Made by a program: the position numbers and the translations under genes | Shown here: positions 1 through 64,000 of the stretch, piece by piece | Position numbering within the stretch: the stretch's first letter is position 1 | How the letters are laid out: each line of letters opens with the position of its first letter | Notes under the pieces: model-generated | The model's input: only the letters and a program-made list of their open reading frames with translations | Told to the model about the DNA's origin: nothing | Databases searched by the model: none | NCBI RefSeq assembly: GCF_036826855.1 | Contig: NZ_CP104578.1 | Location: 3,844,001-3,908,000 of the forward strand | DNA length: 64,000 nt | Source: Streptomyces sp. SJL17-4 | GTDB taxonomy: Bacteria; Actinomycetota; Actinomycetes; Streptomycetales; Streptomycetaceae | Direction: 5' to 3'

Positions 1-72
1 TCGCATGACGGAGGAGCGGAGCGCGTTCACGGCCGCGGCGTCGTCGGCGGTGCCGTGGGACAGGTCAGGCAT
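1..72 (-). CDS. MarR-family transcriptional regulator, N-terminal fragment
   Basis: Only the first 24 codons lie in the window, reading leftwards from an ATG at 70-72; the rest is cut off by the window edge. The visible peptide begins MPDLSHGTADDAAAVNALRS and continues SSVMR, which matches the usual N-terminus of streptomycete MarR regulators as I remember them, where the dimerisation helix starts. No DNA-binding domain is visible. An 11-bp palindrome lies directly upstream of the start, as expected for an autoregulated MarR gene. The family assignment rests on a short peptide. Confidence 0.6.
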   Translation of the reverse strand, partial: MPDLSHGTADDAAAVNALRSSVMR

Positions 73-76
73 GTTC

Positions 77-87
77 GTTAGCCTAAC
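77..87. promoter_or_regulatory. Palindromic operator candidate before the MarR gene
   Basis: GTTAG-C-CTAAC is a perfect 5+1+5 palindrome five bases upstream of the MarR start codon, in an AT-richer stretch (73-115). MarR proteins normally bind such sites in their own promoter. The core also resembles the centre of DtxR/DmdR iron boxes, but the flanks do not fit. Confidence 0.4.
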
Positions 88-262
88 TCATTACTCTGTC
101 TAAATACCAACGGGGACGCGCCGACGTAGTACGGATCACACGGGCGCGCGGGTGAACCGGATGCACGCAGATCACGCTTCCGCAGCCATGTATCACCCAA
201 ACGAGTGAGTCGGATCCAGAAAGTGACGCAAAGGAACCCCGGCTGCCCCGACCCTGAACGAC

Positions 263-496
263 ATGGGATCGACAGTGCTCAGCCTGCGCATCGACGGTGA
301 GCTGCTCGACCGGCTCAGGAGTCACGCCGCGAAAAGAGGAATGAGCGTCCAGGACTATGTCGTCCGGACGCTCATTCGCGAGGATTTCGACGAGCGGTTC
401 AAGACCGCCGTCGACGAGACGGAGAAGTTCTACGGCCCGGAAGCGTCTGCTTCCGGGCCCGAGGATCACGTGAGGCCGAGCGCCGGCATCGCGTAG
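263..496 (+). CDS. Ribbon-helix-helix (CopG/Arc-like) DNA-binding protein
   Basis: This is a 77-residue protein. Residues 4-10 (TVLSLRI) form the DNA-contacting beta strand, followed by two helices (about 12-24 and 28-40) that include GMSVQDYVVRTLI. This is the layout of MetJ/Arc-fold antitoxins and small regulators. The C-terminal 30 residues are acidic and low in structure. No toxin gene is adjacent, so a toxin-antitoxin role is not supported. The last 31 bp overlap the convergent permease gene, and an 11-bp stem hairpin sits inside the 3' end. The start is the ATG at 263. Confidence 0.75.
   Translation: MGSTVLSLRIDGELLDRLRSHAAKRGMSVQDYVVRTLIREDFDERFKTAVDETEKFYGPEASASGPEDHVRPSAGIA
434..459. 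terminator. Hairpin at convergent gene ends
   Basis: GGCCCGGAAGC and GCTTCCGGGCC form a perfect 11-bp stem with a 4-nt loop. It lies inside the end of the ribbon-helix-helix gene and just beyond the stop codon of the convergent permease. There is no T-tract, which is common for actinobacterial terminators. Confidence 0.5.
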
Positions 497-1917
497 TAGA
501 AGACGAAGACCGCCGACACGGCGTACATGGCCACCGGGACCTCACGGCCCCGGCCGGCCGCGAGCCGCAGCACGCTGAACGCGATGAAGCCGATGCCGAT
601 GCCGTTCGTGATCGAGTACGTGAACGGCATCATCACCATGGCCAGGAACGCCGGCACCGCGATGGTGTAGTCGCTCCAGTCGATGTCCTTGACCGATCCG
701 GCCAGGATCAGGAAGCCGACCGCGAGCAGCGCGGGCGTGGCCGCCTGGGACGGGACCATCGTGGCCAGCGGCGTGAGGAACAGCGCCACCGAGAACAGAC
801 CGCCGGTCACGACCGAGGCGAGACCCGTGCGCGCACCCTCGCCGACGCCCGCCGTGGACTCCACGAAGCAGGTGGTGGCCGAGGAGGAGGTCGCGCCGCC
901 GGAGGCGACGGCCAGGCCGTCCACCAGCAGGACCTTGTTGATGCCGGGGAAGTTGCCGTCCTTGTCGATCAGCTTGGCCTCGTCGCCGACGCCGAGGATC
1001 GTGCCCATGGCGTCGAAGAAGCAGGACAGCAGCACGGTGAAGACGAAGAGGACACCGGTCAGGTAGCCGACCTTCTCGAAGCCGCCGAAGAGGCTGACCT
1101 CGCCGACCAGGCCGAAGTCGGGCGAGGCGACCGGGTTACCCGGCCACTCCGGGGTGGTCAGACCCCAGGACGGGACGGTCGCGACCGCGTTGATCACCAT
1201 CGCCACGATCGTCATGACGACGATCGAGATGAGGATCGCGCCCGGCACCTTGCGGATGATCAGGGCGAGGGTGAGGAGCGTGCCCAGAATGAAGACGAGC
1301 ACCGGCCAGCCGGTGAGGTGACCGTCGCCGCCGAGCTGGAGCGGGACGGTGGTGTGCGCGGCGTCGGGGATGCGGGAGACGAAGCCCGAGTCGACGAGGC
1401 CGATCAGCATGATGAAGAGGCCGATGCCGATCGCGATGCCCTTGCGCAGGCCGACCGGGACGGCGTTCATGACGCGCTCGCGCAGACCGGTCGCGACGAG
1501 CAGCATCACGACGACGCCCGCGAGGACGACCATGCCCATGGCGTCGGCCCAGGACATCTTCGGTGCGAGCTGGAGCGCGACGACCGTGTTGACGCCGAGG
1601 CCGGCGGCGAGGGCGATCGGGACGTTGCCGATGACGCCCATGAGGAGCGTCGAGAACGCCGCCGTGAGGACGGTGGCGGTGACGAGCTGGCCGCCGTCGA
1701 GCTGGTGCCCGTACATGTCCTTGGCGCTGCCGAGGATGATCGGGTTCAGCACGATGATGTAGGCCATCGCGAAGAAGGTGGCGAAGCCGCCGCGGACCTC
1801 GCGGGCGACGGTCGAGCCGCGCTCGGAGATCTTGAAGTAGCGGTCGAGGCCCGAGGTCGGCTCCTGGGGAGCGGAAGGCTCGGGGGGCATGGCCTTGGCG
1901 GTGGCCGTGGTGCTCAT
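466..1917 (-). CDS. NCS2-family purine/pyrimidine permease (AzgA-like)
   Basis: A 483-residue polytopic membrane protein with 12 or more hydrophobic segments and full family length. GNVPIALAAGLGVNTVVA near residue 100 corresponds to the AzgA-type stretch with the conserved G-N at the substrate site. The first 45 residues are a soluble tail. Known relatives are proton symporters for adenine, guanine or hypoxanthine; the exact base cannot be read from sequence. The start is the ATG at 1915-1917. It is divergent from the DUF2530 gene across a gap that contains an inverted repeat, suggesting regulated expression. Confidence 0.85.
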   Translation of the reverse strand: MSTTATAKAMPPEPSAPQEPTSGLDRYFKISERGSTVAREVRGGFATFFAMAYIIVLNPIILGSAKDMYGHQLDGGQLVTATVLTAAFSTLLMGVIGNVPIALAAGLGVNTVVALQLAPKMSWADAMGMVVLAGVVVMLLVATGLRERVMNAVPVGLRKGIAIGIGLFIMLIGLVDSGFVSRIPDAAHTTVPLQLGGDGHLTGWPVLVFILGTLLTLALIIRKVPGAILISIVVMTIVAMVINAVATVPSWGLTTPEWPGNPVASPDFGLVGEVSLFGGFEKVGYLTGVLFVFTVLLSCFFDAMGTILGVGDEAKLIDKDGNFPGINKVLLVDGLAVASGGATSSSATTCFVESTAGVGEGARTGLASVVTGGLFSVALFLTPLATMVPSQAATPALLAVGFLILAGSVKDIDWSDYTIAVPAFLAMVMMPFTYSITNGIGIGFIAFSVLRLAAGRGREVPVAMYAVSAVFVFYYAMPALGLT

Positions 1918-1954
1918 GGGGTGGGGTTCCTCTTCGGGAGATGTCCGTTTGGCG

Positions 1955-2001
1955 GTTCATACGAAGGAAACCCGCCAGAGGCAAACCGTTTCAGTATGAA
2001 C
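1955..2001. promoter_or_regulatory. Inverted repeat in the divergent permease/DUF2530 gap
   Basis: GTTCATAC (1955-1962) and GTATGAAC (1994-2001) are perfect inverted 8-mers 31 bp apart, upstream of the permease. The spacing would suit two operator half-sites or a structured leader. The regulator is unknown. Confidence 0.3.
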
Positions 2002-2076
2002 ACATGAACGAGCGAGCGTCTATCTCCGCGCGTAGACCATGCGTGGGTACGATTTCCCGCCACCTAGACTGACCCC

Positions 2077-2382
2077 ATGGCGAAGTGGACACCGAAGCAC
2101 GAGGCACCCGAGCCCCTCGAAGGGCCCGTCGTCGCCACCATCACCGGCGGAACGATCCTGTGGTTCGTCCTCTTCCTCGTCCAGGTCCCGTTCTACGGCT
2201 GGTTCGACGACCGGGACCTCACCTGGTGGGTGTGGACCTGCCTGGCCGGCGCGGGCCTCGGCCTGATCGGCATCTGGTACGTACGGAAGCGGGACGCGGC
2301 GATCAAGCGGCACGAGGCGGCGCGGGCGACGGAGGCGGCGGGAGGCCCGGCGGCGGGCAAGTCCACGCCCGAGTCCGAGTAA
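2077..2382 (+). CDS. DUF2530 small membrane protein
   Basis: A 101-residue protein with two transmembrane segments (about residues 22-40 and 50-67) separated by FYGWFDDRDLTWW, followed by a basic cytoplasmic tail. This matches DUF2530, a small actinobacterial family of unknown function. The Ala/Glu-rich C-terminus runs into a hexanucleotide repeat. The stop TAA lies inside that repeat, and reading on in the same frame would give further Glu-Ser-Pro repeats. The ATG at 2077 is preceded by a promoter-like gap shared with the permease. Confidence 0.8.
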   Translation: MAKWTPKHEAPEPLEGPVVATITGGTILWFVLFLVQVPFYGWFDDRDLTWWVWTCLAGAGLGLIGIWYVRKRDAAIKRHEAARATEAAGGPAAGKSTPESE

Positions 2383-2484
2383 GAGCCCGAGTAAGAGTCC
2401 GACCCCGAATCCGAGCCCGACCCCGAGCCCGAGTCCGAGCCCGAGTCCGAGCCCGAGTCCGAGCCCGAGTCCGAGCCCGAGTCC
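2367..2484. repeat. Hexanucleotide tandem repeat spanning the DUF2530 stop codon
   Basis: About nineteen imperfect copies of GAGTCC/GAGCCC (period 6) begin within the last codons of the DUF2530 gene and continue past its TAA. A second TAA follows 12 bp later, within the array. The in-phase unit suggests the array was once, or occasionally is, a coding tail. Confidence 0.8.
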
Positions 2485-2605
2485 ACCCGAGGTCCCGAGG
2501 CGTAGCGACCGGCATGGCACCGGGGAACGATTCCCCTCCTCCCCCGGTCTGAGATCCGCCCCCCTCAGCAGGTGAACGGTCGATTCCGGTCGTACCGTCG
2601 AAAAC

Positions 2606-5014
2606 ATGACTCAGCGGGCGAAGATCGACACGGACGGCAGCGAGGCCGAGGCGGTGGGGCCGCCCGTTGTCCACCGACCCGCCGGACTCACCTCCGCCGA
2701 GGTAGCCGAACGCGTCGCCCGCGGCGAGGTCAACGACGTCCCCGTCCGCAGCTCCCGCTCGACCACGGACATCATCCGCGGCAACGTCTTCACCCGCTTC
2801 AACGCGATCATCGGCGTGCTCTGGGTGATCATGTTCTTCGTCGCGCCGATCCAGGACAGCCTCTTCGGCTTCGTGATCATCGCCAACACCGGCATCGGCA
2901 TCATCCAGGAACTCCGCGCCAAGAAGACCCTCGACGGACTCGCCGTCATCGGCGAGGCGAAACCCACCGTCCGGCGCGACGGCATCGCCGGCGAACTCTC
3001 CACCTCCGAGATCGTCCTCGGCGACCTCATCGAACTCGGCCCCGGCGACAAGGTCGTCGTCGACGGCGTGGTCGCGGAGGCCGACAGCCTGGAGATCGAC
3101 GAATCACTGCTCACCGGCGAGGCCGACCCGGTCGTCAAGAAGCCCGGCGACCGGATGATGTCGGGCTCGTTCGTCGTCGCCGGCGGCGGCGCGTTCACCG
3201 CCACCAAGGTCGGCCGCGAGGCCTACGCCGCACAGCTCGCCGAAGAGGCCTCCCGCTTCACGCTCGTCCACTCCGAACTGCGTACGGGCATCTCCACGAT
3301 CCTCAAGTACGTGACGTGGATGATGATCCCGACCGCGATCGGGCTCGTCATCAGCCAGCTCGTCGTCAAGGACAACAACTTCAAGGACTCCGTCGCCCGT
3401 ACGGTCGGCGGCATCGTCCCGATGATCCCCGAGGGACTCGTCCTGCTCACCTCGGTCGCCTTCGCGATCGGAGTCGTACGACTCGGGCGCAAGCAGTGCC
3501 TCGTCCAGGAACTGCCGGCGATCGAGGGCCTCGCGCGCGTGGACGTCGTGTGCCTGGACAAGACGGGCACGCTGACCGAGGGCGGCATGGACGTCACGGA
3601 GCTCCGTCCCCTCAACGGCAGCGACGAGACGTACGTACGGAAGGTCCTCGGCGCCCTGGGGGAATCCGACCCCCGCCCGAACGCCTCCCTCCAGGCCATC
3701 ATCGAGGCCTATCCGGACACGGTGGAGTGGCGGTGCACGGAGGCGCTGCCGTTCTCGTCGGCGCGGAAGTACAGCGGGGCGGCGTTCAGCGAAGGCGACG
3801 GCGAGAACTCGACATGGCTGCTGGGCGCCCCGGACGTCCTCCTGCCCGCCGGGGACCCGACGCTCACGGAGATCGACCACCTCAACGAGCAGGGCCTGCG
3901 GGTCCTGCTCCTGGCGCGGACGGCGAACGAACTCGACTCCCCCGAGGTCGCGACCGGCGCCCACCCGACGGCCCTGGTCGTCCTGGAGCAGCGACTGCGC
4001 CCGGACGCGGGCGACACCCTCGCCTACTTCGCCGACCAGAACGTCGCCACGAAGATCATCTCGGGTGACAACGCGGTGTCGGTGGGGGCGGTGGCGGGAA
4101 AGCTCGACATGCCGGGCGCGGAGAACACGGTGGACGCCCGGCTGCTCCCCACGGACCGGGAGGAGATGGCGAAGGCCCTCGACGAGAACGCGGTCTTCGG
4201 CCGGGTCACGCCGCAGCAGAAGCGGGACATGGTGGCAGCGCTCCAGTCCCACGGACACACGGTCGCGATGACCGGCGACGGCGTGAACGACGTACTGGCG
4301 CTGAAGGACGCGGACATCGGCGTGTCGATGGGCTCGGGCTCGGAGGCGACGAGGGCTGTCGCCCAGATCGTCCTGCTGAACAACAGCTTCGCGACGCTCC
4401 CGTCGGTGGTGGCGGAGGGCCGCAGGGTCATCGGCAACATCACCCGGGTCGCCACCCTCTTCCTGACGAAGACGGTGTACTCGGTCCTCCTGGCGGTCCT
4501 GGTGGTCTGCTCGCAGGTGGAGTACCCCTTCCTCCCCCGCCACCTGACCCTCCTCTCCACGCTGACGATCGGCGTCCCGGCCTTCTTCCTGGCCCTCGCC
4601 CCCAACAAGGAACGGGCGAAGCCGAACTTCGTACGCCGGGTGATGCGGTACGCGATCCCGGGCGGCGTCATCGCGGCGGCGGCCACCTTCACCACGTACC
4701 TCCTGGCCCGCCACCACTACAGCGGCGAGGGCGCCCTGGAGGCGGAGACGAGCGCGGCCACCCTGACCCTCTTCCTGGTCTCGATGTGGGTCCTGGCGAT
4801 CATCGCCCGCCCGTACACGTGGTGGCGCCTCACCTTGGTGGCGACGATGGGAGGCGCGTTCCTCCTGGTCCTGGTCGTGCCCTGGCTCCAGGACTTCTTC
4901 GCCCTGAAACTGGTGGGCACGACGATGCCGTGGGCGGCGGTGGCGATCGCGGCGGCGGGAGCGGTACTGCTGGAGGTGGCGTACCGCTGGGTGAGCAGGA
5001 GGTTCCCGGCGTAG
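2606..5014 (+). CDS. Cation-transporting P-type ATPase (CtpE-like)
   Basis: An 802-residue P-type ATPase. The actuator motif LLTGEAD is near residue 170, PEGL in membrane segment 4 near 275, the phosphorylation motif DKTGTLT starts at D318, and the hinge GDGVND lies near 557. A large C-terminal membrane domain follows. There is no N-terminal metal-binding domain and no CPC motif, which argues against a heavy-metal pump. The arrangement resembles mycobacterial CtpE, associated with calcium uptake; that substrate is inferred. The ATG at 2606 is the first plausible start. The gene ends at the large palindromic gap. Confidence 0.85.
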   Translation: MTQRAKIDTDGSEAEAVGPPVVHRPAGLTSAEVAERVARGEVNDVPVRSSRSTTDIIRGNVFTRFNAIIGVLWVIMFFVAPIQDSLFGFVIIANTGIGIIQELRAKKTLDGLAVIGEAKPTVRRDGIAGELSTSEIVLGDLIELGPGDKVVVDGVVAEADSLEIDESLLTGEADPVVKKPGDRMMSGSFVVAGGGAFTATKVGREAYAAQLAEEASRFTLVHSELRTGISTILKYVTWMMIPTAIGLVISQLVVKDNNFKDSVARTVGGIVPMIPEGLVLLTSVAFAIGVVRLGRKQCLVQELPAIEGLARVDVVCLDKTGTLTEGGMDVTELRPLNGSDETYVRKVLGALGESDPRPNASLQAIIEAYPDTVEWRCTEALPFSSARKYSGAAFSEGDGENSTWLLGAPDVLLPAGDPTLTEIDHLNEQGLRVLLLARTANELDSPEVATGAHPTALVVLEQRLRPDAGDTLAYFADQNVATKIISGDNAVSVGAVAGKLDMPGAENTVDARLLPTDREEMAKALDENAVFGRVTPQQKRDMVAALQSHGHTVAMTGDGVNDVLALKDADIGVSMGSGSEATRAVAQIVLLNNSFATLPSVVAEGRRVIGNITRVATLFLTKTVYSVLLAVLVVCSQVEYPFLPRHLTLLSTLTIGVPAFFLALAPNKERAKPNFVRRVMRYAIPGGVIAAAATFTTYLLARHHYSGEGALEAETSAATLTLFLVSMWVLAIIARPYTWWRLTLVATMGGAFLLVLVVPWLQDFFALKLVGTTMPWAAVAIAAAGAVLLEVAYRWVSRRFPA

Positions 5015-5139
5015 CCGCAGGGGTCAGGCGGCGGGAGCGTCGAGCAGAACCGGGACGCGCTGGACCGCGCCCCGGTGCGAACGGCGCGGCAATGGGTCGG
5101 GCCCAAGGGGTGGGCCGGGTACGCGAGTGTCGGGTGGGA

Positions 5140-5271
5140 CCGCCCTCTTTCCGAGAGTCGCTCCTTCCGGCGGCGCGTCAAGGGCGCTCCCTGCGGTCGC
5201 GTCGCTGCGCGATGGCCTTCGGCCACCCTTGACCCACCACCTCCAGGAGCGAAAACACTCTCGGAGGGCGG
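5140..5271 (+). repeat. Family A MITE-like palindromic element, copy 1
   Basis: A 132-bp unit bounded by CCGCCCTCTTTCCGAGAG and CTCTCGGAGGGCGG as terminal inverted repeats. An inner stem pairs GTCAAGGG (5177-5184) with CCCTTGAC (5226-5233). A second copy of exactly the same length lies inverted at 5879-6010. No protein is encoded. The inner stem could act as a bidirectional terminator after the P-type ATPase. Confidence 0.75.
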
Positions 5272-5878
5272 TCCAGGGGACGGGGTCACGCGTACGGCCC
5301 GGGCAGCGGCCGGGGCGGGAGGGCGTGTGCCGGCCGGTGGGTGGGGGCTTGGTTCGCGGCCGAGGGGGATGGGCTTCCGTCGGCCGGTTCGGGTGCGCGG
5401 TTGTTGAATGGGGCGGCGGGGCGACGCTTAGCGTCGGAATGCCGATCGGAGCGGGGCTTCAGGCCCCGCTGGTCACCCCCGCGGGTGGGGGCGTGAGTAA
5501 CTCTGCACTTCTCGAAGTAACAGGCCCCAGATTAAGCCTCATTGGGGGTGAATCGCCCTTATCGGGCGATGAAAGTGCAAGAAACTCTCACCGCCACCGC
5601 CGAACCACCCACTCACACAGACCAGCGGGGCCTGAAGCCCAGCTAACCGACATCCGCAATCCGCTGAGCCCAGCCCGACCGCCCCATTCAACAACCGCGC
5701 ACCCCCAACCCACCGGACTTCACCCACCGGCCCGAGCAACGAACCAAGCCCCCACCCACCCAGGCACACAGCCAACACACGCCCCACCGATGCCCGGCCT
5801 CGCACCCCACCCACAAGCCCCACGCCGCCCACGACGCGCAACCACCCCCCAGCAGTCCGCGTAGGCCCCGGCCCTCGG
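5272..5878. other. Large imperfect palindrome between the two family A elements
   Basis: This 607-bp gene-free stretch is largely self-complementary about a centre near 5550. Matched arms include GTGGGTGGGGGCTTGGTTCG (left near 5338, right near 5763 inverted), GCGCGGTTGTTGAATGGGGC (left near 5395, right near 5700) and a 21-bp identical pair around GGGCTTCAGGCCCCGCTGG (5456-5478 and 5621-5641). At the centre lies a compact hairpin, ATCGCCC-TTAT-CGGGCGAT (5552-5569), flanked by TGCACTT and AAGTGCA. Codon structure is absent in all frames. Confidence 0.7.
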
Positions 5879-6010
5879 CCGCCCTCCGAGTGTGAAAAGG
5901 CGGCCTCCGCCGCCGGGTCAAGGGTGGGCGCAGCCCATCGCGCAGCGACGCGACCGAAGGGAGCGCCCTTGACGCGGTGGTGGAGGCCGCCACACTCGGA
6001 AAGAGGGCGG
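5879..6010 (-). repeat. Family A MITE-like palindromic element, copy 2 (inverted)
   Basis: A 132-bp inverted copy of the unit at 5140-5271, with the same terminal repeats (CCGCCCTCCGAGTGTG and CACACTCGGAAAGAGGGCGG) and the same internal stem GTCAAGGG/CCCTTGAC. It lies about 175 bp downstream of the stop codon of the minus-strand ATPase gene. The remaining 6011-6185 shows no gene. Confidence 0.75.
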
Positions 6011-6185
6011 CCGCACCCGCACCTCGTTCGAAACCCCCGCGCCCCGCACCCCTTCCGTCCGGCACCCTGGTCCCATGGGGATTGTCGAGCGGCTCTGGGG
6101 CCGGGGCGAGGACCGTCCTCCGCCGAGTCCCCCTCCGCTGAGCCCCCGCCCCCGCCTCCGCCGAGCCGAGCCGGTCCACTCCCCC

Positions 6186-9100
6186 TCAGTCGAACCAGCG
6201 GTCCCTCGCCAGTTCCGCCGTCCTCGACGGGTCCTCCAGCAGGGCCGCCACCTCGAAGCGGCGGGGCCACTGGCCGGCCGACCAGGCCAGGCCCGCCGCC
6301 ACACCCTCCAGGGTGGAGGCGTGGACGACGCCGTCCGCCGTGCGGCGCCAGTCGAGTTCCGTGTCCGCCGCCCTGAGTTCCTCGTGCTCGACGTACGTCG
6401 TCGGGGTCGTCGGGCCCAGCAGGGTCCCGACCGAGTCCGGCACCTCGTGCTCCTCGCCCGTCGTCGCCACCTCCGCCTCCACCGCCTCGCTCAGCCGCCT
6501 CACCTGGAACAGCTCCGCCAGGTCCGCCGCCCGCGCCGGCGACACCGGCAGCAGCGGCACTCCGCCCGCCAGCGGCAGCAGGTCCGGCGCGTCCGCCACC
6601 ATCGCCTCCGCCGCGTCCACCACGACCACCTCGCCGTCCACCACCGCGCGCAGCTCGTCCGGCAGCGTCACCTGCTCCGGGTCCAGGTCCGCCAGTGCCG
6701 TGTACAGCGCGTGGAGTTGGGCGTCGGTGACCTCGCGCGAGGGGTCCGCCAGCCGCGTCAGGAGTTCCGCCGCCCCGCCCGGCTCGTCGAGGAGCGCCGC
6801 CACCGACGTGCGGACTCCCAGGGCCCGCAGGACCTGCTCGTCCTCGAAGCCGGTCGCGTCGGCGGAGTCGTACAGGCCGGAGAGGAGGGGGTCCGAGCCC
6901 TCCGCGCGCAGGCCCGCCGGGCGGCGGCCGTCCAGGACGGGGTGGTCGCGGAGCCACCACGCCGTGTACGAGCGGACCGTCTCCGTCGTGCCGTCCGGCA
7001 GGAGGATTCGTACGGGCTGGGTGAGGGCGTCGCGGAGAGGAGGCTGCGCCAGGAGGGCCAGCGCCTGCGGCCAGGCGTCGTCGTCGACCAGGTCCAGGTC
7101 CCGTACGGCCACGATCTCCGTCGCCACCGGCGGCACCGGTGTCTCCGGCAGCCGGTCCAGGACGTCCTCGCACCACACGTCGACCGCGTCCAGGAGCCCC
7201 GCGTCGTCCGGCTCCGGGTAGTCGCTCTCGCGCGGCTCGACCTCGTCCGGGTCGAGGAGCAGGTCGGTGGCGCGGACCAGGGCGAAGGTGGCGAGGACTC
7301 CGCAGGCGGCGAGGGGCTGTTCGCCCCAGCGTGCGGCCAGATCGGCGTCCACGTGGGCCAGTTCGTCCGCGCGCATGACGGCGGCGAACGCCGAGCCCGG
7401 CATCACCAGCTCGCCCGCCGGGGAGAGTTCGCCGTCCTCGTCGGGCAGCGCCAGCGCGCCCAGCCAGGGCTCCTCGCCCGGGTCGAGTTCCGCGTCCCGG
7501 ACCAGGGCGAGGACGGTCTCGACGAGTTCGTCCGCGTCCAGGGTGTCCGCGTCCTCGTCCCAGATCTCGCCCGCGTCGAGGGAGGCCGCGACCGCCGCCC
7601 GTACCTGCGGGGTCGTCAGGACCGCGCGGGGCGTGGCGGGCAGGGCGCCCAGCTTCTCCAGGAGCGGGTGGGCGGCCTCGGGGTGGGCGACCTTCAGGCC
7701 GAGCCGGGTCAGCTCGGCGGGGGTCCTGTCCTGGGGCAGGAGGACCTGGCGGGGGCCGATCGCCGTACGGATCCGGGCTCCCTCGGCGGCTTCCGCCAGC
7801 GGCACCGGGAGGCCGGACAGGCGGTCCGGGTCGACGCCGGCGAGGGAGTCGTACAGGCGCCACCACCACGTCGGGGCGCGGTCCACCCCGGCGAGGCGGT
7901 CGATCGCCTCGGTCAGGGGGACGCGGCCGACGCCGAGGGTGCGGAGTTCGGGGCGGCGCTCCAGACCGGCGGGCAGCAGGGTCGGGAACACCTCGGCGAG
8001 GACGTCGACGGTGTCGACGCCCGCGCCCTCCGCGACCTCGGCCTCGATCGGGCGGAGTGCGGGGAGTTCCTCGGTGGGGGCGGCGGGCGCCAGGAACGCG
8101 ACCCTCGGCAGCCGGTCCAGGATCGCCTCGCGCAGGGCCCCGTCGAGGGGGCCCTTGCCGAGCGGGCCGGGGACGAGGTCGAGCGTGGCGGTCGTCACCG
8201 GCTGCCACTCGGCGAGGAGTTCGGCGTACGCGTCGGCCGCGCGCTGCACCAGGAAGTCGGTGAGCGGGCCGGGCGCCGGGTGCCGCCGGGCCGTGTCCAG
8301 GGGCAGGGAGGCGATGAGGAGCGCGGGGATGCCGAGGGGTTCGTCGGTGGGGGTGGGGGCGTGCACGACCGGGGTCGTCCGGGGGTAGCGCGGGGCTCCC
8401 TCCGTGTCCACGGGTACGGCCCAGGTGACGGACCAGTGGGGGCGCAGGCGCTCCTCGACCGGGCGGTCCTTGAGGAGTTCGGCGTCGAGGGGGCCGCCGT
8501 GGGAGACGGTCCGCCAGCGGTGGGTGCCGGTGGCGGAGTCGACGATCCGCACGTAGCCGTCGTCCTCGGAGCGGCGGAGGGTCCGTACCCCTTCCGGGGT
8601 CTCCACGACGATCTCCGCGAGCCCCGGAAGGGTGAGGAGGAGCGCGTCGTCGACGGAGCCGAGGAGCCGTTCGGCGAGGTCACGGGCGGCGGTGTCGCGG
8701 AGCGGGAGGACGACGACGGTGTCGTAGCCGTCGGGGGCGGTGCCCTCGGCGGGCAGCGGGAGCCGGAGGAGGGGTACGTGGCCGTCGCGGCGGCGCAGTT
8801 CGTCGCCGAGGCCGGGGCTGTACCGGGCGGACTCGGCGGCGAGTTCGCGGGCCTCGGCGAGGGACCAGCGGACGCCGCCGTGGCGGCCGAGGACGGCGGC
8901 GGGCTCGTCGGTGACGGCGAGGACGGCGGCGAAGCCGACGCCGAACCGGCCGACCGCGCCGTGGGCCTGCTGCTCGCGCTTGGCGGAGGCGCGGAGGGTC
9001 GACAGGGACTCGGCTCCGGTGGCGTCCAGGGGGCGCCGGTGTTGGCGGCGGCGAGGACGGCGGGGCCCTCGTGGTCGGCGGGGTGGAGGGTGAGGCGGAG

Positions 9101-9322
9101 GCGGCCGGGGACGGCGGCGCGGTGGGCGGCGTCGGCGGCGTTCTGGGCGAGTTCGACGACGAGGCGGTCGCGGTAGCCGCCGAGGGCGAGGTCCTCCTCG
9201 GCGTTGGCGTCCTCCCGGAACCGGGCGGGGGACGCGCCCCAGGCGTCGAGCACACCCCGCCGCAGCCGTGCGGTGCCGAAGGGGTCGGTTCCGTCGGTCG
9301 TCGTCCGGACGCTGACGCTCAC
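6186..9322 (-). CDS. Sacsin/Hsp90-type ATP-binding domain protein, frame-interrupted
   Basis: A protein of about 1,045 residues. The N-terminal 200 residues carry a GHKL-type ATPase: VELAQNAADAA is the N-box and GRFGVGFAAVLAVTD a glycine-rich ATP-lid motif, as in the sacsin N-terminal domain of large actinobacterial proteins. The remaining roughly 800 acidic, leucine-rich residues have no motif I recognise. The frame changes at about 9031-9036, where five Gs appear and six would restore the reading (ANTGAP then LDATGAESL). The length, 3,137 bp, fits one missing base. The GTG at 9322 is preferred because GTGGAG precedes it; an ATG at 9334 is an alternative. Confidence 0.75.
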
Positions 9323-9540
9323 GTCTGACTCCACTCTGCGGGGCGGTGATGTTGCGGGACCCGGGCCGGGGGGCCAGGGTGCGAGCCCTTGGACCCGGGG
9401 GCCCGAAGGTACCGCGCTCGGGGGCGGGGGGTTTGCTGGGGCGCGGGTGGGGGTGTGCGGGGGCGCCCTTTATGTCCAGGGTGCATCTGTGCGGGCCGGG
9501 CCGCGTGCCTCCGCCGTTGGGGCTTCGCCCCGTCGCCCCC

Positions 9541-9773
9541 CCGTTGTGGGCAATCGTCCCGCAAGGGCGGGACGGGTGGGCACAACGGACGGCGCCCCTT
9601 GCCGGGCCTAGGCTCCCGCGCCTGAACCCGCACCACAGGTGCGGCGCGCAAGGAGTGCGGGTCCAGGCACAAGGGGCGGAGGCGCCGCCAGAGCGCGCCG
9701 TCCCGTGTGCCCACCCGTCCCGCCCTGGGGGTCCCCCCGGACGAAGTCTGGGGGAGGGACGAATGCCCACACG
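9541..9773. repeat. Family B MITE-like palindromic element, copy 1
   Basis: About 233 bp with ends CCGTTGTGGGCA and TGCCCACACGG. It is built as two inverted arms, each carrying GGCGGGACGGGTGGGCAC or its complement, around a centre rich in CCCGCAC/GTGCGGG. A sub-motif CCCCCCGGAC...GTCTGGGGG is embedded near 9730-9755, a palindrome I recall as common between streptomycete genes. A homologous element lies at 50232-50468. The surrounding gap 9323-9863 holds no gene. Confidence 0.65.
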
Positions 9774-9863
9774 GCGGGGGGCGGGCGCGGGCGCCCCCAC
9801 ACGGGGGTGGGCGCGCGCGCGCAGGGGCCGCGGGCCCCCGGGACTGGCCGCGGGCCCCAGGGG

Positions 9864-10792
9864 TTACGAGTGGCCCAGGTCTTCCTGGGTCGCGTCCGGT
9901 TCCGTCGTCGAGCCGGAGTCCTTCGCCGGGCGGAGGGGGAACGCGTCCGCCCCCATCGAGTCGAGCACCGGCGGCGCCGGCCGCGGCGGCTTCGGCATGA
10001 CCGCGGCCTCCGAGTGGCCCCCGCAGCCGTACGAGAGGGAGACGACCCGCCCGTCCGCCGGGGCGAACTCGTTGGCGCAGATGCCGAACGTCTGCTTCAG
10101 GGAGCCCGCCAGCGGCACCAGGAACGCGCAGGACTCGCAGGTGGCCGGGGCGGCCTGTGCCATCGGCGTCCGCGCGCCGAAGGACTCCTCCCAACGGTCC
10201 GCTGCCATGTGGAGCCCGTATCGGGAGAGGACCCTGGCCCGGCGCATGCCGAGCTCCTCGGCGACCGCGGCGATCGCACCCCGCGAAGGGGTACGGGCGA
10301 CGATCTCGGCGTCCTCGACGTCGAGGTGTCCGCCAGCTCCTCCGACACCACGGAGTTCGGCGGCGGCGCGTCCTCGCCCGAGTAGCCGGGCTCCAGGCGC
10401 AGGTCGTCCGCCTCGGTCGGCAGCAGGTCGCCGGGGCCCATGTCGCCGGGCCGCAGCCGCTCGCTCCACGGCACCCACTCGGGGGCGAGCAGCGCGTCGG
10501 AGCCGGGCAGCAGGACGGTTTCGTCAAGCGTGACGTTCTTGGCGCGGGAGGCCCGGGTGACCGTCACCGCCCAGCGCCAGCCCCGGTAGCCGGGCTCCTT
10601 GGACTCGAAGTAGTGGGTGACGACACGGTCACCCTCGGCGATCACTTCGACATGTGCGCCGACGATCCCGGGGGCGGCCGCCTCCTCGGCGGCCTCCCGC
10701 GCGAGTTCTACGGCCTCGGCACACAGGCGGTCGGGGATACGCGTGGCTCGCGGGGTACGCGGGGTACCGCTTCGCGTCGTCGCAGCACTCAC
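9864..10792 (-). CDS. DUF3027 domain protein, frame-interrupted
   Basis: A protein of about 309 residues matching DUF3027, an actinobacterial family of unknown function. The N-terminal part includes HYFESKEPGYRGWRWAVTVT. The second part holds GAIAAVAEELGMRRARVLSR and a Cys-bearing segment TCESCAFLVPLAG. The two parts lie in different frames. The switch is near 10332, where GCGGACACCTCGAC lacks one C needed for A-D-H-L-D. The length, 929 bp, fits one lost base. The GTG at 10790-10792 is chosen because the upstream reading is arginine-rich and non-coding in character. Confidence 0.75.
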
Positions 10793-11307
10793 AGGTCTCG
10801 CTTCTCTCCTACGCCGTCTCACGGGTGCGCCGGCCGAGGGGCGGGAGCGAAGCCACGGGCAGCGGGCGGAGCGGACCTGTGGGCCGCATCGACGTCCGCG
10901 CACCCGACTTGTCTCGCGTGTCTCGGGCACACCTATCGTCATCCATTCTGCGGGATGCCGAAGAGGCGCGCGGCCGAGAGCTTCCGCCGGTGACGCGCTA
11001 CGCACGCTACCCCGTTCGCGAGCCTCAGCCCACCTGCCCGTCCCAAGTGGCCCGGATCGCGGACGCCCGGGAGGCTACGAAACCCCCTCGCGCGCCCCTC
11101 GCGCAGCCGCCGCGCAGCCGCCGCGCACCCCACGCGGGCAGCCCCAGCGTCCACCTTGCTCGCCCTTCGCGCAGCCCGCGCGCGCCCCTCGCGTACCCCT
11201 CACACAGCCCTCGCCCGCCCCTCGCGTCTCCCTCGTGCACGGTTCCGAGGTCGCCTTCACCGCCGCGCCACGGTTCGTCCTGCGTGCCGGTGGGGCACTA
11301 TGACGGA
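10793..11307. other. Divergent intergenic region with degenerate repeats
   Basis: This gap separates the divergent DUF3027 and MFS genes. Between about 11085 and 11235 it contains irregular copies of CCCTCGCG and CGCAGCCGC, giving a repetitive but not strictly periodic tract. Open frames across it show no conserved protein features. Both promoters should lie here, but I cannot place them confidently. Confidence 0.4.
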
Positions 11308-12687
11308 GTGGCAGCCGCACGGTCCCCCGCACGATCCGAAGATCATGCCGGACCGCTCCGCCGAGCGGGCCGGAAGGTCGGCCGTGCCCTGCACCTGCCG
11401 TTCACGGGGACCGCGAAGGGCATCCGCAAGGCCACCCACGCCCATGGCGCGGGCGAGTCGGGGCTCGGGAAACTGATCGAGCTGCACGCGGTGAACGGCG
11501 CCGGGGACGTCATGATCACCGTCGCCCTCGCCTCCACCGTCTTCTTCTCCGTCCCCACCGACGAGGCCCGCGGCCGCGTCGCCCTGTACCTCGCCGTCAC
11601 CATGGCCCCCTTCACCCTCCTCGCCCCGGTGATCGGGCCGCTCCTCGACCGCATCCCGCACGGGCGGCGGGCCGCCATGGCCGGCGCGATGCTGACCCGG
11701 GCGGTCCTCGCGATCATGATGTCGGGGGCGGTCGCCACCGGCGGCATCGAGCTGTACCCGGCGGCGCTCGGCGTCCTGGTGGCCTCGAAGGCGTACGGGG
11801 TGGTGCGCAGCGCCGTCGTACCCCGGCTCCTGCCACCGACCTTCTCGCTGGTGAAGGCGAACTCCCGGGTCACCCTGGCCGGGCTGCTCGCCACCGGCAT
11901 CGCCGCGCCCATCGGTGCCGGGCTCCAGGTGCTCGGGCCCCGCTATCCGCTGTACGGCGCGTGCGCGCTGTTCCTGCTCGGGACGTTCTGGGCGCTGCGG
12001 ATGCCGCACAAGGTGGACTCGGCGAAGGGTGAGCGGCGGGCGCACCTGCTGACGCACGGCGAGCGGAAGCCGAGCCTGCGGACGGTGGGGCCCTCGGTGC
12101 TGCACGGTCTGGAGGCGAACGCGGCGCAGCGGATGCTGTCGGGTTTCCTGATCTTCTTCCTGGCGTTCCTGCTGCGCGAGCACCCGCTGTCGGGGCAGAG
12201 CGCCGCCGTCTCCCTGGGGATCGTGGGCGTGGCGGCGGGCGTGGGCAACGCCTGCGGCACGGCGATGGGCTCGCTCCTGCGGGACCGGGGGCACGGGCCC
12301 GAGGTGATCATCGCCACGATGATCAGCGTGGTCTGCGCCACGGCGATCTGTACGGCGATCTTCTTCGGCGGGGTGATGGTGGCCGTCCTGGGCGCGGTCG
12401 CGGGCCTCACCCAGGCCCTGTCGAAGCTGTCCCTGGACGCGCTGATCCAGCGGGACGTGCCGGAGGTCGTACGGACCTCGGCGTTCGCGCGTTCCGAGAC
12501 GGCGCTGCAGATGGCGTGGGTGGTGGGTGGCGCGATCGGCATCGCCCTGCCCCTGAACGGGTCCCTGGGCATGGCGGTGGCGGCCGGGATCCTGGCCACG
12601 GGCGCGCTCCTCGCCGTACGGGGGCTGCTCACGGCGGCCCGGCGGCGGCCGGGGCCGAAGGGGCGGTCGAAGGCGCGGGTGGCGTAG
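11308..12687 (+). CDS. MFS transporter
   Basis: A 459-residue major facilitator with about 12 transmembrane segments after a cytoplasmic N-terminal tail of about 55 residues. GKLIELHAVNGAGDVMITVA leads into helix 1, and the loop PLLDRIPHGRRAAM after helix 2 is the family's charged inter-helix motif. The mid-protein loop (PHKVDSAKGERRAH) separates the two six-helix halves. The substrate is unknown. The GTG at 11308 gives the usual N-terminus; longer upstream readings are low-complexity. A 23-bp tandem repeat begins 14 bp after the stop. Confidence 0.8.
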   Translation: MAAARSPARSEDHAGPLRRAGRKVGRALHLPFTGTAKGIRKATHAHGAGESGLGKLIELHAVNGAGDVMITVALASTVFFSVPTDEARGRVALYLAVTMAPFTLLAPVIGPLLDRIPHGRRAAMAGAMLTRAVLAIMMSGAVATGGIELYPAALGVLVASKAYGVVRSAVVPRLLPPTFSLVKANSRVTLAGLLATGIAAPIGAGLQVLGPRYPLYGACALFLLGTFWALRMPHKVDSAKGERRAHLLTHGERKPSLRTVGPSVLHGLEANAAQRMLSGFLIFFLAFLLREHPLSGQSAAVSLGIVGVAAGVGNACGTAMGSLLRDRGHGPEVIIATMISVVCATAICTAIFFGGVMVAVLGAVAGLTQALSKLSLDALIQRDVPEVVRTSAFARSETALQMAWVVGGAIGIALPLNGSLGMAVAAGILATGALLAVRGLLTAARRRPGPKGRSKARVA

Positions 12688-12701
12688 GAATCGCTCTCAT
12701 C

Positions 12702-12786
12702 TGCCGCCCTCGTTCCGTCTCACCTGCCGCCCTCGTTCCGTCTCGCCTGCCACCCTCGTTCCGTCTCACCCGCCGCCCTCCTTCCG
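12702..12786. repeat. 23-bp tandem repeat after the MFS gene
   Basis: Units of 23 bp beginning TGCCGCCCTCGTTCCGTCTC start at 12702, 12725, 12748 and 12771 (the last partial), with few mismatches. There are no spacers, so it is not a CRISPR array. Confidence 0.85.
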
Positions 12787-12853
12787 GTACCGGACAGCGG
12801 CACGCCGTACCCCCGCGTGGCGCGGGCGCGCGCGGCCCGATAGCCTTCGGCTC

Positions 12854-13333
12854 ATGACCGTTGCGTTCTTCTCCGGCTCGCGCCGCCGGGCCGCCGTCGC
12901 CCTCGGGGCCGTCTCCGCCGGGCTCCTCGTTCTCTCCGCCTGCGACAAGCCGACTCCGATCGCGACCGTGACGGTCGGGTCCGACTCGATCCACTCCGAG
13001 GCCGCCTGCTACAACGACGGCGAAGCCATCAAGGAGTCGCAGATCCAGCAGTGCCTCAACAAGAAGGCCGAGAAGTCCATCACCGTGGCGATGGACGACA
13101 AGATCCGCTTCGGGGTCGACCCCGAGATCGCGGACAACGGCTGGACCATCTTCCTCGGCGGCCAGCAGGCCGAGCCGGAGCCGTACAAGAAGACGTACCG
13201 GACCATTCCGGCCAGCGCCTTCTTCTCCAGCCAGACCGGCGAGGCCACCGACACCTCCCAGGTGACCATCGTCGAGAACACCGGCAAGAAGCTGACCGGT
13301 ATCTGGCACTTCCAGCTGAAGAAGGAATCCTGA
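12854..13333 (+). CDS. DUF2771 lipoprotein
   Basis: A 159-residue lipoprotein. The signal peptide has Arg residues at 11-13, a hydrophobic core and the lipobox LSAC with Cys at about residue 30. The exported domain carries two more cysteines (AACYNDG and QQCLNKK) and ends WHFQLKKES. This matches DUF2771, an actinobacterial family of unknown function. Seven bases separate its stop from the mqnB start, so it is probably co-transcribed with the menaquinone genes. Confidence 0.8.
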   Translation: MTVAFFSGSRRRAAVALGAVSAGLLVLSACDKPTPIATVTVGSDSIHSEAACYNDGEAIKESQIQQCLNKKAEKSITVAMDDKIRFGVDPEIADNGWTIFLGGQQAEPEPYKKTYRTIPASAFFSSQTGEATDTSQVTIVENTGKKLTGIWHFQLKKES

Positions 13334-13340
13334 TCCTCCG

Positions 13341-14146
13341 GTGGTCCACCGGATCCTGATCGTGACGGCCGTGGCGGCGGAGGCGGACTCCGTCTCCGCC
13401 GGCCTCGGCCTCGGCGCCCCCGAGCTGCTCCCGCTGCCGGGGGTCTCGTCCTGCGCCGCCACACGGACTCACCGGGCGGTCGCGTGCGGATGATCGACGT
13501 ACTCGTCGGTGGGCTCGGCCCCGCCGCCGTCGCCGCCTCGACCGGGACCGCGCTGGCGTACGCCGCGCTCACCGGCACCACCGGGTCGTACGGCACCGAG
13601 CCGTACGCAACCGAGTCGTACGGCACCGACCACCCCTACGGGCTCGTCGTCTCCGCCGGGATCGCCGGCGGGTTCCAGCCTCGCGCGCCCCTCGGGTCGG
13701 TCGTCGTCTCGTCGGCCGTCGTCGCCGCCGACCTCGGCGCCCAGACCCCCGACGGGTACCTCACCGTCGACGAGCTCGGCTTCGGGCGGTCCGTCCACCC
13801 CGTGCCGGAGGACCTGACCGGCCGTATCGCCGACGCCCTGCACGCCGCCGGCCTGCCGCACACCGTCGCGCCCGTCCTCACCGTCTCCACCGTCACCGGC
13901 ACCGCCGGCCGCGCCGCCGAGCTGGCCGCGCGCCATCCCGGAGCCGCCGCCGAGGCGATGGAGGGCTTCGGCGTCGCCGAGGCCGCCGCCGCGTACGGCG
14001 TGCCCGTCGTCGAGATCCGCGCCGTGTCGAACGCCGTCGGGCCCCGCGACCGCGCCGCCTGGCGCATCGGCGAGGCCCTGAACGCGCTCCGGCACGGTTT
14101 CGAGCTGCTCAGCAAGACCGTCTTCATGGAGCTGGAGCCGTCGTGA
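13341..14146 (+). CDS. mqnB: Futalosine hydrolase, frame-interrupted
   Basis: MqnB removes the base from futalosine in the alternative menaquinone pathway. The N-terminus RILIVTAVAAEADSV is typical of the nucleoside phosphorylase/MTA hydrolase fold, and the second part holds GLVVSAGIAGGF, TVTGTAGRAAEL and MEGFGVAEAA (the nucleoside-contacting Met-Glu). The halves are in different frames. At 13438-13443 a run of five Gs would need six. The length, 806 bp, fits one lost base. The stop overlaps the mqnA start as GTGA. A Tyr-Gly-Thr-rich insert (residues about 75-95) appears species-specific. Confidence 0.85.
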
Positions 14147-14999
14147 CCAAGCTGAAGATCGCCTACTCGCCCTGCCCGAACGACACCTTCGTCTTCGACG
14201 CCTGGGCCCACGGCCGGGTCCCGGACGCCCCGCGGCTCGACGTCACCTTCGCCGACATCGACATCACCAACGGCTGGGCCGAGAGCGGCACCGACGGCCA
14301 CGACATCCTCAAGGTGTCGTACGCCGTACTGCCCTGGATCCTCGACGAGTACGCGCTGCTGCCCTGCGGCGGCGCCCTCGGCCGCGGCTGCGGGCCGCTC
14401 GTCCTCACCCGGGAGGACGCGACCGGCGCCGACCTCGCCGGGAAGACGGTCGCGGTGCCGAGCGAGCGCTCCACCGCGTATCTGCTGTTCCGGCTCTGGG
14501 CGGCCGAGCAGGTGCCGGGAAGGGTCGGGAACGTCGTCGTGATGCCGTTCCACGAGATCATGCCCGCCGTGCGCGACGGCAAGGTCGACGCCGGGCTCGT
14601 CATCCACGAGGCCCGCTTCACGTACAGGAACTACGGGCTGCACTGCCTCGCCGACATGGGCGAGCACTGGGAGTCCACGACCGGCCTGCCGATCCCGCTC
14701 GGCGCGATCGTCGCCCGCCGCTCCCTCGGTCCGGAGACCCTGCGGCGGCTCGCCGACTCGGCCCGTACGTCGGTGCGGATGGCCTGGGACGACCCGGCGG
14801 CCTCCCGCCCGTACGTCATGGAGAGCGCGCGCAGGAGATGGACCCGAAGGTCGCCGACCAGCACATCGGGCTCTACGTCAACGAGTTCACGGCCGACCTC
14901 GGCGAGCACGGGTACGCGGCGGTCCGCGGGCTGCTCACCCGCGCCGCGGCCGAGGGGCTGGTACCGCCCCTCGGCCCGGACGCGCTGTCGTTCCCGTAG
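14143..14999 (+). CDS. mqnA: Chorismate dehydratase, menaquinone biosynthesis, frame-interrupted
   Basis: MqnA converts chorismate to 3-enolpyruvylbenzoate, the first step of the futalosine route. The protein starts with KLKIAYSPCPNDTFVFDAWA, a characteristic MqnA-type opening, and continues for about 285 residues in the periplasmic-binding-protein fold. The frame shifts near 14834-14842; the C-terminal part (EMDPKVADQHIGLYVNEFTA) is in another frame and ends at TAG 14997-14999. The length fits one lost base. It is translationally coupled to mqnB. Confidence 0.87.
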
Positions 15000-15007
15000 C
15001 CGGGACC

Positions 15008-15024
15008 GCCGGACGGAGTCCGGC
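15008..15024. terminator. Short hairpin after mqnA
   Basis: GCCGGAC-GGA-GTCCGGC forms a perfect 7-bp stem nine bases after the mqnA stop, in the gap to the convergent cold-shock gene. There is no T-tract. Confidence 0.45.
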
Positions 15025-15068
15025 AGCCGCCCGAAGCCCGCGCAGCGGTGCGAGGGCGGCCGAGAGCA

Positions 15069-15452
15069 TCAGACGTCCAGCTGGTCCGCGACCGCGCGCA
15101 GCAGGCCCGCGATCTTGGCGCCCTGGGTCTTCTCCGGGTAGCGGCCCCGCTCGAGCGCGGGCGTGATGTTCTCCAGGAGCGTCGTCAGGTCCTGCACGAT
15201 GGACGCCAGTTCGTCGGGCTTACGGCGCTGCGCCGCGGCGACGGACGGCGTCGGGTCGAGGATCGTGACGGACAGTGCCTGGTCGCCGCGCTGGCCGGCG
15301 ACGACCCCGAACTCGACCCGCTGCCCCGGCTTCAGTGCGTCGACTCCGGCAGGGAGCACCGACGAGTGGACGAAGACGTCGCCGCCGTCGTCACGGGAGA
15401 GAAAGCCGAAGCCCTTCTCGCTGTTGAACCATTTGACCTTGCCGGTAGGCAA
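15069..15452 (-). CDS. Cold-shock domain protein with C-terminal extension
   Basis: A 127-residue protein. Residues 1-67 form a cold-shock domain with RNP1 (KGFGFLSRD) and RNP2 (DVFVHSS), which bind single-stranded nucleic acid. The extra 60 residues (RRKPDELASIVQDLT and onwards) are alpha-helical and typical of the longer streptomycete CspA-like proteins beside mqnA. I chose TTG at 15450-15452, giving MPTGKVKWFN; a GTG nine bases upstream is possible. The long non-coding leader (15453-15746) is typical of cold-shock genes. Confidence 0.85.
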   Translation of the reverse strand: MPTGKVKWFNSEKGFGFLSRDDGGDVFVHSSVLPAGVDALKPGQRVEFGVVAGQRGDQALSVTILDPTPSVAAAQRRKPDELASIVQDLTTLLENITPALERGRYPEKTQGAKIAGLLRAVADQLDV

Positions 15453-15746
15453 AGCACGCACCCCATTCCACCAGTTAGCCAAACCACTGTCTTCGCAGGT
15501 CAGGCTATCTAGCGCTTGCTCGTGCCTGCCGTGTCGCCTGGAAGCCTCCCCGGCTCTGTACCCCCCGTCAAGCCGCTCCATCCATACCGGTCGGCACAAG
15601 TGGCCGACATCGATTGCGGCTCGCCCGGGAACGGCGAGAAGGCACGCACATCACAGCACATGTCGGTGGTGCCGGGGCGGCGAATGCCTGTGGGAGATGC
15701 GACAAAACCCCCTCCTGCGACGAATGGAGGAGAGGGATCTGTCAGG
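15453..15746. other. Gap between cold-shock gene and recombinase
   Basis: No gene is visible. The minus-strand leader and promoter of the cold-shock gene should lie at the left. At about 15708-15738 an imperfect hairpin (CCCCTCCTGC...GGAGGAGAGGG) lies just beyond the recombinase stop and may terminate it. No clear attachment-site repeat was found. Confidence 0.4.
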
Positions 15747-17506
15747 TCAGGCCCACGGGGCCGTAACGGCCTCTCCGCGCGAGCTGCGCCGCTGCTCGTA
15801 CGCGTCCCACCGGACGCGCAGCGTCTTGGGCAGCTCCATCGGTTCGTAGCCCTCGGCCGGGCCCCCACGTGCCTCGGGATCTTTCAGGAGATGCGGGGAT
15901 GTCCAGTGCTCCGGAACGTTCCAGCCGCGCCAGAGCCAGTCCACCTGTTCCGGCATGACGAGCTTCTGCTCCGCCGCGAGCCTCGCGATCTCGCCGAGGT
16001 CCAGCACGGCCCCGGAGCGCTCTCCTCGAACCATGTCCGGCAGACAGTCACGCCAGACCCACATGGTCACCTTGTACTCGTTCAGGAAGGACCGGCGGTC
16101 GTCCTGATCCTTTCCTTCCCATACCTGGCTGTACTGGCGACCGGTCGGCCTGATCGGCGGATCTCTGCGCTCCGCCTCCTGCTTCCTCAGGTGCCGCACC
16201 TTGCTCGACAGGGACTTGTGCATCCGCCAGTAGGAGTCCTCCTGCCCCTCGCCGTCGTACTTTCCCGCGAGATAGTCGGCTTCGAGCCTGGTGAGCCGCA
16301 CCTCGGCCACCCCGAGTTCCTTCTCGTACGAGAGAGCCGCGCCGGCCCGCTCGTACTGCTGCCACTGGCCGACACTCGCGAGGATGATGTCCTCGGCGAC
16401 CCGGTCCAGTTCCTCACACGAGATATAAGCCCCCTTCGTGCAGGAGCCACCTCGGAACCGGTTCGTGCACCGATAGAAGTACTTCGAGGGGGTACGGGTA
16501 CCGTCCTTGCGCTTGGCACCGGAGGTCGAGACCCGGGCCAGTGGCGCACCGCACTCTCCGCACTTGGCGATTCCGGCGAGCAGGCTTCTGGATGCCCGGG
16601 CCCGCGGCCCGTCGCCGCCACTCTTCTCCTTCGGAGCGATCCTGCCGACCAGGTCGAACCACTCGTTCAGGTCCGCGTGGGGCTGGTCGGGCAGGATGAA
16701 CGGGTCGCCGTCGTCACCGAGGACGGCTTCACCTTGTACGTGTAGATGCCGGCGAACCAGTTCGAGCGAACCATCTTGTTGATGATCGTGGCCTGCCACA
16801 AGACGCCGTTCGGCTCCTGGCCCTTCAACACGCGCAGATGATCGCTCCAGGTGAGAACGCCTTTCGCGTTGAACTCCTTGGCAATCTTGTGCGTGGACTG
16901 TTTCCGCTCACGGATCCCGGTCTTGATGTCCTCGATCACAGGCCAATAGGTCTCGTCCCGCGCCAGGACCTTCCGACGTTCCCCCTCCACGGAGACGATC
17001 TTGTACCCGGCGGGCGGTGCACCCACGAGCCAGGACTTGTTCTCGAGGCGGGTCTGGACGCCGTTCAGGACACGGGCCTGGATCGCGTCCCATTCGGCCT
17101 CGGCAAAGACGGCGGTGATCTGGGCCATCATCTTTCCGGGGCCGGTGGAAAGATCGAATCCTTCCTCGACGCACACGATGAACTTGCCGTTGTCCTGACA
17201 CCACTTCAGCAACTCGTTGAAGTGGAGGGACCGACGGGTGAAGCGGTCGAGCCGGGATGCGATGAGCACGTCGAACTCGTCGGCGCGGTGGTTGAGCCAG
17301 CTGCCGAGCTGAGGCCGCTTGAACGGAGACAGACCACCGGAGACGTCCGTGTCCTCGGCTTCGCCGACGAGGACACCTGCCACATGCGGTGCGTTGAGGT
17401 AATGCGTGACACCCCTCCGCTGCCTCACGATGGCGGTCGACTCGTCGGAGTCGGAAGACAGTCGCAGGCACGCCAGATAGCGCAGGTGGGGTTCCATGAG
17501 CGGCAC
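15747..17506 (-). CDS. Large serine recombinase/integrase, frame-interrupted
   Basis: A protein of about 586 residues. The resolvase catalytic domain occupies residues 8-150: the nucleophile Ser is in CLRLSSDSDES and ASRLDRFTR carries the catalytic arginines. The recombinase domain follows (GVLTWSDHLR). A zinc ribbon (CGECGAPL, then YRCTNRFRGGSC) and a C-terminal coiled coil complete the phage-integrase layout. The frame breaks near 16736, where AAGGTGAAG should read AAGGGTGAAG. The start is GTG 17504-17506, with an ATG at 17497 as alternative. No phage or conjugation genes flank it. Confidence 0.85.
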
Positions 17507-17612
17507 GGTATTGCGTGTTCAGGCAGCCTCATAGGACTTGTCGATAAGCACGCGTTTTCGGTGACAAGACGTCGCCGATGTGTTCCTTCGGCCTGGGAAC
17601 TACCCTGGCCGG

Positions 17613-17891
17613 ATGCGTAACGAAACCCCTGCCGCGCCGGCGAACGACAGCGCTCCGGGTGATGGGCTCGTCAAGGCCGGTGTCGTGCTCTTCGCCATCG
17701 GTGCGGTGGCGACGCTGGTCACCGTGGCTCCGCTGTTCCTCGGTACGGACCCGTTCCCCACGGTGGCGTACACCGTCTCCATGCTGATGGGGGTCGGATT
17801 CGCCGTCGCCGCCGCCGGGGTGCTGCGCTCGATCGCGGCTCAGCGGCGGCAGGCGCGCAGCGTTCCGGCCGCGTCGGTTCAGGCCAGGTAG
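17613..17891 (+). CDS. Small two-helix membrane protein
   Basis: A 92-residue protein with two transmembrane segments (about residues 20-41 and 50-71) and a short basic tail. It is a common streptomycete type of unknown function. I start it at the ATG at 17613 (MRNETPAAPANDS) rather than the longer frame at 17580, because the upstream codons look non-coding. Its last 13 bases overlap the convergent HAD phosphatase gene. Confidence 0.65.
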   Translation: MRNETPAAPANDSAPGDGLVKAGVVLFAIGAVATLVTVAPLFLGTDPFPTVAYTVSMLMGVGFAVAAAGVLRSIAAQRRQARSVPAASVQAR

Positions 17892-18511
17892 CTCTCCCAC
17901 CAGGGGCGGAACTCCGTCAGGTCCGGCAGGACGACGTCCGCGCCGGCCGCCTTCAGTTCCTCGGGGGCGCAGGGGCCGGTGGCGACGGCCACCGAGAGGG
18001 CGCCCGCAGTGGCGGCGCCTCGGACGTCGCCGATGTGGTCGCCGACGTACACCTGGGCGCCGTGGGCGCGCAGGGCCTCCGCCTTGCCCTCGGCCCACAG
18101 GCCGCCGACGATCGCGTCCGGCTCGATGCCGAGGTGCGCGAGGTGCAGCTCGGCGTGCGGGCCGTTCTTCGCGGTGACGACGATGGTGCGGCCGCCCGCG
18201 TCGCGTACGGCCTGGATCGCGTCCCTCGCGCCCGGCATCGGCGGCGAGGGCTCGATCGCGTACGCCGGGTAGAGCGTCCGGTAGTGGGCGACCATCTCGG
18301 GGACCCGCTCCGCGGGGACCCAGTACGCCATCTCGTGCTCGAGCGGCGGGCCGAGGCGGCTGACGACGAGGTCCGCGTCGACGGGGACGCCGAACTCGGC
18401 CGAGAACGCCTCCCAGGCGGCCTTGATGCCGGGGCGGGAGTCGATCAGCGTCAGGTCGAGGTCGAAGCCGACGGTGAGCGGGGCGGAGGCGTTTTCCGTG
18501 GAGGTCGTCAT
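17879..18511 (-). CDS. HAD-family phosphatase (phosphoglycolate phosphatase-like)
   Basis: A 210-residue HAD hydrolase. Motif I is FDLDLTLID (nucleophile Asp17, acid/base Asp19), motif II lies in IVVTAKNGP, the motif III lysine is in the helix before VYVGDHIGD, and motif IV is that GDHIGD. A helical cap (residues 25-90) makes it a C1-type enzyme acting on a small phosphate ester. The exact substrate is not readable. It is divergent from the iron ABC operon. Confidence 0.8.
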   Translation of the reverse strand: MTTSTENASAPLTVGFDLDLTLIDSRPGIKAAWEAFSAEFGVPVDADLVVSRLGPPLEHEMAYWVPAERVPEMVAHYRTLYPAYAIEPSPPMPGARDAIQAVRDAGGRTIVVTAKNGPHAELHLAHLGIEPDAIVGGLWAEGKAEALRAHGAQVYVGDHIGDVRGAATAGALSVAVATGPCAPEELKAAGADVVLPDLTEFRPWWESYLA

Positions 18512-18640
18512 GGGGCCATTCTCGGGGACCGTTCCGGGGGACCCATGACCCAGGTGTTCGAATATCGCTGCTGCTTACACTGAGCCGAGCCAGTTGAACC
18601 AAGCCAAGCCTTACCGAACCTCACCGCCCGATGGGTCCTG

Positions 18641-19645
18641 ATGCCAGCCGCTTTCCGTTCCAGACGGGTCCTCGCGACCTCGGCGGCTCTCGTCGCCCTG
18701 CTCCTCGCCGTGCTCCTGAGCCTCGCCGTCGGCGCCCGCGCCATCGCCCCGTCCACGGTGTTCGACGCCCTGCTGCACGGCGGTACGAGCCCCGACGCCG
18801 AGGTCGTACGGCAGCTCCGGGTGCCCAGGACCCTCATCGGGCTGATGGTCGGCGCGGCGCTCGCGCTCGCCGGTACCGCCCTCCAGGGCATCACCCGCAA
18901 CCCGATCGCCGACCCCGGCATCCTCGGCATCAGCCAGGGCTCCTCCGTCGGCGTCGTCCTCGCCATCGCCTTCTTCGGGGTGCACACGCTCACCGGCTAC
19001 GTGTGGTTCGCCTTCGCCGGCGCCGCCCTCGCCGCGGTCGCCGTCCACGCCATCGCGTCCAGCGGGCGCGGCGGCGCGACCCCGGTGAAGCTGGCGCTCG
19101 GCGGGGCCGCGATCAACGCACTGCTGCTCTCCGTCACCACCGGCATCCTCACCACCAAGGCCTCCGCGCTCGACGAGTTCCGGTTCTGGCAGATCGGCTC
19201 CCTCGACGGGCGCGACGCCCAGATCGTCGGCCAGATCTGGCCCTTCCTGCTGCTCGGCTCGCTCCTCGTCGTCTCCGTGGCGCGCGGGCTCGACGCGCTC
19301 GCGCTCGGCGAGGACGTCGCCAAGGGGCTCGGGCAGCGGGTCGCGACCGTGCGGATCGTCGGCGGGATCGGCGCGACCGTCCTCACCGGCGCGGCGGTGG
19401 CCGCCGCCGGGCCCATCGCCTTCGTCGGCCTCGCCGTCCCGCACATCGCGCGGGCCGTCGTCGGCTCCGACCACCGGTGGATGCTGCCGATGGCCGCGGT
19501 CATCGGTCCGGTGATGGTGCTCGTGGCGGACGTCGCCGGGCGGATCCTGTTCCCGCCGGGCGAGGTGCCCGCCGGGGTGATGACGGCGCTGATCGGGGTG
19601 CCGTTCCTGGTCACGCTCGTACGCCGGAAGGCGGTGGCGGCGTGA
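18641..19645 (+). CDS. Siderophore-type ABC permease (FecCD family), subunit 1
   Basis: A 334-residue FecCD permease with about nine to ten transmembrane helices. GTALQGITRNPIADPGILGI is the conserved BtuC/FecC coupling-region signature. It would form one half of the inner-membrane channel for ferric siderophores. The next permease starts within its stop codon (GTGA at 19642-19645), giving a heterodimeric pair. No substrate-binding lipoprotein is in the window, so the importer must use one encoded elsewhere. The ATG at 18641 follows a repetitive leader. Confidence 0.85.
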   Translation: MPAAFRSRRVLATSAALVALLLAVLLSLAVGARAIAPSTVFDALLHGGTSPDAEVVRQLRVPRTLIGLMVGAALALAGTALQGITRNPIADPGILGISQGSSVGVVLAIAFFGVHTLTGYVWFAFAGAALAAVAVHAIASSGRGGATPVKLALGGAAINALLLSVTTGILTTKASALDEFRFWQIGSLDGRDAQIVGQIWPFLLLGSLLVVSVARGLDALALGEDVAKGLGQRVATVRIVGGIGATVLTGAAVAAAGPIAFVGLAVPHIARAVVGSDHRWMLPMAAVIGPVMVLVADVAGRILFPPGEVPAGVMTALIGVPFLVTLVRRKAVAA

Positions 19646-20734
19646 GTACGACCACCACTGCTGTCCGACCCACGAAGGACACGCTGCGGCCCGCCGGGTA
19701 CGGGCTCGTGCGTGCCGGGCGCGCCTCGTTCCTGGTGCACCGGCGGTCCGCCGCCGTCACCGTGGGCCTGCTGCTGCTCCTGGCCGCGTCCTCGATCGCG
19801 TACCTCTGCGTCGGTGAGCGGTTCGTCGAACCCTCCGAGGTCGTACGCGTCCTCCTCGGGCAGCCGTCGCCGTCGACGTTCGTCGTGGCGGAGCTGCGGG
19901 AGCCGCGGCTCGTCGTCGCGCTCGCCGTCGGCGCCGCGTTCGGGGTGGCCGGCGCGCTGATCCAGACCGTCGCCCGCAACCCGCTGGCCAGCCCCGACAT
20001 CATCGGCATCAGCCAGGGCGCGGGGGCGGTCACCGTCGCCGCGATGACCTTCGGGCTCACCTCGTACACCGTGCTGCCGTACCTCTCGATCGCCGGCGGT
20101 GTGCTCGCCGCGGCGCTCGTGTACGCGTTCGCGTGGCGCGGCGGGCTGCACGCGACGCGGTTCGTCCTGATCGGCATCGGGTTCGCGATCGCGCTGCGGT
20201 CGCTCACCACCCTCTTCATGACCAAGGGCGACTTCCTCGTCGCCCAGCAGGCCCAGATCTGGATGACGGGCTCGCTCAACGGGCGCGGCTGGGACGAGTC
20301 CGCGCCCATCCGCTGGACGCTGCTGCTGATGCTGCCCGCCGTGCCGGTGGGCGGCCCGCGCGCAGCGGACCGTCTCCCTCGACGACGACACGGCGACGGC
20401 GCTCGGCGTACGGCTCGGGCGGGTCCGGCTCGGGCTCGTCGCGGTGGGCGTCGTCCTCGCGTCCGTGGCGACGGGGGTCGCGGGCCCGGTCGACTTCGTG
20501 GCGCTGCTCGCGCCGCAGATCGCCCGCCGGATGACCCGTACCGCGCAGATCCCGCTGCTCGCCTCGGCGCTGACCGGCGCCGCGGTCGTCGTCCTCGCCG
20601 ACCTGATCGGCCGGCGGCTCCTGTCGCCCGTCGAACTTCCGGTGGGCGTCCTCACGGCGGCCGTCGGCGCCCCGTATCTGATCTGGCTCATCGTCCGGAG
20701 CCGTACCGCAGCATCCTCAGGAGGCAAGGCGTGA
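19642..20734 (+). CDS. Siderophore-type ABC permease (FecCD family), subunit 2, frame-interrupted
   Basis: A protein of about 364 residues, the partner of the upstream permease, with the same signature (ALIQTVARNPLASPDIIGIS). After LLLMLPAVPV the frame changes near 20350-20360, and the sequence resumes as AQRTVSLDDDTATALGVRLG and the last four helices. The length fits a net two-base loss or one-base gain. The start GTG overlaps the previous stop. The downstream ATPase overlaps its own stop in the same way, so all three are translationally coupled. Confidence 0.83.
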
Positions 20735-21546
20735 GCAGGCTGACCGCGCGCGAGCTGACGCTCGCCTACGAGGACCGCACCGTCGTCCACGAGCTGGACC
20801 TGGCGATCCCCGACGGCAAGGTGACCGTGATCGTCGGCCCCAACGCCTGCGGCAAGTCGACCACCCTCCGGGCGCTCGGCCGGCTCCTCAGGCCGGCGGG
20901 CGGCGCGGTCCTCCTCGACGGGGAGGAGCTGGCGAAGCTCCCGACGAAGCGGATCGCCCGCTCGATCGGGCTGCTGCCGCAGACACCGGTCGCGCCGGAG
21001 GCGATCACCGTCGCCGACCTGGTCTCACGCGGCCGCCAGCCGCATCAGGCCTGGTGGAAGCAGTGGTCGGAGGAGGACGAGCGGGCGGTCGTCGAGGCGA
21101 TGGACCGCACGGACGTGGCCGCGCTCGCCGACCGCTCCGTGGACGAGCTGTCGGGCGGGCAGCGGCAGCGGGTGTGGATCGCGATGGCCCTCGCCCAGGA
21201 GACGGACCTGCTGCTCCTCGACGAGCCGACCACCTACCTGGACATCTCCCACCAGGTGGAGGTCCTGGACCTGGTCCGCCGCCTGAACCGGCTGCGCGGC
21301 CGCACGGTCGTCCTCGTCCTCCACGACCTGAACCAGGCGGCCCGGTACGCCGACCACCTGATCGCCATGAAGGCGGGCCGGGTGGTGGCGGAGGGGCCGC
21401 CGGGGGAGGTCGTGACGGAGGAGCTCGTACGGGATGTCTTCGGGCTGGCGTCGGTCGTGGTCCCGGACCCGGTGACGGGGTCGCCGCTGGTGGTGCCGGG
21501 GGCGCCGTGGCACGCGGATGCGGATGTGAAGGTTTCTGCGGGGTGA
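20731..21546 (+). CDS. Siderophore-type ABC transporter ATP-binding protein (FepC-like)
   Basis: A 271-residue ATPase. Walker A GPNACGKST starts at about residue 36, the Q-loop is in GLLPQTP, the signature LSGGQRQR is at about 139, Walker B LLLLDEP at about 160, and the switch histidine is in LVLHDLNQ at about 195. It energises the two FecCD permeases immediately upstream. GTG at 20731 is supported by AGGAGG ten bases upstream and by the GTGA overlap. Confidence 0.9.
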   Translation: MSRLTARELTLAYEDRTVVHELDLAIPDGKVTVIVGPNACGKSTTLRALGRLLRPAGGAVLLDGEELAKLPTKRIARSIGLLPQTPVAPEAITVADLVSRGRQPHQAWWKQWSEEDERAVVEAMDRTDVAALADRSVDELSGGQRQRVWIAMALAQETDLLLLDEPTTYLDISHQVEVLDLVRRLNRLRGRTVVLVLHDLNQAARYADHLIAMKAGRVVAEGPPGEVVTEELVRDVFGLASVVVPDPVTGSPLVVPGAPWHADADVKVSAG

Positions 21547-21561
21547 GCTGAGCTCACCCGG

Positions 21562-22674
21562 TCAGTGCCTCCGGGCCCTCCACAGCAGGAACAGGGCCGA
21601 CGCGACCGCCGCGCCCCGCAGGACCCACGGCCAGGTCTCCGAGATCGCCACGCCCATCGCCTCGCCGCCCGCGGCCACCGGCTCGCCCCAGCGGCCCTCC
21701 ACACGGCCCCACAGCCAGGCCATGCCGGACGCGGCGGCGAGGCCCGGGATCACCAGGACGGCGCCCTTGACCTCGCCGGGGGTCAGCCGGCGGGAGGCGT
21801 ACGCGATGAGCCAGCCCGCGGCCAGGGCGACGAGTGAGCCGAAGAGCGCGCCGCCGAGCAGCAGGAGCGCGGCGAGCAGGACGAAGGGGCTGGTGAGGCG
21901 GAGACGGGAGACCGGGGCCGCCTCGGGCTCCGTGCCCTCGTCCGCGTCCGGTTCGGCCTCGGGGGCCGTCTGCCTGCGGCGGAGGAGGATACGGGCGAGG
22001 CGGCGGCGCTTCCCGGGGACCGGGTCCGCCGGGTCCGCCGCGTCCTCGTCGTCCTCCCAGTCCCCGTCCCCGTCCCGGTCGTCGTCCCCGTCCCGGTCGT
22101 CGTCCTCGCCCTCTTCGGCGACGGGCTCCTTGAAGAGGTCCGGGCGCTCGACCCCGCCGACGAAGCCCGGGAGGCCGTCGGCGGCGTCGACCTGCCACCA
22201 GTCCGTGCCGGCGTCCGCCCCGGCGAGGCCCACCGCGTCGGTGGTGTCGGCGACCGCGGCGTCCGGGGCCGGAGTCGCAGTCGGCTCAGGCATCGGCTTC
22301 GGCGTCGACACCGGGGCCGCTCCCTCGCGGGACCGGCGGCTGCCCGGCACCCACCCGAGGCGCTTCCCCGACCGTTCCCCCGCGCGAGGCTTCGGCACAG
22401 GCTTCTTCGCCGGCTTCGAAGGAGGCGTGGGCGGCGGCGCCGCGCCCGGGCCCTCTGCCCGTTCCACCACCTCGTCAGGGGTTCCCAGCGCGCCGAGGAT
22501 GCCTCGTATCGCCGCCGGGCTCTCCTCGCCGTGGGTGGCGCGGCGGCGGTCGATCTCGTTGCGGAGGGTGGACACCAGCCGCATCCGGTCGCTCGCCGGC
22601 AGCTGCCGCTGCTGGGCCAGATCGCCGACCCGGCTCAGATAGTCGTAGACCAACTGGTCGCTCTCGATCCCCAC
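21562..22674 (-). CDS. Membrane protein with HAAS-like N-terminal domain
   Basis: A 370-residue protein. Residues 1-65 are a helical domain resembling HAAS domains. A Pro-rich and very acidic linker follows (repeated DDDRDGDDDRDGDGD), then four transmembrane helices from about residue 245 to the end (PFVLLAALLLLGG and onwards). HAAS domains are usually regulatory partners of PadR-type systems; no PadR gene is adjacent. GTG at 22672-22674 is chosen; the open frame further upstream overlaps the divergent gene. Function unknown. Confidence 0.6.
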   Translation of the reverse strand: MGIESDQLVYDYLSRVGDLAQQRQLPASDRMRLVSTLRNEIDRRRATHGEESPAAIRGILGALGTPDEVVERAEGPGAAPPPTPPSKPAKKPVPKPRAGERSGKRLGWVPGSRRSREGAAPVSTPKPMPEPTATPAPDAAVADTTDAVGLAGADAGTDWWQVDAADGLPGFVGGVERPDLFKEPVAEEGEDDDRDGDDDRDGDGDWEDDEDAADPADPVPGKRRRLARILLRRRQTAPEAEPDADEGTEPEAAPVSRLRLTSPFVLLAALLLLGGALFGSLVALAAGWLIAYASRRLTPGEVKGAVLVIPGLAAASGMAWLWGRVEGRWGEPVAAGGEAMGVAISETWPWVLRGAAVASALFLLWRARRH

Positions 22675-22711
22675 GCTGCCCCTCCACGGCCGGTTCGCCC
22701 GGTACGGCCCG

Positions 22712-22739
22712 ACGTTAGCGCCTGCGCAGCGGCTAACGT
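22712..22739. promoter_or_regulatory. Palindrome between divergent genes, possible overlapping -10 elements
   Basis: ACGTTAGC and GCTAACGT are perfect inverted 8-mers with a 12-bp spacer. TAACGT on the plus strand ends eight bases before the ATG at 22747, the distance expected for a -10 of a leaderless transcript. The other arm gives the same element for the divergent gene. Confidence 0.45.
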
Positions 22740-22746
22740 GGTCCGG

Positions 22747-25270
22747 ATGGGGATCGGTGAGCTCGACCGGGAGGCGCACGTGCCCGAGGTAACTGGCGCC
22801 GCCGCGGCGCCCCGCACACTCGCTGAGGCGCTGCGCGCGCGGGGCGACGAGGGGCTCGCCGCGCTGTTGCGGGCCCGGCCCGATCTGTTGAGTCCCGTGC
22901 CGAACGATCTGACGCAGCTGGCGACGCGCGCCGGGACGCGGGGTTCGGTGGTGCGGGCCCTGGAGCGGCTCGACAGGTTCGCCCTCCAGACGGCCGAAGC
23001 GCTGGCGGTGGCACAGGACCCGGCGCCGTACCCCGTACTCCTGGGGCTGCTCACTGGCGACGAGGGTGATCCGGTGATCGAGGCGGCGCTGCCGGGTGCG
23101 GTGGCACTGCTGCGTGAGCAGGCGCTGGTGTGGGGCGAGGACGACCGGCTGCGGCTGGTGCGGACGGCGCGGGAGCTGCTCGCGCCGTCGGCGCAGCATC
23201 CGTCGCCGACGGGGCTCGGGCCGACGGTGGCCGAGGCGACGTCGGGGATGTCGCCGGGCCGGGTGCAGGAGATCATCGCGGCGGCGGGGCTGCCGGGGAC
23301 GCACGACGCGGTGTCGGCGGTGGCGGCGTTGACGGAGCTGTTCACGGACCGGGACCGGATGGGGGCGCTGCTCGACACGGCGTCGCCGGACGCGTTGTCC
23401 GTGCTCGACCGGCTGGTGTGGGGTCCGCCGTACGGGGAGGTGACGGCGAATCCGGCGCCGCCGGTGCGGTGGCTGCGTGACCGGGGGCTGCTGCTGCCGG
23501 TGTCGCCTCGGACGATGGTGCTGCCGCGTGAGGTGGCGCTGCATCTGCGGGGCGGGCGGGCGCACCGGGTGCCGGAGCCGGTGGCGCCGGTGCCGGGGGT
23601 GTTGCGGGAGTACCGCCCACAGGTTGTGGACAGTGCGGCGGCCGGGCAGGCACAGCTGGCGCTCGCGACGGTCGAGGAGCTGCTGAAGTCCTGGGACAGG
23701 GGTGGGCCGCCGGTGCTGCGGGCGGGCGGTCTGTCCGTACGGGATCTCAAGCGGACGGCGGCCGCGCTGGACGTCTCGGAGGAGACGGCGGCGTTCTGGC
23801 TGGAGCTCTGTTACGGGGCGGGGCTGCTGGCGTCGGACGGTGAGGCTGACGAGCGGTACGCGCCGACTCCGGCGTACGACGACTGGCTCGATCTGCCGCC
23901 GGCGGAGCGCTGGGCGCTGCTCGTCACGCCGTGGCTGACGGCGACCCGTACGCCGGGGCTGGTCGGGGGTCAGGACACGAAGGGCCGGACGCTGTCGGTG
24001 CTCGGTCCGGATCTGGACCGGTCGCCCGCGCCGGAGGTCCGGCACCGGGTGCTCGGGCTGCTCGCGACGCTGCCGCCGGGTTCGTCGGTGGAGCCGGAGT
24101 CGCTGTTCGCGCGGCTGAGGTGGGAGCGGCCGCTGAGGGTGCGGCGGCCGGCGAGGAGGGCGGCGACCTGCGGTCACGGCTGGCCCGCTGGGCGTTGGCG
24201 GAGGCGGAGCTGCTCGGTCTGACCGGGCGGGGTGCCCTGTCGGGTCCGGCTCGTGCGCTGCTGAACCTTCCGCTGGCGGAGGCGGCGTCCGCCGGGGCGC
24301 TGGGCGGGGGCGTGGAACTGTCGGTGGCGGCGGGGCGGGCGGCGACGCTGCTGGCCCCTCTGCTGCCGGAGGCCGTCGATCACGTACTGCTCCAGGCGGA
24401 TCTGACGGCGGTGGCGCCGGGGCCGCTGCGGCGGCCGCTCGCCGACGCGCTCGCGGTGCTCGCGGACGTGGAGTCGAAGGGTGGCGCGACGGTCTACCGG
24501 TTCACGCCCGGGTCCGTCCGGCGGGCGCTCGACTCGGGCCAGACCGCCACCGATCTGCACGAGTTCCTGAAGGCGCACTCGCGGACGCCGGTCCCGCAGC
24601 CGCTCGCGTACCTGGTCGACGACGTGGCGCGGCGCCACGGCCATCTGCGGGTCGGGGCGGCGTCGGCGTATGTGCGCTGCGACGACGACACGGTGCTCGG
24701 CGAGATCCTGGCGGACCGCCGCTCGTCCTCCCTCGGCCTGCGGCGGCTCGCGCCGACGGTGCTCGCGGCGCAGACGGACCCGGGGTCGCTGCTCGACGGG
24801 CTGCGGTCGATGGGGTACGCGCCGGCGGCCGAGTCGACGACGGGCGATGTCCTGATCACGCGGGCGGACGCGTACCGCACGGGCGCGCGTACGGCCCCGG
24901 TGCCGGTGCCGGACGGCCCCCGGCGCCCGACACGACGCTGCTCGGGGCGGCGGTACGGGCGATCCGGGCGGGCGACCGGGCGGCGACGGCGGTCCGCAAG
25001 GAGCCGGCGGCGGCCCCGACGGCGGCGGGCGCTCTGCCGCGCACGTCGGCGGCGGAGACCCTGGCGACGGTCCAGGCGGCGGCGATGACGGGTTCGGCGG
25101 TCTGGATCGGCTACGTGAACGCGGAGGGCGGGGCGAGCCAGCGGGTGATCGCCCCGGTGCGGGTGGAGGGCGGCTTCGTGACGGCCTACGACCACACGGC
25201 GGACGAGGTCCGCACGTACCCGCTGCACCGCATCACGGGTGTCGCGGAGCTGGCGGACGACCAGGTGTAG
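22747..25270 (+). CDS. Helicase-associated C-terminal domain protein (XPB partner), twice frame-interrupted
   Basis: A protein of about 841 residues of the helicase C-terminal-domain family that in Actinobacteria lies next to the XPB helicase gene. It is rich in winged-helix-like segments, for example SVRDLKRTAAALDVSEETAA. The C-terminal WYL-like stretch AVWIGYVNAEGGASQRVIAP is conserved. Two frame changes are needed, near 24138 and near 24918 (five Cs where six restore the reading). The length, 2,524 bp, equals two lost bases. A strong terminator follows. The XPB gene lies 745 bp downstream, beyond an inverted Uma2 gene. Confidence 0.75.
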
Positions 25271-25275
25271 GGCGT

Positions 25276-25322
25276 GTCCTCCGGGTCGGTCCCGAGAGCC
25301 CGGACCGATCCGGAGGACAGGT
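25276..25322. terminator. Strong bidirectional terminator hairpin
   Basis: TGTCCTCCGGGTCGGTCC pairs with GGACCGATCCGGAGGACA: an 18-bp stem with one mismatch and a short loop. It fills the gap between two convergent genes whose stops are at 25270 and 25324. Confidence 0.8.
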
Positions 25323-25323
25323 G

Positions 25324-25902
25324 TCAGGACCTCGGGCTGACGAGCGCTTCCGGGTCGACCTCCAGCGGGAACGGCTTCTCGATCAGCGTCGTCCGCCCCG
25401 CCTCGGCGACGGTCCGCTCCACGTAGCGGCCGTCCTGCAGCTCGCAGACGACCAGCGTGGGCACGGGCTCCAGCTCAAGGCGCCAGAGGTGCTCGATGCC
25501 GGCCTCCGCGTAGTACGGCGGCTTGAGCAGCCGGTCGGTACGGCGGCCGGACGACGAGGGCGAGACGATCTCCACGACGAGCAGCACGTCGTCGGCGTCG
25601 TACGTGATCGGGTTCTCCGCGGCGGCGGCGGCCTCGACCACCACGATGTCCGGGATGAAGAGCCCGTCGGGCAGGATGAGGTTGACCGCTTCGAGGACTT
25701 CGGCGGGCACGCCGTACGCCTCCATGGCGCGATCCAGCAGACTCCAGAGACGCGACGACGCCCGCTGGTGCTTGGTTCCCGGAGCCGGAGACATCATGAG
25801 CGCTTCCCCCATCAATTCACGACGCTGACCGCGGTCCTCCCCCAGTGCCAGGACTTCTTCTATGGTCCAGGGCCCGTAGTGCGGATCGTGCGCGACGCTC
25901 AT
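25324..25902 (-). CDS. Uma2-family endonuclease-fold protein
   Basis: A 192-residue protein of the Uma2/DUF820 family, a restriction-endonuclease-like fold abundant in Streptomyces. The core shows LILPDGLFIPDIVVVE and DVLLVVEIVSPSS, whose acidic residues (the D of PDIVV, the E of VVEIVS) and the later Lys/Arg form the PD-(D/E)XK site. The biological role is unknown; many copies sit beside mobile DNA. It is inverted between two helicase genes that are usually neighbours. Confidence 0.8.
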   Translation of the reverse strand: MSVAHDPHYGPWTIEEVLALGEDRGQRRELMGEALMMSPAPGTKHQRASSRLWSLLDRAMEAYGVPAEVLEAVNLILPDGLFIPDIVVVEAAAAAENPITYDADDVLLVVEIVSPSSSGRRTDRLLKPPYYAEAGIEHLWRLELEPVPTLVVCELQDGRYVERTVAEAGRTTLIEKPFPLEVDPEALVSPRS

Positions 25903-26014
25903 CTCGCCACCTCCCTCTCGTGGAACCGGTCGCCTTCAGTGTGGCAGGGCCCACCGACAACCGCCGGACCTCAGGCACACTGGATGTTTGGCCCGTGCGA
26001 AGGGATGTACGTAC

Positions 26015-27655
26015 GTGAACGGTCCACTCATCGTCCAGAGTGACAAGACGCTGCTCCTGGAGGTCGACCACGAGCTCGCCGACGCCTGTCGGCGGGCCAT
26101 CGCGCCGTTCGCCGAGCTGGAGCGCGCACCCGAGCACATCCACACGTACCGGCTGACGCCCCTCGGGCTGTGGAACGCGCGGGCCGCCGGGCACGACGCC
26201 GAGCAGGTCGTCGACGCGCTCGTCGAGTACTCGCGCTATCCCGTGCCGCACGCGCTGCTCGTCGACATCGCCGAGACCATGGCCCGCTACGGGCGTCTCA
26301 CGCTGTCCAAGCATCCGACGCACGGGCTCGTGCTGACCAGCACCGACCGGCCCGTGCTCGAGGAGATCCTGCGGTCGCGGAAGGTGCAGCCGCTCGTCGG
26401 GGAGCGGATCGACGCCGACACCGTCGTCGTGCACCCCTCCGAGCGCGGGCAGATCAAGCAGACGCTGCTGAAGCTGGGGTGGCCCGCCGAGGACCTTGCC
26501 GGGTACGTCGACGGCGAGGCCCATCGGATCGACCTCGCCGAGGACGGCTGGTCCCTGCGGCCCTACCAGAAGCAGGCCGTCGAGGGCTTCTGGCACGGTG
26601 GGTCCGGCGTCGTCGTACTGCCCTGTGGCGCGGGGAAGACGCTGGTCGGGGCGGGTGCCATGGCGCAGGCCAAGGCGACCACGCTCATTCTCGTCACCAA
26701 CACCGTCTCCGCCCGCCAGTGGAAGCACGAGCTGGTCAAGCGGACCTCGCTCACCGAGGACGAGATCGGCGAGTACAGCGGTACGAAGAAGGAGATCCGG
26801 CCGGTCACCATCGCCACGTACCAGGTGCTCACCACCAAGCGGAAGGGGATCTACCCCCACCTGGAGCTGTTCGACTCCCGGGACTGGGGCCTGATCGTCT
26901 ACGACGAGGTGCATCTGCTTCCCGCGCCCGTCTTCAAGTTCACCGCCGATCTGCAGGCCCGGCGCCGGCTCGGGCTCACCGCCACCCTCGTCCGCGAGGA
27001 CGGGCGGGAGTCCGACGTGTTCTCGCTCATCGGGCCCAAGCGGTTCGACGCGCCCTGGAAGGAGATCGAGGCGCAGGGCTACATCGCGCCCGCCGACTGC
27101 GTCGAGGTCCGGGTGAACCTGACCGACTCCGAGCGGCTCGCCTACGCCACCGCCGAGGCCGAGGAGAAGTACCGCTTCTGCGCCACGACCGCGACGAAGC
27201 GGAAGGTGACCGAGGCCCTCGTGAAGAAGTTCGAGGGGCAGCAGATCCTCGTCATCGGGCAGTACATCGACCAGCTCGACGAGCTGGGCGAGCACCTGGA
27301 CGCGCCCGTCATCAAGGGCGAGACGCCGAATTCCCAGCGGGAGAAGCTCTTCGACGCGTTCCGGACCGGCGAGATCAGCGTGCTCGTCGTGTCGAAGGTC
27401 GCGAACTTCTCCATCGACCTGCCCGAGGCGACCGTCGCCATCCAGGTGTCCGGCACCTTCGGCTCCCGCCAGGAAGAGGCACAGCGCCTCGGCCGGGTGC
27501 TCCGGCCGAAGGCCGACGGGCACCAGGCGCACTTCTACTCGGTGGTCGCGCGGGACACCATCGACCAGGACTTCGCCGCCCACCGGCAGCGGTTCCTGGC
27601 CGAGCAGGGGTACGCGTACCGGATCGTGGACGCGGACGAGTTGCTGGCGCCGTAG
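26015..27655 (+). CDS. DNA repair helicase XPB
   Basis: A 546-residue superfamily 2 helicase of the bacterial XPB type, which unwinds DNA 3' to 5' in repair. An N-terminal domain (1-170) precedes LRPYQKQAVEGF (Q-like motif), Walker A PCGAGKT near residue 206, the DEVH box near 297, GLTATLVREDGR (motif III), and motif VI with QEEAQRLGRVLRPK near 490. The length is normal for actinobacterial XPB. GTG at 26015 gives the usual opening VNGPLIVQSDKTLLLEVDHE; the ORF could extend to 25988. Confidence 0.9.
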   Translation: MNGPLIVQSDKTLLLEVDHELADACRRAIAPFAELERAPEHIHTYRLTPLGLWNARAAGHDAEQVVDALVEYSRYPVPHALLVDIAETMARYGRLTLSKHPTHGLVLTSTDRPVLEEILRSRKVQPLVGERIDADTVVVHPSERGQIKQTLLKLGWPAEDLAGYVDGEAHRIDLAEDGWSLRPYQKQAVEGFWHGGSGVVVLPCGAGKTLVGAGAMAQAKATTLILVTNTVSARQWKHELVKRTSLTEDEIGEYSGTKKEIRPVTIATYQVLTTKRKGIYPHLELFDSRDWGLIVYDEVHLLPAPVFKFTADLQARRRLGLTATLVREDGRESDVFSLIGPKRFDAPWKEIEAQGYIAPADCVEVRVNLTDSERLAYATAEAEEKYRFCATTATKRKVTEALVKKFEGQQILVIGQYIDQLDELGEHLDAPVIKGETPNSQREKLFDAFRTGEISVLVVSKVANFSIDLPEATVAIQVSGTFGSRQEEAQRLGRVLRPKADGHQAHFYSVVARDTIDQDFAAHRQRFLAEQGYAYRIVDADELLAP

Positions 27656-27672
27656 GGGCGGGCACGGTCCGG

Positions 27673-27999
27673 TCAGTCCAGGATCTGGAGGAAGACTCCG
27701 AGGACCCCGAGGGCGTACTGGGCGATGACGAGGGCCCGACGGGGCGTGGCCGGCATCAGAGCCCGGGGAGTGACGAGGGCGACGAGGCCGGCCGCCGCCG
27801 CGAAGGGGAACATCCAGAAGGCGGCGTCGGTGAAGCCTCCGCCCACGCCGTCCCCGCTGACGCCGTCGCCGATGACCAGGGTCGCGGTGAGAACCAGGAG
27901 CGCGGCGAGGACGAGGAAACCGCCGAGGGCGGTGAAGCGCAGGTCCCGAGTGGTGCGGACGAAGTCGTCGGTCGTGGGCGTGGGCGTGGTCGGCGTCAT
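27673..27999 (-). CDS. Small three-helix membrane protein (tandem module, copy 1)
   Basis: A 108-residue protein with hydrophobic segments at about residues 25-45, 63-79 and 88-105, and a hydrophilic Thr/Pro-rich N-terminus. It shares its layout and the C-terminal pattern RRALVIAQYALGV...LQILD with the gene at 28218-28544, so the two are tandem duplicates. No known family is recognised. It lies 17 bp from the convergent XPB stop. Confidence 0.65.
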   Translation of the reverse strand: MTPTTPTPTTDDFVRTTRDLRFTALGGFLVLAALLVLTATLVIGDGVSGDGVGGGFTDAAFWMFPFAAAAGLVALVTPRALMPATPRRALVIAQYALGVLGVFLQILD

Positions 28000-28048
28000 G
28001 AGGTGATCACATCAGGCGGCGGCCCGCCCGCCACAGACGTTCTCGTAC

Positions 28049-28195
28049 TCAGTCGGGGCCGGGGGCGTACTCAGGGCGCGGGTTCCCGACGCCGGCCTCG
28101 GGCGGGCCGTAGTCGCCCAGGAGGACGACGCCCGCCGCCGCACCGCCGAAGGCGCGTATCGCGCGCAGGGCGGTGCCGAGGGGGCGGACCCGTGG
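28049..28195 (-). pseudogene. Truncated copy of the small downstream-module peptide
   Basis: The reading ...RVRPLGTALRAIRAFGG... through YAPGPD and a stop at 28049 is nearly identical to the C-terminal 48 residues of the intact peptide gene at 28594-28782. The upstream part, including the start codon and MTATTFTLVTTATRP, is missing and no replacement start is visible, so this copy looks inactive. Confidence 0.6.
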
Positions 28196-28217
28196 AGCGG
28201 CCCCCTGGAGCGGTCGG

Positions 28218-28544
28218 TCAGTCCATGAGGGCCAGCACGGGGCCCGTGATCGCCAGGGCGTATTCGGCGATCACCAGGCCCTTGCGGGGGGCGATCAGGG
28301 CCGCCACTCCGGTGAGGGCTCCGACGCCCAGGGCCCAGAAGCCCGCCGTGACGAATCCCTTGGCGGCGCCGTCCCCCTCGACGGCGTCGACGATCACCAC
28401 CACGATGGTGGCGACGTAGCACACGGCCAGGAAGACGAATCCGAGTCCGGCGATGACGCGCAGGGCGCGGGGGCTCGGGGCGTAGGGGTCGGTGCCGGGG
28501 GCGCGGTCGGTGAGGTCCGTGCGGTCGGTGGGCGTCGTCGTCAT
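28218..28544 (-). CDS. Small three-helix membrane protein (tandem module, copy 2)
   Basis: A 108-residue paralogue of the protein at 27673-27999, with the same length, three hydrophobic segments and the matching end RKGLVIAEYALAITGPVLAL. The flanking DNA (GATCACATCAGG before the start, ACAGACGTTCTCGTACTCAG beyond) is also shared between the copies. This shows that a unit of about 550 bp was duplicated. Function unknown. Confidence 0.65.
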   Translation of the reverse strand: MTTTPTDRTDLTDRAPGTDPYAPSPRALRVIAGLGFVFLAVCYVATIVVVIVDAVEGDGAAKGFVTAGFWALGVGALTGVAALIAPRKGLVIAEYALAITGPVLALMD

Positions 28545-28593
28545 GGGGCGATCACATCAGGGAGCCGTCCCGTGGCGACAGACGTTCTCGTAC

Positions 28594-28782
28594 TCAGTCG
28601 GGGCCCGGCGCGTACTCAGGGCGCGGGTTCCTGACTCCGGCCTCGGGCGGGCCGTAGTCGCCCAGGAGGACGACGCCCGCCGCGGCACCGCCGAAGGCGC
28701 GTATCGCGCGCAGGGCGGTGCCGAGGGGGCGGACCCGGGGGCGGGTCGCGGTGGTCACGAGGGTGAAGGTCGTCGCGGTCAT
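28594..28782 (-). CDS. Small peptide gene of the tandem module
   Basis: A 62-residue peptide beginning MTATTFTLVTTATRPRVRPL and ending RPEYAPGPD. The centre AIRAFGGAAAGVVLLGDYGP is mildly hydrophobic, but there is no clear signal peptide. A truncated second copy lies at 28049-28195. Conservation of the duplicate in the same frame and the GC3 bias support coding. The start is the ATG at 28780-28782; a longer frame to 28815 is open. It probably forms an operon with the membrane protein downstream. Confidence 0.5.
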   Translation of the reverse strand: MTATTFTLVTTATRPRVRPLGTALRAIRAFGGAAAGVVLLGDYGPPEAGVRNPRPEYAPGPD

Positions 28783-28865
28783 GTCTCCATGATGGAATTC
28801 GGACATTCCGAACACATCGGTCTGGGGGGTGAACCGGGGTGACGGCCGTGTCCGACGTGAGGCGG

Positions 28866-28884
28866 ACCCCGTCCCCTACGGGGT
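28866..28884. promoter_or_regulatory. Hairpin in the leader of the HelD gene
   Basis: ACCCCGT-CCCCT-ACGGGGT is a perfect 7-bp stem about 150 bp upstream of the HelD start. It could be a regulatory leader structure. I did not find the rifamycin-associated element that controls some helD genes. Confidence 0.3.
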
Positions 28885-29031
28885 GGATCCCGGGGAAAAC
28901 CGTTCGCCTTGGCCCCCGCCCTGGAGTTACACTCGCCAGCTTCCCCGCCTCCCTCCGTGGAGAGCCGCCGCCCGGTCGGTAACCGGCGGCCACCTCGACG
29001 TGTCCGCGTACTTCTCCCCGGAGGCTCCGCC

Positions 29032-31065
29032 GTGCCCGTGTCCGACGATCCCCTCGCGCGCGAGCGTGCCCATCTGACCTCCTCCCGCGCCGCCCTGCGC
29101 GCGATGCGCGAGGACGTGGAGGCGCTCGACATCAAGGACGTCACCGCGAACTGGGTGAACTCGCTGGTCCTCGGGCGGCAGATCGAGGACCGGATCAAGG
29201 CGCTCGCGGACCTGTCCCACACCCCGCTGTTCTTCGGGCGGCTCGACTATCTGCACACCACGCAGGAGGGGCAGCGCTTCTATATCGGGCGGCGGCACGT
29301 GCACGACGCCGACGGCGACCCGATGGTGATCGACTGGCGCGCGCCGGTCTCGCAGCCGTACTACCAGGCGTCGAAGAAGGACCCGCAGGACGTCGGGCTG
29401 CGCCGGCGCTTCGGCTACACGGGCGGCGAGCTCACCGCGTACGAGGACGAGCACCTCTCCGACCCGGCGGAGCTGGAGCAGACCAGCCGGCTGCTTCAGG
29501 CGGAGATCGAGCGGCCCCGTGTCGGCCCCATGCGGGACATCGTCGCCACGATCCAGCCCGAGCAGGACGGGATCGTCCGGTCCGAGCTCTCCGGGACCGT
29601 GTGCGTGCAGGGAGGGCCCGGGACCGGTAAGACCGCCGTCGGTCTGCACCGTGTCGCCTATCTGCTGTACGCGCACCGGGAGCGGCTCGCCCGGACCGGC
29701 ACGCTCGTGATCGGGCCCAACCGGTCCTTCCTGCACTACATCGAGCAAGTCCTTCCCGCTCTCGGCGAGTTGGAGGTAAAGCAGGCCACCGTCGACGACC
29801 TCGTCGGCGGGCAGGTCGAGGTGCGGGGCACGGACGAGGCCGCCACCGCCGTCGTCAAGGGCGACGCCCGGATGGCGGAGCTGCTGCGGCGGGCGGTGCG
29901 TTCGCACATCGCGCTGCCCACGGAGTCCCTCATGGTGGTGCGCGGGTCACGTCGCTGGCGGGTGCCCGCGTACGAACTGGAGGAGATCGTCCGGGAGTTG
30001 ATGGACCGCGACATCCGGTACGGGGCCGCCCGCGAGGCGCTTCCGCAGCGCATCGCGCACGCCGTCCTGGTGCGGATGGAGGAGGCCGGCGAGGCGCCCG
30101 ACGACCGGGTGCAGAACGCCGTCGCGCGCAACACGGCCGTGAAGGCCGTCGTGAAGGAGTGCTGGCCGCTGGTGGAGCCCGCGAAGCTGGTGCTCCGGCT
30201 GCTCGGTGACCCGGAGTTCCTTGCGGAGCACGCCGAGGGGCTGTTCACCGAGGACGAGCAGAAGCTGCTGCTCTGGACGAAGCCCGCCCGGAGCGTCAGG
30301 ACGGCGAAGTGGTCGGCGGCGGACGCGGTCCTCATCGACGAGGCGCGGGACCTGGTGGAGCGGACGCATTCGCTCGGCCATGTCGTCCTCGACGAGGCGC
30401 AGGACCTGTCCCCGATGCAGTACCGGGCGGTGGGCCGGCGCTGCACGACCGGTTCGGCGACCATCCTGGGCGACCTCGCGCAGGGTACGACCCCGTGGGC
30501 GACGGCGAGCTGGGCGGAGGCGCTCGGGCACCTGGGGAAGCCGGAGGCGGTGGTGGAGGAGCTGACCGCCGGTTTCCGTGTGCCGCGTGAGGTCATCGCG
30601 TACGCCTCCCGGCTCCTGCCCCACATGTCGCCGGGGCTCGCGGCGGTGGAGTCGGTGCGTGAGAATCCGGGTTCGCTGGACGTACGGCGCACGGACGCGC
30701 TCGACCAGGACGTCGTCGCGGCCTGTGTCGAGGCGCTGGCCCACGAGGGCTCCATCGGGCTCATCGCCGCCGACGCGCGGATCGCCCCGCTCGCGGAGGC
30801 GCTGACGGCCGCCGGTCTCGCGTACCTCTCCCCCGGCGAGGAGACGACGGCCGAGTCGCGGCTGACGCTGGTCCCTGCCTCGCTCGCGAAGGGCCTGGAG
30901 TACGACTACGTGGTCCTGGACGAGCCCGCGGCCGTCGTCGACGGCGAGCCGGACGAGCGGACCGGTCTGCGGCGGCTGTACGTGGCGCTGACCCGTGCCG
31001 TGTCCGGGCTGACGATCCTTCACTCCGCGCCGCTTCCGGAGCAGTTGGAGCCCGTGCGGGTGTGA
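29032..31065 (+). CDS. HelD-like UvrD-family helicase (RNA polymerase recycling factor)
   Basis: A 677-residue superfamily 1 ATPase. A coiled N-terminal arm (1-70) is followed by GGPGTGKTAVGLHRVAYLLY (Walker A, about residue 195), VVLDEAQDLSPMQ (Walker B, about 453), LTAGFRVPREV, and the C-terminal motif LRRLYVALTRAVSGL. HelD binds core RNA polymerase, opens its clamp and releases nucleic acid; some actinobacterial forms protect against rifamycins. Length and order fit the actinobacterial class. GTG at 29032 (VPVSDDPLARERA) is the likely start. Confidence 0.85.
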   Translation: MPVSDDPLARERAHLTSSRAALRAMREDVEALDIKDVTANWVNSLVLGRQIEDRIKALADLSHTPLFFGRLDYLHTTQEGQRFYIGRRHVHDADGDPMVIDWRAPVSQPYYQASKKDPQDVGLRRRFGYTGGELTAYEDEHLSDPAELEQTSRLLQAEIERPRVGPMRDIVATIQPEQDGIVRSELSGTVCVQGGPGTGKTAVGLHRVAYLLYAHRERLARTGTLVIGPNRSFLHYIEQVLPALGELEVKQATVDDLVGGQVEVRGTDEAATAVVKGDARMAELLRRAVRSHIALPTESLMVVRGSRRWRVPAYELEEIVRELMDRDIRYGAAREALPQRIAHAVLVRMEEAGEAPDDRVQNAVARNTAVKAVVKECWPLVEPAKLVLRLLGDPEFLAEHAEGLFTEDEQKLLLWTKPARSVRTAKWSAADAVLIDEARDLVERTHSLGHVVLDEAQDLSPMQYRAVGRRCTTGSATILGDLAQGTTPWATASWAEALGHLGKPEAVVEELTAGFRVPREVIAYASRLLPHMSPGLAAVESVRENPGSLDVRRTDALDQDVVAACVEALAHEGSIGLIAADARIAPLAEALTAAGLAYLSPGEETTAESRLTLVPASLAKGLEYDYVVLDEPAAVVDGEPDERTGLRRLYVALTRAVSGLTILHSAPLPEQLEPVRV

Positions 31066-31089
31066 GGCGAGGCGGGTGTGAGGCGAGGC
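31058..31089. repeat. 16-bp direct repeat across the HelD stop codon
   Basis: GGGTGTGAGGCGAGGC occurs twice head to tail. The first copy contains the TGA of the HelD gene. Confidence 0.7.
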
Positions 31090-31219
31090 GGCGCGGGGCG
31101 ACACGCGGGCGCCTCGGCCGTCGACCGATGAGTTTCTTCGGGAGCGCCGGTCTATAGGTTGTATCCGCTGCTGAGCGCCGGTGCTGAGCGGCCGTCATGA
31201 ACCTCACGGGAGACTCCAG

Positions 31220-31792
31220 ATGCGCACCTTGATCAGTACCGCCTTCGTCTCGCTCGACGGCGTCGTGGAGGCGCCCGGCGGCGAGCCCGGCTACCGGAAC
31301 TCGGGCTGGACCTTCAAGGACGTGGAGTTCGTTCCGGAGGCGTACGCGCTCAAGGGCCAGGAGCAGGGTGAGGCCGGGGCGATGCTGCTCGGCCGGGCCA
31401 GCTACGAGGCGTTCAGCGCCGTCTGGCCCGACATGGAGGACTTCGCCGGCTACAAGGCGATGCCGAAGTACGTCGTGTCCACGACCCTCACCGAGGACGA
31501 CCTGGTCGACAACTGGGGCGAGATCACGATCCTGCGCTCGATCGACGAGGTCGCCGCGCTGAAGGAGACCGAGGGCCGCCCGATCATCATGCACGGCAGC
31601 GCCTCGCTGGGCCGGGCGCTCTCGGACGCCGGTCTGATCGACCGGTACAACCTGCTCGTCTTCCCGCTGCTGCTGGGCGCGGGCAAGCGGCTGTTCAGCG
31701 AGGCGGACAGGGACGCGCAGAAGCTGAAGCTCGTCGAGCACGAGGTGTACGCCAACGGCATCCAGAAGAACGTGTTCGACGTCGTCCGCTGA
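31220..31792 (+). CDS. Dihydrofolate reductase family (RibD C-terminal-like) protein
   Basis: A 190-residue protein with the RibD/DHFR fold: ISTAFVSLDGVVEAPGG at the start, AMLLGRASYEAFSAVWP (NADPH-binding Gly-Arg), KYVVSTTL, and PIIMHGSASLGRAL near the cofactor. Streptomyces carries many such proteins as small NADPH-dependent reductases of unknown substrate; it is not the essential FolA. GGGAG lies about ten bases upstream of the ATG at 31220. The stop codon is the first part of an 8-bp tandem repeat. Confidence 0.8.
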   Translation: MRTLISTAFVSLDGVVEAPGGEPGYRNSGWTFKDVEFVPEAYALKGQEQGEAGAMLLGRASYEAFSAVWPDMEDFAGYKAMPKYVVSTTLTEDDLVDNWGEITILRSIDEVAALKETEGRPIIMHGSASLGRALSDAGLIDRYNLLVFPLLLGAGKRLFSEADRDAQKLKLVEHEVYANGIQKNVFDVVR

Positions 31793-31840
31793 GGCGGTGA
31801 GGCGGTGAGGCGGTGAGGCGGTGAGGCGGTGAGGCGGTGA
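31791..31840. repeat. 8-bp tandem repeat at a stop codon
   Basis: Six perfect copies of GAGGCGGT. The first two bases belong to the TGA that ends the DHFR-like gene. Confidence 0.9.
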
Positions 31841-31841
31841 C

Positions 31842-32756
31842 CTACAGCGTCGCGTACTCCGCGAGCGCCTCGGTGCGGGTGCGGCGGGCGACCGCCGCGA
31901 GCACCGGGTTCTTCTCACGGTAGTAGTGCTCGGTCACCAGGCCCCAGGCCAGGGCCCAGCCGCGTCCGCGCGCCCAGGTCGCGTCGTCGACGCGGGCCGC
32001 CTCGCGGAAGAGCGGGCGGGTGTCGGCGGTGAACAGCGTCCAGGCGGGCATCGTGTCGCAGGCCGGGTCGCCCGTGCCGACGCCGCCGAAGTCGATGACG
32101 GCGCTGAGGCGGCCCTCGCGGCCGAGCAGGTTGCCCGGGAGCAGGTCGCCGTGGACCCAGACCGGTGCGCCGTCCCACTGCGGGAGCCGCAGGACGGCCT
32201 CCCAGGAGGCCGTGGCCAGTTCCGCGTCGATCAGGCCCTCGGCGCCGAAGTCGCGGATCACGCCCGGCAGGTGGCCTTCCTCCCAGGTGGTGACGTGGCC
32301 GCCCCGGAAGGAGGCGGGTCCGTCGCTCGCGTCGACGGCGCGCAGGGCGGCGCCGAAGCGGCCCAGTTCGACGGCCGCGTGGGCGAGGTCGGTGAGCGGG
32401 ACGTTGTACGTGTCGTCGCCGTCGAGCCAGCGGTAGACGGACCAGGGCCACGGGAAGTCCGCGCTCGCCCCGGCGCGCCCCACCGGGACCGGGACGTCCA
32501 GCGGCAGGTGCGGGGCGAGCAGGGGCAGCCAGCGCTGTTCCTTCTCGACGTGGTGCGCGGCGTACGGGACGCGGGGCAGCCGTACGACGAGGTCGTCGCC
32601 GAGCCGGAACATGACGTTGTCCGTGCCGGCCGACCGCACGGCCCGGACGGGGAGCCCGGCCCACTCGGGAAAGCGCCCGGCGACGAGCCGTGCGACGAGT
32701 TCGGTGTCGACGACAGGCTCGTCGGACGGCGTGGTCGGGGTCGTGGTGGCTGCCAT
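31842..32756 (-). CDS. Aminoglycoside phosphotransferase-family kinase
   Basis: A 304-residue APH-fold small-molecule kinase. The catalytic loop WVHGDLLPGNLL (about residues 198-209) carries the base Asp and the Asn, and AVIDFGGVGTGDPACD provides the metal-binding DFG. N-terminal strands with VVRLPR hold the ATP lysine/arginine. Such genes are often annotated as aminoglycoside resistance, but most have other or unknown substrates. ATG at 32754-32756 is chosen because the upstream extension is arginine-rich and overlaps a repeat region. Confidence 0.75.
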   Translation of the reverse strand: MAATTTPTTPSDEPVVDTELVARLVAGRFPEWAGLPVRAVRSAGTDNVMFRLGDDLVVRLPRVPYAAHHVEKEQRWLPLLAPHLPLDVPVPVGRAGASADFPWPWSVYRWLDGDDTYNVPLTDLAHAAVELGRFGAALRAVDASDGPASFRGGHVTTWEEGHLPGVIRDFGAEGLIDAELATASWEAVLRLPQWDGAPVWVHGDLLPGNLLGREGRLSAVIDFGGVGTGDPACDTMPAWTLFTADTRPLFREAARVDDATWARGRGWALAWGLVTEHYYREKNPVLAAVARRTRTEALAEYATL

Positions 32757-32889
32757 GCCGGGGAGGTTAGCTCGCGCCCGCCGAGCGGGGCGACGCGTTT
32801 TCACACGGCCTCGTAGGGGCGCGCGCCCGCGACCCGCCGCCCCGGGCGGGGTACGGTCCGGGGCCACCCGGGCCTGTACGTCCAAAACC

Positions 32890-33015
32890 GGCCGCCGGGG
32901 CCCACGCGTCGGGCCGGCCGCCGGAGCCTGACAGGTCTCCGGGGACGGCCGCCGAGGCCCACACGTCGGGGGACGGCCGCCGGGGCCGGGCGCGTCCGGG
33001 GACGGCCGCCGGGAT
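32890..33015. repeat. About 28-bp degenerate tandem repeat after cutC
   Basis: Four to five units of 26-31 bp, each beginning GGCCGCCGGGGCC or a close variant and ending near GTCCGGGGAC. The array abuts the stop codon of the minus-strand cutC gene. Unit length varies, so it is degenerate. Confidence 0.65.
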
Positions 33016-33714
33016 CTACCCGTCCACCGCCTCGCGCCACGCGCGTACCGCGTCCGCCGAGACCGGGGCCGCCCAGCCCTGGGGGCGGGCCGCGCCGCCG
33101 ATGTGGAAGGCGTCGAGACCCGCGGCGCGCAGTTCGGGGAGGTGGTCGAGGCGGAGGCCGCCGCCGACGAGGATCCGGGCCTCGTAGCCGGGCTCGCCCG
33201 CGCGGGCGGCCTCGGCCTTGAGGGTGGCCAGTCCGTCGTCGACGCCGGTGGCGGCGCCGGCCGTCAGATAGGTGTCGAGGCCGGGCAGGTCGGCGAGGCG
33301 CTTGCGCAGTCCGTCGCGGTCGGCGGCGCGGTCGATCGCCCGGTGGAAGGTCCAGCGGCAGCCGTCGAGGACGGCGATGAGGCGCTCGACGGCCACCAGG
33401 TCGGGCTCGCCGTCGGGAGTGAGGAAGCCGAGGACGAACTCGTCCGCGCCCGCCTCGCGCAGTTCCAGGGCCCGGGCCACCAGGGCGTCGACGCCCTCGG
33501 GGCCGCCGGCCGAGAAGCCGTCGGTGAGGCGGAGCATCACGCGCAGCGGGATGTCGACGGCGGCGCGGATGGCGGCGAAGCCGGTCCGGGACGGGGTGAG
33601 TCCGTCCGCCGCCATGTCGGTGACGAGTTCGAGCCTGTCGGCTCCACCGGTCTGGGCGGCGACCGCGTCTTCCTCGTCGAGGGCGATCACCTCAAGGACT
33701 GCACGGTTGCTCAT
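33016..33714 (-). CDS. cutC: CutC-family protein (copper homeostasis annotation)
   Basis: A 232-residue TIM-barrel of the CutC family. Landmarks are GGADRLELVTDMAADGLTPS near the N-terminus, VMLRLTDGF, the conserved FHRAIDRAAD and ILVGGGLRLDHL. CutC was linked to copper tolerance in E. coli, though its biochemical role is disputed. It sits at the edge of a copper island, but a DasR-like site lies directly upstream, which points to amino-sugar control. I prefer the ATG at 33714, since GGAGGA lies ten bases upstream; an in-frame ATG at 33723 touches that site. Confidence 0.82.
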   Translation of the reverse strand: MSNRAVLEVIALDEEDAVAAQTGGADRLELVTDMAADGLTPSRTGFAAIRAAVDIPLRVMLRLTDGFSAGGPEGVDALVARALELREAGADEFVLGFLTPDGEPDLVAVERLIAVLDGCRWTFHRAIDRAADRDGLRKRLADLPGLDTYLTAGAATGVDDGLATLKAEAARAGEPGYEARILVGGGLRLDHLPELRAAGLDAFHIGGAARPQGWAAPVSADAVRAWREAVDG

Positions 33715-33743
33715 CGAGCCCATTCCTCCATGAATGCGTCTCT

Positions 33744-33759
33744 ACAGGTCTAGTCCAAT
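33744..33759. promoter_or_regulatory. Candidate DasR-responsive element upstream of cutC
   Basis: ACAGGTCTAGTCCAAT matches 13 of 16 positions of the known DasR consensus ACTGGTCTAGACCACT, including the central GGTCTAG. It lies 30 bp upstream of the preferred cutC start. DasR is the GntR-family regulator of N-acetylglucosamine metabolism in Streptomyces. Binding is inferred from sequence only. Confidence 0.5.
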
Positions 33760-33766
33760 GACCAGC

Positions 33767-34756
33767 CTAGCCGTGCGAGTGGCCTCCCGCATCGTGCGTG
33801 GCCTCACCGGCTGCGGGGACGGACGCCTTCGTCCCGGCCGACGCGCCACCCGCGGTGACCGTGAAGGCCGCCGTCCGCACCTTGCCCTCGTGCTGGAAGT
33901 CGAGGAACAGGCGGTACGTGCCCGCGCTGGGCGCCGTCGCCGTGAAGGAGACGTCCGGGCCGGGGCCGCCCTCGTTCGGGTGCACGTGGAGGTAGGCGAG
34001 GTCGCCGTCGCGCAGGGCGACGAGGTGTCCGTACGCCCCGAGGTACGGCTCCAGGTCGGTGACCGGCTTTCCGGCCTTGGTGACGGTGAGCCGGAGCTCG
34101 CCCGCCTTGCCGGGGTCCAGGGTGCCGCCGAGGCGGACCTGGTAGCCGTCGACGGTGGAGGTCGGGGCGACGGCGGGCAGCGGCTTCGGCGCGTACGCAC
34201 CCGGTACGGAGAGGTCGACGCCGAGCGTGATGCCCCGGGCGCCGGGCGCGGCGGGCTTGAAGTCGGCGAAGGCCTTGTAGCCGCCGGCGGCGGGCAGGTC
34301 CGCGGTCACCGACCAGGTGCCGTCGGCCGCCTTCACGGGGTGCAGGTGGCGGAAGGTGTTGAGGTCGCGCGAGGCGACGATGAAGTGCAGTTCCTTGCCG
34401 TGTTCGGTGGTGAACGCGGTGACCTTCCTGCCGGCCGAGTCCTTGATGGAGAACTTCAGGACACTCTTGCCGGCGGCGGGGACGGGGGTCTCCATGGCCA
34501 GGGTGTAGCCGCCTTCGGAGACCTGGAGGCCGCCGGGGGTGTTCGCGGCGGCGGTGCTCGCGGGGGCTTCTTCGCCGTGCCCGGCGTGACCGTCGGCCGC
34601 CCCGCTCTTCGAGGGCGCGGGCGCGGCCGCGTGCTCCCCGTGCCCGGCCTTCTCGGGCTCCTCGACGGGGCCGACGCCCGCGCCCACCCCGTATGCGGCC
34701 CCGAAGGTCGCGGCGAGTGCGGCGGCATAGGCAGTGATCTTCACTCCGGTGTTCAT
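33767..34756 (-). CDS. Exported His-rich protein of the copper locus
   Basis: A 329-residue protein. Residues 1-28 form a signal/anchor segment (ITAYAAALAATFGAAYGVGA). A His/Ala-rich linker follows (GHGEHAAAP, GHAGHGEEAP), then two beta-rich domains (about 90-190 and 190-300), each with a His pair in an HLHP or HVHP motif, and a His-rich tail (THDAGGHSHG). The histidine clusters suggest metal binding outside the membrane. It is divergent from copZ-copA across CsoR-like boxes, so copper control is likely. No precise family is recognised. The start is ATG 34754-34756. Confidence 0.7.
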   Translation of the reverse strand: MNTGVKITAYAAALAATFGAAYGVGAGVGPVEEPEKAGHGEHAAAPAPSKSGAADGHAGHGEEAPASTAAANTPGGLQVSEGGYTLAMETPVPAAGKSVLKFSIKDSAGRKVTAFTTEHGKELHFIVASRDLNTFRHLHPVKAADGTWSVTADLPAAGGYKAFADFKPAAPGARGITLGVDLSVPGAYAPKPLPAVAPTSTVDGYQVRLGGTLDPGKAGELRLTVTKAGKPVTDLEPYLGAYGHLVALRDGDLAYLHVHPNEGGPGPDVSFTATAPSAGTYRLFLDFQHEGKVRTAAFTVTAGGASAGTKASVPAAGEATHDAGGHSHG

Positions 34757-34813
34757 GGCTGCTCTCCCGTACGTGGGTGGTGGCGGCGTCGTAGCCGTTC
34801 GATGCACTTCACC

Positions 34814-34830
34814 ATACCCCTGGGGGGTAT
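34814..34830. promoter_or_regulatory. CsoR-like operator 1
   Basis: ATACCCCTGGGGGGTAT is a near-perfect palindrome of the ATACCCC...GGGGTAT type bound by copper-sensing CsoR. It lies 58 bp upstream of the exported His-rich protein gene. Confidence 0.75.
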
Positions 34831-34860
34831 CAAGTCAAGTCAGGGAACCGCTTGCGTCAG

Positions 34861-34911
34861 ATACGGGAGGGGGTATACATGGAACCGAAGCCGATACCCC
34901 CCGAGGGTATC
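34861..34911. promoter_or_regulatory. CsoR-like operators 2 and 3 upstream of copZ
   Basis: ATACGGGAGGGGGTAT (34861-34876) and GATACCCCCCGAGGGTATC (34893-34911) are two further CsoR-type boxes. The second ends 41 bp before the copZ start. Together with the box at 34814 they form a divergent copper-responsive control region. Confidence 0.75.
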
Positions 34912-34952
34912 TCGCCCCACCGGAACCGACCGGAACCGACCGAGGAGAAGCC

Positions 34953-35237
34953 ATGGGCTCCTGCTGCACCCCCGACAACAGCTGCTCGACCACCACGGAG
35001 ACCACCGCCGTCGCGGTCGCCGACAGCACCGTCACGGTCTACGCCGTCTCCGGCATGACCTGCGGCCACTGCAAGACCGCGATCACCAAGTCCGTCAGCG
35101 CGCTCGACGGCGTCATCTCCGTCGACGTCGACGTCGCCGGCGGCCTCGTCACCGTGACCACGGGCGGCGAGCCCGACGACGCGGCCATCACCGCGGCGGT
35201 CGACGACGCGGGCTACGAGCTCACCGGCCGCGCCTGA
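34953..35237 (+). CDS. copZ: Copper chaperone (heavy-metal-associated domain)
   Basis: A 94-residue cytoplasmic copper chaperone. The HMA domain contains SGMTCGHCKTAITKSVSALD with the Cys-x-x-Cys copper site and the usual beta-alpha-beta fold (VTVYAVSG to GYELTG). The N-terminus adds a second cysteine-rich piece (GSCCTPDNSC), absent from many CopZ proteins, which could hold extra Cu(I). The ATG at 34953 follows GAGGAGAAG. It should deliver copper to the CopA pump encoded 102 bp downstream, under CsoR control. Confidence 0.88.
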   Translation: MGSCCTPDNSCSTTTETTAVAVADSTVTVYAVSGMTCGHCKTAITKSVSALDGVISVDVDVAGGLVTVTTGGEPDDAAITAAVDDAGYELTGRA

Positions 35238-35339
35238 CCGACAGCCCCCTCGGGGCCTGTCCTCGGCCGCCGGGGCCCGCCCACCACGCCCGGGCCCCGG
35301 CCCCCGACACCCCCGTACTCACGAGGAGCAGGAACAGTC

Positions 35340-37606
35340 ATGACTACGACGACACCGGGCACCGCCCAGGTCGAGCTCGCCATCGGCGGCATGACCTGCG
35401 CCTCGTGTGCGGCCCGCATCGAGAAGAAGCTCAACCGCATGGACGGGGTCGAGGCCACCGTCAACTACGCCACCGAGAAGGCGAAGGTCACCTTCGACGC
35501 CGACATCGACGTCGCCGACCTCATCGCCACCGTCGAGGCCACCGGCTACACCGCCGCCGAGCCCGCGCCCCCGAGGTCCGAGACCCCCGGCGCCCCCGAC
35601 GGCCCCACCGACGAGGAGAAGGCCGACGAGGAGCTGCGGCCCCTCAAGCAGCGGCTGGTCACCGCCGTCACCCTCGCCGTGCCCGTCATCGCCATGGCGA
35701 TGGTCCCGGCGCTCCAGATCGAGTACTGGCAGTGGCTGAGCCTCACGCTCGCCGCCCCGGTCGTCGTCTACGCCGCCTGGCCGTTCCACCGCGCCGCCTG
35801 GACGAACGCCAAGCACGGCGCCGCCACCATGGACACCCTGATCTCGGTCGGCACGATCGCCGCGTTCCTGTGGTCCCTGTGGGCGCTGTTCTTCGGGACC
35901 GCCGGTACGCCGGGGATGACCCACCCGTTCGAGTTCACGATCGCCCGCACCGACGGCGCCGGGAACATCTACCTGGAGGCCGCGGCCGGCGTCACCGCCT
36001 TCATCCTCGCCGGCCGGTACTTCGAGGCCCGCTCGAAGCGCAAGGCGGGCGCCGCGCTCAAGGCGCTGATGCAGCTGGGCGCCAAGGAGGTCACCGTCCT
36101 GCGCGGAGGCCGCGAGGTCACCGTACCCACCGCCGAACTCCAGGTCGGCGACCGCTTCCTGGTCCGCCCCGGCGAGAAGATCGCCACCGACGGCACCGTC
36201 GTCGAGGGCTCCTCCGCCGTCGACGCCTCCATGCTCACCGGCGAGTCCGTCCCGGTCGAGGTCTCCGTCGGCGACTCCGTCACCGGCGCCACCCTGAACG
36301 CCGGCGGCCGGCTCGTCGTCGAGGCCACCCGCGTCGGCGCCGACACCCAGCTCGCCCGGATGGCGAAGCTCGTCGAGGACGCGCAGAACGGCAAGGCCGC
36401 GGCCCAGCGGCTCGCCGACCGGATCTCGGCCGTCTTCGTCCCCGTCGTCATCGCGCTCGCACTCGGCACCCTCGGCTTCTGGCTGGGCACGGGACAGGGT
36501 CTGACCGCGGCCTTCACCGCCGCCGTCGCCGTCCTGATCATCGCCTGCCCCTGCGCCCTCGGTCTGGCCACCCCGACCGCCCTCATGGTCGGCACCGGCC
36601 GCGGCGCGCAGCTCGGCATCCTCATCAAGGGACCCGAGGTCCTGGAGACGACCCGCAAGGTCGACACGATCGTCCTCGACAAGACCGGCACCGTCACCAC
36701 CGGCCGGATGACCCTCATCAAGGTCCACACCGCCGAGGGCGTCGACGAGAAGGACGTCCTGCGCCTCGCCGGCGCCCTGGAGCACTCCTCCGAGCACCCG
36801 ATCGCCCAGGCCGTCGCCACCGGCGCCGCCGCCAAGGTGGGGACCCTCCCGACCCCCGAGGACTTCGCCAACATCCCCGGACTCGGCGTCCAGGGCATCG
36901 TCGACGGCCACGCCGTCCTCGTCGGCCGCGAGAAGCTCCTCGACGAGTGGGCCATGGCGCTCCCCGCGGACCTCAAGTCCGCGAAGGACACCGCCGAGAA
37001 GGCCGGCAAGACCGCGATCGCGGTGGCCTGGGACGGCGAGGCCCGCGCGGTCCTCGAAGTCGCCGACGCGGTGAAGGAGACCAGCGCCGAGGCCATCAAG
37101 CGGCTCCGCGCGCTCGGCCTGACCCCCATCCTGCTCACCGGTGACAACAAGGCGGTCGCCGAGGCCGTCGCCGCCGAGGTCGGCATCGACGAGGTCATCG
37201 CGGAGGTCATGCCGCAGGACAAGGTCGACGTCGTCAAGAAGCTCCAGGCCGAGGGCCGTTCGGTCGCGATGGTCGGCGACGGCGTGAACGACGCCGCCGC
37301 CCTCGCCCAGGCCGACCTCGGTCTGGCCATGGGCACCGGCACGGACGCCGCCATCGAGGCCGGCGACCTGACCCTCGTACGGGGAGACCTGCGGGCCGCG
37401 GCCGACGCGATCCGCCTCTCCCAAAGACGCTCGGCACGATCCGCTCGAACCTCTTCTGGGCCTTCGCCTACAACGTGGCGGCCCTGCCGCTCGCCGCGGC
37501 CGGACTGCTCAACCCGATGATCGCGGGCGCGGCCATGGCCTTCTCCTCGGTCTTCGTGGTCGGCAACAGCCTCCGCCTGCGGGGCTTCCAGGCCGCCGAC
37601 CGCTGA
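35340..37606 (+). CDS. copA: Copper-exporting P1B-type ATPase, frame-interrupted
   Basis: A Cu(I) exporter of about 755 residues. An N-terminal HMA domain has [10 protein letters not shown] (Cys20, Cys23). TGESVPV marks the actuator near 300, the intramembrane CPC is in [12 protein letters not shown] near 402, DKTGT is near 447, the ATP-site HP is in EHPIAQAV, and GDGVNDAAA is near 646. The end is shifted out of frame near 37425: CTCTCCCAAAGACG lacks a base needed for LSRKTLGTIR. The final helices then read to TGA at 37604-37606. It is an operon with copZ and csoR. Confidence 0.9.
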
Positions 37607-37688
37607 CGGAATTCCACTGATCGACGGGTCCGCCGGTGATTCCGCCGGCGGACCCACCCTTCCCCGCCGAATCTCCGAGGAGCCCGTC

Positions 37689-37969
37689 GTGGCCGGTTAC
37701 GGACAGCACAAGGAAGACATCATCAGACGCCTGCGCCGGATCGAGGGCCAGGTCAGGGGGTGCAGCGGATGGTCGACGAGGACGTCTACTGCATCGACGT
37801 CCTCACCCAGGTCTCCGCGATCAACGCGGCCCTCCAGTCCTGCGCGGTGGCCCTGCTCGACGAGCATCTGAGCTGCTGCGTGACGGAGGCCATCGCGCAG
37901 GGCGGGGACCAGGCGAAGGTGAAGGTGGGCGAGGCGTCGAAGGCGATCGCCCGGCTGATCCGGACGTGA
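37689..37969 (+). CDS. csoR: Copper-sensing repressor CsoR, frame-interrupted
   Basis: A four-helix repressor of about 93 residues. DIIRRLRRIEGQVRG opens the protein, and the Cu(I) ligands are Cys in DVYCIDVLTQ, then His and Cys in DEHLSCCV. Copper binding releases it from ATACCCC...GGGGTAT boxes, of which four lie nearby. The frame breaks near 37758: after GTCAGGGG a C is missing before TGCAGCGG (G-L-Q-R-M in relatives). The length, 281 bp, fits one lost base. The GTG at 37689 follows CCGAGGAGCC. Confidence 0.85.
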
Positions 37970-38010
37970 CGAGCGACATGACGAGTGGCATGACGAGCGA
38001 CATGACGGAT
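37966..38010. repeat. 12-bp tandem repeat at the csoR stop
   Basis: Nearly four copies of ATGACGAGCGAC (variants GTGACG, GAGTGGC, ATGACGGATTAG). The csoR TGA lies within the first unit. Confidence 0.8.
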
Positions 38011-38023
38011 TAGCGAGGCGGAA

Positions 38024-38191
38024 TCAACCGCCCTTGCGTGAGGGACAGTCGGCGGACAGCGTGAGGCTCAGCCGGAGACAGAGGCCGAGCAGCTGCCGGA
38101 GGAGCACCAACTCCACCGTTCCGGGAGGACCGGAGTCGCAGACCTTCACGCAGGGGCGGTTCCGCGTAGGGAGCTTCATGAGGGTCGACAT
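38024..38191 (-). CDS. Tiny cysteine-containing protein next to a CsoR-like box
   Basis: A 55-codon open frame reading MSTLMKLPTRNRPCVKVCDS first and ending SADCPSRKGG. Four cysteines are present, two as C-x-x-x-C near the start, followed by a leucine-rich helix-like segment (VELVLLRQLLGLCLRLSL). GC at third positions is about 85 %, as in neighbouring genes. A CsoR-type palindrome starts 11 bp upstream of the ATG (38189-38191), so transcription may respond to copper. No ribosome site better than CCAGG is seen, so it may be leaderless. I do not recognise a family. Confidence 0.45.
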   Translation of the reverse strand: MSTLMKLPTRNRPCVKVCDSGPPGTVELVLLRQLLGLCLRLSLTLSADCPSRKGG

Positions 38192-38201
38192 CCTGGCAGA
38201 G

Positions 38202-38216
38202 TACCCCTAGGGGGTA
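38202..38216. promoter_or_regulatory. CsoR-like operator 4
   Basis: TACCCCTAGGGGGTA is a CsoR-type palindrome between the tiny cysteine protein and the BlaI-like gene, which diverge from it. It sits 51 bp before the BlaI-like start and could control either or both. Confidence 0.7.
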
Positions 38217-38266
38217 TACCTGAGCGAGGGGAGCGGCCCGTACGATGAGCCGCCCATAGGGAGGGG

Positions 38267-38665
38267 ATGCACGTGCGCCGGCTGGGAGAGCTGGAGGCCG
38301 AGATCATGGACCGACTGTGGGCCTGGCAGCGGCCCGCCACGGTCCGCGAGATCGTCGACGACATCAACCGCGGCCGACGGGTCGCCTACACGACCGTCAT
38401 GACCGTCGCGGACATCCTGCACCGCAAGGGCTGGCTCCGTCGCGAGAAGGCCGGCCGCGCCTGGCTGTACGAGCCCGTCCGCAGCCGCGAGGAGTACACC
38501 GCCGGCCTGATGCGGGACGCCCTCGGCGACAGCCAGGACCGCCCCGCCGCCCTCCTCCGGTTCGTCGAGGCCATCTCGGACGAGGACATGGACGCCCTCG
38601 ACGCGGCCCTCCGCGCTGCCCGCGGCGACCACGATCCACACCTCGGCGGCGGGAGCGGCGCGTGA
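38267..38665 (+). CDS. BlaI/MecI/CopY-family repressor
   Basis: A 132-residue winged-helix repressor: GELEAEIMDRLWAWQRPATV begins the domain, VAYTTVMTVADILHRKGWLRR is the recognition helix and wing, and the C-terminal helix dimerises. In this family the repressor is cut by a partner M56 peptidase; that partner starts inside its stop codon (GTGA). Streptomycete BlaI/M56 pairs often lie beside copper genes, which fits the CsoR-like box upstream. The ATG at 38267 is used; GTG at 38273 is an alternative. Confidence 0.85.
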   Translation: MHVRRLGELEAEIMDRLWAWQRPATVREIVDDINRGRRVAYTTVMTVADILHRKGWLRREKAGRAWLYEPVRSREEYTAGLMRDALGDSQDRPAALLRFVEAISDEDMDALDAALRAARGDHDPHLGGGSGA

Positions 38666-39579
38666 ACGTGAACCATCACGTCCTCGTCCCGCTCGGGCTC
38701 TTCGTCCTCACCGGCTTCCTCGTCCCCTGGCTGCTCGTCCGGGCGCGCTGGGCGCAGCAGGCGCCCCGGCTCGCCCTCGGCGTGTGGGCCGCGTGCGGCA
38801 CCGCCTTCGCCGCCGCGAGCGCCCTGCTCCCGGCCCAGCTGGTCCTGTCGAGCGCCAGCAGCCACCGCCTCGCGGACATGATGTTCGCCCTCCAACTGCC
38901 CACCGTGGAACAGCTCCTGGCCCTCGACGGCCGGGAGCGTCTCGCTTTCTCGCTCTCCCTGGTGGTGCTCTCGATGCCCGCCGCCGCGTTCGCCCGCCGA
39001 CTGGTGAGGGCCCGCCGGGTGCGGCTGCGGCACGCGGGGGTGCTGCGGCTCGTCGGACGGTACGACCCCGCGCTGCGGGCCACCGTCCTCGACGACGCGC
39101 GCCCCGCCGTGTACTGCCTGCCGGGCCGCTCGCGCCGGGTCGTCGTCTCCTCGGGCGCGGTGGACACCCTCACCCCCGCCCAGCTCGCGGCGGCGCTCGC
39201 GCACGAGCGGGCCCACATCGCGGGGCGGCACCATCTCCTCGTCGCCGCGTCGGAGGCCTTCGCGGCCGTGTTCTCCCGCCTGCCACTCGCCCGGCACGGG
39301 GTGGGCTCCGTACCGCTGCTGCTCGAAATGGCGGCGGACGACCGGGCGTTGCGCCGATGTACGCGGGACGCGCTGGCCACGGCGCTGTACGCACTCGCGT
39401 CGGGGCGGGCGCCGCGGTCGGCGTTCGCGGCGGGCGGGCCGTCGGCGGCACTGCGGATGCGGCGCATCCTCACTCCGCACAGCGCCGGCCATCCCGTCCT
39501 GCGCGGTCTGACGACCATCGCGGCCGCGGGTCTCGCGATGACACCGTTGATCGTCGCCTGCTGTTCCTTCCCCGGATAA
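38662..39579 (+). CDS. M56-family membrane metallopeptidase (BlaR1/MecR1-like)
   Basis: A 305-residue protein with transmembrane segments at about 7-24, 36-58, 92-112 and near the C-terminus. The zinc motif HERAH (AALAHERAHIAGRHHLL, near residue 180) is the M56 HExxH. Unlike BlaR1 it has no extracellular sensor domain. It is expected to inactivate the coupled BlaI-like repressor. GTG at 38662 overlaps the previous stop. The AT-rich stretch 39580-39726 follows, without a gene. Confidence 0.82.
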   Translation: MNVNHHVLVPLGLFVLTGFLVPWLLVRARWAQQAPRLALGVWAACGTAFAAASALLPAQLVLSSASSHRLADMMFALQLPTVEQLLALDGRERLAFSLSLVVLSMPAAAFARRLVRARRVRLRHAGVLRLVGRYDPALRATVLDDARPAVYCLPGRSRRVVVSSGAVDTLTPAQLAAALAHERAHIAGRHHLLVAASEAFAAVFSRLPLARHGVGSVPLLLEMAADDRALRRCTRDALATALYALASGRAPRSAFAAGGPSAALRMRRILTPHSAGHPVLRGLTTIAAAGLAMTPLIVACCSFPG

Positions 39580-39726
39580 TTTACTCGCTTCAGCACGACC
39601 GACCCGCCGAACAGCGCTATTTACTAAGCGAATTCGTAGATTTCGCATCGGTCACGAACAACTGAATTCCCCGCTATTGTGGGTATGTTGGGGCTCGGGC
39701 TCGGCACGTCGAAGGGTACAAAACCG

Positions 39727-40204
39727 ATGCAGCTGGCTGGCGTTCGAACGGCCGCGGCCGGCGATGCGACGACGATATCCAGGCTGCTCGCCGACGCCAT
39801 TCGGAGCAGCTACACGGGAATCCTGGACGAAATCCCGATGCGGCGACTGATCTCCGCGCAATGCGCACTCCCCGCATACGCGCGGAAATTGAAATTCCCG
39901 GGGCGCGCCCGGTTGGCTCGGCTGGCTCGTCGCGACGGACGCGGAGGGCACGGTCGTCGGCGTCGCCGCGGGCGGTGTCCCCTTGCCGGGCGAGGGCGAG
40001 GTGTACGCCCTGGCCGTGGAGTCCGGATCCCGCCGCCGGGGTGTGGGTACGGCCCTGCTGGCGGCGGCCACGGACCGGATGCGGACCTTCGGGGCCCTGG
40101 ACCAGCGGGTGGAACTCCCCGCGGAGGCGGACCCGGCCCTGCCCTTCTACACCCACCTGGGCTTCGCCGCCCTCTCCGCCCGACGCTGGAGCAGAACGCT
40201 GTAG
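39727..40204 (+). CDS. GNAT-family N-acetyltransferase, frame-interrupted
   Basis: A protein of about 159 residues. The first half (QLAGVRTAAAGDATTISRLL) is a typical GNAT N-terminus, and the second contains EVYALAVESGSRRRGVGTAL, the acetyl-CoA pyrophosphate loop R-x-x-G-x-G. Between them the frame shifts near 39897, with GWLGWLVATDAEGTVVGVAA in the new frame. The length fits a net two-base loss or one-base gain. The start is uncertain: ATG 39727 is used, and upstream starts at 39679 or 39685 are open. The substrate is unknown. Confidence 0.7.
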
Positions 40205-40268
40205 CGACAGCCGTACTCCCGGCGTGCTCCTGGGCGTGGCAGATCCACGCCATCGCGTGTTCACGCAG

Positions 40269-40287
40269 CCCGATCCGGTGGATCGGG
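40269..40287. terminator. Hairpin between acetyltransferase and methyltransferase genes
   Basis: CCCGATCC-GGT-GGATCGGG is a perfect 8-bp stem about 65 bp after the acetyltransferase stop and 100 bp before the next start. It may be a terminator or an operator. Confidence 0.4.
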
Positions 40288-40385
40288 GTTCCTCCCCCAG
40301 GTCAGGATGGGTCCAGCGGCGCGGGCCCCGGCGGCACGGGTACCTCGTCCGGACGGCATGGACCGAGCGAGCCCCTGGAGGAGCG

Positions 40386-41279
40386 ATGCACACACCGAGC
40401 GGCACTTCCCTGCCCGTCGTGCCCGCAGCGTTCGCTCCGGTCCTGCCGTCCCGATACGGCCGGGAGCCGGAGCCCGCCCCCGGGGCCGGCATCCGGGTCA
40501 CCTCGGACACCCTGCCCGGACTCGAATCCGTCTCCCCCGCCGACGAGAACTCCGTCTGGCTGCACGACGCCCTGCTCGGCCCGCACAGCGCGGACATCGT
40601 CCGGTACCTCAGCCTCGCCCGCTCCACCGGCGGACCCGTTCTGGACCTCGGCTCCGGCGCCGGGCGGCTCGCCGTCCCGTTCGCCCGCCACGGCTTCGCC
40701 GTGGAAGCCGTGGACCGGGACGCCTCGGCCCTGGCGCGCCTCGACGGCTGGGCCCGCCGGATCGGTCCGCAGGTGGCCGGGCTCGTCGTCACCCACCGGA
40801 CGGACCTCACCGAGCTGCGCCTCGAAGGCAGCTACCGGCTCGCGCTGCTCGCGGGCGCGATGGTCACCGCCGTACCCCCGGCGCGGCGGCCCGAGCTGCT
40901 GCGGGAGGTGGCGTCCCATCTGCAGACGGGCGGCGCCCTCGCCCTGGACTACACGGCGCACCAGCTGCCGGGGCTCATCGCGGAGCCGCAGCGGACCTGG
41001 GCGTTCCAGGTGCCCCGCTTCGACGGCATCGACGAGTGGGTGGTGGCCCGGCAGGTCTTCGACCTGCCGTCGATGAGCGAGCGGATCACGTACTACGCGG
41101 CCAGGACCGGGAAGCTGTCCACGGAGCGGGTCGTCCTGACCACCGACAAGTGGATCGTGGACCCCGAGCGGCTCGCGGCGGAACTGCACTCCGCGGGCCT
41201 GCACATCGAGGGCCGGCGGCGGCACCGGATCGACGACCGGACCGAGTCCGTCCTGCTCGTGTGCAGGACGGACGACTGA
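40386..41279 (+). CDS. Class I SAM-dependent methyltransferase
   Basis: A 297-residue Rossmann methyltransferase. VLDLGSGAGRLAVPFARHG (about residues 83-101) is motif I, AVDRDASAL holds the acidic ribose contact, and LLAGAMVTAVPPARR and GGALALDYTAH correspond to motifs IV-V. A roughly 75-residue N-terminal helical region may help recognise the substrate, which cannot be named. The ATG at 40386 follows GGAGGAGCG, a good ribosome site. There is no obvious operon partner. Confidence 0.78.
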   Translation: MHTPSGTSLPVVPAAFAPVLPSRYGREPEPAPGAGIRVTSDTLPGLESVSPADENSVWLHDALLGPHSADIVRYLSLARSTGGPVLDLGSGAGRLAVPFARHGFAVEAVDRDASALARLDGWARRIGPQVAGLVVTHRTDLTELRLEGSYRLALLAGAMVTAVPPARRPELLREVASHLQTGGALALDYTAHQLPGLIAEPQRTWAFQVPRFDGIDEWVVARQVFDLPSMSERITYYAARTGKLSTERVVLTTDKWIVDPERLAAELHSAGLHIEGRRRHRIDDRTESVLLVCRTDD

Positions 41280-41367
41280 CGGGGCCGACAGTGGCCGGAC
41301 GGCTGACGGCTGACGGTGGCCCGCGAAGAGTCCTGACGAGGTTGACGAGCAAGAGGTACGATGCCCA

Positions 41368-41377
41368 CAAAAGTTTG
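41368..41377. promoter_or_regulatory. Fur-box-like palindrome
   Basis: CAAAAGTTTG lies 34 bp upstream of the preferred Fur-family start, in a less GC-rich stretch. Streptomycete FurA-type regulators commonly bind AT-rich palindromes in their own promoters. Confidence 0.35.
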
Positions 41378-41411
41378 AGCCGACCAGATGGCAGGCGGGC
41401 GGGCGGAGAAG

Positions 41412-41852
41412 ATGGCAGTCGTGGAAGAGCTGACGGGCCGCGAGGCGGTGATCCAGCGCCTGCGCGACGTCGGGCTGCGGGTCACGGGCCCGCGCCTGGA
41501 GGTGCTCACGGTGCTCGCCGCCGGCGGCCATCTCGACGTCGAGGCCATCACCACGACCGCCCGCGAGCGGCTCGGCACGCTGACCAGCCAGGCCGTGTAC
41601 GAGATGCTGCGGCACTTCCAGGAGACGGGCCTGGTCAGCAAGTTCGACCGGCCCGGCCTGCCCGCCGTCTTCGAGATCTCCGGTCCCGCGCACCAGCACG
41701 CGCTGTGCCTGAACTGCGGCCGGGTGGAGAACGTGACGGCCGCCGCGCCCGCGCCACCGCGCGGCAGCCTCTCCGCATGGGCGGTCAGCGACGCCGAGGT
41801 GGTCTTCAAGGGCCTGTGCCCCGACTGCCGCGAAGCGCACCCCTCACACTGA
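41412..41852 (+). CDS. Fur-family transcriptional regulator
   Basis: A 146-residue Fur protein. The winged helix spans residues 10-80 (LRDVGLRVTGPRLEVL and LTSQAVYEMLRHFQETGLV). The metal region has HQHALCLNCGRVENV and GLCPDC, two Cys-x-x-Cys pairs for the structural zinc. It resembles FurA/CatR-type peroxide sensors, normally beside a catalase-peroxidase, but no such gene is present here. ATG 41412 is preferred because GGCGGAGAAG precedes it; ATG 41388 is possible. A Fur-like palindrome lies upstream. Confidence 0.85.
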   Translation: MAVVEELTGREAVIQRLRDVGLRVTGPRLEVLTVLAAGGHLDVEAITTTARERLGTLTSQAVYEMLRHFQETGLVSKFDRPGLPAVFEISGPAHQHALCLNCGRVENVTAAAPAPPRGSLSAWAVSDAEVVFKGLCPDCREAHPSH

Positions 41853-41949
41853 AAGCACACGAACACCGTGCGGCGCGTTCGAATGTGTGGCAGGGTCTAG
41901 CGGGGCGTTTCAACAGGATCCGCGCGATCCGAGGGGAGTCTGCTGCGCC

Positions 41950-42984
41950 GTGTCCAAGAACGCCGCCGGAGCGCGTACGGCAAGCGAACAGGCACTCGCC
42001 CTCTACCAGGAACTTCGCACCAGTCCCGGCGAACCCCTCGACGCGGTCGCACACCGACTGGACCTCACCGAAGCCGAACGCGAGCGCTGCCGCACCGAGT
42101 TGGTGAACCTCGGCCTGATCGAGCCGAGCACGGAACCGGCCCCCGAGCCCGCCCCCGTCGTCGTCACCCCGGACATCGCCCTGCTGCGGCTCCTCCAGCA
42201 CGAGCGCGACCGCCTGGAGAGCCGGCTCGCCGAGACCAGCCGGGCCCACACCGCCCTGGAGACGCTCGCCGGACCGTTCCTGCGGGCCGGGATGGAAACC
42301 GGCTCCGAGGTCGAGGTGCAGATCGTCGACGACCCCGCGCGCATCCGCCGCGAACTGGCCGACCTGACAGACACGGTGCGCGGATCGGTCCATTCGATGC
42401 TCACCGGATCGGTGCGGCGTGAGGAGATGGCCCTGGAGCTGGACCGGGACCGGGGCCGGGTGGCGCGCGGCGTGCGGGTCCAGGCCATGTACAGCCAGCG
42501 GGTCGGACAGGTTCCCGAGATGGTGCAGCACCTCGCGGAGCGGTCCGCGCTCGGCGTCGAGGTGCGGCTCTCCCCCGTCGTCCCCATGAACATGGTCCTC
42601 GCCGACGAGAACTTCGCGCTGCTCCCCACCGACCCGCGGGATCCGGAGTCCGCCGCGATCCTGGCCAGGGGTCCGGGCCTGGTCCGCTCCTACCGTGCCC
42701 TGTACGAGTACTGCTGGCACGCGGCCACCCCGTACGGCCACGCGGAGCCGGCCCCGCACGGCGGCGACGGACTGACCGAGCAGCAGCGGGCCGCGCTCCG
42801 GATGCTCGCGTCCGGCATCAAGGACGAGCAGGTGGCCCGGAGCCTGGGTGTCTCGCTGCGCACGGTCAGCCGGCTGATCTCCGAGGTGATGCAGGAACTG
42901 GGCGCGGCCAGCCGCTTCGAGGCGGGCGTACAGGCCGCCCGGCTCGGTCTGCTCGACGGCGAGCCCTACGAGCACACGGCGTAA
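41950..42984 (+). CDS. LuxR-type HTH regulator, tandem paralogue 1
   Basis: A 344-residue regulator. An N-terminal winged-helix-like segment (LALYQELRTSPGEPLDAVAH) and a helical linker (residues 85-120) lead to a middle domain (about 120-260) resembling the TrmB-type regulatory domain. The C-terminal LuxR HTH reads LTEQQRAALRMLASGIKDEQ, then VARSLGVSLRTVSRLISEVM. It has no phosphorylatable receiver domain. Two paralogues follow in tandem. GTG at 41950 follows GAGGGGAG. It may control the neighbouring biosynthetic cluster, by position only. Confidence 0.8.
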   Translation: MSKNAAGARTASEQALALYQELRTSPGEPLDAVAHRLDLTEAERERCRTELVNLGLIEPSTEPAPEPAPVVVTPDIALLRLLQHERDRLESRLAETSRAHTALETLAGPFLRAGMETGSEVEVQIVDDPARIRRELADLTDTVRGSVHSMLTGSVRREEMALELDRDRGRVARGVRVQAMYSQRVGQVPEMVQHLAERSALGVEVRLSPVVPMNMVLADENFALLPTDPRDPESAAILARGPGLVRSYRALYEYCWHAATPYGHAEPAPHGGDGLTEQQRAALRMLASGIKDEQVARSLGVSLRTVSRLISEVMQELGAASRFEAGVQAARLGLLDGEPYEHTA

Positions 42985-43066
42985 CGCGACGGACGCACGG
43001 ACGGACGGGCGGACGGGCGGACGGGCGGACGGGCGGACGCACGGACGGACGCACGGGCGGGCGGGG
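42985..43066. repeat. 4-bp-based tandem repeat after regulator 1
   Basis: A run of CGGA/CGGG/CGCA tetranucleotides, with an 8-bp super-period GGACGGGC in its centre, starts directly after the TAA at 42982-42984 and leads into a second, 7-bp array. Confidence 0.85.
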
Positions 43067-43143
43067 CAGCGGGCAGCGGGCAGCGGGCAGCGGGCAGCGG
43101 GCAGCGGGCAGCGGGCAGCGGGCAGCGGGCAGCGGGCAGCGGG
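43067..43143. repeat. Eleven perfect 7-bp repeats upstream of regulator 2
   Basis: CAGCGGG is repeated eleven times without error, ending 29 bp before the start codon at 43173. Such arrays are prone to slippage, so copy number may vary between cells or assemblies. Confidence 0.92.
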
Positions 43144-43172
43144 CAGGGGAAGTCGACGACACGAGGGGCGGC

Positions 43173-43711
43173 ATGGCAACGGCGGACACCGGCGTGCCGG
43201 ACCGGTCTGCCGACCGGCTCGTCCCGCTCTACCGGGAGCTGCGCAGGCGCGGCGTCGCGGACTTCGCGGGGGCCGCCGCCGCGGGGCCGGCGGCCGAGGA
43301 ACATGCCCGCTTCCGGGCGGACCTCACCTCGCTCGGCCTGATCGTGCCGACCGGCACCCCACACGCCACCCGCTCCGACGTGCGCGACGCGCCGACCGGC
43401 GCCCGGACCTCGGGACGGTGGCCACCGTCGACCCGAAGATCGCGCATGTCGTCCGGACCGATCTCGCCGCCCTGCACCCGGGCGGGCCCGGCGACCGGCT
43501 CACGGAACAGCAGGGGGAGCTGCTGCGGATGCTCGCGACGGGCATGAAGGACGAGAGGATCGCCCGCGCCCTCGGGGTCTCGCTGCGCACGGTGAGCCGT
43601 CAGATCTCCGAACTCATGCAGGAAATGGGCGCGTCGAGCCGCTTCGAGGCCGGGTCGAGGGCCTTCATGCTCGGCCTCCTGACCGAGGACCCGCGCTCGC
43701 ACGGCACGTAA
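43173..43711 (+). pseudogene. Degenerate LuxR-type regulator, tandem paralogue 2
   Basis: The N-terminus (RLVPLYRELRRRGVADFAGA) and the C-terminal HTH (LTEQQGELLRMLATGMKDER, then IARALGVSLRTVSRQISELM) match its two neighbours. The middle regulatory domain of about 190 residues is missing: VDPKIAHVVRTDLAALHPGG joins directly to the HTH. There is also a frame change near 43405 (one G short in CCGGACCTC). The frame change may be a sequencing error, but the internal deletion is real sequence loss. It might still encode a short DNA-binding protein. Confidence 0.7.
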
Positions 43712-43759
43712 TCTGACGGCTCGGGACACCGGACCACGAAGAGAAGGGGGAACCTCGCC

Positions 43760-44839
43760 GTGATCACGACGGATGGCTCCATGAGGGACGGCCGGGCGGA
43801 CGGCCGGGCGGACGGCCGGGCCGACGCGCAGCTGGTGGCCCTCCACCGCGAGCTGCGTCGGCGCGGCGTGTCGAACTTCCCGGAGGTCGCGAAGGAGTTA
43901 GGGCTCGGGGCCGAGGAGTACGAGCGATGTCGCGCCGAACTGATCTCCCTCGGTCTCATCGTTCCCACCACCAGCACCCACGCCACCAGTGCCGACCTTC
44001 GTGACGCCCGGTGGCAGCCGGACGCGGACGCGGTCGCCTCGGTCGATCCGGAGATCGCGCTGCTGCGCATCCTGGACCGCGAACGGGCCCGACTGCGGGA
44101 GCATCTGGCCGAGGCCGACCACGCGTACAGCGCGCTGGAGACGCTGGCCGGCACGTTTCTCCGGCCGGGTTCGCTGACCCGTTCCCAGATCGCGGTCGAG
44201 GCGATCACCGACTACCGGCGGATCCAGCAGGCGCTGGAGGACATCATCGACGTCACGCAGGAGGCGTCCTGCTCGATGTATCCGACCGGCCCGGCCCGGC
44301 AGGTCCCCGAGCGGATCTTCGAACGGGACCGCCGCAAGCTGGACCACGGAGTGCGGGTCCGCGCCATCTACCGCGGCAGGGACGCCGCCCGGCCGGAGGC
44401 GGCGGAGGTCCTCAACCGCCGTGCGGAGCTGGGTGTCGAGGTCAGGATCGCGCCCGATCTGCCGATGACGATGGTCATCGTCGACGAGCAGTACGCGATC
44501 GTGCCGCTGCGTCCCGAGGAGCCCGGCAAGGGGGCGATCCTGGCCCGCGGGCCGCTGCTCGTCCGCTCCTTCCTGAGCCTGTACGAGCACTGCTGGCACA
44601 CGGCCTCGCCCTACGGGGACCATGTGGCGCCCGAGCGGGGCGGGGACGGCCTTTCGGAGCAGCAGCAGGCGGCGCTGCAGATGCTCGCGGCCGGGATGAA
44701 GGACGAGAAGATCGCCCGCAATCTCGGGGTCTCGCTGCGCACGGTGAGCCGGATGCTCTCCGAACTCATGCAGGAATTGGGCGCGTCGAGTCGCTTCGAG
44801 GCGGGTGTACGGGCGGTACGGCTGGGCTGGCTGGATTGA
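43760..44839 (+). CDS. LuxR-type HTH regulator, tandem paralogue 3
   Basis: A 359-residue paralogue of the regulator at 41950. N-terminal repeats (GRADGRADGRAD, from a 12-bp DNA repeat) precede LVALHRELRRRGVSNF. A TrmB-like middle domain (about 105-270) and the LuxR HTH (LSEQQQAALQMLAAGMKDEK to MLSELMQELG) follow. It is about the same length as paralogue 1 and intact. GTG at 43760 follows AGAAGGGGGAAC. It ends at a strong intrinsic terminator that closes the regulator block. Confidence 0.8.
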   Translation: MITTDGSMRDGRADGRADGRADAQLVALHRELRRRGVSNFPEVAKELGLGAEEYERCRAELISLGLIVPTTSTHATSADLRDARWQPDADAVASVDPEIALLRILDRERARLREHLAEADHAYSALETLAGTFLRPGSLTRSQIAVEAITDYRRIQQALEDIIDVTQEASCSMYPTGPARQVPERIFERDRRKLDHGVRVRAIYRGRDAARPEAAEVLNRRAELGVEVRIAPDLPMTMVIVDEQYAIVPLRPEEPGKGAILARGPLLVRSFLSLYEHCWHTASPYGDHVAPERGGDGLSEQQQAALQMLAAGMKDEKIARNLGVSLRTVSRMLSELMQELGASSRFEAGVRAVRLGWLD

Positions 44840-44845
44840 GCACCC

Positions 44846-44887
44846 GAAAAGCCCCGCAATCGTGGCAGGTCGATTGCGGGGCTTTTC
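44846..44887. terminator. Perfect intrinsic terminator, bidirectional
   Basis: GAAAAGCCCCGCAATC and GATTGCGGGGCTTTTC form a 16-bp perfect stem with a 10-nt loop, with A and T tracts on either side. It lies between the plus-strand regulator 3 and the minus-strand secreted-peptide gene. Confidence 0.93.
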
Positions 44888-44935
44888 TCATGTCCGGCCG
44901 GGAGAGGTGCGGCCGGCCGGGCCGCGCCGGATGCG

Positions 44936-45130
44936 TCAGTTGATCGGCGAGGTGGTGGTGGGAACGGCGTGCGGCCAGTCGTCGGTCGGACCGGCCTGCT
45001 GCTGCCCGGCCGGGGCGGCGTCGGCGGTGGTCGCCAGGGCGGCGCCGCCCCCGACGGCCAGACACGCCACCAGGGCGAGGGCGAACTGACGGACGGCCAT
45101 GCGAATTCCGGAGTTCTGCTCAGCGGACAT
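44936..45130 (-). CDS. Small secreted protein
   Basis: A 64-residue precursor. Basic residues (IRMAVR) precede a hydrophobic core (QFALALVACLAVGGGAALAT), with probable cleavage after ADA. This leaves a mature peptide of about 28 residues rich in Gln, Pro and Thr (APAGQQQAGPTDDWP...). The ribosome site TGGAGGAATC and ATG 45128-45130 are convincing. It has no cysteines and no recognised family. It is the last minus-strand gene of the cluster, so it could be a secreted product, signal or unrelated. Confidence 0.65.
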   Translation of the reverse strand: MSAEQNSGIRMAVRQFALALVACLAVGGGAALATTADAAPAGQQQAGPTDDWPHAVPTTTSPIN

Positions 45131-46679
45131 GATTCCTCCAGGAGTTGGAATGTGAATTCCGCCTTCTGGGGGCCCGTGCCGCCGGGCGCTCCCTGAAGAC
45201 ATCTCCATTCTGTAGCTCCCCCGAGGCGAATCCAGAGTTGTTCGATGCGTGGACCTGCCATGGCGTGATTGCGTCAATAGGCCGCCGCGGGAACGGAATT
45301 ACTTCATCCTGGCCGCCTCTAACTTTTGGTCGAACCAAAAGAGGTGCTAGACTGGTGCGACGGTCTTCTCGTTCCTCCAGGAGAGAGAGGCCGTCGGGGT
45401 AGGGGGCGTGCCGCCGCCCCTGCCCCACCACCCGCTCCCCGCCGGAGAACACCGGCCGGCGCGTCTCCGCCAGCGCCCCCCGGTACACCTCGACGGTCCG
45501 CGCGGCCGACGCCCGCCAGCTCATCCCGTGCGCATGCCGCACCGCCGCCTCCCCCATCGTCTCCACCATCGCCGGGTGCGCCGCGAGCCGGCGCAGCCTG
45601 CGCGCGTAGTCCGACGGGTCGTGACCGTGCACCAGAAGCCCCGTCACCCCGTCCCACACCGCCGTCGACAGCCCGCCGACCGCCGCCGCGAGCACCGGAG
45701 TCCCGCAGGCCTGCGCCTCCAGGGCCACCAGACCGAACGACTCACTGCGCGAGGGCACCACCAGGACGTCCGCCGCCCGATACCAGTCCGCGAGCCGCGC
45801 CTGCGGTACGGGCGGGCAGGACCGCAGCACATCCGTCACCCCGAGATCCGCGGCGAGCTGCCACGCCGACCCCTCGCGGGTCGCGCCCGAGTGGCCGCCG
45901 ACCACCGGCACCAGCAGCCGGCGGCGCAGGTCCGGGGCCTCCCGCAGCAGCTCGGCGACCGCCCGTACGAGCACGTCCGGGCCCTTCAACGGCTGTATGC
46001 GGCCCGCGTACAGCGGCACGAACGCGTCGGCCGGAAGCCCGAGCCGGACCCGCGCCGCCACCCGGCCGTCCCCCGGGTGGAAGGTCCGCAGATCGACCCC
46101 CGGGCGCACCACCTCGGTCCGCTCCCCCGCCGCCCCGTACAGCGACCGCAGCGCCTCGGCCTCGTCTGCCGTGTTCGCGATCAGCCGGTCCGCGGCGCCC
46201 ACCACCTGGTGCTCGCCCCGGACCCGCAGCTCCGGCTCGGGGGTGTCACCGGCGGCCAGCGAGGCGTTCTTCACCCGGGCCAGGGTGTGGGCGGTGTGCA
46301 CCAGCGGGATCCGCCAGCCCACCGAGGCGATCCGGCCCGCCTGCCCGGAGAGCCAGTAGTGCGAGTGGAGCAGGTCGTACCGCCGCTCCTCCTTGAGCAG
46401 GGCCAGCGAGAACGGCACCACCAGGTCGGGCATGGCCTCCTTGGGCAGCGCCCGGCGCGGCCCCGCGTGCAGATGGCGGACCCGCACCCCGGGGGCGAGT
46501 TCGACGAGCGGGGGCAGGTCCTCGCCCCGGCAGCGGGTGAACAGATCGACCTCCGCGCCCTGTTCGGCCAGGGCGCGGGACAGCTCGACCATGTACACGT
46601 TCATGCCGCCGGCGTCCCCCGTCCCGGGCTGGTGGAGCGGGGAGGTGTGGACGCTGAGCATGGCGACGCGCAGGGACAC
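45120..46679 (-). CDS. GT4-family glycosyltransferase, MshA-like
   Basis: A 519-codon frame; residues 1 to about 420 are a normal GT-B glycosyltransferase. VHTSPLHQPGTGDAGGMNVY matches the MshA N-terminus, HSHYWLSGQAGRI and NTADEAEAL follow, and SRSESFGLVALEAQACGTPV is the nucleotide-sugar E-x7-E site. MshA joins N-acetylglucosamine to inositol phosphate; the acceptor here is unknown. The last 100 codons run through AT-rich, operator-bearing DNA and look non-coding, so a lost stop or frameshift near 45400 is likely. GTG 46677-46679 follows AGGAGC. The promoter region 46680-46835 shows TAC-rich repeats. Confidence 0.78.
   Translation of the reverse strand: MSLRVAMLSVHTSPLHQPGTGDAGGMNVYMVELSRALAEQGAEVDLFTRCRGEDLPPLVELAPGVRVRHLHAGPRRALPKEAMPDLVVPFSLALLKEERRYDLLHSHYWLSGQAGRIASVGWRIPLVHTAHTLARVKNASLAAGDTPEPELRVRGEHQVVGAADRLIANTADEAEALRSLYGAAGERTEVVRPGVDLRTFHPGDGRVAARVRLGLPADAFVPLYAGRIQPLKGPDVLVRAVAELLREAPDLRRRLLVPVVGGHSGATREGSAWQLAADLGVTDVLRSCPPVPQARLADWYRAADVLVVPSRSESFGLVALEAQACGTPVLAAAVGGLSTAVWDGVTGLLVHGHDPSDYARRLRRLAAHPAMVETMGEAAVRHAHGMSWRASAARTVEVYRGALAETRRPVFSGGERVVGQGRRHAPYPDGLSLLEEREDRRTSLAPLLVRPKVRGGQDEVIPFPRRPIDAITPWQVHASNNSGFASGELQNGDVFRERPAARAPRRRNSHSNSWRNHVR
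45323..45341. promoter_or_regulatory. Operator-like palindrome inside the glycosyltransferase 3' reading frame
   Basis: CTTTTGGT-CGA-ACCAAAAG is a perfect 8+3+8 palindrome in an AT-rich patch (45190-45360) that differs in composition from the coding DNA around it. It probably belongs to the promoter of the small secreted protein. Its presence suggests the true glycosyltransferase stop lies upstream of it. Confidence 0.45.
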
Positions 46680-46835
46680 GAGGGGCTCCTGAGGGGAGGG
46701 AAGCCACGTGCCCCTGCGCGTCGCTCGCGCGCGCGCACGGTCACGCGGCAGGGTGGGGGATCGGACGGTACCGGGGTACCGGTTACTGGGTACTGGGCTA
46801 CTTAGTTGCTTAGTAGTAGGAGTACGGAGGGCGGG

Positions 46836-48406
46836 TCAGAAGCCGAAGACCGGGCCCGACGGGGGTGCCAGGCGGGTCCCCGGCAGGGGGGCCGTCAGGG
46901 CGTGCCAGTCGACCGGACGGCCCGGCGCCACCTGGAGCGCCGCCGCAAGGCGGTCCGCGCCCTCCGGCATCACCGGCCGCGACCAGGCCGACAGGGCCGA
47001 GGCGACCGCCAACTGGGCGGCGAGCGCAGGGAGATGACGGCAGGAGGTGCTGGGCCGACAGCGTTCGTGGGCGTTGACGTGACCGAAGTCAGCGGCCGAG
47101 CGGACCATCTCGTCCAGGACGGCGACGGCCCGGCGCGGGTCGAAGGCATCGGGGCCGTACGCCTCACGAAGGTCGTCGACGCCCCGGTGCAGCCGCCGCT
47201 CCAGGATCTCCCAGCCGGTGCCGCCGGGCAGGCCTGCGCGGCGCGAGACCGCCGCACTCCTCCCGTACGGCGGCGAAGAGCCGGGACAGCCAGCTGTTCC
47301 AGTTCTCGTCCAGCTCGCGGCGGGCGGTGGCGAGCCGCTCCCGGTGGAAGACGGTGCGGCGGCCCAGCGGGCGGGCCTGGAGGACATGGCGGCGCAGGGT
47401 GTCGGAGCCGTACTCGGTGAGCAGGTCGAGCGCCCAGACGTTGCCCTCCTGGACGCCCTCCTCGATGACGTACGACTCGTTGACGTTGAAGTCCTGCGGC
47501 AGCTTGATGTCCTGCGCGAGGAGCAGCACCGGAAGCAGCACGGCGTGGCAGAAGGCGTGCCCGAAGCCGCAGAAGTGGATCGCGCGGCGGGGCAGCGGGC
47601 CCTTCACGTCGTAGCCGAAGAGGTGCATCGCGGCGGCCTCGAAGCAGCCGTCGATCCGGTGGTCGGGGAAGCCCTCGACGGGGACCTGGAGGCCCCACTC
47701 GGCGGGGTGGCCGACCGCGATGTCCGGCAGCCCGTCCTCGACGAGCGAGCGACTCGCACAGCGCGGCGAGCCGCGGCGGCAGCCCGGCCGTCGCCCAGTA
47801 GTCGGCGAGCGTCTCCCGGAACGGCTCCAGGGGTACGTAGAGCCGGCGGCAGCGGCGGGCCACCGCCGGGGTGTCGCAGAGCGCGCAGCGGGCGCCGATC
47901 AGGTCGCCGCCGTCGTTCGGCCGCGCGCACTCGTGGCACATGCCGCCGTCGCTGACCGCGCCGCAGTGCGGGCAGGTGCCGGTGGCGTGCGCCCCGTACA
48001 GCCAGCGGTCGCAGGGCTCGCAGTACGGGAGGAGGCGGGTGCGCGGGGCGATGACGCCCTGCGCGAAGAGCCGCCCGAAGAGGTCCTGCACCCAGCGTCC
48101 GTAGCCCTTGTCGCGGCGCGGGCGCACGATGTGGTCGAACTCCACGCCCGACCGTAGCCAGTCCGCGGTGATCGCGGCCCGGTAGCCCTCCGCGACCTCC
48201 TCGGGCTTGCGGTTGTGGCGCAGCGCGCGGACCTCGACGGAGCTTGCGTGGTCGGCGGTACCGGTGGTGAACCGGACGGCCTCGCCCTCGGCGCGCAGAT
48301 AGCGGGTGAGGACGTCGGCGGCGACGTACGGCCCGGCGAGGTGGCCGATGTGGAGTTCGCCGTGGGTGGCGGGAGGGGTCGCGGTGATCCAGACGGGGGT
48401 GCTCAT
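46836..48406 (-). CDS. Methionyl-tRNA synthetase-like class I ligase without KMSKS, frame-interrupted
   Basis: A protein of about 523 residues. HGELHIGH (residues 15-22) is the class I HIGH motif. Four Cys-x-x-Cys knuckles (CEPC, CPHC, CHEC, CALC) form a MetRS-type zinc domain. Where MetRS has KMSKS-x-GN this protein reads EEGVQEGN, so the loop is lost while the flanking GN is kept. Two frame changes lie near 47745 and 47232. A housekeeping role is unlikely; it may activate an amino acid for a small molecule. It sits between the glycosyltransferase and SDR genes of one minus-strand cluster. Confidence 0.75.
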
Positions 48407-48443
48407 GGGGCTGGAACCTCCTTGACGCTGTGGTGCGGTGGGC

Positions 48444-49190
48444 TCAGCGCGGTTCGAAGTGGAAGGAACGGATGAAGCAGTCGCGGGGCTGCTCGACCGC
48501 GTAGACGATGCATTCGAAAAGCGCCTGGGTGGTCAGCTTCTCGTCGGGTGCTATTCCGTCCGGATTCGAGCCGTCCCATTCCGCGAAGCGAGGGTCGGAG
48601 GTCGAGAAGTCGGGCGGGAAGAGGGAGAAGACGCGGACGCCGGAGGGGCGGAGGCGGCGCGAGAGGATGTCGGCGAATCCGGCCTGGGCGCTCTTCGCCG
48701 CCCAGAAGGCCTCGTGGGCGGCGCCGGCGGCCGCGGCGGAGGCGCCCTCGGCGTCACGGACGGCGACCATGTTGACGATGTCGGGCCGCAGCGAGCCGCG
48801 CAGCAACGGCAGGAAGTGCTTCACCATGAGGACCGTGCCGCCGGCCGTCGACTCGATCGTCTCGACGATCTCGGCGTCGCTGGCCGCCTCCAGGTCCATG
48901 CCGTCGAGCCAGCGGGCGCCGTTGTTGACCAACAGGTCGACCCGGTCGGTGCGTTCGCCGACGCGGGCGGCGAACTCCCGGATCTCGGCGGGCCTGCTGA
49001 GGTCGCAGCCGAAGGCGTGGATACGGTCACGGGCCGAGCCCATGACTTCGGTACGGGTGCGTTCGGCGGCCTCGACGGTCCGCGCCGAGACATAGACCTC
49101 GGCACCGAGATGCGCGAATCCGACGGCGAGCGCGCGACCGAAATAGCGGGACGCTCCGGTCACGACGACACGCAGATTCTCGAATTTCAT
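48444..49190 (-). CDS. SDR-family protein with degenerate active site
   Basis: A 248-residue Rossmann protein of the short-chain dehydrogenase family, with VVVTGASRYFGRALA for cofactor binding and LLVNNGARW (the NNAG-like motif). The catalytic Y-x-x-x-K is replaced by FWAAK near residue 160, and the catalytic serine strand reads NMVAVRDAEG. The cofactor glycine motif is also altered (RYFG for SGIG). It may be a non-redox SDR or bind NAD(P) structurally. It starts at ATG 49188-49190, 38 bp upstream of the ligase gene. Confidence 0.78.
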   Translation of the reverse strand: MKFENLRVVVTGASRYFGRALAVGFAHLGAEVYVSARTVEAAERTRTEVMGSARDRIHAFGCDLSRPAEIREFAARVGERTDRVDLLVNNGARWLDGMDLEAASDAEIVETIESTAGGTVLMVKHFLPLLRGSLRPDIVNMVAVRDAEGASAAAAGAAHEAFWAAKSAQAGFADILSRRLRPSGVRVFSLFPPDFSTSDPRFAEWDGSNPDGIAPDEKLTTQALFECIVYAVEQPRDCFIRSFHFEPR

Positions 49191-49280
49191 GTGTGCCTGC
49201 TCTCCCCACGGATACCGATGGCCGGTCCATTTCAGCGTGGCAGAGGAAAGGGACCGCGGGCCTGGCGAGAGGGTGCGCGT

Positions 49281-50245
49281 TCACGCCGTTGCGTGGATAC
49301 GCCACGGCAGCACGAGCCTTTCGAGCAGCTCGGCGCGCTTGTGGTGGACGCGGACGCGGTCGGGCGCGGTGGAGACGGTGACGGTGCCGCCGGGGGTATG
49401 GACCGCGCCGTCCACGGGCGGGACGACGGTCCCGTCGATCGCGCCGGCGGCGGCGAGGGCGGCGGCGCCGGTGAGCGCGAGCCGGGGGTGCCAGCCGCCG
49501 ACGGTGAGCGCGCGGACGGCGATCCCGCCGGGACCGGCGGTGAAGACGGCGATCTTGGGGAGGGCGGAGTGGGGTGGATGGCCGAGGAGGCGGGCGGCGT
49601 GGGCGCGGAGGGCGAGGAGCCGGTCGTGGAGGGCCTCTTGGGGAAGGTTTCGGGCGTCGACGAAGACGTAAGGGTTGCCGTAGCGGACGAGGGAGACGGG
49701 GGTGCCGTCGAGGAGGTCGACGGGGCGGCCGGTGGGGAGGGTGCCGGGGGCGGTGGGGGCCCGGAGGAAGCTGAGGGTGTAGGCGTCGCCGTGGGGTTGC
49801 GGCTGCGGGTGGGGCTGCGGATGTGGCTGCCGCTGCGGATGTGGCTGCGGCTGTGGCTGCCGCTGCGGATGTGGCTGCGGATGTGGCTGCGGTTCGCAGA
49901 GGACGGTGTCGCCGGTGGTCACGGCGCGGACGGTGACGGGCCCGGGGCGGCCGTCGGCGACGACGCAGGCGAGGAGGGAGTGTCCGCATCCGGCGCGGAA
50001 GTCGAAACCGCCGTCGGGGAGGGCCTGGACGAAGCGGTGGTCGAGACGGCCGTGGCCTGCGGGGCGGTACAGGGCGATCTTGCCGATCCCGGCGTGGGGC
50101 GTGCGGGCGAGCGCGTGGCGCAACGCCGCCAGCTCTCCGCCGAGGGCGAGGGCGCCGGGGGGAGGTGGTCGAGCCGGAGGACGAGGGTGGGGCCGGGGGC
50201 GTCGTGGGCGCGGACGAGGGCCGCCTCCACCCCCGTTGTGGGCAT
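49281..50245 (-). CDS. PrpF-like isomerase (DAP-epimerase fold), frame-interrupted
   Basis: A protein of about 321 residues. FRAGCGHSLLACV places a catalytic-type Cys before the helix as in PrpF/DapF. VRYGNPYVFVDAR and the second-half HPRLALTGAAALAAAGAIDG followed by HTPGGTVTV match the PrpF pattern (tautomerase/isomerase of aconitate-like acids). A Pro/Gln/His repeat of about 35 residues interrupts it (49791-49895). The frame breaks near 50163, one C short. The start is uncertain: ATG 50243-50245 lies in a repeat element; GTG 50228-50230 may be better. Confidence 0.65.
49791..49895. repeat. In-frame Pro-Gln/His repeat within the PrpF-like gene
   Basis: About 105 bp made of GGCTGCGGATGT-type 6- and 12-bp units encode alternating QP and HP (about 17 dipeptides) on the minus strand. 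All units are multiples of three, so the frame is kept. Confidence 0.85.
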
Positions 50246-50468
50246 ACGTTCCGCAGGGGCGGTGGGGGTCCCCCCGGACGGAGTCTGGGGGAGGGTGGGC
50301 ACAACGGACGGCACCCTTGCGGGTGCCTCCGCTCCTTGTGCCTGGACCCGCACCGGAAGCGCGTCGCCCTGGTGGTGCGGGCCGGTTACGGGGGCGGAGG
50401 CGCCGCCGGAGGGCGCCGTCCCGTGTGCCCACCCGTCCCGCCCTGCGGGACGATTGCCCACACGGGCG
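50232..50468. repeat. Family B MITE-like palindromic element, copy 2
   Basis: About 237 bp with ends CCCGTTGTGGGCA and TGCCCACACGGG and the same two-arm inverted design as 9541-9773, including CCCCCCGGAC...GTCTGGGGG. It lies between the AsnB-like and PrpF-like genes and reaches the proposed PrpF-like start codon. Confidence 0.65.
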
Positions 50469-50483
50469 GGGCGGGGGGCCGCA

Positions 50484-50625
50484 GCCGGGGGCGCAGGCGC
50501 CACAGGCGCGGGAGGCGCGGCAGCCGCAGGCGCAGGGGCGGTAGACGCGGCGGCCGTGGGCGCAGGCGCCGCAGGCACGGGCGCCGTGGCGGCCGCAGGC
50601 GCTGTGGCGGGGCGCGGAGGTCCCG
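50484..50625. repeat. Degenerate GCAGGCGC-type repeat after the AsnB-like gene
   Basis: Irregular units of 9-12 bp built on GCCGCAGGCGC fill the space between the stop of the minus-strand AsnB-like gene and the family B element. No gene is visible. Confidence 0.55.
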
Positions 50626-50630
50626 GGGGG

Positions 50631-52460
50631 TCAGGCCGCACAGCCGATCGGGATGCGCATGCCCTGGACCACCTCCGTCCACAGTTCGTGGACCGCCAGG
50701 GCCCACAGCGCCTGGGCGTCGTGGTGGGAGGGTCGTTCGCAGTGACGGGTGAGGAGTTTCTGGACGCGGTCCGCCCGGACCTTGCCGCCCAGGACCAGGC
50801 GGGCCGGGGACAGGAGTTCCCGGACCGTTTCCAGGAGCGGACTGCCGGGTGCGAGCATCGCCGACAGCGGCAGGGTGAAGGGCTGCTTGGGGCGGCGCAG
50901 GACCGCCGAGGGCAACAGCTCCGCCCCCGCCTCGTACAGCGCCCGCTTCCCCGTCCGCGCCGCCGTCGGCAGCGCACGCGCGTGCGTCACGACCGCCGGC
51001 TGGCAGAACGGCATCCGCGCCTCGACCGCCCACGCCATCGACAGGTGGTCCACGCGCCGCAGGTGGTACGCGGGCAGCCGCCACCGCGTCTCGAAGGCCG
51101 TCATCGCGGTGAGCCGGTCCTCGCCGACGGCCTCCGCCGAGCGGAGCTCCTGCTCGATGCGGTCCGCCGCCGAGCCCTGATCGGCGATGTGGGCACGGTA
51201 GTTGGACGTGTAGAGGTGCTCGCGGAGCAGCCGCGGCGCCGCCGAGAGCGCGTCCGCGTAGGACGCCGCCCAGTCCGTCCCCGCCCAGTCCGTCCCCGCC
51301 GGCGCAGCGAGCGCCGCGCGCATCCGGTCGTACCCGCCGAAGAGTTCGTCGGCGCCGTCGCCGGTCAGCGCGACGGTGAAGCCGTTCTCGCGGACGGCGC
51401 GGAACAGCGCGTACGTGGAGAGGGCGATGGGGTCGGCGTTGGGCTGGCCGAGGGGGGACGGTCCGGGTGAGGAGGGAGCCGATCTCGTCGGGGTCGACGG
51501 CGACCTCGTGGTGCACGGTCCGGGCCCGGCGGGCGACGGAACGGGCGTACGCCGCCTCGGAGTCGGGCCACCGGCCCCGGTAGGTGAGATGGAAGGTGTG
51601 CAGCGGCGGCGCGTCGGTCTCGCGGGCGTGTTCGGCGGCGAGCGCGGTGACGAGACCGGAGTCGAGGCCGCCGCTGGTGATGGCGCAGACGGGCACCTCG
51701 GCCTCGGCGAGCCGCCGCACCTCGTGCCGCAGGACGTCCTGGGTGTCGCCGACGGGCGTGCTCCGGTGCGGTCCCCGGCGGCGTACGACGGGTGCGGCGC
51801 CGGGCCGTACGAAGGCGGTGGCCCCGGGCGGCAGGACGCTGACGCCGTCGAGGGCGGTGTGCGTGGAGAAGGACGTACGGGTGGCGAGGACGGTGTCGAG
51901 GGAGTCCTCGCGCGGGGAGATCCGTACCCCTTCGAAGGCGAGGAGCGCGGGGATCTCGGAGGCGAAGCGGGTGGAGCCGTCGTACGGGTCGTGGTGGAGA
52001 TGGATCGGCTTCATGCCCATGTCGTCGACGGCGAGGACGAGTTGGGTGCTGCCGGGGCGCAGGTCGAGGATCGCGACGGCGAACATGCCGTCGAGGTGCT
52101 CGGCGAACGCGGGCCCGTACTCGGCGTAGAGCGCGGGCAGCAGCGTGCCGTCGCAGCGGTCGGGGAACCGGTGGCCGCGGGCGGCGAGGGTGCGGCGCAG
52201 CTCGGCGTGGTTGTATATCTCGCCGTTGAGGACGGCGAGGATGCCGGGGAGGTGGGGCAGCCGGTAGGGCTGCCGGCCGCCGCAGGGGTCGGTGACGGCG
52301 AGCCGGTCGCAGCCGAGGGCCCAGCCGGGCCCGGTGAGCACGGCGTGCTCGTCGGGTCCGCCGTGCGCTGACGGGCCGAGACCGCCGCGAGCTGGGCCGG
52401 CTCGGGGCGGTCCGCGTGGGCCGCCGCCCCCGCGGCGAAGGAGCCGAGAATCCTGCACAT
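50631..52460 (-). CDS. AsnB-like glutamine amidotransferase/synthetase, frame-interrupted
   Basis: A protein of about 609 residues. MCRILGSF exposes Cys2, the Ntn glutaminase nucleophile; NGEIYNHAELRRTLAARGH and CDGTLLPALYAEYG follow. The synthetase half has the PPi loop TSGGLDSGLV near 260 and GDGADELFGGYDRM. Such proteins amidate aspartate or, in biosynthetic clusters, other carboxylates. Frame changes lie near 52378 (one base short) and 51465 (one C too many or two short); the total length remains divisible by three. The start is ATG 52458-52460, divergent from the deacetylase gene. Confidence 0.82.
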
Positions 52461-52552
52461 AGCGGTCACCCTCCAAGCACATCACCCAACTTGACCAATG
52501 ATTTGAATCTACCAACTTTTTGAATGGCGCGTAAGTGCCATGTCCAGTTCAC

Positions 52553-52565
52553 GCCAAGGCTTGGC
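52553..52565. promoter_or_regulatory. Palindrome in the divergent AsnB-like/PIG-L promoter
   Basis: GCCAAG-G-CTTGGC is a perfect 13-bp palindrome in the 141-bp divergent gap. The rest of the gap (52480-52530) is clearly AT-rich, with TTGAAT repeated, as expected of promoters. Confidence 0.4.
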
Positions 52566-52601
52566 CTTGCGACGCCCCCGCCGCCCCAACAGGCTGACCT
52601 C

Positions 52602-53335
52602 ATGGAGGACTTCGACCACACCGCTCGCACCGCCCCCGAATCGCTGCTCGTCGTGGCCGCGCACCCCGACGACATCGAGTTCTGCGTCAGCGGCACCGTC
52701 ATGCAGTGGATCGAGCGCGGCACCCGCGTGACGTACTGCATCGTCACGGACGGCGGCGCCGGCGGTTACGACGACAGGCTCCCCCGCCAGGCGATGGCGG
52801 ATCTGCGCCGCGCCGAACAGGTCCACTCCGCCAAACTCAGCGGCGTCGCCGACGTCCGCTTCCTCGGCTACCCCGACAGCTTCGTGGAAGCCTCCGTGGA
52901 ACTCCGCCGCGACCTGTGCCGGGTGATACGGGAGGTACGGCCGCAGCGCGCGATCATCCCCTCCCCGAGATCAACTGGGCGCGGGTCGCCGACCTCCACC
53001 CCGACCACCGCGCCGTCGGCGACGCCTGTCTGCGCGCCGTCTACCCCGAGGCCCGCAACCCCTTCGCCCACCCCTCCCTGCTGAAGGAGGAGGGCCTGGA
53101 GCCGTGGACCGTCCACGAACTCTGGCTGATGACCGGCCCCACCCCGAACCAGTACGTGGACGTCACCCCCGTCTTCGACCGCAAGGTCGAGGCACTGCGC
53201 ATCCACACCTCCCAGACGGCCCACTTCGACGACCTCGCGGGCCTCCTGCGCACCTGGCTCGGCGAACACGCGACGGCGGGCGGGCTACCGGCGGGACGGA
53301 TGGCGGAGGCGTTCCAGATCGTGCACATCGACTGA
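52602..53335 (+). CDS. PIG-L/LmbE-family deacetylase (MshB-like), frame-interrupted
   Basis: A zinc deacetylase of about 244 residues. AHPDDIE (His21, Asp24) and HPDHRAVG supply metal ligands as in MshB, which removes the acetyl group from GlcNAc-inositol. TDGGAGGYDDRLPRQAM follows the active-site loop. The frame breaks near 52967: PSP then EINWARVADLHPDHR needs one more C. The length fits one lost base. It starts at ATG 52602, divergently from the AsnB-like gene, and pairs logically with the MshA-like glycosyltransferase 6 kb away. Confidence 0.83.
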
Positions 53336-53424
53336 GCGCGGACCGGTGCCGGTCAGCCTTGTGGGGTTCGGGGGCGCGTGAGACCGTGGCGCCCAACGGG
53401 ACGTGATCCGGGGGAGTTCATGCG

Positions 53425-54456
53425 ATGACAGACCGACGCTCGGAACAGATGAAGCTGCAGATGGAGCTGTACCGGCTGCCTTGGGTCGAGGCGAACGAGG
53501 ACCTGTGCCGTGACGGCGCCAAGAACCTGCGAACCTTCCAGGGGAACCTTCCCGACGACCGCGCGGACGCCACGAAGGCCGTCCAGCGCCTGGTCTCCCA
53601 CGGGCAGGGCGAGGCGACGAAGGCCCTCGGGGAGCACTGGGACGAGTTCGTGAGGAAGTTCGACAGGGTGGCCGCGGCGGCGGGCGCGATCGCCGAGGGG
53701 CTCAGCGGCTCCGCCGACATCATCGGCGACACGAAGGACACGGTCATCGACATCGTCGAGGACTTCCAGAGGCGTCTCAGCCTGCTGTCCGAGGGCGAAA
53801 TGCCCGGGCAGGTGGACCACTCGGCGGAGGAGGAGTCGGAGGCCGCGATCACCAGGGCGCAGCTGGAGCCCGAGATCGCCACGACCCGGACGCGGAGCAA
53901 CTCCCGCCTGACCCTCGTGCGGAACGACTCCGACGTCCGGTCACTCAAGCAGATCGCCGGACTCCCGGAGGGCACGGGGAACGGTGACCAGGGGGCGATC
54001 GGCGGGGTGGCACCGGGCATCACGGGACAAGGAGACGGGAGCACGGCGCCGGGGGCCGAAAGCGGCACCGGGGGCGGCGAGGGCGGTCGCGCGATCAGCG
54101 GCGACACCATGCGGCTGGCGTCCGCGGGCGGCCACTCGTCCCACAACTTCTGGATCGAGCACGACGAGCACAAGCGCGCCGTCGAATCCCTCGACAAGGT
54201 GGCCACCCACCTGCGCGACAAGACGTCGGCGGAACTCGGCCGGGCCGTACTCGACGTGACGGAGTTCGGTGCGAGCGGCACGCTCGGATCCTCGATCGCC
54301 GCAGGCTACAGCCCGCTCGTCGACGATCTCGTCCTCGCCACCCGCGCCCTCGGCAACCACCTGACCGGCCCTCTCTCCGACGCCATCCGCGCGGCTTCCA
54401 AGGACGCGAAGGACACCGACGACGAGACCAGGGGCCGCTTCTGGTGGATGAGGTAG
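53425..54456 (+). CDS. Hypothetical helical protein, ESX/WXG-like size pattern
   Basis: A 343-residue protein without signal peptide or membrane helices. Residues 1-125 are charged and helical (LVSHGQGEATKALGEHWDEF), followed by a Thr/Arg segment, a Gly-rich hinge (about 190-228: GQGDGSTAPGAESGTGGGEG) and a second helical part (240-343). This two-helical-block arrangement recalls substrates or structural proteins of type VII secretion loci, but no WXG motif, toxin domain or secretion gene is present. It may form a pair with the small membrane protein 51 bp downstream. Function unknown. Confidence 0.55.
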   Translation: MTDRRSEQMKLQMELYRLPWVEANEDLCRDGAKNLRTFQGNLPDDRADATKAVQRLVSHGQGEATKALGEHWDEFVRKFDRVAAAAGAIAEGLSGSADIIGDTKDTVIDIVEDFQRRLSLLSEGEMPGQVDHSAEEESEAAITRAQLEPEIATTRTRSNSRLTLVRNDSDVRSLKQIAGLPEGTGNGDQGAIGGVAPGITGQGDGSTAPGAESGTGGGEGGRAISGDTMRLASAGGHSSHNFWIEHDEHKRAVESLDKVATHLRDKTSAELGRAVLDVTEFGASGTLGSSIAAGYSPLVDDLVLATRALGNHLTGPLSDAIRAASKDAKDTDDETRGRFWWMR

Positions 54457-54506
54457 GGCACGGAAGGAAGCGGTTCCTCCGCGGGGACGGCGGGTACTTG
54501 GCGTAC

Positions 54507-54671
54507 ATGTCAAAGGGCTGGCGTTGGTTCTTCCTTGCCGTCTTCGTCGTCTGGACAGTCCTCGCGCTCCAGTGGACGGAGGCCGGCTGCGACTACCCGG
54601 AGGCCTACCTCGCGGTGGTGCGCTTCGGCACCCCCGAGGGTCTGGAGTTCCTGCCGGCCTGCGCGGGTTAG
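54507..54671 (+). CDS. Small single-pass membrane protein
   Basis: A 54-residue protein with one transmembrane segment (WRWFFLAVFVVWTVLALQW) and a short exterior tail holding two cysteines (AGCDYPEAY and the terminal PACAG). The ATG at 54507 follows the previous gene by 51 bp, suggesting co-transcription. Family unknown. A longer frame starts at 54444 inside the previous gene and is less likely. Confidence 0.5.
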   Translation: MSKGWRWFFLAVFVVWTVLALQWTEAGCDYPEAYLAVVRFGTPEGLEFLPACAG

Positions 54672-54708
54672 ACGTCCGGGTCCGCTGGAGCGGGCCTACG
54701 ATCGAGGT

Positions 54709-55044
54709 ATGACCTCTCGCTGCGGTTCGTCGCTGTCGCTCTGGTCGAGGGACTCGTTCCTGTCCATCGGGTCCGTCGGATCGACCCTCTCGATCGGCTC
54801 GGTCGGGTCGTTCCTGTCCGTCGGCTCGGTCGGTTCCGCGCTGTCGGCCGGCTCCGTGGGGTCCTGGGCGAGCGTCGGCTCCCTGCTCTCCGCCCAGTCC
54901 TGCTGGTCGGTGCTCTCCTGGCGCTCGCGCCGCGGCGTGCTCGCGGCGGGCGCGGTGCTCGCGGTCGCGGGGGCCGTGGCGCTGTCGGCGTCGGCCCCCT
55001 CGGCGCCGGTCCCGCTCAGGCCGTCGCGTCGATCTTGTCCTTGA
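54709..55044 (+). CDS. Ser-Gly repeat membrane protein
   Basis: A 111-residue protein. Residues 10-75 repeat SIGSVGS/SVGSVGS, each unit of about 10 residues, followed by a basic patch (SWRSRRGVL) and one hydrophobic helix (AAGAVLAVAGAVALSASA). Proteins with this SIGSVGS repeat and a terminal helix recur in Streptomyces without known function. The ATG at 54709 follows a short leader. The stop lies 29 bp from the convergent LysE gene. The final residues differ from what I expect, so a frame error near the end is possible. Confidence 0.6.
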   Translation: MTSRCGSSLSLWSRDSFLSIGSVGSTLSIGSVGSFLSVGSVGSALSAGSVGSWASVGSLLSAQSCWSVLSWRSRRGVLAAGAVLAVAGAVALSASAPSAPVPLRPSRRSCP

Positions 55045-55072
55045 GCGCGGTCAGCGGACCCTGGACGCTCGC

Positions 55073-55711
55073 TCAGGAGCGCGCCACGAGCCGTACCGCG
55101 AGGACGACGATCAGCGTGCTCGACGCGAGCACCGTGGTCAGCCGCCCCCGGGCCCCCGTCAGGGTCCGGCCCAGCAGCGTCCCGCCCAGGGCGAGGAGCA
55201 GTTGCCAGCTCGCCGAGGCGAGCAGCGCCGCGAGGACGAAGGCCGTCCTGTCGGGGAGGGTCGCGGGCGCCGAGGGGCCCGTCGCGAGGACGAGTGCGGC
55301 GAAGTAGATCACCGTCATCGGATTGAGGATCGTGATCCCCAGGAAGGTGAGGTACGCACGGGCGGGACCGAGGGCCGTCCCGTCGGTCCCGTCGTCGCGG
55401 GAGGCGAGCCCGCCCGTCCGGTACGTGGTGACGGCGACGTACGCCGCCCGTACCGCGAGCACCACGAGCACCACGGCCGAGGCCCATCGCAGCGGGGTCG
55501 TCACCGGCGCCAGCAGCGGAACCAGCGCGGAGCCGCCCGCCACGGCGATCACGGCGTAGACGCCGTCCGCCGTGGCGACTCCGAGCGCCGCGCCCACGCC
55601 CGTACGCCAGCCGGTACGGGCCGTCACGGCCACCAGATACGCCCCGACCGCGCCGACCGGGATCGCGATGCCGTAGCCGGCGAGCAGGCCGGCCACCACC
55701 GCGGTGGTCAC
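55073..55711 (-). CDS. LysE-family amino acid exporter
   Basis: A 212-residue polytopic protein with six hydrophobic segments. The N-terminus AGYGIAIPVGAVGAYLVAV carries the LysE/RhtB G-x-x-x-P-G/V-type motif, and ITILNPMTVIYFAALV (about residue 125) is the conserved NPK/NPM helix. Relatives export lysine, homoserine, threonine or related compounds; the substrate is unknown. GTG at 55709-55711 overlaps the stop of the DUF2087 gene upstream by four bases, indicating one operon. Confidence 0.85.
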   Translation of the reverse strand: MTTAVVAGLLAGYGIAIPVGAVGAYLVAVTARTGWRTGVGAALGVATADGVYAVIAVAGGSALVPLLAPVTTPLRWASAVVLVVLAVRAAYVAVTTYRTGGLASRDDGTDGTALGPARAYLTFLGITILNPMTVIYFAALVLATGPSAPATLPDRTAFVLAALLASASWQLLLALGGTLLGRTLTGARGRLTTVLASSTLIVVLAVRLVARS

Positions 55712-56061
55712 GCGACGGCGGGGATCGCACCTTCGGGGGAGCCGGTCCGCTGCTGTCGGCGGTACGCCGAGCCGTCCTTGGTCCGGGCGAGGAAGCCGCC
55801 GATCACGAGATAGCGCCGCAGGGCGGAGAAGTCCTCGTGGACGGTGAGCAGCGCCTGGTTGACCTCGGGCTCGCGGTAGTCCCGGTCGGGAGCGAAGAGG
55901 TTCTCGGCGAGGTGCGCGAGGAGGTCCTCACGGCGGGCCGGCCTGCGCGGGATCGCCTTGAGGCGCCCGTCGGCGGAGAACAGGTCCGCGACCGGGCGGG
56001 GAGGACGGGCCTCGCCGGAAGGACGGGCCTCGCCGGAAGGACGGGAAGGATGACTGGTCAT
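55708..56061 (-). CDS. DUF2087 domain protein
   Basis: A 117-residue protein. After a repeated Ser-Gly-Glu-Ala-Arg-Pro tail (from a 15-bp DNA repeat), residues 26-105 match DUF2087: DLFSADGRLKAIPRRPARRE, then EPEVNQALLTVHEDFSALRR and GGFLARTKDGSAYRR. The fold is winged-helix-like and is often fused to ArsR-type regulators, so a regulatory role is plausible. It is translationally coupled to the LysE gene. The start is ATG 56059-56061. Confidence 0.75.
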   Translation of the reverse strand: MTSHPSRPSGEARPSGEARPPRPVADLFSADGRLKAIPRRPARREDLLAHLAENLFAPDRDYREPEVNQALLTVHEDFSALRRYLVIGGFLARTKDGSAYRRQQRTGSPEGAIPAVA

Positions 56062-56122
56062 GAGGGTGAAGCCTGACGGCCACCGGTCGGCCCCGCAAAG
56101 GGTTTTCGCCGTGGACGCCCGC

Positions 56123-56401
56123 TCACTTCAGGATGACGTTCACGGCCTCCTGCACCTTCGGCAGGATCGTACGGCCGCCGCCGCGGTCGAAGATCGGCCG
56201 GGCCTTCTCCACGAAGGCGAGGAAGGCGTCCTCGGAGTCCCAGAAGTCCACGACCCGCCACCCCCCACTTCCGTCGGGCCCGGCGGCGTGCGCGAGGAAC
56301 CCCTCCGGCGGGAACCAGTCGGCGGCCTCCAGGAGCCGGGTGGTCTCCTCGTACTGCTCCTGCGTGCCGCCGGGGATCTCTACGGTGACGATGACAGCCA
56401 T
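56123..56401 (-). CDS. Small antibiotic-monooxygenase-like (ABM fold) protein
   Basis: A 92-residue single-domain protein: MAVIVTVEIPGGTQEQYEET opens a ferredoxin-like fold, and WRVVDFWDSEDAFLAFVEK is the second half. Similar dimeric alpha-beta-barrel proteins include monooxygenases and heme-binding proteins, but many have no enzyme activity. ATG at 56399-56401 is preferred over a longer frame to 56482. A hairpin-free 62-bp gap separates it from DUF2087. Confidence 0.65.
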   Translation of the reverse strand: MAVIVTVEIPGGTQEQYEETTRLLEAADWFPPEGFLAHAAGPDGSGGWRVVDFWDSEDAFLAFVEKARPIFDRGGGRTILPKVQEAVNVILK

Positions 56402-56513
56402 GCCGCTGCTCCTGTGTGTGGGGCGGCGGAGATGAACGTGCGAGATCGCGACCAGCACACCAGCGGCCGGGACACCCCGCACGGCGGCGCACTCCGAACG
56501 AGCGACGCGGCCG

Positions 56514-57275
56514 TCAGCCCGCGGGGAGGACCTCGACGCCCCGCCGCGCCGTGAGCTGCCCGATCACCGGGTCGCGGGGGTCCGCGTCGGTGATCAGCCC
56601 GCTGATCTCCTCCCACGGCAGGACACGGAAGCGCGAAGCGGTGCCGATCTTCTCGGAGGAGGCGAGGACGTAGGTGTCCGCGGCGCGCGCCGAGAGGGCG
56701 CGCTTCATGGCGGCCTCTTCCGCGTCGCCGGTGGTCAGTCCCGCGTCGGGGTGCACGCCGGTGACGCCGAGGAAGCAGAGGTCGGCGGAGACGTTCTGCG
56801 CGGCCTCGACGGCGGCGGCGCCGCAGGCGACGGCGGAGTGCTTGTAGACGCGGCCGCCGATGAGGAAGACCTCCGCCCGCGGATGGTCGATGAGGGCGGC
56901 GGCGATCGTCGGACTGTGGGTGATCACGGTGCACGCCAGGTCCTGCGGGAGGGCGTGGACGACGGCCAGGGCGGTGGTGCCGCCGTCGAGGATCACCGCG
57001 CCGCCCGGCCGTACGAGACCGGCGGCCACCGCGGCGACCTTCCGCTTGCCGTCCGGTGCGACGGACTGCCGGGACCGGTAGTCCGCCACGGCCGGCGAGA
57101 CCGGCAGCGCCCCGCCGTACACCCGCTGGCACAGCCCCTCGCTCGCGAGATCGCGCAGGTCGCGCCGCACGCTGTCCTCGGAGATCCCCAGTTCGGCGGC
57201 GACGTCCTTGGCGACGATCTTGCCCTCGCGGGCGAGCAGTTCCAGCAGGTGGTCGCGCCGTTCGGCAGCCAGCAT
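56514..57275 (-). CDS. DeoR/GlpR-family transcriptional repressor
   Basis: A 253-residue repressor. Residues 5-58 form the DeoR winged helix (RRDHLLELLAREGKIVAKDV and ISEDSVRRDLRDLASEGL). The sensor domain has GGTTALAVVHALP and TGDAEEAAMKRAL, typical of sugar-phosphate binding. The start ATG 57273-57275 is chosen because the longer frame overlaps the promoter. It diverges from the DUF4406/NUDIX operon across a 49-bp gap with direct repeats, so it probably controls that operon and itself. Confidence 0.85.
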   Translation of the reverse strand: MLAAERRDHLLELLAREGKIVAKDVAAELGISEDSVRRDLRDLASEGLCQRVYGGALPVSPAVADYRSRQSVAPDGKRKVAAVAAGLVRPGGAVILDGGTTALAVVHALPQDLACTVITHSPTIAAALIDHPRAEVFLIGGRVYKHSAVACGAAAVEAAQNVSADLCFLGVTGVHPDAGLTTGDAEEAAMKRALSARAADTYVLASSEKIGTASRFRVLPWEEISGLITDADPRDPVIGQLTARRGVEVLPAG

Positions 57276-57294
57276 CCGCACTCTCTCCTGTTCT

Positions 57295-57313
57295 TGCACG
57301 TTTCTGCATGTAT
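57295..57313. promoter_or_regulatory. Candidate DeoR operator
   Basis: TTGCACGTTTCTGCATGTA contains the direct repeat TGCACGT/TGCATGT at 10-bp spacing in the 49-bp divergent gap. One helical turn between repeats is typical of DeoR-family sites. Confidence 0.5.
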
Positions 57314-57324
57314 CGTAGCGCGCC

Positions 57325-57723
57325 ATGGACGACCAGCAGACGCTCGACAAGCCCATGCTCATCCTCATCGCCGGGCCCTACCGCTCCGGCACCGACGGCG
57401 ACCCGGAGGCCATGGCCGCCAACCTCGCCCGCCTGGAAGCCGCGGCGTGGCCGGTCTTCGCCGCGGGCCATCTCCCCGTGATCGGGGAGTGGATCGCCCT
57501 GCCCGTCCTGCACTCGGCCGGCGCGGGTCCCACAGACCCCCTCGCCGAGCAGGTCCTGTACCCGGCCGCCGACCGTCTGCTCGCCCACTGCGACGCCGTA
57601 CTGCGGCTGCCCGGCGACTCCACCGGCGCCGACCAGGACGTCGCCACCGCCCGCCGCCGCGGCCTGCCGGTCTACCACGACGTGACCGAGATCCCCGGCC
57701 GTACGGCGCGGGAGGACGCGTGA
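57325..57723 (+). CDS. DUF4406 (nucleoside deoxyribosyltransferase-like) protein
   Basis: A 132-residue protein. MLILIAGPYRSGTDGDPEAM is the nucleotide-binding start of the DUF4406/nucleoside 2-deoxyribosyltransferase-like fold, and DAVLRLPGDSTGADQDVATA holds the conserved S/T-x-G-A-x-x-D-V pattern. The enzyme is likely to act on a nucleotide or nucleoside, but the reaction is not established. Its stop overlaps the NUDIX start (GTGA), and a DeoR regulator is divergent. Together these suggest a small nucleotide-sugar or nucleoside clean-up unit. Confidence 0.75.
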   Translation: MDDQQTLDKPMLILIAGPYRSGTDGDPEAMAANLARLEAAAWPVFAAGHLPVIGEWIALPVLHSAGAGPTDPLAEQVLYPAADRLLAHCDAVLRLPGDSTGADQDVATARRRGLPVYHDVTEIPGRTAREDA

Positions 57724-58455
57724 GCACCGGCCCCGCGCGGGGGCGGGCCGGCGACCGGCTGCCCGACGACCAGCTGCCCGACGACCAGCTGCCTGACGAC
57801 CGGCTGCCCGGCGTCGACGTCCCCGACCACCGGGGCCGGACCCACCTCGACCGCGCCGGACGCGATCTCGACCGGAACCCCGGTGTCGTGGTCCGCGACG
57901 TCGAGCTCACCTCCCGCGGCTGGCACGTTCTGCGGCGGACCACCTTCGACTACCGCCGCCGCGACGGGCGTTGGGTCACCGAGCAGCGCGAGACGTACGA
58001 CCGGGGGAACGGCGCCGTCGTCCTGCCCGTACGACACCGAGCGCGGCACCGTCCTGCTCACCCGGCAGTTCCGCTACCCGGCCTACGTCAACGACCACCC
58101 CGACGGCATGCTCGTCGAGGCGGCGGCGGGGCTGCTCGACGCCGACGACCCGCTGACCGCGGTCCGCCGCGAGAGCGCCGAGGAACTCGGCGTCACCCTC
58201 GGCCCGCTCACCCACGTCCTCGACGCGTACATGAGCCCCGGATCCGTCACCGAACGCCTCCACTTCTTCGCCGCGCCCTACACCCCGGCCGACCGGACCG
58301 GGACCGGCGGCGGACTGGAGGAGGACGGCGAGGACATCGAGGTCCTCGAACTTCCCTTCACCGAGGCCCTCGCGATGACCCGCGACGGCCGGATCGCCGA
58401 CGGGAAGACCATCCTGCTGCTGCAGTGGGCGGCGCTGGACGGGCCGTTCGCCTGA
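57720..58455 (+). CDS. NUDIX hydrolase, frame-interrupted
   Basis: A protein of about 245 residues. The N-terminus contains a threefold LPDDQ repeat (15-bp DNA unit, 57761-57805). The NUDIX domain follows, with TVLLTRQFRYPAYVN and the box GLLDADDPLTAVRRESAEEL ending GV, close to GX5EX7REUXEEXGU and similar to NudK-type GDP-sugar or ADP-ribose pyrophosphatases. The frame changes near 58026; removing one C from CTGCCCGTAC restores VVLPYDTERG. The start GTG overlaps the previous stop. Confidence 0.75.
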
Positions 58456-58476
58456 GCCGGGGGCAGAGCTGTTTGC

Positions 58477-60018
58477 TTACGGACGCAGGACGGGAAAGTG
58501 TGCTCCGGCCCAGGGAGCGCGGAGGGAGACCGGCCGGCCGGCGGCCGGCTTGCCGTCGGTCCTGTCGTCGCCGTCGGCCCACACCTTGACCTGCGACGGG
58601 GGGTCCTCGTCGAGCGACGGCCAGCCGGGGTTCCCGTCGGCGGCGAAGTCCGCCCAGGCACGCACCATGCGGCGCGACAGCTCGTGGTCGGCAGGGGTGG
58701 GCGTACCGCCGATGAGGAAGGCCACGGCGTCGTCGTCCAGAGTGCCGAAGGCGAAGGGGATGTCCGCGCAGTGCCAGGCCCGCACGGTCCCCTCCGGCCC
58801 GGTGCGCCGACGGTCGAAGCGCGAGAGGAACGTCCTGCCGCCCGCTCGGGCGTGGGCCTCAGCGAGCCGGTTGCCGTACTCGCCGAAGAGCAGGTCGCCG
58901 AAGACGGCGAGGTAGACGTCGAGCACCGGGGCATCGGGCATCGCGGCGCGATATCCGGCGACGAGGCCCTCGGGGAGACCGAAGTCATCGGCGAAGACCG
59001 CGAGTTGTTCGTCGGTGGTGACCTTCGCGCAGCTGCCGACGGCGTCGAGCAGCCAGTACTCCTCGGTGGCGTGGCAGACCAGCAGGTCCACTCCCCGGCC
59101 GCGCCGGCGGCGATCCCGGCGAGGGGGTCGGTGGGCAGGACGTCGCCGTCGAGGACCGGGGCGTAGAGCGAGGGGTCGTAGTGACGGGATCCGGAGGCGG
59201 GGTCCCGCCGGTAGTCGTCGACCACCTGGTCGGCGGCGGTGACCAGGGCCTGCGGAGTCATGGCGGTCAGGCCCTCGGGCGTGGCGGGGCAGCCCGCCGC
59301 CGCGGCGATCTCACGGGTGGTCGCCTCGGAGATCTCGCGCGTGTAGCAAGGGCTGGCGGGGCTGTGGGCGATGGCACGGTGGAACAGGCCGCGGGCGCGG
59401 TCCATCACCATGAGACAGGCGATCGAGGCGGCGCCGGAGGACTGTCCGGCGATCGTGACGTTGCCGGGGTCGCCACCGAAGGCGGCGATGTTGTCCCGTA
59501 CCCACCGCAGCGCCGACCTGGTCGAGCAGACCGCGATTGTCCGGGTGGCCGGCCGCCGCGCCGCCCGGGACGTGGCCGAAGCCCTCGAAACCGATGCGGT
59601 AGTTGATGGTGACCACGACGAGACCGGCACGGGCGAGCGCGAGGCCGTCGAAGTCGGGCTGGGCCGAGGAGCCGAAGGTGTAGGCACCGCCGTGGATCCA
59701 CACGAGGACGGGGAGTCGGCCGGGGAGCCGACCGCCGTCGGGGACGGGAGTCCAGATGTTGAGGGTGAGGATGTCGCCGTCGCCGTCGCCGTCGCCGGGA
59801 GACCACACGGGTGAGCCGGGGAGCTCTGCCGACTGCGGCGCTATCGGGCCGAACTTCGTACAGTCCCGCACACCGCTCCACGCGGGTGCCGGAAGGGGCG
59901 CGCGGAACCGGTCGGCGCCGAAGGGCGGGGCGGCGTAGGGGATGCCGAGCGCGGCGACGACATCGGCGGAAGCCCGGAAGCCTCGGGCCAGACCGTTGTT
60001 CGTCCTGAAGATGTCCAT
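58477..60018 (-). CDS. Type-B carboxylesterase, frame-interrupted
   Basis: A carboxylesterase/lipase of about 513 residues with an alpha/beta-hydrolase fold. LVWIHGGAYTFGS is the oxyanion-hole loop, FGGDPGNVTIAGQSSGAAS carries the nucleophile Ser in G-x-S-x-G, and the catalytic Glu and His would be in the C-terminal half. No signal peptide is seen. Frame changes are near 59510 and near 59097 (one G short); the total length stays divisible by three. ATG 60016-60018 (MDIFRTNNG) is chosen. It is divergent from the FAD oxidoreductase gene. Confidence 0.83.
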
Positions 60019-60122
60019 GGACGGAGCTTTGCATCTCGCGGCGCGCACAGGCCAACACCAAGACCACGAAGATTGACGCACCATCGATGTAAATCGGACG
60101 GGATGCGACGGCCCGCGTCGAC

Positions 60123-60194
60123 GTGACCGGCGTCACATCCGCCTCCTGTCAGCAATCGGCGCTCCGTCTCGTTCAAGGGGCGCCCGAACGAGAC
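60123..60194. promoter_or_regulatory. Two inverted repeats in the leader of the FAD oxidoreductase
   Basis: GTGAC-CGGC-GTCAC (60123-60136) resembles a repressor half-site pair. GTCTCGTTC (60166-60174) pairs with GAACGAGAC (60186-60194), a perfect 9-bp stem ending one base before AGGAG, so it could control translation. Confidence 0.45.
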
Positions 60195-60206
60195 AGGAGC
60201 ATCGCC

Positions 60207-61493
60207 ATGAAGCACCGCATCGTCGTACTCGGCGCCGGATACGCCGGGGCCTACGCCGCCGGAAACCTGGCGCGCCGGCTCTCCCCCGCCGACACCGAGA
60301 TCACCGTCGTCAACGCCGCCCCCGACTTCGTCGAGCGGATGCGGCTCCACCAGCTCGCGAGCGGCCAGGACCTCGCGGTCCGCAAGCTCACCGACGTCTT
60401 CGCGGGTACCGGAGTGCGGGTCCGGCTGGCGCACGTCACCGGCATCGACCCCGAGCGCGGGACCGTCGCCGTGACCCCGGTGGCCACCACGACCGGCAAG
60501 GACGGCGGCACCCACGGCGAAGGCGACAACAGCACCGACCACCGCACCGGCGAAGTCCCCTACGACACCCTCCTCTACGCCCTCGGCAGCTCCGTCGCCC
60601 ACCACGGCGTCCCCGGCGCAGCCGAGTACGCCTTCGACGTGGCCGGCCGTTCCTCGGCGCTGCGTCTGCGCGAGCGCATGGCCGCCCTGGGCGCGGGCGG
60701 CACCGTGCTGGTCGTCGGCGAGGGACTGACCGGCATCGAGACCGCCACGGAGTTCGCCGAGTCCCGGCCCGACCTCTCCGTCGCCCTCGCCGCCCGCGGC
60801 GAGCTGGGCGCCTGGCTCTCCCCGAAGGCCCGGCGCCACCTGCGCCAGGCCTTCGACCGGCTCGGCATCACCGTCCACGAGCACACCGCCGTGGAGGCCG
60901 TCGAGCCGACGCGGGCGATCGCCGCCGGCGGTACGCCCATCCCGGCCGACGTGACCGTGTGGACGGCCGGGTTCGCCGTGCACCCGCTCGCGGCCGCCGC
61001 CGGTCTGGAGGTCACCGGGACGGGCGGGATCGTCGTCGACCGCACCATGCGCTCGGTCTCGCACCCGAGCATCTACGCCGCCGGTGACGCCGTCCACGCG
61101 ATCGGCGACAACGGCCGTCCGCTGCCGATGTCCTGCGCCTCGGCCGGCTTCACCACCATGCAGGCGACCGCGGCGATCATCGCGCGTCTGACGGGCGGCG
61201 AGGTCCCGACCGTCGGGCTGAAGTACCACGGCAACCACATCAGCCTCGGACGGCGGGACGCCATCTTCCAGATGGTGGACGGGGACGTCCGGTCGAAGGC
61301 CTGGTACCTGGGCGGCAGGACCGCCGCGCGGCTCAAGGCGGGCGTGCTCAGCGGCGCCGGGTGGAACATCGCCCACCCGACGCTCGGCATGCCGAAGCGC
61401 AGGCGCCGCCTGACCACCGCACCGACGCCCGAGCGTGCGGGCGTGAGGGTCGCGGTCCAGGGCCTGTCCGGCGGACCGGCTCCCCGTCCGTGA
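60207..61493 (+). CDS. FAD-dependent pyridine nucleotide oxidoreductase (NDH-2-like)
   Basis: A 428-residue flavoprotein. IVVLGAGYAGAYAAGNLARR is the FAD-binding Rossmann motif, TVLVVGEGLTGIETATEF (about residue 168) the NAD(P)H motif, and HPSIYAAGDAVHAI the second FAD contact. A His/Thr/Gly-rich insert (about 95-115) is unusual. Similar proteins pair with ECF41 sigma factors in actinobacteria; the sigma factor gene lies 129 bp downstream. ATG at 60207 follows ACAGGAGC. The redox partner is unknown. Confidence 0.83.
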   Translation: MKHRIVVLGAGYAGAYAAGNLARRLSPADTEITVVNAAPDFVERMRLHQLASGQDLAVRKLTDVFAGTGVRVRLAHVTGIDPERGTVAVTPVATTTGKDGGTHGEGDNSTDHRTGEVPYDTLLYALGSSVAHHGVPGAAEYAFDVAGRSSALRLRERMAALGAGGTVLVVGEGLTGIETATEFAESRPDLSVALAARGELGAWLSPKARRHLRQAFDRLGITVHEHTAVEAVEPTRAIAAGGTPIPADVTVWTAGFAVHPLAAAAGLEVTGTGGIVVDRTMRSVSHPSIYAAGDAVHAIGDNGRPLPMSCASAGFTTMQATAAIIARLTGGEVPTVGLKYHGNHISLGRRDAIFQMVDGDVRSKAWYLGGRTAARLKAGVLSGAGWNIAHPTLGMPKRRRRLTTAPTPERAGVRVAVQGLSGGPAPRP

Positions 61494-61518
61494 TCCGCCG
61501 GACGGCCCCAGGGGGTGC

Positions 61519-61566
61519 CTTGCCGACCGAGCCGGGCGCGACCGAGCCGGGGCCGACCGAGCCCGG
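61519..61566. repeat. 15-bp degenerate tandem repeat between oxidoreductase and sigma factor
   Basis: Three imperfect units of CGACCGAGCCGGGGC follow 25 bp after the oxidoreductase stop, ending in the palindrome CGACCGGTCG. Confidence 0.65.
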
Positions 61567-61602
61567 CCCGACCGGTCGGCCCGGTCCGGCCCGCTCGGCC
61601 GG

Positions 61603-61617
61603 ACACCCCTAGGGTGT
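61603..61617. promoter_or_regulatory. Palindrome at the sigma factor start
   Basis: ACACCC-CTA-GGGTGT ends five bases before the sigma factor ATG, where a ribosome site would be expected. It may be an operator or a translation-blocking hairpin. Confidence 0.45.
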
Positions 61618-61622
61618 TCCTC

Positions 61623-62564
61623 ATGGACAGCGCAGCCGTCGATCGCTTCGAGGCCGGCCGTGGCCGGCTGGCCTCGCTCGCGTACCGCCTGCTCGGCTCG
61701 GCCGCCGACGCCGAAGACGCCGTGCAGGACACGTTCCTGCGCTGGCAGGCGGCGGACCGCGAACGGATCGAGGTGCCGGAGGCGTGGCTGACCAAGGTCC
61801 TCACCAACATCTGCCTCGACCGGCTCCGCTCGGCACACGCCCGCCACGAGCGCTCGGCGGGCGCCTGGCTGCCGGAGCCGCTCCTCGAAGGCGACCCGAT
61901 GCTCGGCCCCGCCGACACCTTCGAGCAGCGCGAGTCGGTGTCCCTGGCCGTACTGACCCTCCTGGAGCGCCTCTCGCCGGTCGAGCGGGCCGTCTACGTC
62001 CTGCGTGAGGCCTTCTCGTACGGCCACGCCGAGATCGCCGGGATCCTCGACATCACCGAGTCCGCGAGCCAGCAGCACCTCCACCGGGCCCGGACCCGGG
62101 TCGCCGCCGAGCGCCGCGGCGGCGGCGTCGAGGCCGACCCCGCGTCCGCGCGCCGGGTGGTCGAGGAGTTCCTGGCCGCCGCGATGTCGGGGCGCACCGA
62201 CCGGCTGGTGGCGCTGCTCACCGACGACGTGACGGCGGTCTCGGACGGCGCCGGACTGACCAGGCGGCTGCTGCGGGTCACAACGCGCGAGCGCGTCGCC
62301 TCGTTCGTACGGGCCGGGTTCAAGCCGACGCCCGCGAAGCGGCGACTGGCCGGCGGCTCGCTGTCGATGCACATCGCGCTGGTCAACGGCGGCCCGGCGG
62401 TCCTCGCCGTGGTCGACGGGCGGGTCGTGGGCGCGGTGGCGTTCGCGGTCGGCGACGGCAGGGTCACGTCCCTGCACGGCATCGCGACCGCGGACCGGCT
62501 GACGCGACTCGACGAGGCCTGGCGGCGGCACACGCCGGAAGCGCCGGTCGTCGCCACGTGGTGA
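61623..62564 (+). CDS. ECF41-type sigma factor with SnoaL-like extension
   Basis: A 313-residue sigma factor. Region 2 (LASLAYRLLGSAADAEDAVQ) and region 4 (LSPVERAVYVLREAFSYGHA and ITESASQQHLHRARTRV) are clear. The linker has GAWLPEPL, the WLPE-type motif, and residues 190-310 form a SnoaL-like domain. This is the ECF41 layout, in which the extension replaces an anti-sigma factor. The DGGGK-like motif of the extension appears as SDGAG. Its natural signal is unknown; the FAD oxidoreductase upstream is the likely target or partner. Confidence 0.87.
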   Translation: MDSAAVDRFEAGRGRLASLAYRLLGSAADAEDAVQDTFLRWQAADRERIEVPEAWLTKVLTNICLDRLRSAHARHERSAGAWLPEPLLEGDPMLGPADTFEQRESVSLAVLTLLERLSPVERAVYVLREAFSYGHAEIAGILDITESASQQHLHRARTRVAAERRGGGVEADPASARRVVEEFLAAAMSGRTDRLVALLTDDVTAVSDGAGLTRRLLRVTTRERVASFVRAGFKPTPAKRRLAGGSLSMHIALVNGGPAVLAVVDGRVVGAVAFAVGDGRVTSLHGIATADRLTRLDEAWRRHTPEAPVVATW

Positions 62565-62628
62565 CCTCAGGCAGACGACACCGTACGGCGCCCCCGACTC
62601 CGTGGAGGGCCCCGGAGCGCAAGGCCCC

Positions 62629-63171
62629 CTAAACCCCCGGCTTCGGCTTCCAGTCCTGGACGAGGAGTCCGAGGATGACCTCGTCGAGGAACTCGCCCAT
62701 CACCCAGGCCGAGGAGCGCAGTACGCCCTCGCGGACGAAGCCGTTGCTCTCGGCGGAGCGGAGCATCGCGGTGTTGTCCGCCAGCGTCTCGATCTGCAGC
62801 CGCTGGAAGCTGCGGACGACGAAGCCGTAGTGGCACAGCGTCGCGACGACGTCGGTGCCGTAACCCTTGCCACGGGCCGAGGGCAGCAGCCCCAACCCGA
62901 TGTGCGCGGCCCGGTTGTGGGTGTCGATGCCCCACAGGTTCGCGCTACCGATCAGGGTGCCTCCCTCCAACTCGACGATGGAGAACGGCACATGCCCCTC
63001 GACCGTGTCGTCCACGACGAGCCGCCGGTCCTTCGAGCCGGGCGTGACCGGCCGCCACGGCCCGGCCTCGGCCCGCGAGGCGTTGACCACGTCGTCGTAG
63101 AGCTCGGCCCGCAGAACCGGGATGTCTTCCTCGTACCGAGCCCTGAGCCCGACCTTGCTACCCCTAAGCAT
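62629..63171 (-). CDS. GNAT-family N-acetyltransferase
   Basis: A 180-residue acetyltransferase of the RimJ/RimL subtype. The acetyl-CoA site is LLPSARGKGYGTDVVATL (R-G-K-G-Y-G), and the C-terminal half has LQIETLADNTAMLRSAESNG with the conserved Asn. Substrates of this group include ribosomal proteins, aminoglycosides and small amines; none is indicated here. ATG 63169-63171 is the start. It is convergent with the sigma factor gene, 64 bp apart. Confidence 0.82.
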   Translation of the reverse strand: MLRGSKVGLRARYEEDIPVLRAELYDDVVNASRAEAGPWRPVTPGSKDRRLVVDDTVEGHVPFSIVELEGGTLIGSANLWGIDTHNRAAHIGLGLLPSARGKGYGTDVVATLCHYGFVVRSFQRLQIETLADNTAMLRSAESNGFVREGVLRSSAWVMGEFLDEVILGLLVQDWKPKPGV

Positions 63172-63280
63172 GCGAGCTTCCTATCCGACCCGCCTCGCCG
63201 ACGGCAAACCAATAAGCCGCCGGTGGGGAGGCCGGCGATATCCCTTCGCCGATCCCCCGGAGTACGGGAATCATGAGCGG

Positions 63281-63505
63281 ATGTCGTCGACGTCGACCGA
63301 AGCAACAGCCCGCCGGCTGCGGGATTGTGCCGCGCTCTGGAGGGAGGGCGAGCTCTCCGCCGCCGATGTCGTCGGCGCGGCCTGCGACGCGCTCGTCGCC
63401 GGGCTCGACGGCCCCGCGCTGCGGATCCTCGCCGCCTGCACACGCGCCGAAGCCGACTACGACGTGCACGACCTGCTTCCCCGGTGCTCGATGAGCTCGT
63501 CGTAG
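63281..63505 (+). CDS. Short hypothetical protein, possibly frame-interrupted
   Basis: A 74-codon helical frame (RLRDCAALWREGELSAADVV to LAACTRAEADYDVHDLLPRC). Streptomycetes carry similar small proteins whose C-terminus continues PPVLDELVVGG. In this sequence that continuation (PVLDELVVGGRLR) is found in the next frame, right after 63480, so a one-base error may have shortened the reading. A second frame (63273-63494) overlaps but looks non-coding. Function unknown. Confidence 0.5.
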   Translation: MSSTSTEATARRLRDCAALWREGELSAADVVGAACDALVAGLDGPALRILAACTRAEADYDVHDLLPRCSMSSS

Positions 63506-63654
63506 GAGGCCGCCTCCGCCGTCGGCCGACCGCCCCGTACCTCAGACGTCAGGCGGCACCGGGCCCAAGTCACCGCCGCTGGGCGGGGGTGGCGTTCCGA
63601 AGGGGGAATCGGCGTCCCGCCCCTTCGCCGATCATGACTGTTACGGTCGTTCCC

Positions 63655-64000
63655 ATGGCCACCACGACACTGCGGATACCCACCCCCGAAGGCCAGGCGG
63701 ACGCCTTCGCCGCCTTCCCCGACGACGGCCGGCAGCACCCCGGCGTGCTCCTCTACATGGACGTGTTCGGTCCGCGGCCTCGGCTGGAGGAGATGGCGCG
63801 CGAGCTGGCCGGGCACGGGTATTACGTGCTCGTCCCCCACGTCTACTACCGGGAGGGGCAGGCGCCCCTCATCGAGCTTCCCGAGCACATCGGGGAGGAG
63901 GAGCGGCCCGCGCTCTTCGAGCAGCTCATGCCGTTCTACCTCGCGCACACCACCGAGCGCATCCTGCGCGACGCCGACGCCTACCTCGCGTTCCTCGCCG
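63655..64000 (+). CDS. Dienelactone hydrolase-family protein, N-terminal part
   Basis: The first 115 codons of an alpha/beta hydrolase, cut by the window end. VLLYMDVFGPRPRLEEMARE is the beta3-loop region, and LAGHGYYVLVPHVYYREGQA is characteristic of dienelactone hydrolases. The catalytic Cys/Ser lies beyond the window. ATG at 63655 is chosen. The preceding gap 63506-63654 shows no additional gene. Confidence 0.83.
   Translation, partial: MATTTLRIPTPEGQADAFAAFPDDGRQHPGVLLYMDVFGPRPRLEEMARELAGHGYYVLVPHVYYREGQAPLIELPEHIGEEERPALFEQLMPFYLAHTTERILRDADAYLAFLA

Follow-up and report, generated by a model that had tools for sequence, protein, structure and literature searches.

The closest described counterpart of the gene cluster considered here is the mycothiol pathway (MshA-MshB-MshC-MshD), with which it shares an MshA paralogue scoring above the equivalog cut-off, a deacetylase of the PIG-L family, a third enzyme derived from an aminoacyl-tRNA synthetase and, in the same segment, a GNAT gene. 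Unlike in that pathway, the deacetylase is not an MshB by model score, and the third enzyme is a paralogue of MetRS, not of CysRS, which lacks the KMSKS motif in Streptomyces; furthermore, the cluster contains extra AsnB, PrpF and SDR genes, whereas MshA, MshB, Mca and MshC are encoded elsewhere in the genome. The logic of a GT4 glycosyltransferase combined with a PIG-L deacetylase is also that of bacillithiol synthesis (BshA-BshB), but the GT4 of locus L011, which, like L012, holds intact orthologues of all six cluster genes, reaches 538 bits with the MshA model and 75 bits with the BshA model, and its PIG-L protein stays below both BshB cut-offs (89.0 bits for BshB2 and 82.8 bits for BshB1; cut-offs 195.25 and 182.5; TIGR04000, TIGR04001). 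By tree, the nearest relatives of the MetRS-like protein are the cupin/MetRS-like hydrazine synthetases, with which it shares the zinc-knuckle cysteines and, in 34 of 41 KMSKS-less proteins, the HIGH motif; the differences are that the cluster has no detected cupin or N-hydroxylase and, in Streptomyces, no KMSKS. In Aravind et al. 2010 (PMC2922099), the MtRS paralogue is said to occur with both partners, the cupin and the N-monooxygenase, without exception and with its adenylation residues intact, a statement that the present cluster breaks. Class I synthetase folds outside translation are further exemplified by SbzA and by the cyclodipeptide synthases (for the latter, PMC2922099); tRNA-dependence, putative here, would explain the missing ATP motifs of the cluster protein. 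SbzA (SB-203208), an IleRS relative, is no precedent for the loss of HIGH and KMSKS, since it keeps both in slightly modified form, as described in PMC6331615.

The cluster was found in a window of 64,000 nucleotides of Streptomyces sp. SJL17-4 (NZ_CP104578.1; Table 1). The preliminary description had correctly placed and ordered the six genes, with PIG-L divergent from AsnB, PrpF, SDR, MetRS-like and GT4, as well as the short ORF.

Table 1. Genes of the cluster and of its flank in the window (window coordinates)
Feature	Position	Strand	Remarks
PIG-L/LmbE-type deacetylase	52602..53335	+	PF02585, 82 bits; ORF pieces 52524-53084 and 52706-53335
AsnB-like protein (class II glutamine amidotransferase and asparagine-synthase domain)	50631..52460	-	PF13537, PF00733
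PrpF-like protein	49281..50231	-	Start approximate; low-complexity insert; PF04303 in relatives
SDR without catalytic Tyr, 248 aa	48444..49190	-	PF00106, 90 bits; unbroken
MetRS-like protein	46836..48406	-	PF09334, 122 bits on first part; 521 aa in near relatives
GT4 glycosyltransferase, MshA paralogue	45396..46679	-	TIGR03449; ORF continues to 45120; relatives stop at about 440 aa
Small ORF, 64 aa	44936..45130	-	N-terminus signal-peptide-like by eye; similar ORFs in 18 loci
LuxR-type regulator	43760..44839	+	PF00196; flank, co-inherited
SAM methyltransferase	40386..41279	+	PF13649 on L011 orthologue; flank, co-inherited
GNAT acetyltransferase, C-terminal part	40001..40204	+	Flank; intact relative in L057 matches PF13508

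In this assembly, four of the six genes carry at least one change of frame, namely PIG-L (one frameshift), AsnB (two), the MetRS-like gene (two, with pieces 91-95% identical to the L011 protein spread over three frames) and PrpF (at the N-terminus only); SDR and GT4 carry none. Outside the cluster, 9 of 36 genes matched to one relative (G004) are frameshifted as well, including the gene for futalosine hydrolase, an enzyme of menaquinone synthesis. Since the frameshifts are spread across the window and affect this gene, we suspect that assembly error is likelier than local decay of the cluster; the latter was set aside, even though the share of frameshifted genes is higher in the cluster. The indels measure 1-4 bases, lie in mixed contexts and do not discriminate between the two causes.

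The cluster is a conserved, real unit in Streptomyces and Kitasatospora. All six genes are present in 38 of the 60 loci gathered via the MetRS-like protein, a route of collection, used for most loci, that favours a picture in which MetRS is always kept; gene order and strands are retained in each of the 43 full loci, a set in which some genomes are counted twice. Among the loci as a whole, the pairs L012/L024, L036/L104 and L059/L107 each appear to be one genome, as their contigs are equally long. A search based on PIG-L yielded 8 positive genomes out of 121 from Streptomyces, and MetRS-like and GT4 genes adjoin in all eight, accompanied by AsnB in seven and by PrpF and SDR in six each. Thus, the co-occurrence in related genomes on which the preliminary description turned is indeed observed. 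AsnB, PrpF and SDR are absent in some lineages, so that gene content differs between them: three loci (L045, L047, L105) hold only the trio of GT4, PIG-L and MetRS-like genes, one (L022) has MetRS-like and GT4 genes and no PIG-L, and in three others the MetRS-like gene stands without any of the other five. L036 and L066 are possibly mislabelled as Microtetraspora and Saccharothrix. No description of the cluster was found in the literature searched, which included few subscription papers.

Co-occurrence is just as strict for the flanking genes as for the cluster itself and is therefore in part a mark of inheritance as a single chromosome segment. Specifically, a close LuxR orthologue is present in all 5 cluster-bearing genomes and in none of 20 others, and so is the SAM methyltransferase at an E-value of 1e-30; GNAT relatives are found in 45 of 67 loci. 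A control gene for an M48/M56 peptidase, at least 48% identical in the five cluster genomes and at most 44% elsewhere, tracks them nearly as well; hence, the flank pattern is one of segment co-inheritance, and LuxR, methyltransferase and GNAT were set aside as proven members of a pathway.

As judged by its sequence, the GT4 is a second MshA, paralogous to the housekeeping one: against the MshA equivalog model (TIGR03449, cut-off 462.5), it scores 539.2 bits in the window genome and 537.8 bits in L011. The residues that we take to contact inositol phosphate (N25, K78, Y110, T134, R154) and the UDP-sugar (R231, K236, E316, E324) in MshA are present in all eight mapped cluster GT4s, a map that leaves out five loci (L048, L049, L061, L064, L066), and are invariant over 43. 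Because these acceptor and donor residues are kept, the second pseudo-disaccharide envisaged in the preliminary description, GlcNAc-inositol, appears to be a sound prediction. The GT4 and PIG-L are not the only MshA and MshB of the genome, given that another MshA and a clear MshB (L109, 404.4 bits) are encoded elsewhere, along with Mca and an MshC scoring 677.7 bits with TIGR03447.

The assignment of the deacetylase is less straightforward. The motifs AHPDD and HPDHR are kept in 48 of 48 loci, but the intact L011 protein (244 aa) reaches 29.4 bits with the MshB model TIGR03445, for which the cut-off is 224.35, and among proteins of solved structure, diacetylchitobiose deacetylases and LnmX are closest to it in sequence. 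Both the score and these relatives would speak against a mycothiol-like route. Similarly, the segment contains no recognizable two-domain MshD, as one representative of its GNAT (166 aa) had no match among the MshD models. The intact AsnB of L011 exceeds the TIGR01536 cut-off (295.5 against 267.1 bits), and both Cys2 and the SGGLDS loop are found in 45 of 46 loci. The PrpF-like protein matches PF04303 weakly in L011 (E-value 7e-9) and clearly in L064 and L066 (71 and 75 bits), with CGHS, Lys and WHP invariant in 14 aligned proteins. The SDR was rightly called degenerate: Phe takes the place of the YxxxK Tyr in all 45 loci with the gene, and the glycine motif TGxxxGxG reads TGASRxFG.

The MetRS-like protein has 66 relatives in our collection, of which three are cupin fusions, and the cluster proteins form a clade whose sister is the standalone type of the cupin/N-monooxygenase loci; long branches at the outgroup make the root position less sure than the split itself. 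The enzyme is not a CysRS-type MshC (TIGR03447). By a pattern test, KMSKS is missing in 41 of 47 cluster-clade proteins, which make up the Streptomyces branch, and 40 of these 41 also lack the GxD aspartate, so that both are kept only in six proteins of the Kitasatospora type; P0037 retains a partial KMSKS loop, and three short proteins (P0002, P0006, P0061) were left out of the motif table and the tree. On the tree, the loss of KMSKS is a single change. In view of these losses, the earlier proposal of an MshC-type ATP-dependent ligase is unsupported as worded. Nonetheless, the gene is under purifying selection even without AsnB, PrpF and SDR, or also without GT4 and PIG-L: pairwise dN/dS is 0.15-0.21 in the trio-only loci, where GT4 and PIG-L show 0.18-0.26 and 0-0.09, respectively, and again 0.15-0.21 in the three loci where it stands alone.

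Taken together, these features can be envisaged as an assembly line that resembles mycothiol synthesis and runs alongside the housekeeping mycothiol genes as a separate system. In its first, sequence-supported step, the MshA paralogue would join UDP-GlcNAc and inositol phosphate; PIG-L would then deacetylate the product to glucosaminyl-inositol, which housekeeping MshA and MshB could supply as well, and the MetRS-like protein would acylate the free amine, with an aminoacyl or another group, thus occupying the place of MshC. The Kitasatospora-type protein could still be an ATP-dependent ligase; since the KMSKS loop is gone in Streptomyces, the protein there would receive a ready-activated donor, most likely aminoacyl-tRNA. 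AsnB, PrpF and the Tyr-less SDR might, optionally, tailor the acyl part; in the preliminary description, AsnB and PrpF were putative suppliers of a modified acid. We regard the chances of such a route to an N-acylated glucosaminyl-inositol, with an acyl-transfer enzyme no longer on the standard ATP loop, as evenly balanced. The narrower scenario, a second glucosaminyl-inositol conjugate made in Streptomyces by a KMSKS-less MshC counterpart that depends on tRNA, or another pre-activated donor, with no ATP activation, seems doubtful; the use of tRNA is weakened by the loss, in the cluster proteins, of the PW stretch with which canonical MetRS acts at the anticodon. Constraint in the MetRS-only loci is what would be expected if housekeeping enzymes can supply the substrate, although in these three loci, and in L022, the protein could have an unrelated job.

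It is improbable, in our view, that the region is just a vertically inherited stretch of chromosome that serves several unrelated functions rather than a shared pathway: the LuxR, methyltransferase and peptidase orthologues are indeed tied to the cluster genomes almost as tightly, and gene content varies by lineage, but the constant order and strands of the full loci, some genomes being represented twice, and the persistence of GT4, PIG-L and MetRS together in the genome where AsnB, PrpF and SDR were lost argue otherwise. That AsnB is the true ligase, activating an acid and amidating or acylating the sugar amine, with the MetRS-like protein as a non-catalytic or regulatory relic, would agree with the retained Cys2 and SGGLDS of the former and with the absence of KMSKS and, nearly always, of the GxD aspartate from the latter in Streptomyces; we consider this quite unlikely, as the MetRS-like gene stays constrained within the trio-only loci and on its own, where AsnB is absent, and its median dN/dS, 0.28, does not exceed the 0.32 of AsnB.

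The competing idea of the preliminary description was hydrazine (N-N bond) formation; here, the MetRS-like enzyme would activate an amino acid for coupling to a hydroxylamine, in the manner of the cupin/MetRS hydrazine synthetases. This idea could draw on the sister group in the tree, on the presence of the degenerate SDR, in a copy of 54-55% identity, in two cupin/N-monooxygenase loci (L015, L068) and on AsnB-like enzymes in some such clusters, as reported in PMC11705231 and PMC2922099. However, within the flanks examined (up to 10 kb per side in part of the loci), no cupin or N-monooxygenase relative was detected in any of 48 cluster-type loci or in L011-L013 and L104-L107, whereas such relatives occur in 8 of 12 other loci and in L015 (cupins in nine other loci, Lys/Orn N-monooxygenases in seven). 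In the cluster-type loci, neither a fused or adjacent cupin nor a nearby Lys/Orn N-monooxygenase was found, and the adenylation motifs are not intact in Streptomyces, where KMSKS is missing; to our knowledge, GT4 and PIG-L have no role in hydrazine synthesis. Given these empty flanks, we reject hydrazine synthesis as very unlikely.

If the mycothiol-like route is real, some streptomycetes (8 of the 121 genomes sampled) harbour an overlooked counterpart of mycothiol chemistry, with a product that would share the sugar-inositol core but carry another acyl group and perhaps serve as a cofactor, signal or conjugating agent. The step from Kitasatospora to Streptomyces would then form a natural series along which a class I synthetase fold sheds KMSKS and is nevertheless kept by selection, and the capabilities of such a fold in the absence of ATP activation would become directly testable.

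In several lineages, the cluster is bordered by a metH-metF-ahcY-DinB operon, which in the window genome is located some 16 kb away from PIG-L; a functional role for it was set aside, as two ahcY genes are also present in a cluster-free genome. Close DinB orthologues (at least 72%) are found only in the 5 cluster-bearing genomes among 25.

All the genes claimed for the cluster were recovered at the locus by Pfam scans and frame maps of the window, which covers bases 3844001-3908000 of an 8.54 Mb genome in one contig. The intact form of the unit is seen in L011, the locus of a Streptomyces relative, where a PIG-L gene (244 aa) is divergent from the genes for AsnB (605 aa), the PrpF-like protein (286 aa), the SDR (247 aa), the MetRS-like protein (521 aa) and GT4 (440 aa). 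In the window, frame changes affect PIG-L (one), AsnB (two), PrpF (one, near the N-terminus) and MetRS (two). An automatic comparison with G004, a genome of the same genus, identified as frameshifted three of the six cluster genes and nine of the 36 other matched genes, with three duplicate rows excluded and the PrpF shift unflagged, being visible only in the frame map. The assembly of the window appears to be indel-rich and, since these nine genes, among them a CopA-type ATPase and futalosine hydrolase, are frameshifted as well, the frame breaks in the cluster are probably sequence errors. Menaquinone formation in streptomycetes needs futalosine hydrolase. In L070 (S. diastatochromogenes ATCC 21481), PrpF, SDR, MetRS and GT4 also match in more than one frame of that assembly. 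ORFs similar to the small one in the table occur in 18 loci, many of them ending with WP and a Pro-rich tail.

Features of the window, including genes frameshifted in comparison with G004
Window position	Feature
6189-9253	frameshifted, intact in G004
9867-10645	frameshifted, intact in G004
13341-14143	frameshifted, intact in G004
14143-14996	frameshifted, intact in G004
19648-20731	frameshifted, intact in G004
22738-25267	frameshifted, intact in G004
35340-37603	frameshifted, intact in G004
44936-45130	64 aa ORF, signal-peptide-like start
57714-58452	frameshifted, intact in G004
58480-59871	frameshifted, intact in G004

The gene unit is real and conserved. One MetRS-like profile scan of named genomes yielded 60 loci. 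By identity thresholds of our own setting, 48 have a cluster-type MetRS and 12 are of other types, and the complete six-gene set is present in 38 of the 60, including L066 and the Kitasatospora locus L064. As to the ten partial cluster-type loci, L025, L034 and L046 end at a contig edge, L045 and L047 have PIG-L, MetRS and GT4 of the six, L059 is without PrpF and SDR, L022 has MetRS and GT4, and L050, L053 and L060 have MetRS only; in the latter three, the MetRS-like gene has an MFS transporter gene and a LuxR relative as neighbours. Gene order and strands are kept in all 43 full loci of a set of 67, in which some genomes are counted twice. A search from PIG-L found an orthologue in eight of 121 Streptomyces genomes, that of the window included (at 1e-30, 13 genomes had some match, the five non-orthologues being 36-40% identical paralogues). 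Beside it lie MetRS-like and GT4 genes in all eight genomes, AsnB in seven, and PrpF and SDR in six. Both searches bear out the co-occurrence in related genomes that the preliminary description had set as a check.

Of the 66 matches in the MetRS-like search, three carry a cupin domain. A tree was built from 63 proteins, leaving out three short ones; in it, the sister group of the cluster clade (47 proteins) consists of 12 standalone proteins of hydrazine-synthetase type. By a simple pattern test, KMSKS is retained, together with the GxD aspartate, in six of the 47 (five named Kitasatospora, one Saccharothrix); the 41 proteins lacking it form a single branch (support 100/100), and all 33 named ones are from Streptomyces. 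In this branch, the GxD aspartate is missing from 40 proteins and HIGH, as HxGH, is present in 34; P0037 and a few others retain scraps of the KMSKS loop, most varying freely there in length and letters. The zinc cysteines are mostly retained. According to Aravind et al. 2010 (PMC2922099), this MetRS paralogue is invariably accompanied by a cupin and a lysine N6-monooxygenase, and its residues for adenylation are intact. The cluster clade is at odds with both of these statements. A search of the flanks of the 48 cluster-type loci, and of L011-L013 and L104-L107, found relatives of neither partner. GT4 and PIG-L are not known to act in hydrazine-type systems; with cupin and N-monooxygenase genes not found in these flanks and KMSKS gone from most of the clade, the competing proposal of N-N bond synthesis is unlikely for it. 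Nine loci have cupin relatives (L015, L068, L072, L074, L075, L076, L077, L080 and L081), and seven of the nine have a monooxygenase relative as well. In L015 (G012), L068 and L072 the cluster is of the hydrazine type, a MetRS-like gene standing together with those for a cupin and a Lys/Orn N-monooxygenase; L015 and L068 further contain a copy of the tyrosine-less SDR (54-55% identical). Neither relative was found in four of the 12 other-type loci, L071 (a 3.4 kb contig), L073, L078 and L079. L073 (S. smaragdinus), where a LuxR relative lies beside a 43-44% identical MetRS and a search nearby found no cupin, N-monooxygenase or other cluster genes, may belong to the cluster type as a distant form.

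The cluster GT4 scores 539 bits against the MshA model (cut-off 462.5), as compared to 665 bits for the other, housekeeping MshA of the genome, to which it is 58% identical. The residues that we take, from the C. glutamicum MshA structure, to bind inositol phosphate and UDP-GlcNAc are identical in the housekeeping MshA and all eight mapped cluster GT4s, and invariant across 43 sequences. Since an MshB (404 bits) is also encoded elsewhere, along with Mca (429 bits) and MshC (678 bits), the cluster GT4 and PIG-L are not the only MshA and MshB of the organism, in line with the preliminary description.

Median pairwise dN/dS values, crude Nei-Gojobori estimates with many non-independent pairs, are 0.15 for PIG-L, 0.145 for SDR, 0.28 for MetRS, 0.32 for AsnB, 0.33 for GT4 and 0.42 for PrpF. 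Loci with only PIG-L, MetRS and GT4 give 0-0.09, 0.15-0.21 and 0.18-0.26, respectively, and MetRS-only loci 0.15-0.21 for MetRS. Because these values stay low, the KMSKS-less protein still has a function even without AsnB beside it, absence of AsnB, GT4 or PIG-L referring here to the locus (for G054, every PIG-L match in the genome was listed).

Judging from sequence, the cluster would be a new form of mycothiol-type assembly, using an unusual relative of the synthetases and leading to a putative product; no description of it was found in the open-access literature searched. The GT4 would perform an MshA-type glycosyl transfer, and the PIG-L protein, as its family suggests, would deacetylate the product. 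Position and constraint point to the MetRS-like protein as the probable acyl-transfer enzyme, and AsnB, PrpF and SDR, whose genes are missing in some lineages, may carry out tailoring. Retention of MetRS without GT4 and PIG-L fits a substrate that is also supplied by the housekeeping pathway, the sample having been gathered via MetRS itself and hence biased toward this pattern. A precedent for the donor could be SbzA, a class I synthetase relative described as acylating a metabolite from charged tRNA (PMC6331615); unlike the Streptomyces cluster protein, which is without KMSKS, SbzA keeps both motifs, HIGH and KMSKS.

Flanking genes include LuxR relatives (51 of 64 loci), Fur (46 of 64), a methyltransferase (45 of 64), an M48/M56 peptidase (43 of 64) and a GNAT (45 of 67). 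Close LuxR and methyltransferase orthologues were found in 5/5 cluster-bearing genomes and 0/20 others. This was considered as a sign of shared function and rejected; because the peptidase has nearly the same distribution, the co-occurrence shows a co-inherited segment. It is tempting to view the GNAT as a counterpart of MshD; MshD models gave no match to the one representative tested. In L114 (G000, 3903900-3918000), a second ahcY is accompanied by metF-like, metH-like and DinB/MDMPI (mycothiol-dependent family) genes, and in other lineages the operon is the immediate neighbour of PIG-L.
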